Shown: positions 1 through 64,000 of the stretch, piece after piece | How positions within the stretch are numbered: the first letter of the stretch is position 1 | Layout: every line of letters begins with the position of its first letter | Source: Diplonema papillatum | Lineage: Eukaryota > Euglenozoa > Diplonemea > Diplonemida > Diplonemidae | Direction of reading: 5' to 3' | NCBI GenBank assembly: GCA_030068145.1 | Contig: JAPJBO010000835.1 | Span: 1 to 64,000, forward strand | DNA: 64,000 nt | Translations under genes and position numbers: made by a program | Notes under the pieces: generated by a model | Database searches by the model: none | Told to the model about the DNA's origin: nothing | What the model saw: the letters and a program-made list of their open reading frames with translations, nothing else

Positions 1-3000
1 GTCTCGCATCACGAGCGACCAGACTGCGCAAACGTGTGCCACAAGTTCTTCCAGATTGAGGAACAGGCTCCTATCCAGTTTGAACAGCGTCGACACTGTC
101 TTTGCCACCAGCCCTCTCCCCTTGGTGTCATCTGCAAGCTTCTCCCTAAGGTCCGGGTCTTCTTCGCTAGATCTGTGACACCCTTGCTCACGTTGTCACG
201 CACTAGTTCCTCGAAACACTGCGTGATACGAAGCACTGACTCCTCAAGAGCAGTCACCACCTCGGGCTTGACGTTGTTCGTCGACTGAAACTTCGCCAAC
301 AGCTGCGAAGGTGTCTGTCCGGATATGCGACTGTTGAAGATTTCGAGTGACGCCGCCTCAAATTCCGAGTATTCGCTGACAATCTGGGTGCCCACGCCGC
401 CCTCAGACCTTCTGAGACATGCAGCAAGGTCCATCATCAACTTCACTCGATCCTGTTTGTCGGACACCGCCTTCGCAACCCGTTTCAGCATGTCTCTGAC
501 CTTCATGCGAACTGGCCTGTTCCGACACTCAACACTGTTCCCAATGATTTGCAGTCCTATCAACGCCCGTGCAACGTCTTCGGCGCTCGACGAAAGCACC
601 AACAGCTTGTCTTCATGCGCCGACAAAGCGGCTACAACATCTTCTCGAGTATGCCTCGTGACCTCAACAACACCACTCACAGGGCACCCTTCGAGACTAG
701 CAAGGTTGTTGACTACGTTGTTCGCAGCCGACCAGTCCTGCTTTGTGACCGCAGACAACCCCGCTTCTGAGAAACCTGCCATCGCATGTTGAAGAAGACT
801 CGCCGACAGGCCAGCCGCTGCTGCTGCCTCGGGCGACGTGGAATCCAGTGCCTTGATACTTGTCGTCAAACGCTGGTAATACTCCTTCCGAGCGACCGTG
901 TCGGTCTGCGTCGTGACACTCGTTGCGAGGGCTTTTATAACCGCCTCATGGTCTTTAAGTTTACGTGCAAGCTGCAGCTTTCGCGACGGAACGTTGAACA
1001 CAGCGTCGCGCATGACTTTCACAATCTTCACCATTTGTAGTGAAGGTCTTTCACTCTCCGAACTTGACTCAGCTGTATCCGCAAGTTCTAGCAGGACGAC
1101 CATGATATTTTCCACGTACTCTACTTCAGCCCATATTGAGCCCTCTGAGTAGCAGTCCCCCTCAACAAACTCTGTCAGCCTCTTCTTGAGGGCAAGCACC
1201 ATGTCCGAAACACGACGAAGAACATCTGAAACTCCAGCACTGATCATAACGAAGTCTTCAACTTTTTGCTTGTCAAACGTATCGCAGTGACGCATTGCAT
1301 CCCAGAACGGCGCAACGAACTCTCTCAAACGCTTCACAAAACCAGTAGACTTGTCTGCGGTGCGCTGGCAAATATTACGAGCCGTCTTCAACGATGACTC
1401 AGCAAAACTGTCCATCAGAGTTTTGCTCATTTGCTTTACGTCGGGTTGCCAAATTGAACACAGCGCATCAGGAATCGTAAATCTGAGGGTTCAACCTGCC
1501 GTAACTCCAAGTTTTCGAGTACCGTTTCCATGCCCGCGTTCGCAGCTTCTTTCGTCTCCGGCGCTTTGGACATTTCGTCGATCACCGACAGGCGACCTTC
1601 TTCGATCGCCTTCTCCACTCTCTTTTGCCCCTTTCTGCATTTTTTCGCACTTTGTTCTTTCGAATTGTTCATCTCCGATTGGAAATGCACCGCGAGGGCC
1701 TTCTCCCCTACCGTCGTCCAGACGTTTCAACACAGCCTCAAGCTTTTCCGACGAACCCATTGTTGACGTGCTCACACATGCTTGCAATGACCTTTCTACG
1801 TGGTCACGAACTCTCTTTTGATCCGCATGCCGCTCAGAATGAGCCAGCTTTTCAAACATCTCCCAATGCCGCAGTCCCCAATCCACAACGCTTGACTTCT
1901 CGAGTTCCTGCCACGGACGCCTTCACTTCGTTGCGCTCTCTTTCGATGTTTGCTTTCAACGCTTCCTGCGTCGTCGGATCAAGAACTCCCATGCACCACT
2001 CTAACTCTCTGCTTGCCTTTGACAACGCTACCCACCCGCCCCTTTCTTCCTCTCGATTAAGTCTGTCCACAACTTGGTTCTGCACGGTGCCACGCAGCTT
2101 CTCGATTTCCCTTCGCGCCTCGGCTTCATGCCCGGACAGGAACGACAAGTCGCTTCTCTGCATCAAATCTAAGAAGTCAGCCGCCTTCGCAAGCCCATCG
2201 TCACCTTCTCTTCTCGTCCGCCGCTCAAGATTCTTTGCAAGAGATATCAGCCTGTCTTTCACGCTAACTTGGAGTCGGCGCAGTAGGCTGTCACAAGCCA
2301 GGGCGTTCCCCAGCATCGCATACAACGTCGCCATCCTACGTGCCTCTCCCAGCACGGAGTCCACGTCTGCTTCGTCCGAGAATTTGACGTCGATGCAGCG
2401 AGTGAGCTCCCGTTTCTTCTCGTTGTGCATGTCGATGATGGTTTTGAACGACAACTTCCCTTCTGCAAATCGGTCGAGTCCCACGAGTTGATCAGCAACC
2501 GAGTACATACGCAAGAAGTAGGAGTCGTCTTTCAACTCGCTCTCTCGGATTCGCTGCTCCACACTTCTCAGTTGGGATACGAGCCGCATCACCACAGAGT
2601 GTTTGGTGGCGTATTCTTTGTTCTTCGCTTCCGTGAAGAAGCTAAAGTTCCCTTCCAAGTCGTGCACCGCCTGGCGAAGGCCGAGGATGTCCCACTCGGT
2701 TCCCGGATCAATTGTGAGGTAGCTCTCAATTTTGGCGAGGCACTCTGCCGAGTTCGATGCCACTATTGATCGGCGATCGTCGAAGTGCCTCCGCAAAGTG
2801 TGAAGTTGCACGTCCGCATCTGGGAACTCAATCCCGGCGCGCCTTACCGCTTCAAGGAAAGCCAGCGACTCTTCCAATTTCTCAGTGTTGGAGTTCGGTA
2901 CCTCCAGCATGGCTTCGCACTCCGCAATGCCTTGCTCTACTTCATCATAATCTGAGAACCCCCCACGCTCTTCGAGGATGCACTCCTTTTCGCTAGCATA

Positions 3001-6000
3001 CGACAGCGGGTAGTTCCTTTCCACGATTGCTAACTCCTTTTGCACTTCCTCTAGCCTTTCTTGCCTCTGCTTGCTGACGGACTTGCATGAGGCAAGTTGT
3101 TCCTCTCCTTGAACTAGTTCGTTGAATTCGTCCACCAACCGGCGAACGGTATCGACCCCAGCTGCAGTAACCCGATCCGGCTTCAAGCTCGCCAACGAGG
3201 TGTACTTACAGAGAATCCGCAGGCACGGGTTTGTTGAAAGGATTTCACTGCGGAGTTGCTGCAGATCTACAAGCCTCACCGCCGGATCTCGCAGGAGGTG
3301 GACGAGCCTCTTGAAAAAAGCGGTGTACGCTTCTGCATACGGCCGGTATGAATCCTCGACGGCTCGCATGGCGCAGCTGAGCTTAACACCGCTGACAAAT
3401 TTGTACAATCGTTGCAGCTTCTTCACGAAGGGCATATGAGACGGGTCCAGCAGCTCCGCTTCGTTCCCAAGAGGTACATCGGTCAGCACGAAGCCAAGAT
3501 CCGAGATGGCGTCATCTGCTGCTTTAGCAGCATCGCCGGGCGCCGTCTCGAGCCCATCGAACGCGTTTTTCAATGCTCGATCCGACGTTGCCGGCGTCTT
3601 GGGACTCAAGTACTCTGACACAACTTCACACACCCTTCGGGAAATGCTGGACATCTTCTCGCTGTACTTCGCATGCCACTGAGGTTCTCTCAAAGTGTCC
3701 GAAAACTCGTTTCTAATAAAAGCCACAGCCTCCATAGAGCGATCGCGAAGGTCCGAGTCCTTCGCCTCCAGATTCGCCAACGCATTGAGAAACACGCCAT
3801 CGACGGTTTGTTTGATTGCTGCCATTGCTTCGTGGAGCTGGTCGGTTCCGAATCCAACCGGTTCCCAGCCCAAAACATCACCCGCCTGCTGTAAACTGCG
3901 AAAGAAGAGGACACGGTCTTTCAGGTCGTTCTGATCCACAAAATGGAAATCCACAGCCAACTGCCCCGTTTTCTCCAAGTGTTCGTTCAGTGCATGGCGC
4001 AGTGCGATCGCATCATCCACAGCCACGGACACACCGAAACTGCTGCCGACACTCCGACATGTTCGCAGCGCATCGACAAAGGCGGCAGCCTTGTTGTCGA
4101 CGACGGCTACTTGCGCTGCCTTGCATTCGGCGCTGACTCTTTCTCTGGCCCTACCTTGGCTGTCGGCGAGCACCCTTGTGCATCCTTCTCCTCTCAATGC
4201 CGTGGCAAGGTACGTGCACTTCTTCCAGCCTTCCCTGCCGATAGTAGGGTTTGCCGCAGCTGCTTCATGAGCAGCGTCACAGAACAATGCTACCAAGGCG
4301 CAGCTGTCGACCGCGACTTTGATTGGAAGTGTTTGCTGCATTCTTCGAAGCTGCTCTTCGCACTCCACGAGTTTCGACCCCGCCTGTTCATCAAACGTGG
4401 TGCTATTATAGAATCCTTGCACGGCCGAATCCCGCTGGTCGGTCATCCTTCGCGCACAAGTATCCAAGCGTGCAGTGCAGTCATTCACTTCGTTCTGAAT
4501 CATTCTGTTGCCAGGCAGCATTTCTGCAGCCAGCGTGCGCAGCAACGCCAAACTCTTTCCCACTCGTCTGTACTCTCCAAGCGAGAGCATTCGCTCGAGA
4601 GCTTCACGTTCAATGCGAACCTGGTTGACCAGTGCCTGATCTGCGTAGGGGGGCAGGTCCATGTCGTTGAAAACCTGAGGAGACGCAGCTGGCTTCTGTA
4701 AGCATGCGCGCAGTACATCGTCGGGTACGCGCTGATGCGCAATGGCGTCGACGTCAGTAGTTGCATCGGGCTCAACTTTTTGTGCAACGTCGTGCAAGAA
4801 GTGAACCAACGCCCGTAAGTTGGGGTCTGTACTCCTTGTCGCTATGTCGCGGATTTCGTGGTGCACTGCATAGGCACGATGCGGCTCCACTTCAGATTCC
4901 ACCTCTTTGCTGGAAGGGTCGAAGCACCGGTTGCATAGCGCTTGCAGCTTAGGGTCGTCTGTGCTCTTGACTTCGCGTTTCGTCCCGTCCCACGTGGCGA
5001 ACATGAACACGCACGTGTCCTGCTTCAACTTCAAGAAGTACACTGCTCGCCCCGCAAGCACCTCCTCCTCCTGCAACTTGCGCGTACTGTCTCCTGCAAA
5101 ACAACGGATGCGCGGCAACTGAAGCTGCTGCTTCAAGAACTCGTACACCCGAAGAAGGCGGTTATCCGTTGCACTCTCCCTTTCAGCATCTGCGATTACA
5201 GACGCCACCTCCTTCGTGAGCTTTTCGTAGAAAGCCTCGCAGTTCTGCTTCACGCTCCTCCTCGGAACGTCTTTCTTGTGACAATGAGTCAGAAAAATCG
5301 TCGAACTTCGCAGCATGTCTTCCAAGCAGTCCATCGACACCAGCGAAGCTATGTACTTCGCTGTTGACTTCAGCGTGTCGCCTCGAGACCCGAAGTCAGC
5401 TTGCATGACGAACGCAACGCGAACACTGCGACAACTCCGCAATGCAGCCCCAGCTGCCGTCCAGGATGCCAGCGTACGACCTGCTCCCCTGCTGTCTTCC
5501 CAGCCTACGGTGTCAACAAGGCTCACTGTGGAGGCACCAACGCCTATCTCCACACTTTGTGCAAACTCCGTCTCGCTCGTTGCGCTCTTGCCGATGCGGA
5601 ACTTCGTTGTAATGGCGTTCTCAACTGACGCCTCGACTCTTCCGTCCTCGTCGTATTGCAAGCCCTCTCCAGCGAGGAACAGCAACGTCGTTGTCTTTCC
5701 ATGATCTGTCCTTCCCATCAGCGCGATGACGTCTTGCCCTTCTAGAGCTGCCTGTGCTGCGCTCTTTTCCACGCCGAATCTCTCAACAGCGAGCCTTATG
5801 TCGAAGCAGTGAATCAGGGTCTTCACCTTCACCAATGTGTTCATCATGCGGGCGCAGTCGCCCCGCTTGCAGTCAATTTCGTACTCACGAAGCAGGGTTT
5901 CTACTTCGCTCGAAGCATAGCCTTCCTGCCTAACCACGACAGGGACCCAATGCGAGTTCGAAGGCACAACGCAGATACGGAGACTCCCGCAGACCGCATC

Positions 6001-6171
6001 CAGCAGCTCTGTGGCCGAACAATACGCATCGTCAACAGCGTCTCCAGAACACTCCCCCTCCCCAGCCCAACCCTCGCTCGTGTTGCTCACAGCAAAGTCG
6101 GATGTCTCCTGCGGTGCTTCTGCCGCCACGTGCTTTCGAGAAAAGAAATTGATCGTTTCTCGCTTGCTCAT
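1..6171 (-). pseudogene. Copy A of giant GTPase / coiled-coil / SecA-like gene, broken, 3' part beyond window
   Basis: This is the most damaged of three tandem paralogues. The first ATG in frame is at 6171. The position matching the start codon of copies B and C reads GTG (about 6127-6129), so the ancestral start is lost. An uninterrupted frame runs to about 1910 and includes the GTPase domain (P-loop GRTDHGKT, G3 DTVG) and the long helical region. Compared with B and C there is an extra base near 1910, an extra base near 1711, a missing base near 1441, and a frame change with altered sequence between about 75 and 115. About 133 residues of helical sequence present in B and C are missing in frame near 3080. 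The SecA motor and vWA domain would lie left of the window. Multiple independent breaks favour a pseudogene; assembly errors could explain some single-base differences but not all. Homology to B and C is beyond doubt; loss of function is inferred. Confidence 0.85.
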
Positions 6172-6665
6172 TGTTTTGTGTAAATTCTGCAAAAGATCCT
6201 TTGCGTGTCCTTGGAGAGGAACAGTTGCGTCGCAGCTGTCGAAAGTTAATGCTCGCGTGTTATGATCCGCCGGAGGTTTTCTCTGGTTTGACTCTCTGCG
6301 TGACGAAAAGGTGGTCTCAAGAGTTACCCCGCGCGCTCAGCGATTGCAAAGACACCGACGACGGAAGACCAAGCAGCGATGGCCAAGCCCTGCATATGTC
6401 ATAAACAACCTCCCAAGTGGTGTTCAGCATGGAATCGAGAAGTGCGACGGCAAACCAAGCGCGTCGCACCGTTTTAAGTGGAGGAGACCAACAGGAGCAA
6501 CAGGAGCAACAGAGGCAATGGGGGCAAGGAGCAACGGTGCACTGCAGAAGAAGTGAACAGGTCGAACAAGAGCAGCGATTGTCCACAGCCGACCGATATC
6601 AGCACCACAAGGGCTCCACGCTGCACAGAGCCTGTGCACGGTGCGTTTTGATTTTTCCTCCAATT
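6172..6665. other. 5' flank of copy A; no gene seen
   Basis: About the first 150 bases upstream of copy A resemble the upstream flank of copy B (shared short blocks such as tgtaaattctgc and tatgatccgc), so the duplicated unit included promoter-proximal DNA. A short gagcaacagg-type repeat lies at about 6485-6535. I see no protein gene. Confidence 0.5.
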
Positions 6666-6783
6666 GGATACGACCATACTCTGGTGAAAGCACCCCATCC
6701 CGCCTGATTTGGGAAGTTAAGCACCAGCAGGCCTGACTAGTACTGCGGTGAGTGATCACGTGGGAACCCCAGGTGTTGCATCA
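6666..6783 (+). rRNA. 5S ribosomal RNA gene (possible pseudogene)
   Basis: The stretch has the layout of a eukaryotic 5S rRNA of about 118 nt. It opens with GGATACGACCATACT, carries the internal-promoter A-box-like block GGGAAGTTAAGCACC, and near the 3' end has the box-C-like block GTGGGAACCCCAGGTG. The ends (near 6667 and 6782) pair imperfectly as the closing helix I. 5S RNA is a large-subunit component made by RNA polymerase III. No clear T-run terminator follows within about 10 bases, so this may be a solitary 5S-derived copy rather than an active gene. It sits alone in the spacer between copies A and B. Confidence 0.85.
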
Positions 6784-7045
6784 CTCATTCCACGAAAAAG
6801 TGTCACAGGGGCGACACAGCGAGCAAGCCTCGGAACAGGACTCAAAACTGTGACCCAGGTGGCGACTGCCGAGAAGGAATTTGGAACATCACTAGCCAGG
6901 CCATGCTCTTCGCAAAGAGAGAGCTCGCCACATCCTTGGGTGAGATGTGCTGCCTACGTTAAGGCATTCGGGCCGAAACTCCTGCAGCTAACACAGTCGG
7001 CAAACTGGGTCGAGCAAGAACTGGGACAGCGGACAAGAAATGCAC

Positions 7046-7292
7046 ACAAAATCGCGGGTGGGACACCCGCCATTCAACGCCAGCTTTGGCTCCAGTCTTC
7101 TGAGGCTCGACAAATATTGTACACCCGAAATAATAGCAGTGCGTACGGTGGAGTCCAGCCTGAGTAGCTGGAGTTAAAGAGGGCGCAAAAGTCCCACCTG
7201 AACCGGAAAGCGGGTGCGCTACAGCAAAAATGCGCGGAAGTCCATACCCGAAAAGCGGGTGTGACACCCACTTTTTCAACGCCAGCGGAGGC
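7046..7292. repeat. Hairpin-rich dispersed repeat, member 1
   Basis: This is one of five members of a family built of short hairpins: a CACCCGAAAAGCGGGTG stem-loop (here near 7244-7262) and a tccagcct..agctgga palindrome (near 7151-7171), separated by runs that include gtacac and the word ctttttcaac. Other members lie near 37260-37540, 39628-39955, 42176-42322 and 58043-58203. No open frame is conserved, so this is either a non-autonomous element or a structured transcript. Confidence 0.6.
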
Positions 7293-7406
7293 TGGTCCCC
7301 GTGTAGCGATGACCGTGAGAGCACATGCAGGTGTGTCATGGACGGAGTCCTCGAGCCCCTCCGAGTGAAAGGTCCGTTACACTGACAATGCTTCAGATTG
7401 CTCCCC

Positions 7407-7522
7407 CTGGAGGTGTTGGAGACTACAGCCAAACCGGCAGCAGCTTCCTCACGTAGTGGGAGGCACTATTCACCCTAGAGGTGTTGGAGACTACAGCCAA
7501 ACCGGCAGCAGATTCCTCACGT
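7407..7522 (+). repeat. Two-copy direct repeat
   Basis: A segment of about 48 bases beginning ctggaggtgttggagactac (first copy) recurs almost exactly about 62 bases later, both copies ending near ttcctcacgt. Nothing suggests coding function. Confidence 0.7.
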
Positions 7523-7682
7523 CACCAGAAAACGAAATGCCAGGAGCATGAGAAGCGTTCCGAAGGGCAGGTCGGATCGCCAAGGCGAAGCCGTCAGATC
7601 CCACGGTGAAAGAAGTAGGGGTGTGTAGGTGTGTGCGTGTTAATCCGAAGCAGATGCCAAGGGAGTTCCCTTTTTTTTTTGT

Positions 7683-7806
7683 TTTGTATAAGCACCTGCT
7701 CTGTAGGAAACACTTGAGGAGGCTGCCAGCTGCAAAAGATCAAAGGAGGTAAATGCGCTGTAGCCCACACGAAACACAGGTAAATCTGGGTTCAGTGCCA
7801 GGCGTA
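7683..7806 (+). repeat. Conserved dispersed element, copy 1
   Basis: This block matches about 50648-50770 in intron 1 of the GH31 gene. Both contain tttgtataag, then gatcaaaggaggtaaa, then cccacacgaaacacaggtaa and atctggg. The long well-kept match between two otherwise unrelated regions shows a common mobile or conserved origin. No protein frame is shared; I cannot assign it to a known RNA family. Confidence 0.6.
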
Positions 7807-8269
7807 ACGTTCAAAAATGCAGCCCCTCGACTATTTTTTCCAGCAAACGACAAATCCATGGACCGACCACACGAACCAATTGGTCCACAGCACATCAATG
7901 CTTTGCGGGATTCCGTTTCGCAAAGTTGGCCTACAGACAATAGTAGAGGGTGATCCTTACGGACCCGCTTCGGAATAACGGGGAAACAGAGAGGATGAAG
8001 GGCGTGAAGCCCCTGAGGAAGTGGCTTGAAAACTGAAAGGTGTCGAGCCTAATCAGGTATGCGGGGCACCATTCTTCGGACGGCGGCTGTTTCTGAGTGT
8101 TGCTCTTTCGGCGTCCTTGCACCTGCCAAAGAGAGCCCTGACGATTGGTACGACAACTCTGCTCAGACCGACACCAATCCTTTGGAAATGAGGGAGAAGC
8201 AGGTGTTGGGAGACGGGGAGAGGTGGGTAAACGTTGGGTGCTTACTACACTTGAACAGCGTAGCTGTAC

Positions 8270-9990
8270 TTGCCAATCCCTGAGCCGGGATGAAGGGAGC
8301 GCATTGTGAAACGGTCAGTCCGGGAACGGATTATGTGCGCTATGGAAGGCTAAAAAGCCGCTATTTTGAAGGTCCTCCGTTGCCCAAGGTGGGACATTGT
8401 GGTTTGGGGGCGTGTGAGGATTGCTCGTGCCGGGTCACCTCATCGCAAAATTACTGAAAAAAAAATTATGCACTCAGTACTGACCCCATTTCCTTTTCGG
8501 GGACGATTTCTATGCGGGCAGCGCAGCCAAATGCGGGACAGGGCATTGGGACGGCTACCTCTCGGGAGCCATGGCGGCGCACTGCTGCTTCTGCACGCAA
8601 ACGAATGCCAGTTCCCGTTTCTTTGCGTGCGCGCGCGGGGAACCGGAATCGTTCCTTCGCAGCCACCAGTGCCGCAGTGCCGCACGTTGCAAAAGTTCGA
8701 GGCGTAGATGGCTCTTTCGTGTTGTAGTAGCCGAGTGTTTTTACAGTCCCCAGGGTTTCTGTTAGCTGCAACTGATTGGGGCGGGCAAGCAAGGTGCTGG
8801 TTGCAGCATTTTTTCTCGGCACAGTACCAAGCTAGCACTGTACTGCGGACCGCGGCGCGGTGCTAGCCCCGGATTGTAAAGGGGAGATCCAAGGCACGCG
8901 TTGAACACAGCGTAGCTGTATTTGCCAATCCCTGAGCCCGGATGAAGGGAGCGCATTTTGAGGGTTTTCAGTCCGGGAACGGATTATTTGCGCCATGGAA
9001 GGCTAAAAAGCCGCCATTTTGAAGCTCCTCCGTTGCCCAAGGTGGGACATTGAGGTTTGGGGGCGTGTGATGATTGCTCGTGCCGGGTCACCTCATCGCC
9101 GTGTTGCAACGCGTCTATAAAATTATGCACTCAGTACTGACCCCATTTCCTTTTCGCGGGGATCTACGATTGCTATGCGGGCAGTGCAGCCAAATGCGGG
9201 ACAGGGCATTGGGACGGCTACCTCTCGGGAGCCATGGCGGCGCACTGCTGCTTCTGCACGAGGCGTAGATGGCTCTTTCGTGTTGTAGTAGCAGGGTGTT
9301 TTTACAGTCCCCAGGGTTTCTGTTAGCTGCAACTGATTGGGGCGGGCAAGCAAGGTGCGGGTTGCAGCATTTTTTCTCGGCACAGTACCAAGCTACCACT
9401 GTACTGCGGACCGCGGCACGGTGCTAGCCCCGGATTGTAAAGAGAGATCCAAGGCACGCGTTGAACACAGCGTAGCTGTATTTGTCAATCCCTGAGCCGG
9501 GATGAAGGTAGCGCATTTTGAAACGGTCAGTCCGGGAACGGGCGCGGTCATTATTTGCGCTTATGGAAGGCTAAAAAAGCCGCTATTTTGAAGGTCCTCC
9601 GTTGCCGCAGGTGGGACGGAGAGGGTTTGGGGGCGTGTGAGGAGGGTGTGGAATTGCTCGTGCCGGGTCACTTCACCGCCGTATTGTAACGCGTTTATTA
9701 ACCACTTGGGGACGGAGGGTGCCGCGCGTTGAAAACGCCCGTGGCGTAGATGACTCTTTCGTGTTGTAGTGGCCGGTGTTTTTACAGTCCCCAGGTTTCT
9801 TTTGTGGTGGCCGGTGTTTTTACAGTCCCCAGGCTTCTTTTGCTTCTGATTCTGGGGTGGGCAAGCAAGGTGCAGGGTTGCGGCGTTTTTTGCTCGGCAC
9901 AGTACCAAGCTAGCACTGTACTGCGGGCCGCGACACGGTTCTAGCCCTGGGTTGTAAAGGAGAGATGGTGGCACACGCTTTTCTCTGCGC
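8270..9990 (+). repeat. Tandem array of 0.5-0.65 kb units
   Basis: Three successive copies begin with a cctgagcc(g/c)ggatgaag block near 8278, 8931 and 9490. Each contains ctaaaaagccg, cctccgttgcc, gattgctcgtgccgggtcac, ttttacagtccccag and a ctgcgg(a/g)ccgcg block near its end. The units differ by internal deletions. Open frames here are short and not kept between units. Confidence 0.85.
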
Positions 9991-11397
9991 GAAACACCCG
10001 TTCTTCGGGCGAAAAGGGAAGCTTGTGGGATTGCTTCCCCGCGCTGTCGGCTTTCATAGTTTTCGTTCGGATGGGTCTTGAAACATGGGGTCCTCTCTAA
10101 AGCATAATGAGTTCTTTTCGAGTTGAATTTCGCTTGAGATTCCGCTGACACACGGGAATTCATTTGCGACAATAGAACCTCGGAGGGAAAAAGACGGCGC
10201 GTGTATCCCACTCAAGAAGATTTTCCGCCCTCAGGAATACTACCCCACTGCAAGTCCGGATGGAAACATGAAGTGACGAGGAAGAAACGACAGTCTCGCG
10301 CCAATGGCAGACCCGGACGTTGGGACTACGCCAACTCGAACAAGAAGTCGATGAGACGAGAAACGCCGACACAGACACACCAGTCGAGATCAGCCGGTCT
10401 GCGGGCCTTCCAGGGCAGAGGCTTTCGGCAGTGAAGTAACGAAGCTCGCTCGAATGGACCGCTCTCAATTAATCCCACTCAAAGGCTGTGACGCGCATTG
10501 CGCATTACCGGGCGCAGCGTCCGGGAAGCGGCAACCCAAGAGGGCGTCGGATGAGTCTGTCGGGGCACTATTGCCGCAAGAGCTGGAACACATAGGAGTG
10601 TTGCAGCACACAGCTACCATTTGATACGAACTTTTTTGCTCCACTACCTGTACCTATCGGCAAGGGCGTATAGCACGACTCGATTGTATACATCCAAACC
10701 CATGTGAAAGGGGGAATAAAGATCACGGTCCAGCCTTGGAAGCACGCGTTCATCTGACACGTGGTTGATTCGCGTACGTCTACAAAAAAAAAAACAGAAA
10801 ACAGAACGTTTGAATGTTCATCGTTCGTTCTCAGCATCTCAGCACCTTCTCTGCCCCCGATACATTATCTAGGAGCACTGCCGCTAACACAGGAATCAGC
10901 TGAAAATTTGACCGCGGCATCGTCCGTGGGGAGAAGGTAAATGCCGGCGACTTGTAAGAAGACGTCCTACCTCTTGTCTTGAGACCTGACGTAGGTACCG
11001 ACGATGCAGGTTCATGCCCAATCCGGCGCAGTCTTCTACTATCTACTCACGCAACACGCGTTCACTGGATGCGTCTTGCGGGCGAAATGAAAACGCTACG
11101 TCACCTCCGAGGAAATTGGCCGTCCCATGCAGAAGCTGGTGAGCTGGGAGTGGTGCCGCGTTCACGGGTGGTGCCGCTTGCTCCAAGCATGGCGCACATC
11201 AATCATCGCCACTCGCACAGGCCTTCACGAACTCATTTTGGAACGTCGATGCAATGTCTCCTGTGCCTATTTCTCTCACTTTAGATGACACGCTACGTTC
11301 GCTACGTCACTAGTCAAGAAGACGCATAACTGACTATCCGCAATCGCTCAATATTCGGTCACCGGCAAAACGGCGGTCGCGTAGGGTGCCTGAGGAT
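9991..11397. other. Spacer before the 3' end of copy B; no gene seen
   Basis: I find no supportable gene. The last roughly 60 bases before the copy B stop codon resemble the DNA downstream of copy C (ggcaaaa(c/t)gg(c/t)ggt..gtagggtg), so the duplicated unit extended slightly past the stop codon. Confidence 0.5.
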
Positions 11398-14300
11398 CTA
11401 GGCGTAGCTGTACTTCTTCTTGTAAACCTCGACAAGGTCGCTGCCTCCGATGTCCTTCAATACGCACGTGCTCCAGTGGTTCAGGATGACGTCTGAAGCT
11501 CCCGGTGAGTTGACATCCAATGAACACGATGTTCCGCCCGTCCTTTTAGAGATGTCTTCGAAGTTGGTACGGGCCCAGTCGGCAAGAACGAATGTGTGGA
11601 CTGGCACGCTTTTGGCAGCAAGGCGATCCGCTTCGCGGGCATAATCCGTCTTCATCTGGGGCCACCGACCGCTTGGGTTTGCGGGAGCATCGCCCATCAA
11701 GATCACCTGCGATACTCCGCCGGCTTCACTTTCATTGGCTGCGTGTGCAAGACCGACTTCGACGGCTTCCCCTCCATTGTTTCCTCCTTCGGCGACGACA
11801 GGGCTGATGAAGTGCAGCAGAGGTTCGGCCGAGCTACTCCACTTAGAGTGAACAAATGGCTTGTGGTTGTAATTCCGATAGATCGCCAGCTGCAACGCGA
11901 ACTCGGTTGTGACTCCTGCGTCGTGCATCGTCGCGAACAGTCGTTTGAACGTTTCGCATAAAACAGCCTTCGCGCTGTGTATCAAGCCTTTCATAGACCC
12001 AGTGCCATCCAGTAGAATAACAGACCTTGAACGTTGCCCCGTCTGTGGTCCTTTGTTCCGTGACAGCAGGGCTGAAGTCACTTCCGCCGGCGACAGTTTG
12101 TGCAGCTTCGACCGCAGATCCATCGAGGTACGGTGTAACAACTCGAGACTCTTCATCTCGGCCCCTTGCAAAGTCAGTGTTCTTCCAACATGTTCGCCAC
12201 TCTTCTTCACGAGGTTCTCGTACAGTGAGCTCTCCTTCGACATTGTCGTCGCTGTCTCGGCGCTAATTTGAAGTGCTTCAAGCCGTTCTGCATCCAATAC
12301 CATCGAAAAACTACCATTCTGTCCCTGCCGTGCCTGCCTGCCTTTGATTTGAATGTGTTCCGACGCAGAACCCATGAATGTCTGAATTCCGTGGATGCCA
12401 CCCGCCTCCAGAAGCCGGGAATCATACACGACGAAGTCTGTTCCCCTTCCGTATGTACGCGTTGCGAACGTGACGGTGCCCGACATTGCAGCACTGAGAG
12501 TAAGCCTCGCTTTCTCTGCGTGCGAAAATCCTTCTACCATTCTCGTCACGGTAAAGCTCTGCGTGTCTCCGACACGCTTCATATAGTCGTTCAATACGGC
12601 TGCCGACTCGAAGAAGACAAGTACAGCACGCTTCCCGCCGTCGCGTCGCTTTTCGACTTCTTGCATCAGCTGCGTGAAATGATTGTCCGAAGCTACAACA
12701 TCGCCCCCCTTCGGAAAGAATTTTAGCTGGCAGTCACCGTATACAGATGGCATCTTCACGATGGACATTAGCCCGAAGTCGAGCAGAATCTGCGATTCCG
12801 ATGACCCTTTGGATGGTAGCGTCCCGCTGGCTCCCAGCACATAGTCAAACTCCTCCTTCGCAAGGTGCGCGTACGAGAAATCGCCGATCCTGAACAGGAG
12901 GTACACTGCTGCTCGCAGGTGCTCCTCTCGCTGGGCAAGCCACTTCTCGGGATACCCGACCTCGCAGCGTTCATACGCCGCCCACATGTTTTGGTAGTCG
13001 CACGTCTTCGAGTAGTCGACGCAGTCATGATCAACGAATCCGACTTCCACAGCTCCCGTGTCCCGCAGCTTCTCCTCGTTAACTTGCCACTGGTTGCCTT
13101 GGTAGTCCTTCAAATCCTGAATCATGATTCGCACTGCTTCCGAGAACAACGGCTCAAAATGTTTGCAGCTCAACGCCGCTTTCTTGAACTCGTCCGTCGT
13201 CACCACCTGACGATATGCAATTGCTTCCTTGTCGCTTCGGTGCTCCCACAGGTAGTCCGTCAGGCACTTGATACCCGGGCTGGGACGCTTCAACGAAGCA
13301 ACGTAGCTTTGCCCGTAGAATGACTCCTCAAAGAATACGTCCACCTCATCTATCAGCAGGATCCTCTTCGACCCTGAGTTCCGCCAATCTTCGCAGCAAG
13401 GCTCTCCGTCAAGCTTCTTAGACACCTTCTCCCGTAGTTCATCGCCGCAGATCACGTTTTCAACGCATTGGTTGATCGTTCCGTAGAACACGTTGCGAAC
13501 GTCCAACAACTCGAACAAAGCTTTGAACGACGCCGAATCTCTTGTGCTCAGGTACGCACTGTAGCACGCAATATACGGCTGCAGCCCTGCGAAAGAATAG
13601 CAGATTGACAACACCGCCAGGATCAGCGACTTCCCTTCACCAGTACCCACTTGCACTAGTGAGCCTTCCAACGGCCTCCCCGTAGCCCATCCCAGGCCGC
13701 AGCAGATGGCCAAGATCTGGACTGTGTGTGGCTTTCTGCAGTACTCTCCGCCCACCGAGTTGCTGTCTCGCATCACGAGCGACCAGACTGCGCAAACGTG
13801 TGCCACAAGTTCTTCCAGATTGTGGAACAGGCTCCTATTCAGTTTGAACCCCGACAGTGCCTGTCGCAACCACCCTCTTGGTGTCATCTGCAAGCTTCTC
13901 CCTAAGGTCAGGGTCTTCTTCGCTAGATCTGTGACACCCTTGGTCACGTTGTCACGCACTAGCCCCCGAAAACACTGCGTGATACGAAGCACTGACTCCT
14001 CAAGGGCAGTCACCACCTCGGGCTTGACGTTGTTCGTCGACTGAAACTTCGCCAACAGCTGCGAAGGTGTCTGTCCGGATATGCGACTGTTGAAGATTTC
14101 GAGTGACGCCGCCTCAAATTCCGAGTATTCGCTGACAATCTGGGTGCCCACGCCGCCCTCAGACCTTCTGAGACATGCAGCAAGGTCCATCATCAACTTC
14201 ACTCGATCCTGTTTGTCGGACACCGCCTTCGCAACCCGTTTCAGCATGTCTCTGACCTTCATGCGAACTGGCCTGTTCCGACACTCAACGCTGTTCCCAA

Positions 14301-17300
14301 TTACTTGCAGTCCTATCAACGTCCGAGCAACGTCTTCAGTGCCCGTCGAAAGCACCAACAGCTTGTCTTCATGTGCCGACAAAGCGGCTACAACATCTTC
14401 TCGAGTATGCCTCGTGACCTCAACAACACCACTCACAGGGCACTCTTCGAGACTAGCAAGGTTGTTGACTACGTTGTTTGCAGCCGACCAGTCCTGCTTT
14501 GTGACCGCAGACATCCCCGCTTCTGAGAAACTTGCCATCGCATGTTGAAGAAGACTCGTCGTATTCGGCGGATTTGACAGGCCAGCCGCTGCTGCTGCCT
14601 CGGGCGACGTGGAATCCAGTGCCTTGATACTTGTCGTCAAACGTTGGTAATACTCCTTCCGAGCGACCGTGTCGGTCCGCGTCGTTACACTCGCTGCGAG
14701 GGATTTTATAACCGCCTCATGGTCTTTAAGTTTACGTGCAAGCTGCATCTTTCGAGACGGAACGTTGAACACAGCGTCGCGCATAACTTTAACAATACCC
14801 ACCATGCGTGGTGATGGTGCTTCGTCACTCTCCAACATTGACGCAGCTGTATCCGCAAGTTCCTGCAAAACGACCATGATATTTTCCACGTGCTCTACTT
14901 CACCCCATATTGAGCCCTCTGAGTAGCAGTCTCCCTCAACAAGCTCTACCAGCCTCTGCTTGAGGCCAAGCACCATGCCCGAAACACGACGAAGAACATC
15001 TGGAACTCTGGCACTGTTCATAACGAAGCCTTCAACTTTTTGCTTATCAGACGCATCACAGTGGGCCATTGCATCCCAGAACGGCGCAACGAACTCTCTC
15101 AAATGCTTCACACAACAGGTGGCCTTGTCTCCGGTACGCTGGCGAATGATACGAGCCGTCTTCAACGATGACTCAGCAAGGCTGGCCATCAGTGTTTTGC
15201 TCAGTTGCGCAACGTCAGGGTTACCAAATTGAACACAGCGCATCAGGAATCGTAAATCTGCGGGTTCAACCTGCCGTAACTCTACCTCGTGGAGTACCGT
15301 TTCCATCCCCGCATTTGCAGCCTCTTTCGTCTCCGGCGCTTTGGACATTTCGTCGATCACCGACAGGCGGCCGTCTGCTATCGCCTTCTCCACTCTCTTC
15401 TGCCCCTGCTCTGCATACTTTTGCACTTTGTTCTTTCGTTTGTTCATCTCTGATTGGAAGTGCACCGCGAGAGCCTTCTCCCCTACCTCGTGCAGACGTT
15501 TCAACACAGCTTCAAGCTTTTCCGACGAACCCATTGTTGACGTGATCACACATGCTTGCAATGACCTTTCTACGTGGTCACGAACTCTCTTTTGATCTGC
15601 GTGCCGCTCTGAATGAGCCAGCTTTTCGAATATCTCCCAATGCCGCAGTCCCCAATCCACAACGCTTGACTTCTCGAGTTCCTCCACGGACGCCTTCACT
15701 TCGTTGCGCTCTCTTTCGATGTTTGCTTTCAACGCTTCCTGCGTCGTCGGATCAAGAATCCCATGCACCACTCTAACTCTCTGCTTGCCTTTGACAACGC
15801 TACCCACCCGCCCCTCTCTTCCTCTCGATTTAGTCTGTCCACAACTTGGTTCTGCACGGTGCCACGCAGCTTGTCGATTTCGCTTCGCGCCTCGGCTTCA
15901 TGCCCGGACAAGAATGACAAGTCGCTTCTCTGCATCAAATCTAAGAAGTCAGCCGCCTTCGCAAGCGCATCGTCACCTTCTCTTCTCGTCCGCCGCTCAA
16001 GATTCTTTGCAAGAGATATGAGCCTGTCTTTCACACTAACTTGGAGTCGGCGCAGTAGGCTGTCACAAGCCAGGGCGTTCCCCAGCATCGCATACAACGT
16101 CGCCATCCTTCGTGCCTCTCCCAACACGGAGTCCACGTCTCCATCGTCCGAGAATTTGACGTCGACGCAGCGAGTGAGCTCCCGTTTCTTCTCGTTGTGC
16201 ATGTCGATGATGGTTTTGAACGACAACTTCCCTTCTGCATATCGGTCGAGTCCCACGAGTTGATCAGCAACCGAGTACATACGCAAGAAGTAGGAGTCGT
16301 CTTTCAACTCACTCTCTCGGATTCGCTGTTCCACACTTCGCAACTGGGATACGAGCCGCGTCACCACAGAGTGTTTGGTGGCGTAGTCTCTGTTCTTCGC
16401 ATCCGTGAAGAAACTGAACGCAGCCTCCAGGTCGTGCACCGCCTGGCGAAGGCCGCGAATGTCCCACTCGGTTCCCGGATCACTTGTAAGGTAGTCTTCA
16501 AGTATGGCGACGCACACTGCCGAGTTGGATGCCACTGTTGATCGGCGATCGTCGAAATGCTTTCGCAAAGTATGAAGGTGCACGTCCGCATCTGGGAATT
16601 CAATCCCGGCACGCTTTACCGCTTCAAGGAAGGCCAGCGACTCTTCCAGCTCCTCACTGTTGCAGTTCGGCACCTTTAACATGGCTTCGCACTCCGCAAT
16701 GCCTTGCTCCAATTCATCATACTGCGATAATCCCTCACGCTCTTCCAGAATGCGCTGCGTTTCACTGGTTTGCGACAATGGGTCGTTCTTTTGCACGACT
16801 GCTAACTGTTTTTGCACTTCCTCTAGCCTATTCCGCTGCTTGCAGAGCGAGTCCTCTACAGTGCAGGCCGCGTCATCAATGCTCGTCGGCGTCACTGAGA
16901 AGGCTGCGCAGCTGTCAAGCAACTTGTCTTCACTCTTCACCAGCTCCTCTTCCAAAGCACGTATGCCGCGCAGGCTAGCTTCCTTATAATCTTTGTTCTT
17001 TATGTTCGATTCGTGCGCAGTTTTTAGCGCATAGAAACTGTCGTAGCCGTGTTCACGCAGCAGCTCCTTCTGCTGACGTCTGCGCTTGTTGCGTAAGCGC
17101 ATTAGGGGCCTGCTGCATTCCACCTTCTGCTCAAGCGTGTTGAGCTCATCAGACGTCTCGTCCGCTCTCTTGAGCAGCCACCTCCGATAATCGCCGAAGG
17201 TCTGACAGTCGGACTCGGCCAGATGCATCCGCAATCGGTCGATGATGGACTTGGATGAGGCAAGTTGTTGCTCTCCTCGAACTAATTCGCTGATTTCGTC

Positions 17301-20300
17301 CGTCAACCGATTAACGACAACGACCACAGCTGCAGTAACCCGATCCGCCTTCAAGCTCGCCAACGAGGCGTACTTACAGAGAATCCGCAGGTACGGGTCT
17401 GTTGAAAGGATTTCACTGCGGAGTTGCTGCAGATCAGCAAGCCTGTCAGCCGGACTTCGTAGGAGGCGAGTGAGTTTCTTGAGGAAAGCGGTGTACGCTT
17501 CTGCATACGGCTGGTAGGAAGCCTCGACGGCTCGGGTGGCGCAGCTGAGTTGACTTCCGCTGACAAGCTTATGCAATCGTTGCAGCTTCTTCACGAAAGG
17601 CATGTGAGACGGGTGCAGCAGCTCCGCTTCGTTTCCAAGAGGTACATCGGTCAGCACGAAGCAAAGGTGATCCGAGATCGCATCATCTGCTGCTCTAGCA
17701 GCGTCGCCGGGTGCTTTCTCGAGCTCATGGAACACGATTCTCAATGCCCGATCCGACGTTGCCAGCGTCTCGGGACTCAGGTACTCTGACACAACATCAC
17801 ACACTCTTTGGGAAATGCTTGACATCTTCTCGCTGTACTTCGCATGCCACTGAGGTACTCCCAACGTGTCCGAAAGCTCGGTTCGAATAAAAGCCACAGT
17901 CTCCTGAGAGCGAACGCGAAGGAACGAGTCCTTCGCCTCCAGATTCGTCAACGCATCCCGAAACACGCCATCGACGGTTTGTTTGATTGCTGCCACCGCT
18001 TCGTTGAGCCGGTCGGTTCCGAATTCAACCGGTTTGCAGCTCAAAACATCATCCGCCTGCTGCAATCCGCGGACGAACAGGACACGGTCTTTCAGGTCGT
18101 TCCGTCGTCCCTGATCTACAAAATGTAAATCCGCAGCCAACTGCAGCGTTTCCTCCAAGTGTTTGTTCAGTGCATGGCGCAGTGCGATCGCTTCATCCAC
18201 GGCCACATTGAAACTGCTGCCGACATTCCGACATGTTCGCAGCGCATCGACAAAGGCGGCAGCCTTGTTGTCGAGGACTGCTACCTGCGCTGCCTCGCAT
18301 TCGGCGTTGACTCTTTCTCTGGCTCTAGCTTCGCTGTCGGTTAGCACCCTGACGCATCCTTCTTCTCTCAACGCCGTGGCGAGATACAAGCACTTCTTCC
18401 AGCCTTCCCTGCCGACAGTAGGGTTTGCCGCGGCTGCTTCATGAGCAGCGTCACAGAACAAAGCTACCAAGGCGCAGCTGTCGATCGCGACTTTGATTGG
18501 AAGTGCTTGCTGCATTCTTCGAAGCTGCTCTTCGCACTCCACAAGTTTCGAACCCGCTTGATCGTCAAACGAGGTGCTAATAGAAAATGCTTGCGCAGCC
18601 GAATCCCGCTGTTCGGTCATCCTTCGCACACAAGTATCCAAGCATGCAGTGCAGTCGTTCACTTCGTTCTGAATCATTCTGTTGCCAGGCAGCATTTCTG
18701 CCGCCAGCGTGAGCAGCAACGCCAAACTCTTTCCCACTCGTCCGAACTCTCCGAGCGAAAGCATTCGCTCAAGAGCTTCACGTTCAATGCGAACCTGGTT
18801 GACCAGTGCCCGGTCTGCGTTGGGGGGCAGGTCCATGTCGTTGAACACCTGAGGGGATGCAGCTGGCTTCTGTAAGCATGCGCGCAGTACATCGTCGGGT
18901 ACGCGCTGATGAGCAATGCTAGTGGTTGCGCCGGGCGCAATCTTTTGTGCAACGTCGTGCAAGAAATGAACCATCGCCTGTAAGTTGGGGTCTGTACTCC
19001 TTGTAGCTATTTCACGAATTTCGTGGTGCACTGCATAGGCATGCTCCGGCTCCAACTCGGGTTCCATCTTGCCGCCTGAAGGGTCGAAGCACCGGTTGCA
19101 TAGCGCTTGCAGCTCAGGGTCGTCTGTCCTCTTGACTTCCCGTTTCGTCCCGTCCCACGTGGCGAACATGAACACGCACGTGTCCGGCTTCAACTTCAAG
19201 AAGTACACTGCTCGCCCCGCAAGCACCTCCTCCTCCTGCAACTCGCGCTCACCGTCTCCTGCAGAACAACGGATGCACGGCAACTGGAGCTGTTGCTTCA
19301 AGAACTCGTACACCCGACGAAGGCGAACATCTGTCGCACTCTCTCTCCCAGCATCTGCGGTTACAGACGCCGCTTCCTCCGCAAGTGTCTCGTAGAAAGC
19401 CTCGCAGTTCTCCTTCACGCTTGTCATTGGAACGTTCTTCTTGTGACAATGAGTCAGCAAGACCGTCGAACTCCGAAGCATGTCTTCCAAGCAGTCCATC
19501 GACACCAGCGAAGCTATGTACTTCGCTGTTGTCTTCAGCGTGTGGCCACGAAGTCCGAAGTCAGCTTGTATGACGAACGCAACGCGAACACTGCGACAAC
19601 TCCGCAATGCAGCCCCAGCTGCCGTCCAGGATGCCAGCGTACGACCCGCACCCCTGCTGTCTTCCCAGCCTACGGTATCAACAAGGCTCACTGTGGAAGC
19701 ACCAACGCCTATCTCCACACTTTGTACGAACTCCGTCTCGCTCGTTGCGTTCTTGCCGATGCGGAACTTCGTTGTAATGGCGTTCTCAACTGACGCCTCA
19801 AGTCCTCCGTTGCGACGGTTGTATTGCAAGGTCTCGCCAGCGAGGTACAACAACGTCGTTGTCTTTCCTTGGTCTGTCATTCCCATCAGCGCGATGACGT
19901 CTTGCCCTTCTAGAGCTGCCTGCGCTGCGCTCTTCTCCACGACGAATCTCTCAACAGCGAGCCTTATGTCGAAGCAGTGAATCAGCTTCTTCACATCGGC
20001 CAATGTGTTCATCATGCGGACGCAGTCGCCCCGCTTGCCGAGAGTTTTGTATTCATGAAGCAGGGTATCCACTTCGCTCGAGGCGTAGCCTTCCTGCCTA
20101 ACCACGACAGGGACCCGTTCCCAGTTTGGAGGCACGACGCAGGTACCGAGACTCGCACAGACCACGTCCAGCAGCTCTGTGGCCGAACAAGACGCATCGT
20201 CGACAGCGTCTCCAGAACACTCCGCCTCCCCAGCCGCACTCTCGGTCGCTTTGCTCGCAGAAGCGAAGTCGGATGCTTCCTGCGGAGTTGCGGATGCCGC

Positions 20301-20303
20301 CAT
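11398..20303 (-). pseudogene. Copy B: GTPase / coiled-coil / SecA-like motor / vWA giant protein, one frameshift
   Basis: This is the best preserved copy. It starts at ATG 20303 and ends at TAG 11398-11400, about 2,970 codons, with no intron needed. Residues about 135-300 form a P-loop GTPase: G1 GMTDQGKT at 141-148, G3 DTVG at 209-212, and a THCHKK block at the G4 place. A long helical region with few recognisable motifs follows. The SecA-type motor has Walker A VGTGEGKS (about 13628-13650), Walker B ILLIDEVDVFF, LGASGTL, ATRTYGRGTDF and QIKGRQARQGQNGS. The C-terminal vWA domain has LLDGTGSM (MIDAS-like DxTxS) and ends in a Lys/Tyr-rich tail. One base is missing near 15758 relative to A and C, splitting the frame into about 1,515 and 1,453 codons. 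It may be an assembly error, so B could be a working gene. The substrate is unknown; it is not the chloroplast SecA. An ATP-driven, GTP-regulated unfolding or transport role is inference. Confidence 0.85.
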
Positions 20304-20690
20304 CTGGTTTCAGCGGAAGAAAACGCTCGTTTCTCGGTTGCTCCTTCTTCGGGTGTAAATTCTGCGGTTGTTTGCGTCAAGAGATGTTTTGTATGTACTT
20401 GGACAGAAACAGGTGCAGTACAGCTTTTGACAGCAATTGCTCGCCTCTTCTCGGAGACTCAAAAAAAGGAGTAGTCCTGCTTGAGGATCATACGTGGGAT
20501 ATGATCCGCTAGGCTTTCCCTGGCTCGCTTCGACTGAAGCTGCACGAGGGGGTGAAAGTTCGCTCGGCAGGCTGGAACTTGCGTACGTACAGAAAAAGCG
20601 ACAACCGATCAGCTGCACTACCGTCACCACATGGCTTGCTTTCGAACCAGCTCGCCGACTTTGCCATGCTGGTCGCAGCACAGTCCATAA

Positions 20691-20812
20691 AATGCAAAGA
20701 ATGTGGAAATAGACTGCTATGTGGAAATAGACTGCTATGTGGAAATAGACTGCTATGTGGAAATAGACTGCTATGTGGAAATAGACTGCTATGTGACAAT
20801 AGACTGCTATCG
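20691..20812 (+). repeat. 18-bp tandem repeat
   Basis: The unit gtggaaatagactgctat is repeated about six to seven times, the last with gac for gaa. It sits inside a degenerate unit of the adjoining 196-bp satellite, so it arose by local expansion there. Confidence 0.95.
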
Positions 20813-21905
20813 CAGCCTTGCGTTCGTTCGTGTGGAACGGCGTTGTGTTTTCCTTTTCAGCTCGTCCCGACGGTGAGGTACAGAGTATGCAGAGAGGCTG
20901 AGAAGGCCGGGATTAGAGTCACCGGCTGGGGTAGCCCCCTGAAACTGCTCGCCGATTTTTCAAGGCTGGTCGAAGCGCAATTGTGTGATGAATACAATGC
21001 AAAGAATGTATCAACAGAGTTCTTGTAGGCGGTGTTGTGTTTATGCGTCAGCTCGTCCGGACCGTTAGGTACAGAGTATGCAGAGAGGCTGAGAAGGCCA
21101 GGATTTAAGAGTCACCGGCTGTAGGGGTAGCCCCCTGAAACTGCTCGCCGATTTTTCAAGGCTGGTCGAAGCACAATTGTGTGATGAATAGAATGCAAAG
21201 AATGTATCAACAGAGTTCTTGTAGGCGGTGTTGTGTTTATGCGTCAGCTCGTCCGGACCGTTAGGTACAGAGTATGCAGAGAGGCTGAGAAGGCCAGGAT
21301 TTAAGAGTCACCGGCTGTAGGGGTAGCCCCCTGAAACTGCTCGCCGATTTTTCAAGGCTGGTCGAAGCACAATTGTGTGATGAATAGAATGCAAAGAATG
21401 TATCAACAGAGTTCTTGTAGGCGGTGTTGTGTTTATGCGTCAGCTCGTCCGGACCGTTAGGTACAGAGCATGCAGAGAGGCTGAGAAGGCCAGGATTTAA
21501 GAGTCACCGGCTGTAGGGGTAGCCCCCTGAAACTGCTCGCCGATTTTTCAAGGCTGGTCGAAGCACAATTGTGTGATGAATAGAATGCAAAGAATGTATC
21601 AACAGAGTTCTTGTAGGCGGTGTTGTGTTTATGCGTCAGCTCGTCCGGACCGTTAGGTACAGAGTATGCAGAGAGGCTGAGAAGGCCAGGATTTAAGAGT
21701 CACCGGCTGTAGGGGTAGCCCCCTGAAACTGCCCGCCGCCCTTTCAAGGTTGGTCGAAGCACCGATATGTGAAAAGAATGCAAAGAATGTGTCAACAGAC
21801 TGTGATTGCAGCCTTGCCGTCGTTCGTGTAGGCGGTATTGTGTTTTCGCTTCAGCTCGTCCGGACCGTAGGTACAGAGTATGCAGAGAGGCGGGATTTTT
21901 GAGTC
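20813..21905 (+). repeat. 196-bp satellite array
   Basis: Nearly identical units start at 21008, 21204, 21400 and 21596 (the word gtatcaacagag), exactly 196 bases apart, with diverged flanking units on each side. Each contains gtccggaccgttaggtacag, agtcaccggctgtaggggta and ctgaaactgctcgccg. No coding frame crosses the units. Confidence 0.95.
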
Positions 21906-24901
21906 ACCGACTATAGGGCGGAGTGGGGAGGGAGAGAAAAGAAAACTTTCAGTTCTTTTGAGCTGAAAGTATTTTATTATCGATTAGTCAACGTCTACGA
22001 CCGCTCAGGAAACGTCTTCGACGGAAGAACTCACGTACACCACGTACAGAGAAAGTTTCAATCACGCCCTCAAGTATGTAGAGTTGACCACGATAATAAA
22101 GAAGGGGGGCTTCGTTTACTTATTTTCGGGTCCCATCGACCGCAAGTGTCAAACTAGCCCACCCGAAGGCGGCTGTTTATTTCGAAGCCGGGTTTTCACT
22201 GCCGGCGGAAGTTGATTGGGTTGGCGTTTTCGAGCGTTATTTGTGGATTAGAAGGTCGGTATTTTAAAGTCTCCGGTTGACCGTAGAGGCTTGGGTATGG
22301 CGGGGGGTTGAGAAAAGTAAAAGAGTGCGACTCGTTTCGGGTGTTGTGTCACTCCGTTGTGAAACCTTGTGAGTCCCCTAACGCGTTTAGAGGGTGCTTG
22401 GGTTTGGGTAGGGTGTGGTCGTTCTGCTGCGGCGTGAAGAGCCAGGAAGTTTCGACGCTAATCTTCGACTCTTGATTAAGTTCACCGGGTTGCGTGCTCG
22501 TCAGGAAGATCCCGGTGCCTGGCTTTTCTTCTGGGTGGTTTCGTGTTGATCGGCGGCTGTGTGTTACGAGGCACGGATTAGGGGATGAAAAAAGGAAAAA
22601 GAAATGGGGGAGAAAAAGAAGGGGGGGAGAGGGGGAGAGGGGAAGTTGGGGTTTTGAGGGTTGTCCTCGGGGTACGGGGGGGGGGGTGGTTGGAGGGTTT
22701 GAGTGACAGAGGTTACCCTTGCGCTGTTCGCATGAGGGCTCGTTGGCTCGAAGAAGTGGAAGTAGCGTAGGTTATTGTTCGATGTTATTCTTACAGTCGT
22801 AAGATGTGATAAAAAAAATTTCGGTTCGTGCTTTTCGGATGAACAACGTTTTCTGTGGAGTTGTTCTTTTGCTTTTTTGGCGTTTAGTGTGGTTTTGAGG
22901 TTCGGTTTTTGCTGTGTCTTCTCTTTTTTGCTTGGTGTTATTTCGTCATTTCGATAAGTGCGTTCAGGGGGACCGCAGCAGACTTGCAGCACTCGCACCA
23001 TGCGGCTTGTACTCCCCCCTGGCCAAAGTGTAGACCTAAGGTCCATTGAAGCTTCCTATTTTTTACTTCAGAAACTCACTTCGAGGCTCAGAGAATACGC
23101 TTTTAGCGCAACGAGCATCTCTGGCAACACCCCCCGCAGTTGTAGTAGTAGTATGTGTCGTCTGCCGAAGCAGCCGGAGACAGCAGGCGCAGGGGGCAGG
23201 TCTTGCTTTACAATTCTCTTCTTCATGGAGACCCGCCCCCGGCAATCCTGACTGTCCAATCTCTGTCGCGAAAGGTTTGTGCCCTATAGTGATGAGGTGG
23301 TTGACCAGGCCCCAACGAAGCCTTATACACAACACGGCTACAACACGAGGATGCAGCCCTGCTTAGGTGTGCACTCAGCCATCACAGGGCCCCAGATCTC
23401 GCTACTTGACCTGACACAGCTGCCACCCAGAAGGCCGCAGCAGTAACCTTCGCAATGAAGGCACGCGCGGCTGAGTGTATGCAGGCGATCCATACAACAG
23501 CTGCATCAGACGCAGCTTGATCCGAGAGCTCGCTAGGGGAGGTGACGCTGCTCACCTGCCAGTCTTTCAACTGACTGCTGCCCCTTGCACACTCAGAGAA
23601 TACGCTTTTAGCGCAACGAGCATCTCTGGCAACGACCCCCGCAAAAAAAGCTAACAAGCTGACTGTTGTTTGGCGAACAGAGACCAGCTACCGACGCTGA
23701 CGGATCCAGCAGCCTTCGAAGGTGTGCTCACGGGTGGAGAGCGCGGGTGCAGATGGTCGCCCCCACCTAGCACTGTCACTTCGTGCTAGGTCTTGCTTGA
23801 GCGACAGAAGGTGGAAAGATTGGTCGAGAAAACACTCGACGTAGCTGTTTTGACTCCGAATGGGCAAATCTAATACAGCTTTGTTCTTCGCTTACACCGC
23901 CGTGTGATTTGTCGTGCTGGGGTAGACCCGCATGACCTCACGTCCGTTCGCGGTTCGGTAGTAACAGCACTTGGGATCCCTTCGGTTCTTTGTCTGGCAG
24001 TCTTCCAAGCTGGCGCTTATGTAAAACTGCAGCATCGAATAAATGCTGTTGGCGGTGGCAAATTGGAGCTCATATCGAAGCGATGGGCGGTTTTTCGGAA
24101 AGGTTGCCGACGCTGACGGGTCCAGCGGCCTTCGAAAGTGTACGCGCGGGTGGAGAGCGCAGGTTGAAATCGCCCTACCGTACCTGGCACTGTCACTTCG
24201 TGCTTGGTCAACGACGGCTGCTGTTTCGGAAGTGTTGCCGACGCTGACGGATCTAGCGGCCTTCGAAGGTTCACGGGTGCATGTTGAGATCGCCACCCCA
24301 CCCGGCACCGGCACACAGGGTCTCTTCGGGCGGCGGCAGACGCGGGTAGCGCCTTCGTATCACGAAGGCTTCCACAACGGCGAAGAAGGCCAGGACGGGT
24401 GCTGGACGCGGCATTGCAAGGCACCGCGCATTACCGTGCGCTGGGGTGTCATACTTCGACCCGAATCTAGCCTGGCCCACCCAACGGGAGGCGCGCAGCT
24501 TTAACTCGGTGTGGAGTGCAATGCTCCCTAACCCCACAAGGGAGCAGCTGCCGTCTTCTCATTGGATATATAAGTAAACCGACAACAAGAGTAGTTTCAG
24601 TGTTGCGGCCTCCCACCTATTCTACACCTCTCGTGTCACAGCACAAAGTCAGATTCGAGTCAAAACTCAACAGGGTCTTCTTTCCCCGCTGGCAGTTTCA
24701 AGCCCGTTCCCTTGACTGCTGTTTCGCCAGATAGTAGGTAGGGACAGAAGGAATCTCATTGGTCCATTCATGCGCGTCTTTCATTGCTAGAACATGAAGC
24801 AACGACTCTCGTCGTTGGCACCCCTTAACCGAAGAATTGCCGAGTTTTCCACTGCTGGATACGACCGCAGGCAAAATGGTGGTAGCATAGGGTGTCTGGG
24901 T
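21906..24901. other. Spacer between copies B and C with small duplications; no gene seen
   Basis: The block agagaatacgcttttagcgc occurs near 23091 and again near 23595. A block of about 100-130 bases with ccgacgctgacgg, cagc(g/a)gccttcgaa and gcactgtcacttcgtgct occurs near 23690 and 24107, with a partial third copy at 24238. Positions 23883-24030 belong to a dispersed family also found near 36915, 39950 and 56438. A G-rich stretch at about 22600-22700 and T-rich DNA follow. No frame looks like a real protein. Confidence 0.5.
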
Positions 24902-27900
24902 CTAGGCGTAGCTGTACTTCTTCTTGTAAACCTCGACAAGGTCGCTGCCTCCGATGTCCTCCAAAACGCACGTGCTCCAGTGGTTCAGGATGATGTCTGA
25001 AGCACCCGGTGAGTTGACATCCAATGAACACGATGTTCCGCCCGTTCTTTTAGAAATGTCTTCGAAGTTGGTACGGGCCCAGTCGGCAAGAACAAATGTG
25101 TGAACCGGCACGCTTTTGGCAGCAAGGCGATCCGCTTCGCGGGCATAATCTGTAGTCATCTCGGGCCATCGATCGCTTGGGTTTGCGGGAGCATCGCCCA
25201 TCAAGATCACCTGCGATACTCCGTCGGCTTCATTTTCATTGGCTGCGTGTTGAAGACCGAGTTCGACGGCTTCTTCTCCATAACCTCCTTCGACGACGAC
25301 AGGGCTGATGAATTCGAGCAATGGTTCGGCCGAGCTACTCCACTTAGAGTGAACAAATGGCTTGTGGTTGTAATTCCGATAGATCGCCAGCTGCAACGCG
25401 AACTCGGTTGTGACTCCTGCGTCGTGCATCGTCGCGAACAGTCGTTTGAACGTTTCGCATAAAACAGCCTTCGCGCTGTGTATCAAGCCTCCCATAGACC
25501 CAGTGCCATCCAGTAGAATCAAAGACCGTGAACGTTGCCCCGTACGTGGACCCTTGTTCCGTGGCAACAAGGCTGAAGTCACTTCCGCCGGCGACAGTTT
25601 GTGCAGCTTCGACCGCAGATCCATCGAGGCATGGTGCAACAACTCGAGACTCTTCATCTCGGCCCCTTGCGACTCCAGTGTTCTTCCAACATGTTCGCTA
25701 CTCTTCTTCACGAGGTTCTCGTACAGTGAGCTCTCCTTCGACATTGTCGTCGCTGTCTCGGCGCTAATTTGAAGTGCTTCAAGCCGTTCTGCATCCAATA
25801 CCATTGAAAAACTGCCATTCTGTCCCTGCCGTGCCTGCCTGCCTTTGATTTGAATGTGTTCCGACGCAGAACCCATGAACGTCTGAATTCCGTGGATGCC
25901 ACCGGCCTCCAGAAGCCGAGAGTCATGCACGACGAAGTCTGTTCCCCTTCCGTATGTACGCGTTGCGAACGTGACGGTGCCCGGCGTTGCAGCACTGAGA
26001 GTAAGCCTCGCTTTCTCTGCGTGCGAGAACCCTTCTACCATCCTCGTCACGGTAAAGCTTTGCGTGTCTCCGGCACGCTTCATATAGTCGTTCAATACGG
26101 CTGCTGACTCGAAGAAGACAAGTACAGCACGCTTCCCGCCGTCGCGTCGCTTTTCGACTTCTTGCATCAGCTGCGTGAAATGATTGTCCGAAGCTACAAC
26201 ATCACCTCCCTTCGGAAAGAACTTCAGCTGGCAGTCACCGTATACAGATGGCATCCTCACGATGGACGTTAGCCCGAAGTCGCGCAGAATCTGCGATTCC
26301 GATGACCCTTCGGATGGTAGCGTCCCGCTGGCTCCCAGCACATAGTCAAACTCCTCCTTCGCAAGGTGCGCGTACGAGAAATGGCCGATCTTGAACAGGA
26401 GGTACACTGCTGCTCGCAGGTGCTCCTCTCGCTGGGCAAGCCACTTCTCGGGATACCCGACCTCGCAGCGTTCATACGCCGCCCACATGTTTTGGTAGTC
26501 GCACGTCTTCGAGTAGTCGACACAGTCTTGATCAACGAAACCGACTTCCACAGCTCCCGTGTCCCGCAGCTTCTCTTCGTTCACTTGCCACTGGTTGCCT
26601 TGGTAGTCCTTCAAATCCTGAAGCATAATCCGCACTGCCTCCGAGAACAACGCCTCAAAATGTTTGCAGCTCAACGCCGCTTTCTTGAAATATTCCGTCG
26701 TCACCACCTGTTGATGTGCAATCGCTTCCTTGTCGCTTCGGTGCTCCCACAGGTAGTCCGTCAGGCACTTGATACCCGGGCTGGGACGCTTCAACGAAGC
26801 AACGTAGCTTTGCCCGTAGAATGACTCCTCAAAGAACACGTCTACCTCATCTATCAGCAGGATCCTCTTCGACCCTGAGTTCCGCCAATCTTCGCAGCAA
26901 GGCTCTCCGTCAAGCTTCTGAGACACCTTCTCCCGTAGTTCATCGCCGCAGATCACGTTTTCAACGCATTGATTGATCGTTCCGTAGAACACGTTGCGAA
27001 CGTCCAACAACTCGAACAAAGCTTTGAACGACGCCGAATCTCTTGTGCTCAGGTACGCACTGTAGCACGCAATATACGGCTGCAGCCCTGCGAAGGAATA
27101 GCAGATTGACAACACCGCCAGGATCAGTGACTTCCCTTCACCAGTACCCACTTGCACTAGTGAGCCTTCCAACGGCCTCCCCGTAGCCCATCCCAGGCCG
27201 CAGCAGATGGCCAAGATCTGGACTGTGTGTGGCTTTCTGCAGTACTCTCCGCCCACTGAGTTGCTGTCTCGCATCACGAGCGACCAGACTGCGCAAACGT
27301 GTGCCACAAGTTCTTCCAGATTGCGGAACAGGCCCCAATCGAGTTTGAACCCCGATACGTTACTCAGTCGCTTCCTCACTTGAGCAGACCATCCGCTCGC
27401 GGGCTTCGATTTATTTCCTAAGCACCAGGGTCTTCTTCGCTAGATCTGTGACACCCTTGTTCACGTTGTCCCGCACTAGTTCCTCAAAACACTGCGTGAT
27501 ACGAAGCACTGACTCCTCAAGAGCAGTCACCACCTCGGGCTTGACGTTGTTCGTCGACTGAAACTTCGCCAACAGCTGCGAAGGTGTCTGTCCGGATATG
27601 CGACTGTTGAAGATTTCGAGTGACGCCGCCTCAAATTCCGAGTATTCGCTGACAATCTGGGTGCCCACGCCGCCCTCAGACCTTCTGAGACATGCAGCAA
27701 GGTCCATCATCAACTTCACTCGATCCTGTTTGTCAGGCACCGCCTTTGCAACCCGTTTCAGCATGTCTCTGACCTTCATGCGAACTGGCCTGTTCCGACA
27801 CTCAACACTGTTCCCAATTGTTTGCAGTCCTATCAACGCGCGTGCAACGTCTTCGGCGCTCGCCGAAAGCACCAACAGCTTGTCTTCATGTCCGACAAAG

Positions 27901-30900
27901 CGGCTACAACATCTTCTCGAGTATGCCTCGTGACCTCAACAACACCACTCACAGGGCACCCTTCGAGACTAGCAAGGTTGTTGACTACGTTGTTCGCAGC
28001 CGACCAGTCCTGCTTTGTGACCGCAGACATCCCCGCTTCTGAGAAACTTGCCATCGCATGTTGAAGAAGACTCGCCGTATTCGGCGGCTTCGACAGGCCA
28101 GCCGCTGCTGCTGCCTCGGGCGACGTGGAATCCAGTGCCTTGATACTTGTCGTCAAACGCTGGTAATACTCCTTCCGAGCGACCGTGTCGGTTTGCGTCG
28201 TGACACTCGTTGCGAGGGCTTTTATAACCGTCTCATGGTCTTTAAGTTTGCGCGCAAGCTGCCCCTTTCGCGACGGAACGTTGAACACGGCGTCGCGCAT
28301 GCTTTTCACAATCTTCACCATTTGTAGTGAAGGTCCTTTGTCACTCTCCGAAATTGAATCAGCTGTATCCGCAAGTTCTTGCAGGACGACCATGATATTT
28401 TCCACGTACTCTACTTCAGTCCATATTGAGCCCTCTGAGTAGCAGTCCCCCTCAACAAACTCTGCTAGCCTCTTCTTGAGTGCAAGCACCATGTCCGAAA
28501 CACGACGAAGAACATCTGAAACTCCAGCACTGATCATAACGAAGTCTTCAACTTTTTGCTTGTCTGAATCGTCGCAGTGACTCATTGCATCCCAGAACGG
28601 CGCAACGAACTCTCTCAAGTCCTTCACAAAATCGGTAGACTTGTCCAAGATGCGCTGGCGAAAAATACGAGCCGTCTTCAACGATGACTCAGCAAACCTC
28701 GCCATCAGAGTTTTGCTCACTTGTATTACGTCAGGGTTGCCAAATTGAACACAGCGCATCAGGAATCGTAAATCTGCGGGTTCAACCTGCCGTAACTCTA
28801 CCTCGTGGAGTACCGTTTCCATGCCCGCGTTCGCAGCTTCTTTCGTCTCCGGCGCTTTGGACATTTCGTCGATCACCGACAGGCACCCATCGGTGATCGC
28901 CTTCTCCACTCTCTTTTGCCCCTGTTCTGCATTTCTTCGCACTTTGTTCTTTCGGTTGTTCATCTCCGATTGGAAATGCATTGCGAGGGCCTTCTCCCCT
29001 ACATCGTCCAGACGTTTCAGCACAGTCTCAAGCTTTTCCGACGAACCCATTGTAGATGTGCTCACACATGCTTGCAATGACCTTTCTACGTAGTCGCGAA
29101 CTCTCTTTTGCTCCGCATGCCGCTCTGAATGGGCCATCTTTTCGAAAATCTCCCACTGCCGCAGACCCCAATCCACAACGCTTGACTTCTCAACTTCCTC
29201 CACGGACGCCTTCACTTCGTTGCGCTCTCTTTCGATGTTTGCTTTCAACGCTTCCTGCGTCGTCGGGTCAAGAACTCCAATGCACCACTCTAACTCTCTG
29301 CTTGCCTCCGACAACGCTACCCACCCGCCCCTTTCTTCCTCTCGATTCAGCCTGTCCACAACTTGGTTCTGCACGGTGCCACGCAGCTTTTCGATTTCTC
29401 TTCGCGCCTCGGCTTCATGCCCGGACAAGAAGGACAAGTCGCTTCTCTGCATCAAATCTAAGAAGTCAGCCGCCTTCGCAAGCAGATCGTCACCTTCTCT
29501 TCTCGTCCGCCGCTCAAGATTCTTTGCAAAAGATTTGAGCCTGTCTTTCACACTAACTTGGAGTCGGCGCAGTAGGCTGTCACAAGCCAGGGCGTTCCCC
29601 AGCATCGCATACAACGTCGCCATCCTTCGTGCCTCTCCCAACACGGAGTCCACGTCTCCTTCGTCCAAGAATTTGACGTCGACGCAGCGAGTGAGCTCCC
29701 GTTTCTTCTCGCTGTGCATGTCGATGATGGTTTTGAACGACAACTTCCCTTCTGCATATCGGTCGAGTCCCACGAGTTGATCAGCAACCGAGTACATACG
29801 CAAGAAGTAAGAGTCGTCTTTCAACTCACTCTCTCGGATACGCTGCTCCACAATTCTCAACTGGGATACAAGCCGCGTCACCACAGAGTGTTTGGTGGCG
29901 TAGTCCCTGTTCTTCGCTTCCGCAAAGAAGCTAAAAATTGCGTCCAAGTCGTGCACCGCCTGGCGGAGGCCGCGTATGTCCCACTCGGTGCCCGGATCAC
30001 TGGTAAGGTAGTCTTCGATTTTGGAGAGGCATTTTGCCGAGTTGGATGCCACTGTTGATCGGCGATCGTCGAAGTGCCTCCGCAAAAATGAAGGTGCACG
30101 TCCGCATCTGGGAATTCAATCCCGGCGCGCTTTACCTCTTCAAGGAAGGCCAGCGACGCTTCCAACTCCTCAGTGGTGCAGTTCGGCGGCTCCAGTATGG
30201 CCTCGCACTCCGCAATGCCTTGCTCCACTTCATCGCATTCCGAGAACCCCTCGCGCTCTTCGAGGATGCAGTACGTTTCGCTGACATACAACGGCTCGCT
30301 TCTTTGCACGATTGCTAAGTCTTTTTGCATCTCCTCTAGTTTTTGCCTCTGTTTGCTGAGCAAGTCTTCAATAGAGCAGGCCGCGTCATCAATGCTCGTC
30401 GGATTCTCATGGAAGGCTGCGCAGTTGCTCAGCAACTCGTCTTCACCCTTCACCAGCTCCTCTTCGAAAGCACGTGTGGCATGCAGCATGTCTTCCATTT
30501 CCCCCTTGACGCGCATGTTCGATTCGTGCGCGGTTTTCAGTGCGTGGAAGTTGTCGTAGCCGTGCTCACGTAGCAGCTCCTTTTGCTGCTGCTGCTTGCG
30601 CTTCTTATACATGCCCATTAGCTTCTTACTACGTTCGACCTTCTGCGCGAAGGCGTCGAGCTCATCAAACGTCTCGTCCGCTCTCTTGAGCAGCCACGTC
30701 TGATATTCGCCGAAGGTCTTACAATCAGACTCGGCCAGACGCATCCGCAATCGGTCGATGATGGACTTGGATGAGGCAAGTTGTTGCTCTCCTCGAACTA
30801 ATTCGCTGATTTCGTCCGTCAACCGATTAACGACAACGACCACAGCTGCAGTAACCCGATCCGCCTTCAAGCTCGCCAACGAGGCGTACTTACAGAGAAT

Positions 30901-33819
30901 CCGCAGGTACGGGTCTGTTGAAAGGATTTCACTGCGGAGTTGCTGCAGATCAGCAAGCCTGTCAGCCGGATTCCGCAGGAGGCGAGTGAGTCTCTTGAGG
31001 AAAGCGGTGTACGCTTCTGCATACGGTTGGTAGGAAGCCTCGACAGCTCGGGTGGCGCAGCTGAGTTGACCTCCTCTGACAAGTTTATGCAATCGTTGCA
31101 GCTTCTTCACGAAGGGCATGTGAGACGGGTGCAGCAGCTCCGCTTCGTTCCCAAGAGGTACATCGGTCAGCACGAAGCAAAGGTGATCCGAGATCGCCTC
31201 ATCTGCTGCTCTAGCAGCGTCGCCGGGCGCCTTCTCGAGCTCATGGAACACGATTCTCAATGCCCGATCCGTCGTTGCCAGCGTCTCGGGACTCAGGTAC
31301 TCTGACACCACGTCACACACTTTTTGGGAAATGCTTGACATCTTCTCGCTGTACTTCGCATGCCATTGAGGTGCTCCCAACGTGTCCGAAAGCTCGTTTC
31401 GAATAAACGCCACAGTCTCCTGAGAGCGAACGCGAAGGAACGATTCCTTCGCCTCCAGATTCGTCAACGCATCAAGAAACACACCATCGACGGTTTGCTT
31501 GATTGCTGCCACTGCTTCGTTGAGCCGGTCGGTTCCGAATCCAACCGGTTCACAGCTCAAAACATCATCCGCCTGCTGCAATCTGCGGACGAATAGGACG
31601 CGGTCTTTCAGGTCGTTCCGTCGTCCCTGATCTACAAAGCGTAAATCCGCAGCCAGCTGACGCGTTTCCTCCAAGTGTTTGCTCAGTGCATGGCGCAGTG
31701 TGATCGCTTCATCTACGGCCACATCGAAACTGCTGCCGACACTCCGACATGTTCGCAGCGCATCGACAAATGCGTCGGCGTTGTTGTCGAGGACTGCAAT
31801 TTGCGCTGCCGTGCATTCGGCGCTGACTCTTTCTCTGGCTTTACCCTCGCTGTCGGCTAGCACCCTTGTGCATCCTTCGTCACCCAACAAGGTGGCAAGA
31901 TACATGCACTTCTTCCAGCTTTCCTTGCCGACAAGAGGATTTGCCGCAGCTGCTTCATGAGCAGCGTCACAGAACAAAGCTACCAAGGCGCAGCTGTCGA
32001 CCGCGACTTTGATTGGAAGTGTTTGCTGCATTCTTCGAAGCTGCTCTTCGCACTCCACGAGTTTCGACCCCGCCAGTTCATTAAACGCGGTGCTAATAGA
32101 GAATGCTTGCGCAGCCGAATCCCGCTGTTCGGTCATCCTTCGCACACAAGTCTCCAAGCGCGCGGTGCAGTCGTTCACTTCGTTCTGAATCATCCTGTTG
32201 CCAGGCAGCATTTCAGCTGCCAGCGTGCGCAGCAACGCCAAACTCTTTCCCACTCGTCTGTACTCTCCAAGCGAAAACATTCGCTCGAGAGCTTCACGTT
32301 CAATGCGAACCTGGTTGACCAGTGCCCGATCTGCGTTGGGGGGCAGGTCCATGTCGTTGAACACCTGAGGGGACGCAGCTGGCTTCTGTAAGCATGCGCG
32401 CAGTACATCGTTGGGTACGCGCTGATGCGCTATGGCGTCGACGTCAGTAGTTGCATCGGGCTCAATCTTTTGTGCAACGTCGTGCAAGAAGTGAACCATC
32501 GCCCGTAAGTTGGGGTCTGTACTCCTTGTCGCTATATCGTGGATTTCGTGGTGCACTGCATAGGCACGTCGCAGCTCCAGTTCGGTTTCTACCTTGCCGC
32601 TTGAAGGGCCGAAGCACCGGTTGCACAGTGCTTGCAGCTCAGGGTCGTCTGTCCTCTTGACTTCCCGTTTCGTCCCGTCCCACGTGGCGAACATGAGCAC
32701 GCACGTGTTCTGCTTCAACTTCAAGAAGTACACTGCTCGCCCCGCAAGCACCTCCTCCTCCTGCAACTCGCGCGCGCAGTCTGCTGCAGAACAACGGATG
32801 CGCGGCAACTGGAGCTGTTGCTTCAAAAACTCGTACACCCGACGAAGGCGATCATCTGTCGCACTCTCCCTTCCAGCATCTGCGATTACAGACGCCGCTT
32901 CGTCCGCGAGTCTCCCGTAGAAAGCCTCGCAGTTCTGCTTCACGCCCCTCCTCGGAATGTCCTTCTTGTGACAATGAGTCAGGAAGACGGTCGAACTCCG
33001 AAGCATGTCTTCCAAGCAGTCCGTCGACACCAGCGAAGCTATGTACTTCGCTGTTGTCTTCAGCGTGTGGCCACGAAGTCCAAAGTCAGCTTGCATGACG
33101 AACGCAACGCGAACACTGCGACAACTCCGCAATGCAGCCCCAGCCGCCGTCCAGGATGCCAGCGTACGACCTGCTCCCCTGCTGTCTTCCCAGCCTACGG
33201 TGTCAACAAGGCTCACTGTGGAGGCACCAACGCCTATCTCCACACTTTGTGCGAACTCCGTCTCGCTCGTTGCGCTCTTGCCGATGCGAAACTTCGTTGT
33301 AATGGCGTTCTCAACTGACGCCTCGACCCTTCCGTCCTCGTCGTATTGCAAGACCTCTCCAGCGAGGAACAGCAACGTCGTTGTCTTTCCTTGGTCTGTC
33401 ATTCCCATCAGCGCGATGACGTCTTGCCCTTGTAGAGCTGCCTGCGCTGCGCTCTTTTCCACGACGAATCTCTCAACAGCAAGTTTGACGTCGAAGCAGT
33501 GAATCAGCGTCTTCACCTTCGCCAATGTGTTCTTCATGCGGACGCAGTCGCCCTGCTTCGCGCGTTCTTCGTACTCACGAAGCTCGGCATCCACTTCGCG
33601 CGAGGCATAGCCTTCCTGCCTCACGACGACAGGAACGCGTGCCCAGTTAGGAGGTACAATGCGGGCACTGAGACTCGCGCAAACCGCATCCAGCAGCTCT
33701 GTGGCCGAACAAGACGCGTCGTCAGCAGCATCTCCAGAACACTCCCCAGTCTCGTTCTCGCTCGCTTCGCTCGGAGAAGCTACACCCAGACTCTCCTGCG
33801 GAGGGGCAGATGCCGTCAT
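24902..33819 (-). pseudogene. Copy C of the GTPase / SecA-like / vWA giant gene, broken
   Basis: It starts at ATG 33819 and ends at TAG 24902-24904, with the same domain order as copy B: GTPase P-loop GMTDQGKT and DTVG, long helical region, SecA-type motor (Walker A VGTGEGKS about 27129-27150, IDEVDVFF, GRGTDF, QARQGQ) and vWA domain with LLDGTGSM. Three breaks are seen relative to A and B: a missing base near 30085, a missing base near 27891, and at about 27380-27415 a stretch of unrelated sequence with an in-frame stop just before the motor. The motor-vWA part after this break is one open frame of about 825 codons and is very close to copy B, which suggests recent duplication or gene conversion. 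A short intron at 27380-27415 is possible but no clean donor and acceptor restore the frame. Pseudogene is the simplest reading. Confidence 0.85.
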
Positions 33820-34785
33820 GTTGCTGGGCGAAGAGAGATCAAAGTGTTCGTTGTTTTGGTTGTTTCCTTTTTGTGTGAAAAAGGCTGTAAATGTTGTCAG
33901 TACGTCCGTCGTAGGTCAAAGGTTTAAACGGAATCCCGGCAGAAGTGGTCATATGAGTGAGCATTAACCACTCGCTTTAAAAGGATTTTCCCCGCCAGCC
34001 AGCCCAAAGGAACTACGTCGATGCTTCTGGAGAACACCATGCTGTGGCCAAGCGAGCATTGGCAGACGCACGCCAGCAAGCATATGCGACGTTCTAGGCA
34101 TCTGCATCCGTCGCAGTCTCCGTCACGTCCAGCAGGTACGCGCCCTCGTCAGACTTGCGATTCATCGAGGGAATTCCACCAGGCATTACGAACGAACTTC
34201 AGTATCCACGCTCCTTCGCATTGCAGAAGAGGTTTATGACGTCCGGGAAGGCGTTGGCACCCATTCGGATACCCGGTGACTGCCTCGTGAGGACCGCTCA
34301 CAGAACCGTATGTATGGCTGCACCTCTGGGTGACTAGCGAGAGCCCAGTACATGCGAATCGAATGTGCCAGCACCCAGCAAGTGGCACAGGTCCTCAAGA
34401 AGAAGGCCGTACATCAGATTCCGTTACCGAAGAATCGGAAGCCAGTCGTGTTGAAATGCACATCATCTTCTCTTCGCATTAATGACTGACTTGAGCGTGC
34501 AATGCCTCTCTAGCATGCTGGTGGGAGGTGACGTCGATGAAGTACAATAGCCCGGTATGGTAAGCCATGTGGTCTGCGATGCCTTCAGTGGGAGTACTTT
34601 TGCTCGGGGAGAAATTAGCGATGTGGTTGACCGTTCTATCCCGGTTGTAGACCTTTTTGCATACGAAGCCAAACCCGTGCAAACTCTTATCCAGGCGCAA
34701 GAAAACGAGGCCTTCGTGCAACCCTCGCATGTGGTGGCGCACGTTTGCCCACTTCCGACTCGGCTCCTGTAGTCGTGAAGTTAGA
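33820..34785. other. 5' flank of copy C and spacer; no gene seen
   Basis: The upstream flank of C shares only short words with those of A and B. At 34479-34700 the minus strand has a frame with weak resemblance to degraded copia-type reverse transcriptase, too weak to annotate. Confidence 0.3.
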
Positions 34786-34870
34786 TCTAAACAGGAAACG
34801 TGAGTTGGGCTTAGGCGTGATGGAGGGCCCATCAGGCCAACGCATCTTAACAGCAGTATACGCCGCATTG
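34786..34870 (+). rRNA. Degenerate 28S rRNA fragment
   Basis: Words such as aacaggaaacgtgag, gttgggctta, gatggagggcccatcaggcc and cagcagtata follow in order the better preserved 28S fragments at 47467-48001, with many substitutions and a small deletion. It is a relic, not a functional rRNA. Confidence 0.6.
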
Positions 34871-35160
34871 AGGGGACCGACCCTGCCCTGCGACTCCGCC
34901 AAGTCCCTGCCCTCAAACGACTGTCCATCTTCACACGTAGGGTTCTACTGCCAAGCCATTTCCACGTTGTATAGTCCAGCAACTTTCTCCGGATGTCACA
35001 TTGAGGGGACCCTGCCCTCAGACGACTCCGCCAAGACCCTGCCCTCAAACGACTGTCAATCTTCACACGTAGGGTCCTACTGCCAAGCCATTTCCACGTT
35101 GGATAGTCCAGCAACTTTCTCCGGATGCCACATTGAGGGGACCCTGCCGGCTCACAACTG
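34860..35160 (+). repeat. 130-bp tandem repeat
   Basis: About two and a half units, beginning cattgaggggacc near 34865, 35001 and 35133, contain ctcaaacgactgt, cttcacacgtaggg and gccaagccatttccacgtt. The array starts where the 28S relic ends. Confidence 0.85.
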
Positions 35161-36197
35161 TCCACCTACGAATCTGGCGTTAGCGCACAGGTTCGGCATT
35201 TTTGGCTGTGCTCTCGGGAGAGGGTCGAAACCTTCCTTTTTTGAGCGCTACGCCTTCTTTCTCTCACGCCGTCGACGCTTGATACACGGTGTGCCAGTAT
35301 TTGTGCTTCCGATAATGTCGGACTCTTGCTGTCCCGCTCTTGTGACCTCCGGTATATGCGAATCGCCAGTACCGTGTTTTGTTGCCAAAAACCCTGTACC
35401 TTACGCCCTGTCAGGACCGTTGGACGCACAGTCAGCCACCAGCTGCACAGCAAGTACGTGACCTACAGTCGTTGAACCGGAGCTGATTATGGAATGTGAC
35501 CCTACCCACTTGGTGCGTACTTCTTGCGTACCTGACAAGGTCCTTGCGAATCGGTTTTCGGAGACACCAGTCTAGACGATCGACTTGAGCCACTCACGTC
35601 AAATCTGGTGGATACCACTCTTTGCGTGACACCTGCGTTTGCAAAGTAAAGAGAACCTGTTTCTTGGATCAAGAAGCCGGTGGTAAAAGTCCCCGGTTCG
35701 ATCTCTTTCAGATGGGCTCTAGGTGAAACAAAGGGGCGATGGCCTGCGTTAGTTGGGCATTTCTTGCTTTTGCCCCATGTGGCCGACTCTCTTTCTATTT
35801 TTTGAACGGTTTCGTGTTTTCTCCGGTTGACCGATGAGGTGGGGTGGTTCTTGTTGGTTTTGAGGCAGGAAAACAAAGGGCGGTTGCGATGATCTCTGGT
35901 CCCTACGTTTCTGTCATTTACACACTCTTTCTGTACGAGCACGCCCTTTTTTGCACTTTAGCCAAGGGAGAGACTCAAGCGACCTACAACCATTTTTCTT
36001 CTTCCCTTTGTGTCGATCCCGTACTGGGTCTACAGATTGGTACCTTTTTCAACATTGTGTTTGATTGGTGTGTGCTATGTGGTCGGCGGAGGGCTGGGAT
36101 GGGAATGCTTTTTACTGTATCGGGTAGATTTTAAGACGTGCCTGAGCCTGGCTGCCGAGGCCGCGGCCTCGACAGCCAGCGGCAATATTCATGCATT
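35161..36197. other. Non-coding stretch; nothing recognised
   Basis: Open frames are short and compositionally unconvincing. I see no RNA gene that folds properly; a ccccggttcgat block at about 35690 resembles a tRNA T-arm but has no matching tRNA body. Confidence 0.3.
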
Positions 36198-36254
36198 CGA
36201 AATACTCGACGTAGCTGCTTCGACTCCGAATGGAAGGGGGGAAATATAGAGGTA

Positions 36255-36912
36255 CCTACCCTCCCCCGTGCATAAGATGGATGAAAAACTCGGGTTTTGG
36301 CAGTATCCCTCTTAATCAAGGGGGGTATCCATCTTAAACACGGGGGCACTGTAGGTCACTTTGCACAGGGGTACCTCACCCCCGTGTTTAAGATGGATTG
36401 GCATTCTCGCCCGTTATCCATCTTAATCAAGGGGGTTTGGCTATCCATCTTATGCACACGGGGGGTCGTTGTATAATGGTAGCTTGAAGGGAATTGGAGA
36501 GGTTGAAAAAGGTTTTTGGGGTCTTCGTCGGTTTGTGTTTTTTTATTTTTTTCGGATTTTTTTGTTTTTTGTTATTATTTTTTTCGGGGGTTCGCGTAAC
36601 CCTTCTTTTCCGGAAGATAACGTTATCTTTTCTTTTCTCTCTGGCGCTCTTTTTCTCTCTATCTCTCTCTTTGGCTAGCAAAACGACTGTTGCGACCGAC
36701 ACCACGATCACACCCGTATTGAATGTGACCAAGGGCTCCCCACGTTCTACATGTTGAGCAGGAGTTGCCATGTAGCCCGTACCGGTCTAAGCCTTCATTG
36801 TAACTTCCATAAGTATCCCCGTTGGGACGGGTCCGACGGTCCGTTAGTCATCAGCGACATCGGGCGGGGGAAAAAAAAAAAAAAAAGAATTTAGCAACAC
36901 GGGGGGGGTAGG
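36255..36912. mobile_element. Terminal-inverted-repeat element (MITE-like), filled site
   Basis: The left end cctaccctcccccgtg and right end cacggggggggtagg are inverted copies, flanked on both sides by TA. The equivalent locus at about 56430 has the same flanks joined without the element, that is, an empty site. Inside are several copies of the words taagatggat and atccatctta. There is no transposase frame, so it is non-autonomous; TA target duplication is typical of Tc1/mariner-type elements, but the family is not proven. A second, shorter member lies at 45426-45638. Confidence 0.8.
36468..36896 (+). mobile_element. Poly-A-tailed retroposon-like insertion nested in the element
   Basis: The insertion separates two copies of a sequence close to acacgggggg, a likely target-site duplication. 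It begins tcgttgtataatggtagc, which resembles a tRNA D-arm with a Pol III A-box, and ends with a run of about 16 A residues (36871-36886) and a short tail. These are features of a SINE or other retroposed transcript. No convincing B-box or protein frame is present, so the tRNA origin is tentative. Confidence 0.5.
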
Positions 36913-37259
36913 TAATGGGGCAAATACAATACAAACACAATCTGAGTTGTTCTTCGCTTGCACCATCCAGGATTTTTGACCTGTTGTGTTTGTGTGATTT
37001 GTCGTGTAGGGGTAGATCCGCTCCGTTCAACACGTGGTTCGGTAGCTACAGCACTTGGGATCCCTTCGGTTCTTTGTCGGGCAGCATCGTCGAGCATTTC
37101 CTTTCAAGCTGGCGCTTATGTAAAAAAATTGCGAGCAGGCGGTGTCCGCTCGAAGCACAGTCGCGAGCTGTTTATCCAGAGGGAAACGCTAGGACGTGTT
37201 CGCGGCACGCGTATTTCTGGACTCGCACCAATGAGGGCTGTATGCCACATCTACCTGCA

Positions 37260-37540
37260 GCATCTCCCAGCAGTGGCAAAGTGGAAAGAGGGTGCGCCGA
37301 GTCACACCCGAAAAGCGGGTGTGCTGCAATCAAAACGCGTGTAAATCCGTGTGACCCGCGTTTCAACTCCAGCTTTCGCTACAGTCTCTGAAGCTGGACG
37401 TCACCGTGTACACGTGTGGAGCCCAGCCTCAGAAGCTGGAGCGAAAGAGGGTGCGCCGAGTCACACCCGAAAAGCGGGTGTGCTACAATCAAAACGCGTG
37501 TAAATCCGTGTGGCCCGCTACAGCTTCTGAAGCTGTGCTA
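37260..37540. repeat. Hairpin-rich dispersed repeat, member 2 (two units)
   Basis: Two units of about 155 bases each carry gtgcgccgagtcacacccg, the CACCCGAAAAGCGGGTG hairpin, caatcaaaacgcgtgtaaat and ccagc..agctgga words. Same family as 7046-7292. Confidence 0.75.
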
Positions 37541-38145
37541 CGTGCCGCATCGCCCAGCACCCCAGGATGCCCAGTCGGCTGCATGTCCGCTGCGCCCTTG
37601 TAGCCAATTACACCTTGCCTTAGGACCGACTGATCCATGTCCAATTGCTGTTGACACGGAAGCCTTACTCCACTTCGACCTTGTTCTCCGATGAATATTC
37701 GCTGCTACAAACAAGATCTGCTCTCATCCACGCTCCATCGGGGCTCACGCCGACGACTTCGCGGCGTGGACCATGCACTCGTTCGGATACACACAACGCG
37801 CTGCAATGTCGTTCACGACTTTGCTAGTCCGCCACGCCTCGTCACCCGAATATATCTTGTTCTTTTTTTTTTTAGCGTTTAATGTGGTTTGGAGGTTCGG
37901 AATTTTTAGTGCCAACAATCTTGCGGGTTGCCCTTCAGTGTATTGTGCAGGCAAAGCAGACGTAGGCAGCGTGTTTTGGCGGTTGATCAGAATTCCTAAC
38001 CTGAATATACACCGGGTAAATACAACTGGAAAAACGATCAACCGGCACGCACAGACAAAGCGCTTGTCTTTTTTGATTGATTCATGCCACACTCGGTACT
38101 TTACACATTGTGGCGGTCGTCCACCCTTGCGGTCCCAAACGTAGC
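37541..38145. other. Non-coding stretch; nothing recognised
   Basis: No supportable gene. A T-run followed by agcgtttaatgtggttt (about 37870) recurs in diverged form near 22875, another small dispersed repeat. Confidence 0.3.
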
Positions 38146-38149
38146 CCGG

Positions 38150-38362
38150 TGAGGCACCGATACTGAGTAACTCACGCATTCCGCTAGACTGGGTTCTGGC
38201 TAGAGGCGTTCAGCCATAATCCATCCAGTGGTAGCATCACGGCGCTGTCCGATCGAACAACCGTAGATACCAGGGACTAGAAACGGGAGTTCCTCTCGTA
38301 CTACCCCGTATTGCTGTCGGAATGCGCTGGCCCGATGGGCTCTCTCTCCATCAGTAGGGTAA

Positions 38363-38400
<38 letters not shown>

Positions 38401-38402
38401 GT
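38150..38402 (-). rRNA. 28S rRNA 3'-region fragment (partial)
   Basis: On the minus strand this reads the conserved 28S order: cgtgagctgggtttagaccg, tcgtgagacaggttggtttt, accctactgatgga, agtacgagaggaact, ggattatggctgaacgcctc, taagccagaacccag. This is a stretch near the 3' end that includes the region just 3' of the sarcin-ricin-type block. It is a fragment with no continuation into the rest of 28S, so it is non-functional. Confidence 0.9.
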
Positions 38403-38436
38403 TAGGCCGCTTTTCGAAAACTGCGCTGCGCGTTGG

Positions 38437-39620
38437 TAAAAGACGCGCGTTGTTGTGGTGTGTTCTTTCACGTTTCGCGGGTCTCGACAGCATTGTTTAC
38501 TCTTCCGTGTCTTCTTCGTGCAAACCCCGCCGAGTTGCCCCCGTAGAAAAGCCCCTGGGGGTCTTCTGGACTTGGAGGTACCATAGAAGAGTCTTGCGTG
38601 CCACCCACGTCAATGTGGTTACTTGACAAGTAAGGAGGCGGGGCACACAAGCCCACAGGTGGAAGCGGAAACTGTCAGCGGAGAAGCTCGCTGACTCCAC
38701 CACCCCCCCGTGGGATGCGACGAAGGACAGAGCAAAAGGCAGGGACCGTCGCCACTTGAGACGACGGCTAGAAGCGCCCGGCGATCCGCGGAGGGGATCA
38801 AAGCGAAGACGCGCGTCGCTTTGGTGTGTTCGTGTTTGTTGTGATCATGTCGCGCTTCGCTGTGTTGACAGCAGTGTTTACTTTTACGTGTCTCGTGTCT
38901 TCTTCGTGCAAACCCGGCAAGCTGCCCCCGTAGGAAAGCCCCTGGGGATCTTCTGGACTTGAAGGCGCCATAGAAGAGTCTTGCGTGCCACCCACGTCAA
39001 TGTGGTTACTTGACAAGTAAGGAGGCGGTGCACACAAGCCCACAAGTAAGGGAAGCGGAAACTGTCAGCGGAGAAGCTCGCTGACCCCCACCACCCCCCG
39101 TGGGATGCGACAAAGGACGGGGAGAGCAAACGATAGAGGACGTCGCCACTTGAGACGACGGCTAGGAGCGCCCAGGGGACCAAAGCGAAGACGCGCGTCG
39201 CTTTGGTGTATTATTTCGCGCTTCGCAGGTCTCGACAACATTGTTTACTCTTCCGTGTCTCGTGTCTTCTTCGTGCAAACCCCGCCAAGTTGCCCCCGTA
39301 GAAAAGTCCCTGGGGATCTTCTGGACTTGGAGGTGCCATAGAAGAGTCGTGCGTGCCACCCACGTCAATGTGGTTACTTGACAAGTAAGGAGGCGGTGCA
39401 CACAAGCCCACAAGTAAGGGAAGCGGAAACTGTCAGCGGAGAAGCTCGCTGACCCCCACCACCCCCCGTGGGATGCGACAAAGGACGGGGAGAGCAACGG
39501 TAGAGGACGTCGCCACTTGAGACGACGGCTTGGAGCGCCCGGCGTGCGGAGGGGACCAAAGCGAAGACGCGCGTCGCTTTGGTGTATTATTTCGCGCTTC
39601 GCGGGTCTCGACAACATTGC
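38437..39620 (+). repeat. 370-bp tandem array
   Basis: Three units of 368-378 bases plus a partial repeat recur, with the landmark ctcgacaacattgtttactc (or variant) near 38483, 38861, 39229 and 39607. Each holds cgtgcaaaccccgcc, cacccacgtcaatgtggtta, cttgacaagtaaggaggcgg and aactgtcagcggagaagctc. The array begins next to the 28S fragment. Short frames on the minus strand are kept between units only because the units are nearly identical. Confidence 0.9.
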
Positions 39621-39627
39621 TTACTTT

Positions 39628-39955
39628 TTACAACCAAAACGCGTGTAAACCCACACCCGAAAAGCGGGTGTGACCCGCTTTTTCAACTCCAGCTTTCGCT
39701 ACAGTTTCTGAGGCTGGACGTCACCGTGTACACGTGTGGAGTCCAGCCTCAGAAGCTGGAGCTGAAGAGGGGCCGAGTCACACCCGAAAAGCGGGTGCTG
39801 CAATCAAAACGCGTGTAAATCCGTGTGACCCGCGTTTCAACTCCAGCTTTCGCTACAGTTTCTGAAGCTGGACGTCACCGTGTACACGTGTGGAGCCCAG
39901 CCTCAGAAGCTGGAGCAAAAGAGGGTGCGCCGAGTCACACCCGAAAAGCGGGTGG
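39628..39955. repeat. Hairpin-rich dispersed repeat, member 3 (two units)
   Basis: Two units carry cacccgaaaagcgggtg hairpins, ctttcgctacagtttctga, ggacgtcaccgtgtacacgt and the ccagcctcagaagctgga palindrome. At about 39950 it runs into a copy of the cttcggttctttgtc repeat family. Confidence 0.8.
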
Positions 39956-40035
39956 GATCCCTTCGGTTCTTTGTCTGGCAGCAATCGTCGAGCATTTCCT
40001 TCCAAGCTGGCGTTTACGTAAAAATACCGAAGTTT

Positions 40036-41454
40036 TCGGTGTTTTCCTGGTTTGCGGAAAACGGGTAGAGCTGTGTACAATTTTGCGGAGGGAGACTTGG
40101 CTGGCCATTGATTGGTTGCAGCAGGTGAATTGCGGGTTCGGGTAAGCGTTTGTTGTTGTTTAACGTTTTTGGACCGCCAGCGACCTTGGCGTCGGCGCGT
40201 ACGCTGGTGGTGCTTTTCCGCCGGAGTGCGGCTTGTGCCAGGGTATTGTACTTACCCCATTCCAGGAGACTTACCTCGACGACAGTTGTGTCCCCAAGCA
40301 GCTTGCGCCACATTCCGGATATCCGTAGAACACCGGTTCAGGCTTGGGCTCTGCCCTGTTCACTCGTCGTTACTAGGAGCATCGCTGTTGCTTTCTTTTC
40401 CTGCGCTGAGTGATATGCTTAAGTTTGGCGCGTAGATCTTCAACAGCTGAGGTCGGTGAGAGTTTCATTCGAACGACCTGTTTTTCCATTCTAAAGTCAG
40501 ATGAACCCCTCGCATCGAGACTTGTGCTATGAACGATGGTAATGATGTCGTGCATCGGATGAAAGCGCTTACGCGTGCACCATACGCATACGGGTCAACC
40601 ACCGATGTTACTGTGTACACACCAGCGTGTCCAAAGCAGGCGTTCGCCGTGAGTGATGAAGCATGGAGTAACACGAGGTCGGTTCTCTCGACTATTTTTG
40701 TTGGTCTCTAACCCGAAAAGCGATAATCAAACCCAAGTTCTTAGCGGATCTCTCTTTTGAGTTTTCGATATGGACGAACAGCCGCAGAAAGGTTGTAGCT
40801 CAACTTTGCGACGGGGTCAGAGCATGGTGTGTTTGTGTGCGCTTCTCCTTTTTAACCTGCTAGCTTCGTCTAAGAAGAGTGATGATAGGACGCGGCCTTC
40901 GATCAATTTTTTTTTCTTGACAAATTGCTTTTGTCAGACACAAAAACGGAGAGACTCCAAATGCATTCTCGGTTGCTGACCTCGTACGGTGACGACAACG
41001 AGTCCGACGTGCAGGAGTGCATGAGTTACACCATGGGCAAGGTCTGGGCGTGGTACCGTACACCTGGGTGGCTGAACGCGGGCGTCGGCAGGTCATCGTA
41101 GTGTTGAGGCGGTACTGTCTGCCTCTCGTGCATGGTTGATGCCATGAAAATATGCAAGAATGACGCTAGGAAAATCGCCGGAATGTGTGCGCTGCGGTGT
41201 GCCCATCCGGTCCGCCACAGATTCTTTGCATTCTAACCAAACGGTCCGCGGCGATCGCGGCTTGGCTGCCTGATGGCAGACGGGCGGCTAAAACTTCGTC
41301 AGCAGATCGAGGGCGTACGCGAAGCGATTGTTTTTGTGCTGTTTGGGTTAAGGTTGGGTGGGGTGGCTCGTCTTCCAGAAGCCAGAAGCCAGAACCGCGT
41401 TCTTCATTTGCTTTAAATTGCTCACTTCTTCGCACTTGCAGAATTTGCGTAAGT
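40036..41454. other. Non-coding stretch; nothing recognised
   Basis: No protein gene is supported. A 22-base word, cagattctttgcattctaac plus two bases, at about 41218 recurs exactly near 63302. Confidence 0.3.
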
Positions 41455-41725
41455 TGCTTCTAGTTGCTTCGCGTCTTCGGTTGTTTCTAGTTGCTTCACG
41501 TCTGCGGTTGCTTCTAATTGCTTCACGTCTGCGGTTGCTTCTAGTTGCTTCACGTCTTCGGTTGTTTCTAGTTGTTTCACTTCTTCGCTTGCTTCTAGTT
41601 GCTTCACGTCTGCGGTTGCTTCTAGTTGCTTCACGTCTTCGGTTGTTTCTAGTTGTTTCACTTCTTCGCTTGCTTCTAGTTGCTTCACTTCTTCGCTTGC
41701 TTCTAGTTGCTTCACTTCTTCACTA
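41455..41725. repeat. Minisatellite (tctagttgcttcac-type)
   Basis: About 18 short units of 15 bases (gttgcttctagttgcttcac overlapping units, with cgtcttcg, cgtctgcg or ttcttcgc variants) form a higher-order pattern of about 30 bases. All frames are open because the unit is a multiple of three; there is no evidence of a gene. Confidence 0.9.
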
Positions 41726-42175
41726 CGGCCACTTGTGGCACACCGGAAAACTACTCGTGCCAGAAAACTACTTTTCTCTCGAGAATAAATAGCTATTTCT
41801 CCACTTGCTACCCCCATGATGCTAAGTTGCTACTTTGCCGTGCTCCATATTCCTTTGTGCGCTTTCACGCCCGGCCGAGGCGAGACTTACTAGCCGACTA
41901 GAAGGCACGTGTTCGTTCGGCCAATCGGCACGCAGAGAGACGCTCGCTTCACTCGCGGGCCCACACGAGTGAGTGTACTCCTCAAACCTCTTTCCCTTTC
42001 TTCAGGATCGGACTGTGCTGCGTCCTCAACGATTGGCACTGGCGCTTTTTTGTGTGTATCGTGTGCACTGGCGGACCTCGTAGTATGTAGTGCGCCGGCA
42101 CCAATAATGCATTCTTAACACAAAAAACGTTCCGCGTGTATTAGGCAGAACACTGCCTCTCGTGCGTGATTGGGG

Positions 42176-42322
42176 AGGTCCAGGCCCAGACGCTGGAGTT
42201 AAAAAGGTCGGTGTCACACCCGCTTTTCGGGTGTGGAACGTATGTGCACGCGTTTTGGTTGTAGCGCACCCGGCTTTTCGGGTGTGACTCGGACACTCTC
42301 TCTTTAACTGCAGCTTCTGTGG
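42176..42322. repeat. Hairpin-rich dispersed repeat, member 4 (inverted)
   Basis: Contains cacacccgcttttcgggtgtg and, further on, cacccggcttttcgggtgtg with cgcgttttggttg between. These are reverse complements of the words in the other members. Confidence 0.7.
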
Positions 42323-42507
42323 CCGGCAGTGGTCTACTCGGTGCGGTAGTTCGCGCTAATTCCGCTCTGTTACCACTCGTACCCTACTCACTAACACGTA
42401 CTGTACGTACGCTTCCACTCTTTTAGAGTGCAAGTTCATTACTAGTTTTGTCTATGAAAAAGTGTATTGGTTCTGCGGAGCTTTTTTTTCCCCTGCCAAA
42501 ATGCATA

Positions 42508-42575
42508 GGGGTGGCAGAGTGAGCGGGCGTCGGCCTTCAGGCCGGTAGGCCCGGGTTCGAACCCCGCCCATCACA
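42508..42575 (+). tRNA. tRNA-like locus, identity unclear
   Basis: A perfect B-box-type T-arm core (ggttcgaaccc) and a Ser/Leu-like A-box (tggcagagtga) lie at tRNA-like spacing. A 7-bp acceptor (ggggtgg with ccatcac, one mismatch) closes the fold, and a TTTT terminator follows at 42577-42580. The anticodon arm gtcgg..ccggt leaves an 8-base loop, ccttcagg, rather than 7, and no long variable arm is present. The total length of about 68 nt is short for a Ser or Leu tRNA. It may be a degraded Leu/Ser tRNA, a tRNA-derived element or an odd tRNA. Confidence 0.4.
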
Positions 42576-42739
42576 CTTTTCCGGTCGAAGATTGTTTTCG
42601 AGGTTTGTTGCGTTCCGGGGTCTAGTGTGCCCGAAATTTGCGTTGTTTGCGGAGTTCTCAGTATCTCGCGGTATTTGGGTTGGGAAACGGAGTCGGGGGG
42701 GGGTCCCCCCCGGGTACTGGCGCCGAACTTGCCATCACA

Positions 42740-43190
42740 GGCCAAACTTGCTACCACACGCCGAACTCAGCATCACTAGAACCCGAACGTTGCTTCGCCC
42801 GAACTTAGCTTCGCCGAACTTTGCTTCACCAGAACTTAGCTTCGCCGAACTTTGCTTCACCAGAACTTAGCTTCGCCGAACTTTGCTTCACCAGAACTTA
42901 GCTTCGCCCGAACTTAGCTTCGCCCGAACTTAGCTTCGCCCGAACTTTGCTTCACCCAGAACTAAGCGGCGCCCGAAGTTTGCTTCACCAGAGCTTTGCT
43001 TCACCCGAACTTAGCTTCGCCCGAGCTTTGTTTCGCCCGAACTTGGCTTCGCCCGAACATAGCTTCGCCCGAACTTTGCTTCACCCGAACTTAGCTTCAC
43101 CAGAACTTAGCTTCACCAGAACTTAGCTTCGCCCGAACTTAGCTTCGTCCGAACTTTACTGTTTCCCGAACTTTAACTGCTGCCTCCAGT
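42740..43190 (+). repeat. 16-bp minisatellite next to the GH31 3' end
   Basis: About 25 units of cgaactt(a/t)gcttcgcc or the caccaga variant run up to the 3' end of the GH31 gene. Confidence 0.95.
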
Positions 43191-43207
43191 CTCGCCACAC
43201 GCCGGCC

Positions 43208-46200
43208 TTAGCCGAGCGCACGTACTTTCTCCCCCTCTAACCTCCTTCGAAGTAAGCACAAGGCAGCCCCTCGAGTGTTTTTACTCACGCATAGATTACT
43301 ATAGAAGGGGGAAGGGTGGCATACGCTGAGCCCGACGACGCGGTCCCTGACGTGGAACGCGGAGGTGTGCCCCGCGAGCAGCCGGCACTCGCCGTCGACG
43401 GCGTTGAAGACGAACGCCTCGCAGTCTGCGTCCGCGTTGCACGCGTCGCAGCAGGCTACCTGCGTGCGGTTCGGCAGCCCGTGCGGGCACGACGGCGTGG
43501 GCACGGGATCGGTCACGTCCGCCGACTCCGTGAAGGGGCACACCAGCCGCGACTCCGGCAGCATGCTCCGGACCTCTTCTAGGGCCCGGTTATAGTGGCC
43601 GGGGAAGGCCTGCAGCTGCGCGAAGAAGAGCGTCGCGTTGGCGCCGGCGAGGTACGAGAGCCCCGCCGCCGTCGACGCCGCAAGCATCAGCCCCGGGTTG
43701 GCCTCCGGCGCCTTGTCCGACGACCCTGGGGTGTCGCGCACCTCGTCCAGCGTCCGCTTCGCGGCAAGCACGCGCGCCATGCGCAGGCGGGTCCCGTTCC
43801 CCGCCCATCCAGCCGGCGCCGCGGCGAAGTCGATCGCCCCCTCCATCCCCCGGCCGCCGGCGGGCGCGAATTGGACGACCACCGCCAGCTCCTCCCCGTC
43901 GTAGGTCCAGAACGGTCCCGTTGCCGGCGGATACCGCGCGTACGGCACCGCGGCTGAACCTTGCGTGACGGAGACCGGCGGCGGCGCGGAGTGGATGCGG
44001 AGCCCGACGGTCTTCGAGGGGCTGCTGGTGTAGCTGCCGGAGTCGGCGACCGCGAGGGTGAAGGTCATCCGGGTATCGCGCACGGCGTACGACGCGTTCC
44101 ACCAAGAGTAATCCCCCTTTAGGTAGTCGTACGTCGCGCCGTCATCGTCGTACACCCGCGCGCTCCCCGACGAACCCCCAGGGTACACGTGGAAGTCCAT
44201 CGCCTCGTACCGCCGGGCCGCCCGCCCGATGCCCCGCGCAGCCGCGGCCGGCGTCATCGGCACGACCGCCCCTGGCCTCACGTACAGCGGGATCTCGCCC
44301 GCGGCAAACCCCTTGCCGCGCAGGAGCGCCGGGCCGTCGTACGCGGCGCCGGAGTGGATTTCGTGCCACTTCCCGGGCGGCAGCCACACGTCTTGCGAGG
44401 TCACCCCGCAGGGGAACTCGAGGATGCCGCTAGACGGCCCGCACCCTGCTGACTTCGTGACAGGGGCTGCCAGGATGTCTTCTCCGAACATGTACTGGCG
44501 AGTGGTCGGTTCTTGCCCGAGGTTGGCGTTCATGTCAGCAGGGTAAGCCTCCGGGCTGTCGGGGAAGTGGTAGTACATCGGCCGCAGGAGCCCGACGCCC
44601 GTTTCGAAGGCGATGCGGGTGTGCGTGTAGATGTACGGCACGAGCGCCGAGCGCAGGCGCAGGGCCGCGATGTTCATCTCCCGCCACGAGAGCGGCACGT
44701 TGTACGGGCGCACGTTGTGGCAGCCGGTGGTCTCCGTCGGCCAGTGTTTGCAGCGGCCGGACGAAAGCCCGCGGTCGTGCGCGCGGCTGATGCCTGAGGT
44801 GGGTGTGGGGTTGTTGTGACGGGGGTAAATATTAGGTTAATGTTAGTGTGTGCTCCGGCTGCTAGCATCAAGTCTTCCCCCGAAGACAATGCTAATAGAA
44901 AAACTACGGGACCGTAGCTTAAGGCTTAGACACACCATGCATATGTGGTCTGGACTTTCGGGAAATTCGAAAGGCTGATGCCTGAGGTGGGTGTGGGGTC
45001 GTTGTGACGGGGGTAAATATTAGGTTAATGTTAGTGTGTGCTCCGGCTGCTAGCATCAAGTCTTCCCCGAAGACAATGCTAATAGAAAAACTACGGGACC
45101 GTAGCTTAAGGCTTAGACACACCATGCATGTGTGGTCTGGACTTTCGGGAAAGATGGAATTTGGGGATGTCCGTCGGTTGAGCTCGTTTTTTTGTGCGGT
45201 CGCCTTTGAAGTCGTTCTGGTGTCTGGCCTCTTTGCTGAAACTGTAGCTTGTTTGCTTACTTTTCTTGTACTGTTCGACAAACATGCATGTGGTCTGGAC
45301 TTTCGGGAAATTCGAAAGGCTGATGCCTGAGGTGGGTGTGGGGTCGGGTAAATATTAGTTTAATGTTAGTGTGGGCTTCCGCCGCTAGCATCACGTCTTC
45401 CCCGAAGACAATGCTAATACTAGTACCTACCCTCCCCCGTGCATAAGATGGATGAAAAACTCGGGTTTTGGCAGTATCCATCTTAATCAAGGGGGGTATC
45501 CATCTTGAACACGGGGGCACTGTAGACTACAGTGTAGTCACTTTGCACAGGGGTACCTCACCCCCGTATTCTCGCCCGTTATCCATCTTACTCAAGGGGG
45601 TTTGGCTATCCATCTTATGCACAGGGGGGAGGGGTAGGTAGTAAAAGTTGTCGACAACTTGTGCGTGAAGGCCACCGGATCACCAGAATAGTGTTTTATT
45701 AGAGTGCAAGTTCACTTGGGGATCCGGGGTTTTATAGTCTCCGGGTGACCATTGTCGTAAAGGTTCCTTTAAGATATCGTATGCCAGTGTGTGTATCGTA
45801 CGTTGTTATTTTACTTGTTCGCAACTAAGTTGTCGACAACTTGTGCGTGAAGCAGTGCCGCGCCCTGCAGGAAAAGCATACCGGAGAGGGCGCTGAGCTG
45901 GATCCAGCGGAGGTACATCTCGTGGCTGTCGCCGGGGCCGACGATGTCGTGGCTCCACCATCCCCAGCCGACGTTGGTCGCGGTGGCGGAGAAGTAGGCT
46001 TGGTACGCGAGGTTCTGCCACGCGACGGACAGCACGTCGCCCGAGAACCCGTGCTGGTACCGATGGTTGCCGAGGCCGCCCCAGCGGCCGAACATGACGC
46101 CCCGCTTGTTGGTGCACGGCAGGCCCTGCTTGCACCGGCGGATGCTGTCCGTCGACCGCATCTTGTCCGTCCAAATGGTGGGGTTCATCTTCTTCCGCGG

Positions 46201-47478
46201 GCCGTCCTGCCCCGTGTTCCCTTTGGTCTCGCCCTGCTGCCAGTCGATCCACCAGAAGTCCATCCCCATCTGCTCCACCGGGAGCATGACGACGTCTTCG
46301 AGGGTGTTGACGTACGACTTGTTGGTCAGCGTGAACGGTATCCCAACGGCACTCCCCGGATTGGCCGGGCTGAGCCCCATAGCCTGACAGGCAGCGAGGT
46401 ACCGGGATTCGTTCTTGAGGATGCCGTTGTCGTCGTGCAGATTCGCCGCCACGTGCAAGCCCTTGTAGTGCAAGAAGTCGAGCGTGTCCTTCGGGAAGGG
46501 GTACAGATGCGGGTCGAAGGTGTACCCGCCCCAGGCCTCCTTCGTGTGCCAGTTCATGTCGAACACGAAGATGTCCAAGGGAATGTCGTGTTCCTCGTAC
46601 TCGCGCACCATTTTTTCCACGTCCAGATTCACGTAGTCGTACCAACGAGTGAACCACACGCCGTGGTTCGCCCTCGGGAAGATCTGCGGGGTTTCGTTCA
46701 ATTTTAGAGTGCACTTCGGGATCCGGGGTTGTATAGTCTCCGGGTGATCATTGTCGTAAAGGTTCCTTTAAGGTATCGTATGTTAAGGGATCCGGGGTTA
46801 TATAGCCACCGGGTGATCATTGTCGTAAAAGGTTCCTTTGAGGTATCGTATGTTAGTGTGTGTATCGTATCTGCTGTAGTGGCAGTACGTGTTCTTGTGT
46901 GCGTGTGCCTTTGCTGCCTATTCGCCGACTATTTGACTTATTTCAGCGCGCGCTCTTATTTCCTATGTGTCTTGCCATTTCCATGATTCGTGCGACCGAC
47001 ACCGAGTTCACGTTCGCGAGGAAAGCGATTTTGCGTGACGATCGGGGCGATTCCGAGGAATGATCAGTTTGGTGTCTTTTGAGACCTTCGTTTGGAAATA
47101 CTCGACGTAGCTGCTTTGACTCCGAATGGACTCACCTGCTTTGGTAAGTTGCATGTAGTACGCTGCCAACTACTAATTTTTAGTACCAACAATGCATTGT
47201 TAACACAAAAGAGATGCGTAGTTTTGTGTGTGTTGTTCTAGAGTTAAAGTTCGCTTGAAATTCCGGGGTTGTTGTAGGGTCTCCGTGTGACCGTTGATAA
47301 ATGGGTTCTCTTAGAGCAAGAAAGGGGCTACATGGTTACGGGTTGTATATTTGGTGTACACTTTCGTTATGGGTTATGGCCAGGCATGTCCGGGACTGTT
47401 TGTGACCGACACCAAGTGCATTCCTTTGAGGAGTGTAGTCTTGGGCCCCCCACTCTCTGTCGGAATGCACCCACTAAC

Positions 47479-47522
<44 letters not shown>

Positions 47523-47841
47523 TTACCCTACTGGTGGTGGGAGAGCCCATCGGGCCAGCGCATTCCGACAGCAATACGGGGTAGTACGAGAGGAACTCCC
47601 GTTTCTAGTCCCTGGTATCTACGGTTGTTCGATCGGAAAATGCCGTGATGCTACAACTGGATGGATTATGGCTGAACGCCTCTAAGCCAGAACCCAGTCT
47701 AGAGGAATGCGTGAGATACTCAGGGCACCGTGATGCAAGCGTTCACAGCGACGTTGCTTTTTGATCCTTCTGATGTCGGCTCTTCCTAACCTAGACAAGC
47801 AGAATTGTCTAAGGGCTGGATTGTTCACCCACTAACAGGGG

Positions 47842-47877
<36 letters not shown>

Positions 47878-50800
47878 CTGATGGAGAGAGAGCCCATCGG
47901 GCCAGCGCATTCCGACAGCAATACGGGGTAGTACGAGAGGAACTCCCGTTTCTAGTCCCTGGTATCTACGGTTGTTCGATCGGACAGTGCCGTGATGCTA
48001 TGCGAGGTGCTGTTCATCAGTCACAGAGACACGTCCAGTGCGCTGGTCCGCACCGGACTCTGCTGGGCTTTTTGCGCGCGCAAGAGGCTGGCTGTCAAGT
48101 CGAAGCTGTCGGCGAGATGGATCATTTGATTTTCCAGCTGTGTGCGTGCGTTGGATACATTTGCAAGAGTGGACGCTCTGCATGAAGCCCCGTTTAGACG
48201 GGTTCCCTACTTTTTAGAGTTACAGTTCGCTTGAGAATGGGTTCTTTTATTTTTAAAGCTAATACGTGCTGCATACATGGTGCCAACTTGCGGCGAGGCA
48301 GACCCTCGTGAAGTGGTGAAAAAAAAAAATCTACGCGCCGTGGTGCCATCCGAGGTAGTGTAATTATTTCCCCCTCAGCTTGTCGTCTGTGGGGCCGGGG
48401 CCAGTCAGCCTTCACTAGCATCAACGTTTGAGCACCTTGTGTGGCGTTTCAGTAGCGTATAGACTTGTTCCCTGGATGGAGTATTGCTTGTTTCCCGCGG
48501 CATGTCGGAGGCGAAAAGGGGAGATGAAAGACCACACCGGAATCTTACCGCCGACGCTGGTGTAGTCGCGCAGGGCGTCCATGTAACGCTTGCTGTGCAT
48601 GAACAAGTACAGGTCCTCGTCGTCGACGTTTTTGAGCATCTTGCCGGAGGCGTCGGCCCACCAATCGTCTTCATCCAGGACTGGCACACCTGCAGGGGGG
48701 GTGCAAAATTGATCGATCATGTGCCACTGAAATCAACAGTTGGACCCGTTCCTCCGTGGGCTGGTTCCCGATTCGAGTTGGCAGACACACGATGGTGTGC
48801 TTTGGCCTTTTTTTAGAGTTATAGTTCGCTTGAGAATCCGGGATTTTAGAGTCTCCGGGTGACCTTCTTCGAAAGGGTTCTTTTAAAGCTAGTACGTACT
48901 GGCTGGGTTTGGGGGGGCATGCATGGCTTCTTTCGTGAACACTTTACTTGCTTGCTTTTTCGTTGAACACTTGAACGCCTACCCCAGTTGTGTCTGCGGA
49001 AGACCGTGTTAGCTTTCTTTTCACGGCAGGTTCCAACGATGCCAACTTTCTTTTTCGTATAGGCATGTTCACGTCGTGGTATGTAATTACAAAGAAAAAG
49101 ACAATCGACCCACCAATCGTCTTCATCCAGGACTGGCAAACCCGCAGGGGGGGGTGCAAAATTGATCGAGCATGTGCCACTGAAATCAACAGTTGGACCC
49201 GCTCCTCCGCGGGCTGGTTCCCGATTCGAGTAGGCAGACACACCATTCCTTTTTCAGTTGATGTTGTTCGTCCGCTACGTAGTTCATCAGTGCAAGCCCC
49301 AACGACTCCGGACATGTTCCCCATGGGTGTGTGCCACAACTATTCATGTGCGGACTCTCCTCTTTGCTGCACTCGCTACATGTCGTATTTACTGACGATC
49401 AGTCGCAGTGACCAACGCTCGTCATGGTGCGAATTGGCCCATTTTCTTGTTGAACGCCTACGCCAGTTGTGTCTGCGGAAGACCCTGCTAGCTTTCTTTA
49501 CATGGCAGGTTCCAACGCTGCCAACTTTCATCCAGGACTGGCACACCTGCAGGGGGTGTGCAAAAACTGATCGATCATGTGCCACTGAAATCAACAGTTG
49601 GACCCGTTCCTCCGCGGGCTGGTTCCCGATTTGAGTTGTTCGTCCGCTACGTAGTTCATCAGTGCAAGCCCCAACGACTCCGGACATGTTCCCCATGGTG
49701 TGTGCCACGACTATTCATGTGTGGACTCTCCACTTTGCTGCACTCGCTACATGTCGTATTTACTGACGATCAGTCGCAGTGACCAACGTTCGTCATGGTG
49801 CGAATTGGCCAGGGAAGACCCTGTTAGCTTTCTTTACATGGCAGGTTCCAACGCTGCCAACTCTCATCCAGGACTGGCACACCTGCATGGGGTGTGCAAA
49901 AACTGATCGATCATGTGCCACTGAAATCAACAGTTGGACCCGTTCCTCCGTGGGCTGGTTCCCGATTCGAGTTGGCAGACACACGATGGTGTGCTTTGGC
50001 CTTTTTTTAGAGGTATAGTTCGCTTGAGAATCCGGGATTTTAGAGTCTCCGGGTGACCTTCTTCGAAAGGGTTCTTTTAAAGCTAGTACGTACGGGCTGG
50101 GTTTGGGGGGGCATGCATGGCTTCTTTCGTGAACACTTTACTTGCTTGCTTTTTAGTTGAACACTACCCCCGGTACAACCCAGTTGTGTCTGCGGAAGAC
50201 CACGGTAGCTTTCTTTTGACGGCAGGTTCTAACGATGCCAACTTATTTTTTCGTATAGGCATGTTCACGTCGGTATGTTGTTCCAAAGAATCGACCCACC
50301 AATCGTCTTCATCCAGGACTGGCACACCCGCGGGGGGGGATGGATGTTGCTTGCCGAGGACTGCTTCCCGATCCGAGTTGGCAGATGGTGTGAAGTAACG
50401 TTCTTTTTGCGTTTGCCAGTAGTAACTGCTTCTTTACAGAGCGTACATGTTACAGCTAAAAAAAAGGAACGTTCGCGTGCAGGTTCAATCGCACAAACAA
50501 ATACTGGGCGCTCGTGCCGAAACAGATTGAAGGGGGTTGCTAAGATGTTCGTGGACCTGAAGGAAACGTTCGACTGGACCCCGGTGGCTGTCAAAACCTT
50601 TACGTGTTTGTTGACCCCTACTGTTCGACGCATCATGCCTCCTCGAAGATATTTTTGTATAAGTACCTGCTTTGTGCCTGTTGCGAAAGATCAAAGGAGG
50701 TAAACGTGCTGAAGCCCACACGAAACACAGGTAAATCTGGGCTTAGTGGCGCGCGTAAGCCTTCAACAAAAAAGACCCACTTTGTAGTTGTGCTGGTTTC

Positions 50801-51471
50801 TCCCCCTCTAGCCCTCCTTCGAAAATGAGCCTGAGGCAGTCCCTCGAGTATTTTTCAGTCCCCGACCAACCCTAGTGGGTATTTATCGATTATTCGACCC
50901 GTCCCTTTAAAGCTATGAACGAACCTGTTTCGTCGAAGAGCGCCCAGCCGCTGGTGGAGATGAGCCCGTACTCGCAGTGCGCGGGGGCCAAGTCGTCGCA
51001 CGCAAGCGAGATGTTCATCCGGTCGTCGAGCGTCCGGAACGTCCCCCGCAGGTTGCCTTCGTCCTTCCGGCTCGTGTCGCCGTGGGACCACGGCTGGAAC
51101 GTCGAGCTGCCCACAGGCTCCGCCTTCATCGTTTTCGCAGTGGAGAAGTCGCCCGTCCCCTGCTCGTAGGTGAACTTGAAGTACGCCGTCTGAATGGTGA
51201 TGCCCGTCGCGGTGGCGTTGCTTGTGAACTGCGGGACTTCCACCATCCGGTTCACGAAGGCAAGCGACGGCCTGTCTTCGAACTTGCCGTCGGCGTCGTA
51301 CTCCATGCGGAGCAGCGAGTCCGTCAGGACGGTGAACCTCGCCTTGCCCACCGTCTTCATCGCGTTCGCCGACGCCTGCGAGTTGTAGTCGAGGAGCTCA
51401 TACTTCGTCGTCGTCGCTGCTGCAAGAGCCGCGAAGCCCAACGCCACGGCAAAGCGCCGCGAAGTAGCCAT
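43208..51471 (-). CDS. Secreted GH31 family alpha-glycosidase, four exons
   Basis: Exons (minus strand) are 51471-50925, 48689-48538, 46683-45882 and 44793-43208. Junction phases agree (547+152+802+1586 nt, about 1,028 residues) and introns are GT..AG. Residues 1-19 are a signal peptide. Exon 1 is the GH31 N-terminal domain; exon 2 supplies the LYLFMHSKRYMDALRDYTSV block found before the catalytic barrel in GH31. In exon 3, FVFDMNWH (about 271-278) matches the conserved substrate-binding region. WWIDWQQG places the likely nucleophile Asp near residue 380, where most GH31 enzymes have WIDMNE. The RWGGLGNHRY and GFSGD blocks give the likely acid/base Asp near 449. Exon 4 holds the end of the barrel, beta-sandwich domains and a Cys-rich PAN/apple-like tail. 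Substrate specificity cannot be told. The last 35 or so residues after VVGLS start at a gtatgc word and may be intronic or a read-through tail. Confidence 0.85.
44794..45881 (-). other. GH31 intron 3 with duplicated acceptor region
   Basis: The intron runs from donor gtatgc (45881-45876) to acceptor cctcag (44799-44794). It holds two nearly identical units of about 190 bases (44787-44976 and 44977-45170) and a partial third (45318-45425). Each begins with the exon-4 start and the acceptor itself (ggctgatgcctgagg), so the true 3' splice site has two decoy copies upstream. The remainder holds an inverted-repeat element (45426-45638) and a copy of the ggatccggggtt repeat. Confidence 0.75.
45426..45638. 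mobile_element. Terminal-inverted-repeat element (MITE-like), 213 bp
   Basis: The ends cctaccctcccccgtgcata and the inverted tatgcacaggggggaggggt are about 30-base inverted repeats, with TA on each outer side. Internal taagatggat and atccatctta words are shared with the element at 36255-36912. No coding frame. It lies inside GH31 intron 3. Confidence 0.85.
47467..47734 (+). rRNA. 28S rRNA 3'-region fragment 1
   Basis: Plus strand, from cacccactaacagggaacgt through gtcgtgagacaggttggttt, agtacgagaggaactcccg and ggattatggctgaacgcctc to the gtctagaggaatgcgtgag region. It is opposite in orientation to the host GH31 gene and lacks most of the 28S. Confidence 0.9.
47735..48001 (+). rRNA. 28S rRNA 3'-region fragment 2
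   Basis: It starts upstream of fragment 1 in rRNA order (gcaagcgttcacagcgacgt, then gatgtcggctcttcctaac, then tggattgttcacccactaac) and stops abruptly at gtgccgtgatgcta. It has a small deletion after gacaggtt. The two fragments are head-to-tail, as if from a rearranged rDNA tandem. Confidence 0.9.
48690..50924 (-). other. GH31 intron 1 with serial partial copies of exon 2
   Basis: The intron runs from donor gttcgt (50924-50919) to acceptor ctgcag (48695-48690). The 5' end of exon 2 together with its acceptor (tcatccaggactggcacacc followed by tgcagggg) recurs near 49122, 49528, 49864 and 50309 in blocks of about 340-450 bases. The blocks share gccactgaaatcaacagttg, ttcccgattcgagt and gtgtctgcggaagacc. 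The rest holds copies of the gtctccgggtgacc repeat and the element at 50648-50770. Confidence 0.8.
50648..50770 (+). repeat. Conserved dispersed element, copy 2
   Basis: Counterpart of 7683-7806, sharing gatcaaaggaggtaaa and cacacgaaacacaggtaaat. Immediately after it, tctccccctcta..ctccttcgaa..ggcag(t/c)ccctcgag (about 50800-50870) matches 43228-43290 at the end of the GH31 gene. Confidence 0.6.
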
Positions 51472-51534
51472 GGTTTCCCCTGCAAAGGCCTTTTTCAGTT
51501 GGTTCTTTGTCTAAGTCGGTATTTTCGGTAGGAT

Positions 51535-54215
51535 GTGGAAGCAGTGACCTCTTCGTGACTCTGCTCAACGTGTAAGCAGCTAACTCTGTTCAATGTGCAC
51601 TCTGTCGATGTGCAAGCAGTGACTCTGCTCGATGTGCACTCTGCCGACGTGTAAGCAAGTGACTCTGCTCAATGTGCACTCTGTCGACGTGCAAGCAGTG
51701 ACTCTGCTCGATGTGCAAGCAGTGACTCTGCTCGATGTGCAAGCAGTGACTCTGCTCGATGTGCAAGCAGTGACTCTGCTCGATGTGCACTCTGCCGACG
51801 TGTAAGCAAGTGACTCTGCTCAATGTGCACTCTGTCGACGTGCAAGCAGTGACTCTGTCGATGTGCAAGCAGTGACTCTGCTCGATGTGCAAGCAGTGAC
51901 TCTGCTCAATGTGCACTCTGTCGACGTGCAAGCAGTGACTCTGCTCGATGTGCAAGCAGTGACTCTGCTCGATGTGCACTCTGCCGACGTGTAAGCAAGT
52001 GACTCTGCTCAATGTGCACTCTGTCGACGTGCAAGCAGTGACTCTGCTCGATGTGCAAGCAGTGACTCTGCTCGATGTGCAAGCAGTGACTCTGCTCGAT
52101 GTGCAAGCAGTGACTCTGCTCGATGTGCAAGCAGTGACTCTGCTCGATGTGCAAGCAGTGACTCTGCTCGATGTGCAAGCAGTGACTCTGCTCGATGTGC
52201 AAGCAGTGACTCTGCTCGATGTGCACTCTGCCGACGTGTAAGCAAGTGACTCTGCTCAATGTGCACTCTGTCGACGTGCAAGCAGTGACTCTGCTCGATG
52301 TGCAAGCAGTGACTCTGCTCGATGTGCACTCTGCCGACGTGCAAGCAGTGACTCTGCTCGATGTGCAAGCAGTGACTCTGCTCGATGTGCAAGCAGTGAC
52401 TCTGCTCGATGTGCAAGCAGTGACTCTGCTCGATGTGCAAGCAGTGACTCTGCTCGATGTGCAAGCAGTGACTCTGCTCGATGTGCAAGCAGTGACTCTG
52501 CTCGATGTGCAAGCAGTGACTCTGCTCGATGTGCAAGCAGTGACTCTGCTCGATGTGCAAGCAGTGACTCTGCTCGATGTGCACTCTGCCGACGTGTAAG
52601 CAAGTGACTCTGCTCAATGTGCACTCTGTCGACGTGCAAGCAGTGACTCTGTCGACGTGCAAGCAGTGACTCTGCTCGATGTGCAACCAGTGACTCTGCT
52701 CGATGTGCAACCAGTGACTCTGCTCGATGTGCAAGCAGTGACTCTGCTCGATGTGCACTCTGCCGACGTGCAAGCAGTGACTCTGCTCGATGTGCACTCT
52801 GCCGACGTGTAAGCAGTGACTCTGCTCGATGTGCAAGCAGTGACTCTGCTCGATGTGCAAGCAGTGACTCTGCTCGATGTGCAAGCAGTGACTCTGCTCG
52901 ATGTGCAAGCAGTGACTCTGCTCGATGTGCAAGCAGTGACTCTGCTCGATGTGCAAGCAGTGACTCTGCTCGATGTGCAAGCAGTGACTCTGCTCGATGT
53001 GCAAGCAGTGACTCTGCTCGATGTGCAAGCAGTGACTCTGCTCGATGTGCAAGCAGTGACTCTGCTCGATGTGCAAGCAGTGACTCTGCTCGATGTGCAA
53101 GCAGTGACTCTGCTCGATGTGCAAGCAGTGACTCTGCTCGATGTGCAAGCAGTGACTCTGCTCGATGTGCACTCTGCCGACGTGTAAGCAAGTGACTCTG
53201 CTCAATGTGCACTCTGTCGACGTGCAAGCAGTGACTCTGTCGACGTGCAAGCAGTGACTCTGCTCGATGTGCAACCAGTGACTCTGCTCGATGTGCAACC
53301 AGTGACTCTGCTCGATGTGCAAGCAGTGACTCTGCTCGATGTGCACTCTGCCGACGTGCAAGCAGTGACTCTGCTCGATGTGCACTCTGCCGACGTGTAA
53401 GCAGTGACTCTGCTCGATGTGCAAGCAGTGACTCTGCTCGATGTGCAAGCAGTGACTCTGCTCGATGTGCAAGCAGTGACTCTGCTCGATGTGCAAGCAG
53501 TGACTCTGCTCGATGTGCAAGCAGTGACTCTGCTCGATGTGCAAGCAGTGACTCTGCTCGATGTGCAAGCAGTGACTCTGCTCGATGTGCAAGCAGTGAC
53601 TCTGCTCGATGTGCACTCTGCCGACGTGTAAGCAAGTGACTCTGCTCAATGTGCACTCTGTCGACGTGCAAGCAGTGACTCTGTCGACGTGCAAGCAGTG
53701 ACTCTGCTCGATGTGCAACCAGTGACTCTGCTCGATGTGCAAGCAGTGACTCTGCTCGATGTGCAAGCAGTGACTCTGCTCGATGTGCACTCTGCCGACG
53801 TGCAAGCAGTGACTCTGCTCGATGTGCACTCTGCCGACGTGTAAGCAAGTGACTCTGCTCAATGTGCACTCTGTCGACGTGCAAGCAGTGACTCTGTCGA
53901 CGTGCAAGCAGTGACTCTGCTCGATGTGCAACCAGTGACTCTGCTCGATGTGCAAGCAGTGACTCTGCTCGATGTGCAAGCAGTGACTCTGCTCGATGTG
54001 CACTCTGCCGACGTGCAAGCAGTGACTCTGCTCGATGTGCACTCTGCCGACGTGTAAGCAAGTGGCTCTGCTCAATGTGCACTCTGTCGACGTGCAAGCA
54101 GTGACTCTGCTCGATGTGCAAGCAGTGACTCTGCTCGATGTGCAAGCAGTGACTCTGCTCGATGTGCAAGCAGTGACTCTGCTCGATGTGCACTCTGCTC
54201 GACGTGCAAGCAGTG
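51535..54215. repeat. 24-bp minisatellite, about 2.7 kb, with higher-order structure
   Basis: The base unit is gtgactctgctcgatgtgca plus agca, repeated about 110 times. Variant units (cactctgccgacgtgtaagc; the ctcaatgtgcactctgtcgac run; aaccagtg) recur as a block at about 52220, 52580, 53180, 53620, 53835 and 54045, showing higher-order duplication. Both strands stay open for hundreds of codons because 24 is a multiple of three. The array starts about 65 bases upstream of the GH31 start codon. No independent coding evidence. Confidence 0.95.
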
Positions 54216-56377
54216 AGGCCCCATGGGCATGCTCCCCTAATACGTGTTCCCATTTGCAATCGCTGATCTGCGCGCGAGAAAGAGCAAGAGAAAGAATGGG
54301 AAGTTTCGTGGGTTGGGGGCTAAGGCAATGGTGTAAAAAAAAAAAGAAAAAAATGCGCAAATCGCAGTTGGGCGAGAAACATTCCCCCCAAAAGATGAAG
54401 CGGAGAGGTGCGCGGCGGTTGGCCGCGTGGCGGGAGGCAGAGATTTAGTTGTTTTCCTGGCAGTATGTCGTGGATTGGAGAAGGTAGTAAGTTCGTGTAT
54501 CCGACGATCCCGTGGGACGTACAGAATGGGCGTCTTTCGACCTCTTGTTTGTTTTGTGAGGTAGGCTTTTTCTTTCTGTGTTTCCGGCGAAATTCACACA
54601 GTTGGGAGCGTTCTTTTTTCGTTCTCAGAGGGCACACTTCTTTTCCTACGATCTTCACCCAACCGTTCATTGCAGCTGAACCTGTCCGACGACAACGAAG
54701 ACAAGACGGCAAGACTTCACAGGTGTACCCGGGACTGGAGTCGGAGAGGGTTGCTGTTTCTCTTCGGGATAGCTAAGAGAGTCGTGAGGTACTGGCAACA
54801 CCAGAGGCAGCGAAGAGAAGTAGCCTCGACGTGCTTCAGCACGTTCTAAGAAGCGTCTATCCCCGTCAGTTAGCACAATTGTATCCCTGTCCGTGAACTC
54901 AATCGTTGGACGAGCAATGAATGATGCCTAACCCTGATGGTCGATGAGCACGATTGTTGGACACGTCTGGTGCCAGCACCGGACTTAACATAAATGGAGG
55001 AATGCCGGAAACGAGGACACGCACAAGTTCGGAACAATTCGCTGCTCACGTCGGGCGGTCGCATCCCCCCTAGAATTGTGTGCACTCTCCCTGGAAAGGG
55101 ATACTCTCCTCCTCGCCCGGTGCGCAAGCGAGGAGGTGAATATACGGTGTTTTTCTCGAATTAGCGGGGGGGTAATAACCGTCCGTGTGCAAGGTGTCAG
55201 TTCTAGCATTAAGCATATGAGCCCACCCGACGGCACCCCTTAAGTGGGCGTCGTTTTCGGTTCCCAGCGGTACCCACAAATTCTTGAGAAGATGCTCGGT
55301 CCTAAGTCTGGACCCCCAGCAGTGTTTTTTGGGGGTTTCGGAGAACAAGTTTTTAGCGTCAAAGTTCGCGTTTGCATGAGTTTTCCAGCTGAAACACGGC
55401 GAAAAAAGCCCTCGCATCTTTTTTTTTGTGTCCCAAATTGCCTTCACTGTAGCTTGCCTACATGGCCTTCCCTATTACAGAGAATCTTGGCAGTTCCCAG
55501 GCGCAAAGTTCTTTAGCTGGGTGACCGAGTGACCGAGCCACGAGATAAAGGACCGAAAAAAACGGGAGTCGTCAGAAACCAAAACCTAAGACCAACCACT
55601 CAGGTGGGCCTAAAACGCTCCGAAAATCCAGGAAAAGTGGTCGGATGCTCGTTTCGGTGGAATAATGGCTGCTGGCTGTGATACATGCAGCAGTCGTGGT
55701 TAACCCTTTAATAGTGCGTTGCTCAGGGTAGTCGAAGGCCTGACAATCACACTAATGCAACAAATTTACGACCCTTTAACGGACGGGGACATATTCACTG
55801 TGCTTCCAGAGTAAAGACACGTCAAAAAGGAACGATGGTTGCTGCTGTGAAGAGATGTGCTGCGAAGCCTTTGCAAGGAGCACAAATTCCCATTGTGGAG
55901 TCGTAAAACTGTCGAGTTCGACCCATCGATTCCCGAGAAGGCTTTCTGCGCCTTGGACAACCTCCGTCCGTAAGGGATTTAATCGGTCGTGACAACACGG
56001 GAGCAGGTACAGGCGTTTAGCGCTTTCGTCACAACCCGGGAGCCTGTTCTGCAGCACCGTCACGAGTTGGTCCGATTGTTGGTGCAGAAACAGAACAGGC
56101 ACCGGAGCACGAGCGTTTGTTTGTGCACCTTAACATGTGTTCTGATTAAACCGCTGCCACGCTCTTAGACTGTATATTTTTTTTAGCTGTAACGAGCACT
56201 GTCTCCAGGGAAGCAGCAATTTCTGCAAAAAAGGGAAATGAAAAACAGCTAAGCCAGTCAATCCCACCAGTTCCAGGAGATAGGGTTCGCTGGCTTAACA
56301 GCTCAGCAGATATGCGGCAGTATGCGAAAACGGTACAAAAAAAAAGAATGGGCGTGGGTTTGTTTGTAACGTGTCGG
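54216..56377. other. Spacer; no convincing gene
   Basis: Only short frames are seen. A minus-strand frame at 55776-56102 (108 codons) has fairly protein-like composition but no motif I recognise. Confidence 0.3.
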
Positions 56378-56690
56378 AAGAAATACTCGACGTAGCTGCT
56401 TCGACTCCGAATGGAAGGGGGGAAATATAGAGGTAAGGGGCAAATACAATACAAACACAATCTGATTTGTTCTTCGCTTACACCACCGTGTGTTGTTTTC
56501 TCACTCAGGACTTTTGACCTGTTGTGTTTGTGTGATTTGTCGTGTAGGGGTAGACCCGCATGACCTCACGTCCGTTCAACACGTGGTTCGGTAGTTACAG
56601 CACTTTGGATCCCTTCTGTTCTTTGTCGGGCAGCATCGTCGAGCATTTCCTTTCAAGCTGGCGCTTATGTGAAAAAACGAGCAACAACTT
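56378..56690 (+). repeat. Dispersed repeat, intact (empty-site) copy
   Basis: This is the uninterrupted version of the 36198-37130 repeat, running from gaaatactcgacgtagctgc through atatagaggtaaggggcaaa to gctggcgcttatgtgaaaa. It shows the ancestral site of the inverted-repeat element. Confidence 0.8.
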
Positions 56691-56958
56691 GGCCCAGCGG
56701 GTCCTCCTGAGACCTGCACGGAGCCCAATCGAACCAATACAGCCCGTGTGCCCTGTTTCTCCCACCCACCGCGAGGGACGGAGGGTGGTGAAGGTCGCCA
56801 TGCAAATTTGAACACACCCAACAGCGCCGTGGGCAACTGTTCCTTTTTTCGGGTCCTGCGCGTCCGCAGCGCACCGCTGTGCCGCGGGTCAATGCTACAG
56901 ATACAACGCCAGTGGTTCTCGCGGTGCTCGCCTGCCTGCCCGCGGGCCCATCGACACC

Positions 56959-57351
56959 ATGCCAGCAACGAAGGCGGACAACGGCAAGGTCGAGCGGGGC
57001 CTGTGGGAGGACGAGATCCGTGTGCTGAGGCAACTGACGCGGGAGCCCATGCTTCTGTCGCACGAGAGGCACCCGGCCCCGCCGAGCCTGGACATCACAG
57101 AATGCGACCTGGCGGCGATGGTGCGAAGCGGCGGCGGGATGGGCGTGCAACTAGAACGACGTTCCGTTGGTTCCGGTTGGCAGAACAAGCGCAGACCTTT
57201 CGAATCCGGTGGAGGGAGTCTGACGCGCCGCCGTGCACATCGAAGCGCACCTCGTGTGCAGTTGCACGCGTGTAGAATCACCAGCCTTGAGCTGTGGACA
57301 CAGTACGGTGTTCCTACATTATTCCATGATGGCAAGCACGCTCGTCACTGA
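56959..57351 (+). CDS. Hypothetical protein or exon fragment
   Basis: An ATG in good context (gacaccATGCC) opens a frame of 130 codons. The first 55 residues are charged, amphipathic and protein-like (EDEIRVLRQLTREP, LDITECDLAAM); the later part is Gly/Arg-rich and less convincing. A gatggtgcga word at about 57117 could be a splice donor after which the frame no longer matters. The opposite strand is also open over much of this G+C-rich stretch, so the call is weak. I recognise no family. Confidence 0.25.
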   Translation: MPATKADNGKVERGLWEDEIRVLRQLTREPMLLSHERHPAPPSLDITECDLAAMVRSGGGMGVQLERRSVGSGWQNKRRPFESGGGSLTRRRAHRSAPRVQLHACRITSLELWTQYGVPTLFHDGKHARH

Positions 57352-57890
57352 GCCGGTCCACCCCCGGCTGATGGACTGTGAGCCATTCGGGGGGAGTGCA
57401 CAGCCATGATAATGGAATGATGCCCGAAGCCGAGCCCGACATCATCATCATACGGCGTCAAGCACCACCTTAAAGGGATGTCTTCGGTTTTTGGTGCCTT
57501 TGACGGCCTTGACAGGTCAGCGAACTCCGCAGGCACCGGTATCGTATGCTTCCCTGCGCCCCCACGTCTACAAGACTCGCTTGGCGGCAGCCTCAACGAG
57601 AATGCCGGCAGCTCGGTCTGTGTTCCACGCAAACCACGCTAAAGCTGGTGCGGGATGTTTAGCAGCGGCTGCCAAACAATCCCGTGACACCGCGCAATGT
57701 GGCACAACGCTCTTTTTGGTTTATTCGATTGCTTTTGATGGGGGCGGGAGAAGAGCTTTTGTGTGTGGGGATGGGGGACAAACATGGAAAGATGCCAAAA
57801 AAAAAAAAGGGGGGGGTGCAGGGAGTGTCGGCAGAAAGATTCTGCCAAAGTACGATGCCGTGCACGTGCGGGGGGTATGCGAATTGTAAC
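57352..57890. other. Non-coding stretch; nothing recognised
   Basis: No gene is supported; an A-run followed by a G-run lies at about 57798-57817. Confidence 0.3.
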
Positions 57891-57892
57891 CA

Positions 57893-58050
57893 ACAATCTC
57901 TAAACCCAGACAACCGGAGTCCTCTGCTCTGAAGAATGCTTCTGTGGGTCCTCCTTGTGCACACGTTTTACAGCAATCTCTAAACCCAGACAACCGGAGT
58001 ACTCTGCTCTGAAGAATGCCTCCGTGGGTCTACCTTGTGCACACGGTGAG
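57893..58050 (+). repeat. Two-copy direct repeat
   Basis: A unit of about 80 bases (caatctctaaacccagacaa, then ccggagt(c/a)ctctgctctg, then aagaatgc..gtgggtc, then ccttgtgcacac) occurs twice in a row. Confidence 0.9.
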
Positions 58051-58203
58051 GTCCAGCTTCAGAAGCTGGAGGTAAAGAAAGTGTGCCTCCCAAAGGTCGG
58101 GTGTGCTATAACCAAAACGCGTATAAATGCACATCCGAAACGCGGGTGTGACACCCGCTTTGTAACACCTCCAGCTTTAACTCCTGCTTCTGCGGCGTGC
58201 AGG
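58043..58203. repeat. Hairpin-rich dispersed repeat, member 5
   Basis: Contains tccagcttcagaagctgga, aaccaaaacgcgtataaatg, acatccgaaacgcgggtgtg and ctccagctttaactcc, in the same order as the other members but with more substitutions. Confidence 0.7.
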
Positions 58204-59419
<1,216 letters not shown>

Positions 59420-59792
59420 GTCTTTGCCAGGTGCATGCCTAGGCCCTCTCCTCCCGTTTTCCTTCTGAATTTTTTGCACTTTGCAAACTTTGTAGCAAAG
59501 GCTGCTCAGGAAAAATAGTGGACTACTCCCCGTTGGGTACATTTCATCGGAATCGTCCCCCCAAGGCAGGTTATGAGGTTCTTGGATTTCTCCGGTTTTT
59601 TCGCGACGTAAAACCTCAGACGTTCAGAAACAGAGAAGAGAAGCGGAGGACAGTGGTTGATTCGAAATTAGCGAGAGAGGGAAAGTGTTTGGTTGAAGTT
59701 TTGAAGCAGTGGCGTTGCACTGGAAAAGAAATGCGGAGGGCGATGCCTCCGGGTGTAACCCTACTACCCAAGAACTTGCGAAGAAAGATGGA

Positions 59793-60893
59793 TCAATTGC
59801 AACGCTTGAATGGGCAGAACCAGCATCTCGAGCACGACAGCCCCGACTGGCAGTCAGACGTGCTCCCGCACTGGTCGTCTTTGCTTCCGTCCCAGCATAG
59901 CAACGACTGACAGTATCCTTTACAGTCCGAGTCAGATGTGCACAGCGAGCCCTCGTTCTTCAGGTTTCTGCACTTGCCCGCACCGGCCACTCCGTAGCAC
60001 GTCAGCCCCGACTGGCAGTCAGAATCCGAGCCGCAGCGGTCACCTTCGCTTCCGTCGAAGCACGTCAGCAAGTGGCAGTACCCCTTGCAGTCCGAATCCC
60101 TCGTGCACAGCGAGCCTTCTGACTTCGGGGCCCGGCACTTGCCCAGGCCTACTTCTCCGTAGCACGTCAGCCCCGACTGGCAATCGGAGTTCGAGTTGCA
60201 ACGGTCGCCATTTGATCCGTCGTAGCATTGGAACAAGTGGCAGTACCCTCTACAGTCAGCATCGATAGCGCAAAGACTCCCTTCTGGCAAGTCCTGCTGT
60301 CTGCACAATCCGAGGATGCAGTCTGTCCCCGATGGGCACTTGTCGTCGGCGGTGCAGGACGGAAGGCCGTGTGCATGCAAGTAGTCCACAACCGCATCGT
60401 CGAATGATTTTCCACAGAACTCGTCGTCCGTGCCTCCTGCGCCGGGAATGATCCCCCCGACAATGGCACCGGGATCGTCGCACCGTGCCCATCCGCACAC
60501 GTCGTGAATAAGGCAGTTGTGCCAAAAGCCGTTCCCTTGTTTGCCTCCTCCGCATGATCCTGAGCTCTCAAAATTGTTGCCGCACCCTGCCGTGTCGGGC
60601 AGGTTCCCCCCGACAATCACGTTGATCCCGCGAGACTGCAACCCCCCTGTCGAGGTCACCACCACCGTCACGCAGTCGCCGACGCAGTACCCTCGCACAC
60701 TGCGGCACACACCGCTGCTGTCGCGCTGCATCAACGTGTTGCGCACGCCGCTCGCGCCGCCGGTGTTCGTGACAGTCTTGACGGGGTTGCTGCACTGATC
60801 AACCGCGTAGTCACCGAACCTGAAATCGGTGACCTCAGCCTGCACGAGCAACACAGCCGAAAATAGGCAAACTGCGAGTTGGGACGACGGCAT
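59793..60893 (-). CDS. Secreted cysteine-rich protein with phospholipase-A2-like motif
   Basis: A single frame of 366 residues starts at ATG 60893. Residues 1-19 are a signal peptide ending near VQA. Residues about 100-180 form a Cys-rich domain with CLIHDVC at 127-133, matching the CxxHDxC active-site pattern of phospholipases A2 (catalytic His130 and Asp131), preceded by a Gly/Ser/Cys-rich stretch that could serve the calcium loop. Residues 180-366 are disulfide-type modules: GSLC..DSDCKGYCH alternating with GDRC.SDSDCQSGLTCYG, about three pairs, resembling extracellular EGF-like or dickkopf-like knots. The last module breaks off (SGLSCSRCW instead of SGLTCYG), so the true end may be in another exon, or the C-terminus has diverged. 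Export from the cell and lipid binding or hydrolysis are inferences; the motif is short, and a non-enzymatic matrix protein is possible. Confidence 0.65.
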   Translation of the reverse strand: MPSSQLAVCLFSAVLLVQAEVTDFRFGDYAVDQCSNPVKTVTNTGGASGVRNTLMQRDSSGVCRSVRGYCVGDCVTVVVTSTGGLQSRGINVIVGGNLPDTAGCGNNFESSGSCGGGKQGNGFWHNCLIHDVCGWARCDDPGAIVGGIIPGAGGTDDEFCGKSFDDAVVDYLHAHGLPSCTADDKCPSGTDCILGLCRQQDLPEGSLCAIDADCRGYCHLFQCYDGSNGDRCNSNSDCQSGLTCYGEVGLGKCRAPKSEGSLCTRDSDCKGYCHLLTCFDGSEGDRCGSDSDCQSGLTCYGVAGAGKCRNLKNEGSLCTSDSDCKGYCQSLLCWDGSKDDQCGSTSDCQSGLSCSRCWFCPFKRCN

Positions 60894-61423
60894 TCTCTTT
60901 GTGGGGTTGCTTTGGGTGTCGCTTTTCGCTTCTATAGCTTGAAACCTGAGGTGGGGTAGAGATCGCGTTTTGAAAATGCGGAGACTGTGAAAAACGTTGA
61001 GAACTCGGCGTCAGCCCAATTCGAACTGCGCCAGATGTGGAAAGCCCTCGGCTTGAGTCCCACGGTGCGGTCTCTCCACCTCCCCTGAGGCAGGGTCGCT
61101 CAGGAAAAATACGGGCCCTCCCTCGTTGAGCGACCTGGGGGTCCAGTTCTCCCAGGCAGGTTCCGGGGTTGTTAAGGCTTTATCCAGGTGCATTTAGAGT
61201 CGTAAATAAACAAACGCGTAGTTTTGTTCTATTCTTTTACTTCGTTGTGAAAAGCGGGACTTCTTCTTTGCACCCTGAGGAGAACCCGGCCCCTTGGATG
61301 GTGTCGTCGAAACCTGCCCTGTTCCTTTCTTCTTCGGCGTGGTCATCGCCGCGTCGTTGGATACCGGCGGGGGTTGTGGTGCCGCCGCCGTTGCCACCAA
61401 CCGAGTCAGGCGTTCGACACTGA
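60894..61423. other. Upstream of two divergent candidate genes
   Basis: This includes the 5' flank of the cysteine-rich gene. At 61194-61340 the minus strand has a Lys/Ser/Pro-rich frame and at 61299-61423 the plus strand has an ATG-started frame; each could be a terminal exon, but neither can be linked to another exon with confidence. Confidence 0.3.
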
Positions 61424-63233
61424 CGGCTCGAGCCTCGGCAGAAACAAGGAAGGCCTGGGGCACGTTCTCAGGACGGTGATAAGAAGGTGGCGACTCACCC
61501 ACCTCGAGAAAAGACGGCCGGACTTCCACGGGGTAAGCAACACCCCGAAGTCGCGACGAGAGCTGCGAGCGCCGGTGAAGAAGCAGCTGACGCCACCATC
61601 GACCCCCCGAGGGGCGACGGAGGCACCAACACCGCCGCAGCAGGCGACAACACCAGGACGGCCGCTGGCCCGAGGGGCCACGGAGGCACCAACACCGCCG
61701 CAGCAGGCGACAACATCAGGACGGCCGCTGGCCCGACGGGCCACGGAGGCACCAACACCGCCGCAGCAGGCGACAACACCAGGACGGCAGGTCCTCGTGA
61801 CGAGCTCGGGATGCAATCCTCAGCTCCTCCGTGCACCCACGAGGTGTGGTATCTACCACATACATCACCACGTAGTACCATACGGTACACAGGGTGTAAG
61901 TATAGGTAGTATGTATACCACCATACTACGTATGTGTGTATACTACCACGATACCGTAGCATCTACCGCTGGCCCGAGGGGCCACGGAGGCACCAACACC
62001 GCCGCAGCAGGCGACAACACCAGGACGGCCGCTGGCCCGAGGGGCCACGGAGGCACCAACACCGCCGCAGCAGGCGACAACACCAGGACGGCCGCTGGCC
62101 CGAGGGGCCACGGAGGCACCAACACCGCCGCAGCAGGCGACAACACCAGGACGGCCGCTGGCCCGAGGGGCCACGGAGGCACCAACACCGCCGCAGCAGG
62201 CGACAACACCAGGACGGCCGCTGGCCCGAGGGGCCACGGAGGCACCAACACCGCCGCAGCAGGCGACAACACCAGGACGGCCGCTGGCCCGAGGGGCCAC
62301 GGAGGCACCAACACCGCCGCAGCAGGCGACAACACCAGGACGGCCGCTGGCCCGAGGGGCCACGGAGGCACCAACACCGCCGCAGCAGGCGACAACACCA
62401 GGACGGCCGCTGGCCCGAGGGGCCACGGAGGCACCAACACCGCCGCAGCAGGCGACAACACCAGGACGGCCGCTGGCCCGAGGGGCCACGGAGGCACCAA
62501 CACCGCCGCAGCAGGCGACAACACCAGGACGGCCGCTGGCCCGAGGGGCCACGGAGGCACCAACACCGCCGCAGCAGGCGACAACACCAGGACGGCCGCT
62601 GGCCCGAGGGGCCACGGAGGCACCAACACCGCCGCAGCAGGCGACAACACCAGGACGGCCGCTGGCCCGAGGGGCCACGGAGGCACCAACACCGCCGCAG
62701 CAGGCGACAACACCAGGACGGCCGCTGGCCCGAGGGGCCACGGAGGCACCAACACCGCCGCAGCAGGCGACAACACCAGGACGGCCGCTGGCCCGAGGGG
62801 CCACGGAGGCACCAACACCGCCGCAGCAGGCGACAACACCAGGACGGCCGCTGGCCCGAGGGGCCACGGAGGCACCAACACCGCCGCAGCAGGCGACAAC
62901 ACCAGGACGGCCGCTGGCCCGAGGGGCCACGGAGGCACCAACACCGCCGCAGCAGGCGACAACACCAGGACGGCCGCTGGCCCGAGGGGCCACGGAGGCA
63001 CCAACACCGCCGCAGCAGGCGACAACACCAGGACGGCCGCTGGCCCGAGGGGCCACGGAGGCACCAACACCGCCGCAGCAGGCGACAACACCAGGACGGC
63101 CGCTGGCAACAAAGCGGCGGCGGAAGGACTCGCCACCATCGAAGACAGAGACGTGCACGCCGACGAGCAGCCGAAGCGAAGGAGAAGCGAAGCGCCAAGC
63201 GCGTGCCCGAGCGCGACGATCAAGACGAGCTGA
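61424..63233 (+). CDS. Candidate repeat protein with 21-residue units and one short intron; start not found
   Basis: The frame opens after a stop at 61421-61423; no ATG lies in it before the repeats, so a first exon is probably missing (the coding start could be a spliced exon from about 61299). The N-terminal part is Lys/Arg/Pro-rich. Three 63-bp units follow (about 61617-61790), then a 64-nt intron with perfect donor GGT|gtaagtat (61896) and acceptor ccgtag (61959), then 18 near-identical 63-bp units to 63101. Each unit encodes TAAGPRGHGGTNTAAAGDNT plus R. Splicing 61895 to 61960 keeps exactly the same repeat frame on both sides, the best evidence that this strand and frame are coding. The tail (63102-63233) is charged and ends KRRRSEAP..TIKTS. 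All other frames are open too, so the call is tentative. No family is recognised. Confidence 0.4.
61617..63107 (+). repeat. 63-bp minisatellite
   Basis: Three units, a break of about 180 bases rich in gtac/gtatac palindromes (61790-61965), then 18 units (61968-63101, exactly 18 x 63). The near-zero divergence among the 18 units points to recent expansion or homogenisation. Confidence 0.97.
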
Positions 63234-63409
63234 AGAGGCGAAAGCATGACACATTACGCGCGGAGAGAGAACTGCGACGCCGGCGATGCAGATTATCGCC
63301 ACAGATTCTTTGCATTCTAACCCGGACTACTAAATCATACTACGTCCCTCAAGGCTCGACAACATTCCATCGGGCTGGGGGTAATTTGGCTCATGTGCAC
63401 ACGCACGAC

Positions 63410-63558
63410 GGGTAGTACGAGCGGAACTCCCGTTTCTAGTCCCTGGTATCTACGGTTGTTCGATCGGACAGTGCCGTGATGCTACCACTGGATGGATTTT
63501 GGCTGAACGCCTCTAAGCCAGAACCCAGTCTAGAGGAATGCGTGAGTTACTCAGGAAA
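63410..63558 (+). rRNA. 28S rRNA 3'-region fragment 3
   Basis: It reads ggtagtacgagcggaactcc, then ggtatctacggttgttcgat, ggatggattttggctgaacg and cctctaagccagaacccagt, ending after gcgtgagttactcagg. It is shorter than the others, with point differences in conserved words (gagcgg for gagagg), so it is a non-functional relic. Confidence 0.88.
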
Positions 63559-64000
63559 CGTCGGATTTATCGGGCCACGACTAGCTTCGGCGAACGGCAA
63601 CTTCCAAATTCACATCCAGATCCCGTGTCTCCAACACCTGCAACCATCACCAGTTGCGCCACGACTAAAGCGCCACCAAAGTGACCCCTTCCGGAAGTCA
63701 CGTGGCGAACGGCACCTATTGGTTTGGTGCTCAGCATGCCGATGGCGCCCTACGAACGCAAGAAAACGGAGAGCTGCAATTGGAGAGCAAAAGGAGATCG
63801 GGAAAGTGGGGAGTAACGAGGACTGCGGTCAAGTGCTGACCTACACTTGCATTAAGGTACGGGTTGTGGTAATCTTAGCTTAATACTTAGGCAGAACACT
63901 GCCTCTCATGCATGATTAATGTCAGCATGAAGTCTTCTTACAAGAAGATGTTATGTCCAGAAAAGGGATGCAATTACGGGAGGGGGGGGTCTGACTTTCT
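63559..64000. other. Window end; no gene seen
   Basis: The word aggcagaacactgcctctca (about 63891) also occurs with one change near 42142. The stretch ttaatgtcagcatgaagtct (about 63928) resembles the repeated unit in GH31 intron 3. Confidence 0.3.

Follow-up and report, generated by a model that had tools for sequence, protein, structure and literature searches.

A family of giant proteins predicted to join an AIG1/septin-type GTPase, a SecA-like motor and a vWA domain in Diplonema papillatum and in bacteria

Introduction

SecA powers the passage of proteins across the bacterial membrane. It is the ATPase of the preprotein translocases of bacteria and plastids, and its PPXD serves as the peptide clamp. 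The nuclear genome of the diplonemid Diplonema papillatum (GCA_030068145.1) raises the question of what else such a motor may do. On contig JAPJBO010000835.1 a first-pass annotation, made from the letters alone, had described one giant gene in which a GTPase, a SecA-type motor and a vWA domain are fused. We analysed the first 64,000 nucleotides of this contig (the window) together with related genes elsewhere, and asked whether the three domains belong together, to which family the gene belongs and how its products might work.

SecA-domain proteins of eukaryotes and of intracellular bacteria are already in print; PMC3639933 gives as examples Wolbachia (wBol1_1091 and wBol1_1092), insects, Tetrahymena and Amoebophilus. 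The kind itself is therefore not new, and the earlier remark that nothing of the kind had been described finds no support in that form.

Results

Three tandem copies of a giant gene lie in the window

The annotated limits of the gene were correct, and it is read from the minus strand. The single open frame of about 2,970 residues that had been reported is in fact two frames of 1,524 and 1,469 aa, displaced by a single-base frameshift. The features of the window are as follows.

11398..20303, minus strand: copy B of the giant gene, two overlapping open frames with a single-base frameshift at about 15.76 kb
15729..20303, minus strand: N-terminal frame of copy B (P0001, 1,524 aa), GTPase and start of the linker
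11398..15807, minus strand: C-terminal frame of copy B (P0002, 1,469 aa), remaining linker, SecA-like motor and vWA
19245..20027, minus strand: GTPase domain of copy B (profile span), Walker A GMTDQGKT, G3 DTVG
13880..19240, minus strand: linker or stalk of copy B (approximate limits), no recognised domain, low proline plus glycine, composition compatible with helix
12283..13878, minus strand: SecA-like motor of copy B (3' limit estimated), Walker A GTGEGKS, DEVD, GRGTDF, RQGQ
11398..12045, minus strand: vWA domain of copy B, DGTGSM, MIDAS DxTxS
1..6192, minus strand: copy A, N-terminal two thirds, several single-base indels; the contig starts at base 1
24902..33819, minus strand: copy C, three frames (29878-33819, 27833-30085 and 24902-27379)

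All motifs quoted in the first-pass annotation are present in the translations of P0001 and P0002. These two overlap in different frames, and comparison with copies A and C places a single-base indel at the break. The three tandem copies are 87-92% alike (copy C and copy B share 91.6% DNA identity over an alignment of 8,970), and all three carry frameshifts, at different places and mostly of one base. The missing C-terminus of copy A is probably the piece found at the end of contig C149. The contig also bears a 5S gene, as well as three fragments that match eukaryotic LSU rRNA.

Elsewhere in the genome we found two diverged paralogues with the same domain order, on contigs C215 and C919. Each is interrupted solely at a candidate intron, the position of which is common to both. 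A further copy on C149 (310750-315270) contains in-frame stops, and remnants of the gene occur on C6 and C349. The tandem copies, the diverged paralogues and the remnants had been missed in the first pass. At the level of sequence, the reading of the three domains as one gene is supported by bacterial homologues in one frame (see below) and by the candidate intron at a shared place in the two paralogues. The dN/dS values range from 0.26 to 0.46.

The motor is SecA-like and falls outside the SecA family proper

A search of Pfam, proposed in the first-pass annotation as a check, recovered the domains in part: SecA_DEAD scored above its cut-off, P-loop_SecA (a weak match in P0002) and VWA stayed below theirs, and AIG1 was not matched. 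SecA_DEAD (PF07517) was found in P0002 at 8.1e-9 (35.6 bits against a cut-off of 24.6), and it was also above cut-off in P0005, in the paralogues L011 and L012 and in the bacterial proteins L017, L021 and L019. Across 18 aligned SecA-like rows, the Walker A residues T79, G80, G82 and K83 and the DEVD motif (D177-D180) are invariant, as are R478, G479, D481, G513, R514 and R517, so that catalytic residues are kept in both RecA-like domains. When a profile of the clade (A9) was compared with the PDB, SecA chains were matched, the best at 5e-26.

The alignment of A9 to SecA (8ya0) is one stretch covering residues 82-599. It passes through the position of the PPXD, although the Pfam model of this domain (PF01043) was silent in P0002, P0005, L011, L012, L017, L021 and L019. 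The helical wing and C-terminal linker of SecA are absent, the one-stretch alignments stopping at SecA residue ~599-615; in full-order members the vWA domain follows the motor at this place. The curated NCBIfam cut-offs for SecA and SecA2 were missed by a wide gap: P0002 reached 45.3 bits at best and C919 84.9, where the cut-off is 862. Together with the separate clade described below, this bears out the earlier view that the protein is not canonical or chloroplast SecA, and we rejected the identity with plastid SecA.

The GTPase resembles the AIG1 and septin types

The AIG1 assignment of the N-terminal domain was not borne out by Pfam and was strongly favoured by profile comparison. Since P0001 has no Pfam family at E up to 1, there is no AIG1 match in it; PF04548 likewise found nothing in P0002, P0005, L011, L012, L017, L021 or L019, and AIG1 is missing among the 25 of 32 Pfam families listed for the GTPase members. 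AIG1 as a Pfam-level assignment was therefore rejected for want of PF04548 matches. None of the six places in the genome that do encode AIG1 is inside a member of the giant family. The GTPase profile (A6), compared by hhalign with six proteins of the AIG1 family from this genome, aligned over 154 columns with a probability of 98.5 (E 3.3e-15), against 0.3 and 0.1 in control comparisons. Septin chains are among the 60 PDB matches listed for the domain, with spans longer than those of ABC proteins. MMR_HSR1 was found in seven of eight members (best 2.2e-4, 21.8 bits against a cut-off of 21.9), and phmmer with the N-terminal part (468 aa, GTPase included) against the PDB gave nothing useful.

The G4 motif, [NT]KxD, reads TKSD in C919, and across all eight rows only its T is kept. 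As both G3 (DTVG) and G4 are degenerate in the window copies, their use of GTP is not certain. GTPases matching the profile were also detected in genomes G055 and G099, with no motor match in the stretch read.

The vWA domain keeps its MIDAS residues

The DGTGSM motif had been read as a MIDAS variant. It is not odd: D13, T15 and S17 of DxTxS are invariant in all seven members. The threonine of the second MIDAS motif (GGT) is found in one row of seven, that of C215. All Pfam vWA matches were below cut-off: VWA_2 in four of the seven members (best 0.0021), VWA in three (0.0048) and VWA_4 in three (0.0073). The vWA profile (A5) matched in 30 of 369 gammaproteobacterial genomes, G001 and G002, which donated rows to A5, being among them. 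Five of the six matches that we fetched are VWA proteins above the Pfam cut-off (PF25106, 1.8e-14 to 1.2e-12); the sixth and best, L134, had no Pfam match at 0.001. Compared with the genome's own VWA domains, the vWA profile gave a probability of 31 over 15 columns, and a search of the PDB with it brought up no credible match.

The linker, annotated in the first pass as a very long helical stalk, is probably helical, its composition (low in proline plus glycine) being compatible with helix. Some 19-residue stretches exceed a hydrophobicity of 1.6, the usual threshold for such stretches, and most of them are the helix after Walker A. The proteins of the family, of about 3,000 residues, are probably soluble.

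Two bacterial homologues have the same domain order

Two gammaproteobacterial MAGs encode GTPase, motor and vWA in single frames of 3,093 (L017) and 3,464 aa (L021), both flanked by bacterial, chromosomal-type genes. The order is thus conserved between the eukaryote and bacteria, and the motor and P-loop motifs are kept. Other bacterial relatives have GTPase and motor with no vWA detected: the latter was not seen in L018 (where the contig ends), L019, L020 or G138, and in L020 the GTPase was not found by profile search. G138 was reached first through the GTPase profile, the motor being found there afterwards.

Our earlier profile matches to L017, L021 and L019 were partly by construction, because those rows had helped to build the profiles. 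We therefore rely on a leave-out test on 2,270 distinct ORFs, which is independent of the profile-building rows. A GTPase profile made from eukaryotic rows only matched L144 (of G138) at 1.9e-31, L021 at 5.1e-26, L017 at 2.9e-23 and L019 at 1.5e-15; conversely, the bacterial-only profile matched all five eukaryotic genes (best 3e-22), as well as L018 at 5.8e-10. Outside the eukaryote, L021 (2.1e-32) and L017 (2e-20) were the only loci among these ORFs that the eukaryotic-only vWA profile matched, and the bacterial-only vWA profile matched the eukaryotic members at 2.8e-11 or better. These family-level comparisons support the fusion of the three domains in a single nuclear gene of the eukaryote.

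DotI/IcmL, which belongs to a secretion system directed at host cells, is present in four of six carrier genomes, and in the genomes of all four gammaproteobacterial clade members; across the class, 49 of 369 genomes have it. A separate true SecA is encoded in all five bacterial carrier genomes examined, a set that does not include G138. The bacterial carriers look intracellular. P0005 had no match in viral contigs, and against phages it gave ten records at E 0.06-0.4.

The family forms a clade of its own

The homologue set comprised 88 rows after removal of duplicate loci and short matches. The first tree was built from 51 of them, without the rows less than half filled and with eight of the Chloroflexota rows retained. 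The second tree had 28 rows, 27 chosen from the 51 plus G138. Alignment A3 holds 16 of 23 listed bacterial or viral stretches, with Orientia, Legionella, Coxiella, Tatlockia, a Legionellaceae MAG and one Bacteroidetes row left out, and the trees are without the insect, ciliate (Tetrahymena) and Wolbachia SecA-domain members.

The family was recovered as a clade with 100/100 support, apart from true SecA and from the sampled Rickettsiales-type SecA-like giants. The Rickettsiales, Amoebophilaceae and Megaera rows, and C179 from the same genome, are outside this clade in the trees, and the ORFs of these SecA-like giants had no match to the GTPase profile. A Paenibacillus match (H1) reads as ordinary SecA and groups with true SecA. 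Grouping of the eukaryotic members as one clade gave an AU p of 0.08 and is neither supported nor rejected, so that transfer could have run in either direction.

Discussion

The giant shares with SecA a DEAD motor bearing GTGEGKS, DEVD, GRGTD and RQG. It differs in scoring below the family cut-offs, in having a vWA domain instead of helical wing and C-terminal linker, and in the GTPase and long linker placed in front. AIG1/GIMAP and septin GTPases resemble it by profile in the G1-G4 region (154 columns), and septin chains are among the PDB matches listed; unlike them, it lacks Pfam AIG1, has its GTPase embedded in a motor protein and keeps G4 poorly. Its vWA domain has the DxTxS, the GG-acidic segment and the GDAP strand of vWA proteins with a DxTGSM MIDAS (PF25106 VWA_4 and PF00092), but is C-terminal to a SecA-like motor and below the Pfam cut-offs when taken alone. 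The giants in PMC3639933 are likewise very long, have a SecA-like motor and have been passed horizontally between eukaryotes and bacteria living inside cells; however, the sampled proteins of similar hosts are outside our clade and without a GTPase match, the insect, Tetrahymena and Wolbachia sequences themselves not being part of the comparison. We have very little doubt that the predicted architecture (AIG1/septin-type GTPase, linker, SecA-like motor, C-terminal vWA) and the family are real.

Whether the window copies still work is a different matter. That they are a decaying tandem array of pseudogenes, with the working members on C215 and C919 and in the bacteria, is a serious possibility, if short of an even chance, and is compatible with the family as described. 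Copies A, B and C each have frameshifting indels at different places, the C149 copy has in-frame stops and there are remnants on C6 and C349. On the other hand, copy B has only one break in 8.9 kb, pairwise dN/dS is 0.28-0.46 with poorly aligned parts masked, and long-read assemblies typically err in this way too, with indels of one base where tandem copies are nearly identical. If the assembly is the one described in PMC10161547, it was made from PacBio plus Illumina reads. Bacterial contamination can be set aside: the outside relatives found are all bacterial, but the collections searched were prokaryotic and viral, and the eukaryotic rRNA on the contig, the candidate intron shared by the paralogues and the spread of family members over several contigs led us to reject it. 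It is improbable, too, that a virus or mobile element brought the gene into the genome. Tandem copies with remnants would fit such an origin, as would one IMG/VR contig with a SecA-like protein of 3,555 aa (L097), yet L097 groups with Rickettsiales SecA-like proteins outside this clade, and both bacterial full-order genes have chromosomal-type neighbours.

As to function, the relationship to SecA could suggest an organelle preprotein translocase. We regard this as very improbable, given that the proteins are far under the cut-off of every SecA model that matches them, that vWA replaces the helical-wing and C-terminal parts with GTPase and linker fused in front, and that the five bacterial carriers examined have a true SecA besides. 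A motor that works on nucleic acid in the manner of a DEAD-box helicase or translocase is unlikely, though less so: the clade profile also matches the RNA helicase Mss116 (3.9e-6 to 1.5e-5), and Pfam does not recognise a PPXD in the clade members scanned, but its scores with the best SecA chains are better by about 20 orders of magnitude, one alignment crosses the PPXD position, and the tree, which has no helicase rows, puts the clade beside other SecA-like proteins.

The explanation that we prefer, to which we give somewhat less than an even chance as a whole, is a family of soluble, GTP-gated and ATP-driven machines for remodelling proteins, exchanged between protists and intracellular bacteria. 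Its mechanistic part is tentative. Once GTP is bound, the G domains would form pairs or build up an assembly at a target, and this would gate the distant motor. Driven by ATP, the motor would pull on a polypeptide or unfold it in the manner of SecA, though independently of SecY, and the vWA domain would use a metal ion to dock onto an adaptor or a substrate. With the PPXD unrecognised by Pfam in the clade members scanned, the pulling of polypeptides is something that we only infer. Because the carriers look intracellular, it is probable that protists and their bacteria have exchanged the family and that it acts in the eukaryotic cytosol, in the service of host defence or of the bacterium.

A bolder version, which we consider rather unlikely, makes the protein a weapon or shield that host and bacterium alike use in intracellular infection: a GTP-switched, SecA-derived cytosolic unfoldase of Dot/Icm and chlamydial bacteria living inside protists, taken into or out of the diplonemid nucleus, its duplication and decay being the trace of an arms race. 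We know of no SecA-type motor whose defined role lies outside secretion across a membrane, and such an unfoldase would be the first. The single-frame bacterial homologues provide domains that could be made separately for assay. If the remodelling machine is what the family encodes, the roles of SecA-type motors would be widened beyond secretion, and the family would be a concrete candidate for conflict machinery that protists and their bacteria exchange horizontally.

Three copies of the giant gene in the window

Every motif quoted in the first-pass annotation was found in minus-strand translations of copy B. This is the middle one of three copies of the giant gene in the window, all on one strand with a spacing of 13.5–14.2 kb. 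In the translation of both strands, the plus strand of 11398–20303 had stops throughout.

Copies of the giant gene and the two frames of copy B
1–6192, minus strand: copy A, cut by the contig start
11398–20303, minus strand: copy B, middle copy of the array
15729–20303, minus strand: copy B N-terminal frame, 1,524 aa; holds GMTDQGKT and DTVG
11398–15807, minus strand: copy B C-terminal frame, 1,469 aa; holds VGTGEGKS, IDEVDVFF, GRGTDF, QARQGQ and DGTGSM
24902–33819, minus strand: copy C, third copy of the array

Copy B had been annotated as encoding one protein of ∼2,970 residues, and the gene is most naturally read in this way. However, its two frames overlap out of register, split by a single-base indel near 15.76 kb (alignment with the sister copies), and such a protein is therefore not encoded by the sequence as it stands. 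Frameshifting indels were present in all three copies at differing positions; they are either real or assembly errors, and the copies may be decaying. Pairwise dN/dS among the copies was 0.28–0.46 (poorly aligned parts masked), indicating that constraint acted on them for some of their history, if not all. Over an alignment of 8,970, identity between copies B and C is 91.6%; copy A is 87–92% identical to both in two blocks.

The window spans bases 1–64,000 of contig C835, which is 100,999 bases long; the whole genome comprises 271,365,524 bases in 2,910 contigs. A piece at the extreme end of another contig, C149 (323425–325404; 92% identity, one in-frame stop), is probably the missing end of copy A. 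C149 also holds a fourth, more decayed copy with several stops (310750–315270), and remnants of the gene were found on contigs C6 and C349. Tandem arrays occur in the window at 20857–21799 (196-bp unit, in the B–C spacer), 51558–54192 (24-bp based) and 61966–63107 (63-bp unit, 18 times, 100% identity). Intron-interrupted, exon-like frames on the minus strand at 43208–44713, 45811–46701 and 50890–51471 read, in translation, like a family 31 alpha-glucosidase.

The host of this sequence is a eukaryote, as the window contains LSU rRNA fragments matching the eukaryotic model and a 5S gene.

rRNA model matches in the window
47718–47876, plus strand: LSU rRNA fragment
47921–48006, plus strand: LSU rRNA fragment
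38175–38326, minus strand: LSU rRNA fragment
40353–40433, minus strand: LSU rRNA fragment
6666–6784, plus strand: complete 5S rRNA gene

Three of the LSU pieces, which lie on both strands, match the eukaryotic model and one the archaeal model; they look like dispersed rRNA fragments. A Diplonema papillatum genome of 280 Mb in 6,181 contigs (PacBio plus Illumina), with GT-AG introns and many tandem repeats, has been described (PMC10161547); the size and features of the present genome are consistent with it.

Diverged paralogues in the same genome

Two diverged paralogues, C215 and C919 (34% and 31% identical to copy C, respectively), are each made up of two long frames, the N-terminal one with a P-loop domain and the C-terminal one with the SecA motor and vWA. 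A candidate GT-AG intron joins the frames at the same place and in the same phase in both genes, with the donor after ELHEK (C215) or ELHTE (C919) and the acceptor continuing VCSQLLSSVT or VCNGIVTGVT, respectively. The C215 pair is one among many in-frame pairs and the C919 donor was read directly from the DNA; it is the parallel position in the two paralogues that argues for the intron. For their C-terminal halves dN/dS was 0.26, with synonymous sites nearly saturated (dS about 2.5). Contig C179 carries a stand-alone SecA-like protein of another subgroup (L015 2829–6011; 1,060 aa), which groups with SecA-like proteins of Rickettsiales and Megaera. Open frames of ∼10,660–10,980 codons with repeated VWA domains were also observed on contigs C146, C4, C390 and C62.

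Bacterial relatives with the same domain order

We scanned one genome per species for 84,980 prokaryote species; 405 stretches matched, 98 of them encode relatives, and the best 80 of these 98 were kept. The match extends into the vWA in two relatives, L017 and L021, both from gammaproteobacterial MAGs and both single frames (3,093 and 3,464 codons, stop to stop). Profile A2, which spans motor and vWA and was built before these loci were known and without bacterial members of the clade described below, matched L017 at 2192–3067 and L021 in three pieces between 2404 and 3431. Profiles made from eukaryotic rows only recovered the GTPase (L017 residues 139–348, 2.9e-23; L021 residues 367–569, 5.1e-26) and the vWA (L017 residues 2819–2956, 2e-20; L021 residues 3174–3431, 2.1e-32). 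Pfam alone gave SecA_DEAD in both and weak GTPase families in L017, and neither a GTPase nor a VWA match in L021. A family was assigned to 9 of the 10 neighbours scanned, all but L017 17668–18471, and the neighbours are bacterial: aconitase, an MFS transporter, a GGDEF-EAL protein and DUF2207 beside L017; a Na+/H+ antiporter, SpoVR and a questin oxidase-like protein beside L021.

Other relatives have part of this order. GTPase and motor, with no match to the vWA profile, occur in L019 (MAG labelled Actinomycetota, 2,688 codons) and, joined in a 2,792-codon frame, in genome G138. L018 (MAG labelled Chlamydiae, contig cut at both ends) retains the remainder of the GTPase plus the motor, and L020 has the motor and no match to the GTPase profile. 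Of 369 genomes sampled from the class to which carrier genome G002 belongs, 10 matched the GTPase profile, including G001 and G002 themselves and G138. Two of the seven other matching genomes were read, G055 and G099, and these have GTPase proteins with no motor match in the stretch read. In G055, a genome with DotI/IcmL, two adjacent GTPase genes match the same profile, again with no motor match (L145 212–2470 and 2457–4472).

In all five genomes that carry L017 to L021, a full-length SecA_DEAD match (1.7e-120 or better) was also present, that is, a separate true SecA, to which the giant is extra. DotI/IcmL, the one component from which Dot/Icm was judged, was found in four of six carrier genomes (the gammaproteobacterial G001, G002, G005 and G138) and not in G003 and G004. 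It occurred in 49 of the 369 genomes of the class draw and in none of 14 control genomes. As the draw includes G001, G002 and G138, the first two as its starting points, and a single lineage may account for the carriers, this count should be read as a description of life style, not as independent evidence.

Phylogeny of the clade

A thorough tree with 28 rows united copies B and C, C215, C919, L017 to L021 and G138 in one clade (support 100/100, stem of 2.1 changes per column). Outside this clade lay the SecA-like proteins of Rickettsiales, Amoebophilaceae and Megaera together with C179, and true SecA further out; a quickly computed 51-row tree lacking G138 gave the same result. A GTPase was found for 9 of the 10 clade rows; for window copies and paralogues it lies in the other frame of that gene. 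The first GTPase profile had been built with seven of these nine rows, L018 and G138 not being used. When GTPase and vWA profiles were made from eukaryotic or bacterial rows alone and run over 2,270 distinct ORFs, each set recovered the other, except that the eukaryotic profile missed the truncated L018. Outside the clade, matches were confined to G055, G099 and one L096 ORF (0.0015, about 10 bits). Holding the eukaryotic rows together was not rejected (AU p 0.08), and transfer may have gone either way.

Long SecA-like frames were also observed elsewhere. The 2.5-Mb genome G005, which carries L020, has six SecA_DEAD matches, of which four lie in frames of 1,580–3,178 codons. Candidatus Megaera polyxenophila from a Euplotes culture has a 57-kb plasmid with two adjoining giant SecA-like genes (L001 347–16024 and 16046–20419), one encoding 5,225 aa. 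Elusimicrobia MAGs have frames of 5,255 (L042 2161–17925) and 4,433 codons (L049 3329–16627), and a Ruminococcaceae MAG one of 2,981 (L026 3959–12901). A contig filed as viral in IMG/VR, possibly a misfiled bacterial one, has a 3,555-codon frame that groups with Rickettsiales proteins (L097 5114–15778).

Identity of the domains

The annotated SecA-type motor was borne out: SecA_DEAD was above cut-off, and the clade motor profile matched PDB SecA chains at 5e-26 to 4.5e-14, compared with 3.9e-6 to 1.5e-5 for the RNA helicase Mss116. Several SecA chains gave one continuous alignment, from residue about 82–98 to about 599–615. Beyond this point SecA has its helical wing, whereas the full-order giants continue into the vWA. 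Pfam PPXD had no match in any clade member scanned. NCBIfam SecA models scored far below cut-off which, together with the position of true SecA outside the clade, sets the family apart from canonical SecA.

For the GTPase annotated as AIG1/septin-like, Pfam gave only weak matches (MMR_HSR1, seen in 7 of the 8 members at 2.2e-4 or weaker), but in a comparison of profile with profile it matched a set of six AIG1-family proteins encoded in this genome with a probability of 98.5 over 154 columns (controls 0.3 and 0.1). Among the 60 PDB matches listed of 318, most were ABC and other ATPases aligned over little beyond the Walker A region, which is uninformative on GTPase identity; several septin chains aligned over a longer span. 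The vWA segment itself scored below Pfam cut-offs, and a comparison of its profile with adhesin-like VWA domains of the same genome gave a probability of 31 over 15 columns. On the other hand, 30 of the 369 genomes yielded matches to the vWA profile, including two that had lent rows to it, and five of six retrieved matches are VWA above the Pfam cut-off. The three residues of MIDAS motif 1 are kept without exception in the 7 members aligned.

What had been called a very long helical stalk has a proline plus glycine content of 5.4–8.2%, versus 7.5–12.6% in the domains (copy B, C215 and L017), a composition that is helix-compatible, no more. Hydrophobicity peaks reached 1.4–2.0 over 19 residues, at or directly past the motor Walker A in the C-terminal frames, L017 and L021, and inside the candidate intron in the C919 N-terminal frame. 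On this simple scan, the giant protein would have no membrane segment.

A proposed mechanism and the place of the family

From the way the bacterial carriers live and from the scan for hydrophobic segments, we infer that the giant protein is located in the eukaryotic cytosol. AIG1 and septin GTPases assemble in the GTP state. In a multi-domain protein that keeps the SecA-type motor motifs and adds a G domain, the latter might likewise assemble when GTP-bound, and the linker would relay the GTP state to the motor. The motor could then drag polypeptide through its clamp while the vWA grips an adaptor or substrate.

The annotation knew of no described function for this architecture. Among the matches listed in the open-licence literature, we found no paper on the combination of GTPase, SecA-like motor and vWA, although it may be in print elsewhere and other protists may carry it. 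SecA-domain giants, however, are in print. One paper reports unusually long SecA-domain genes in a Wolbachia genome; insects have relatives over the full length, and Tetrahymena, Polysphondylium and Salpingoeca have matches to the domain. These genes were read as a transfer from eukaryotes, and a second transfer was proposed for two genes of Amoebophilus (PMC3639933). Others list lfa2470, SecA DEAD-like, under eukaryotic proteins transferred to Legionella (PMC4256840), count both SecA-like domains and GIMAP-type GTPase domains as effector domains of Amoebophilus (PMC3482391), and mention giant secreted actinobacterial toxins with SecA-like ATPase domains (PMC8195603).

We concluded that the giant proteins are no chance fusion but a real, unusual family whose domain order is conserved between eukaryote and bacteria, and that this family is not a SecA but belongs with the SecA-like giants as a variant.
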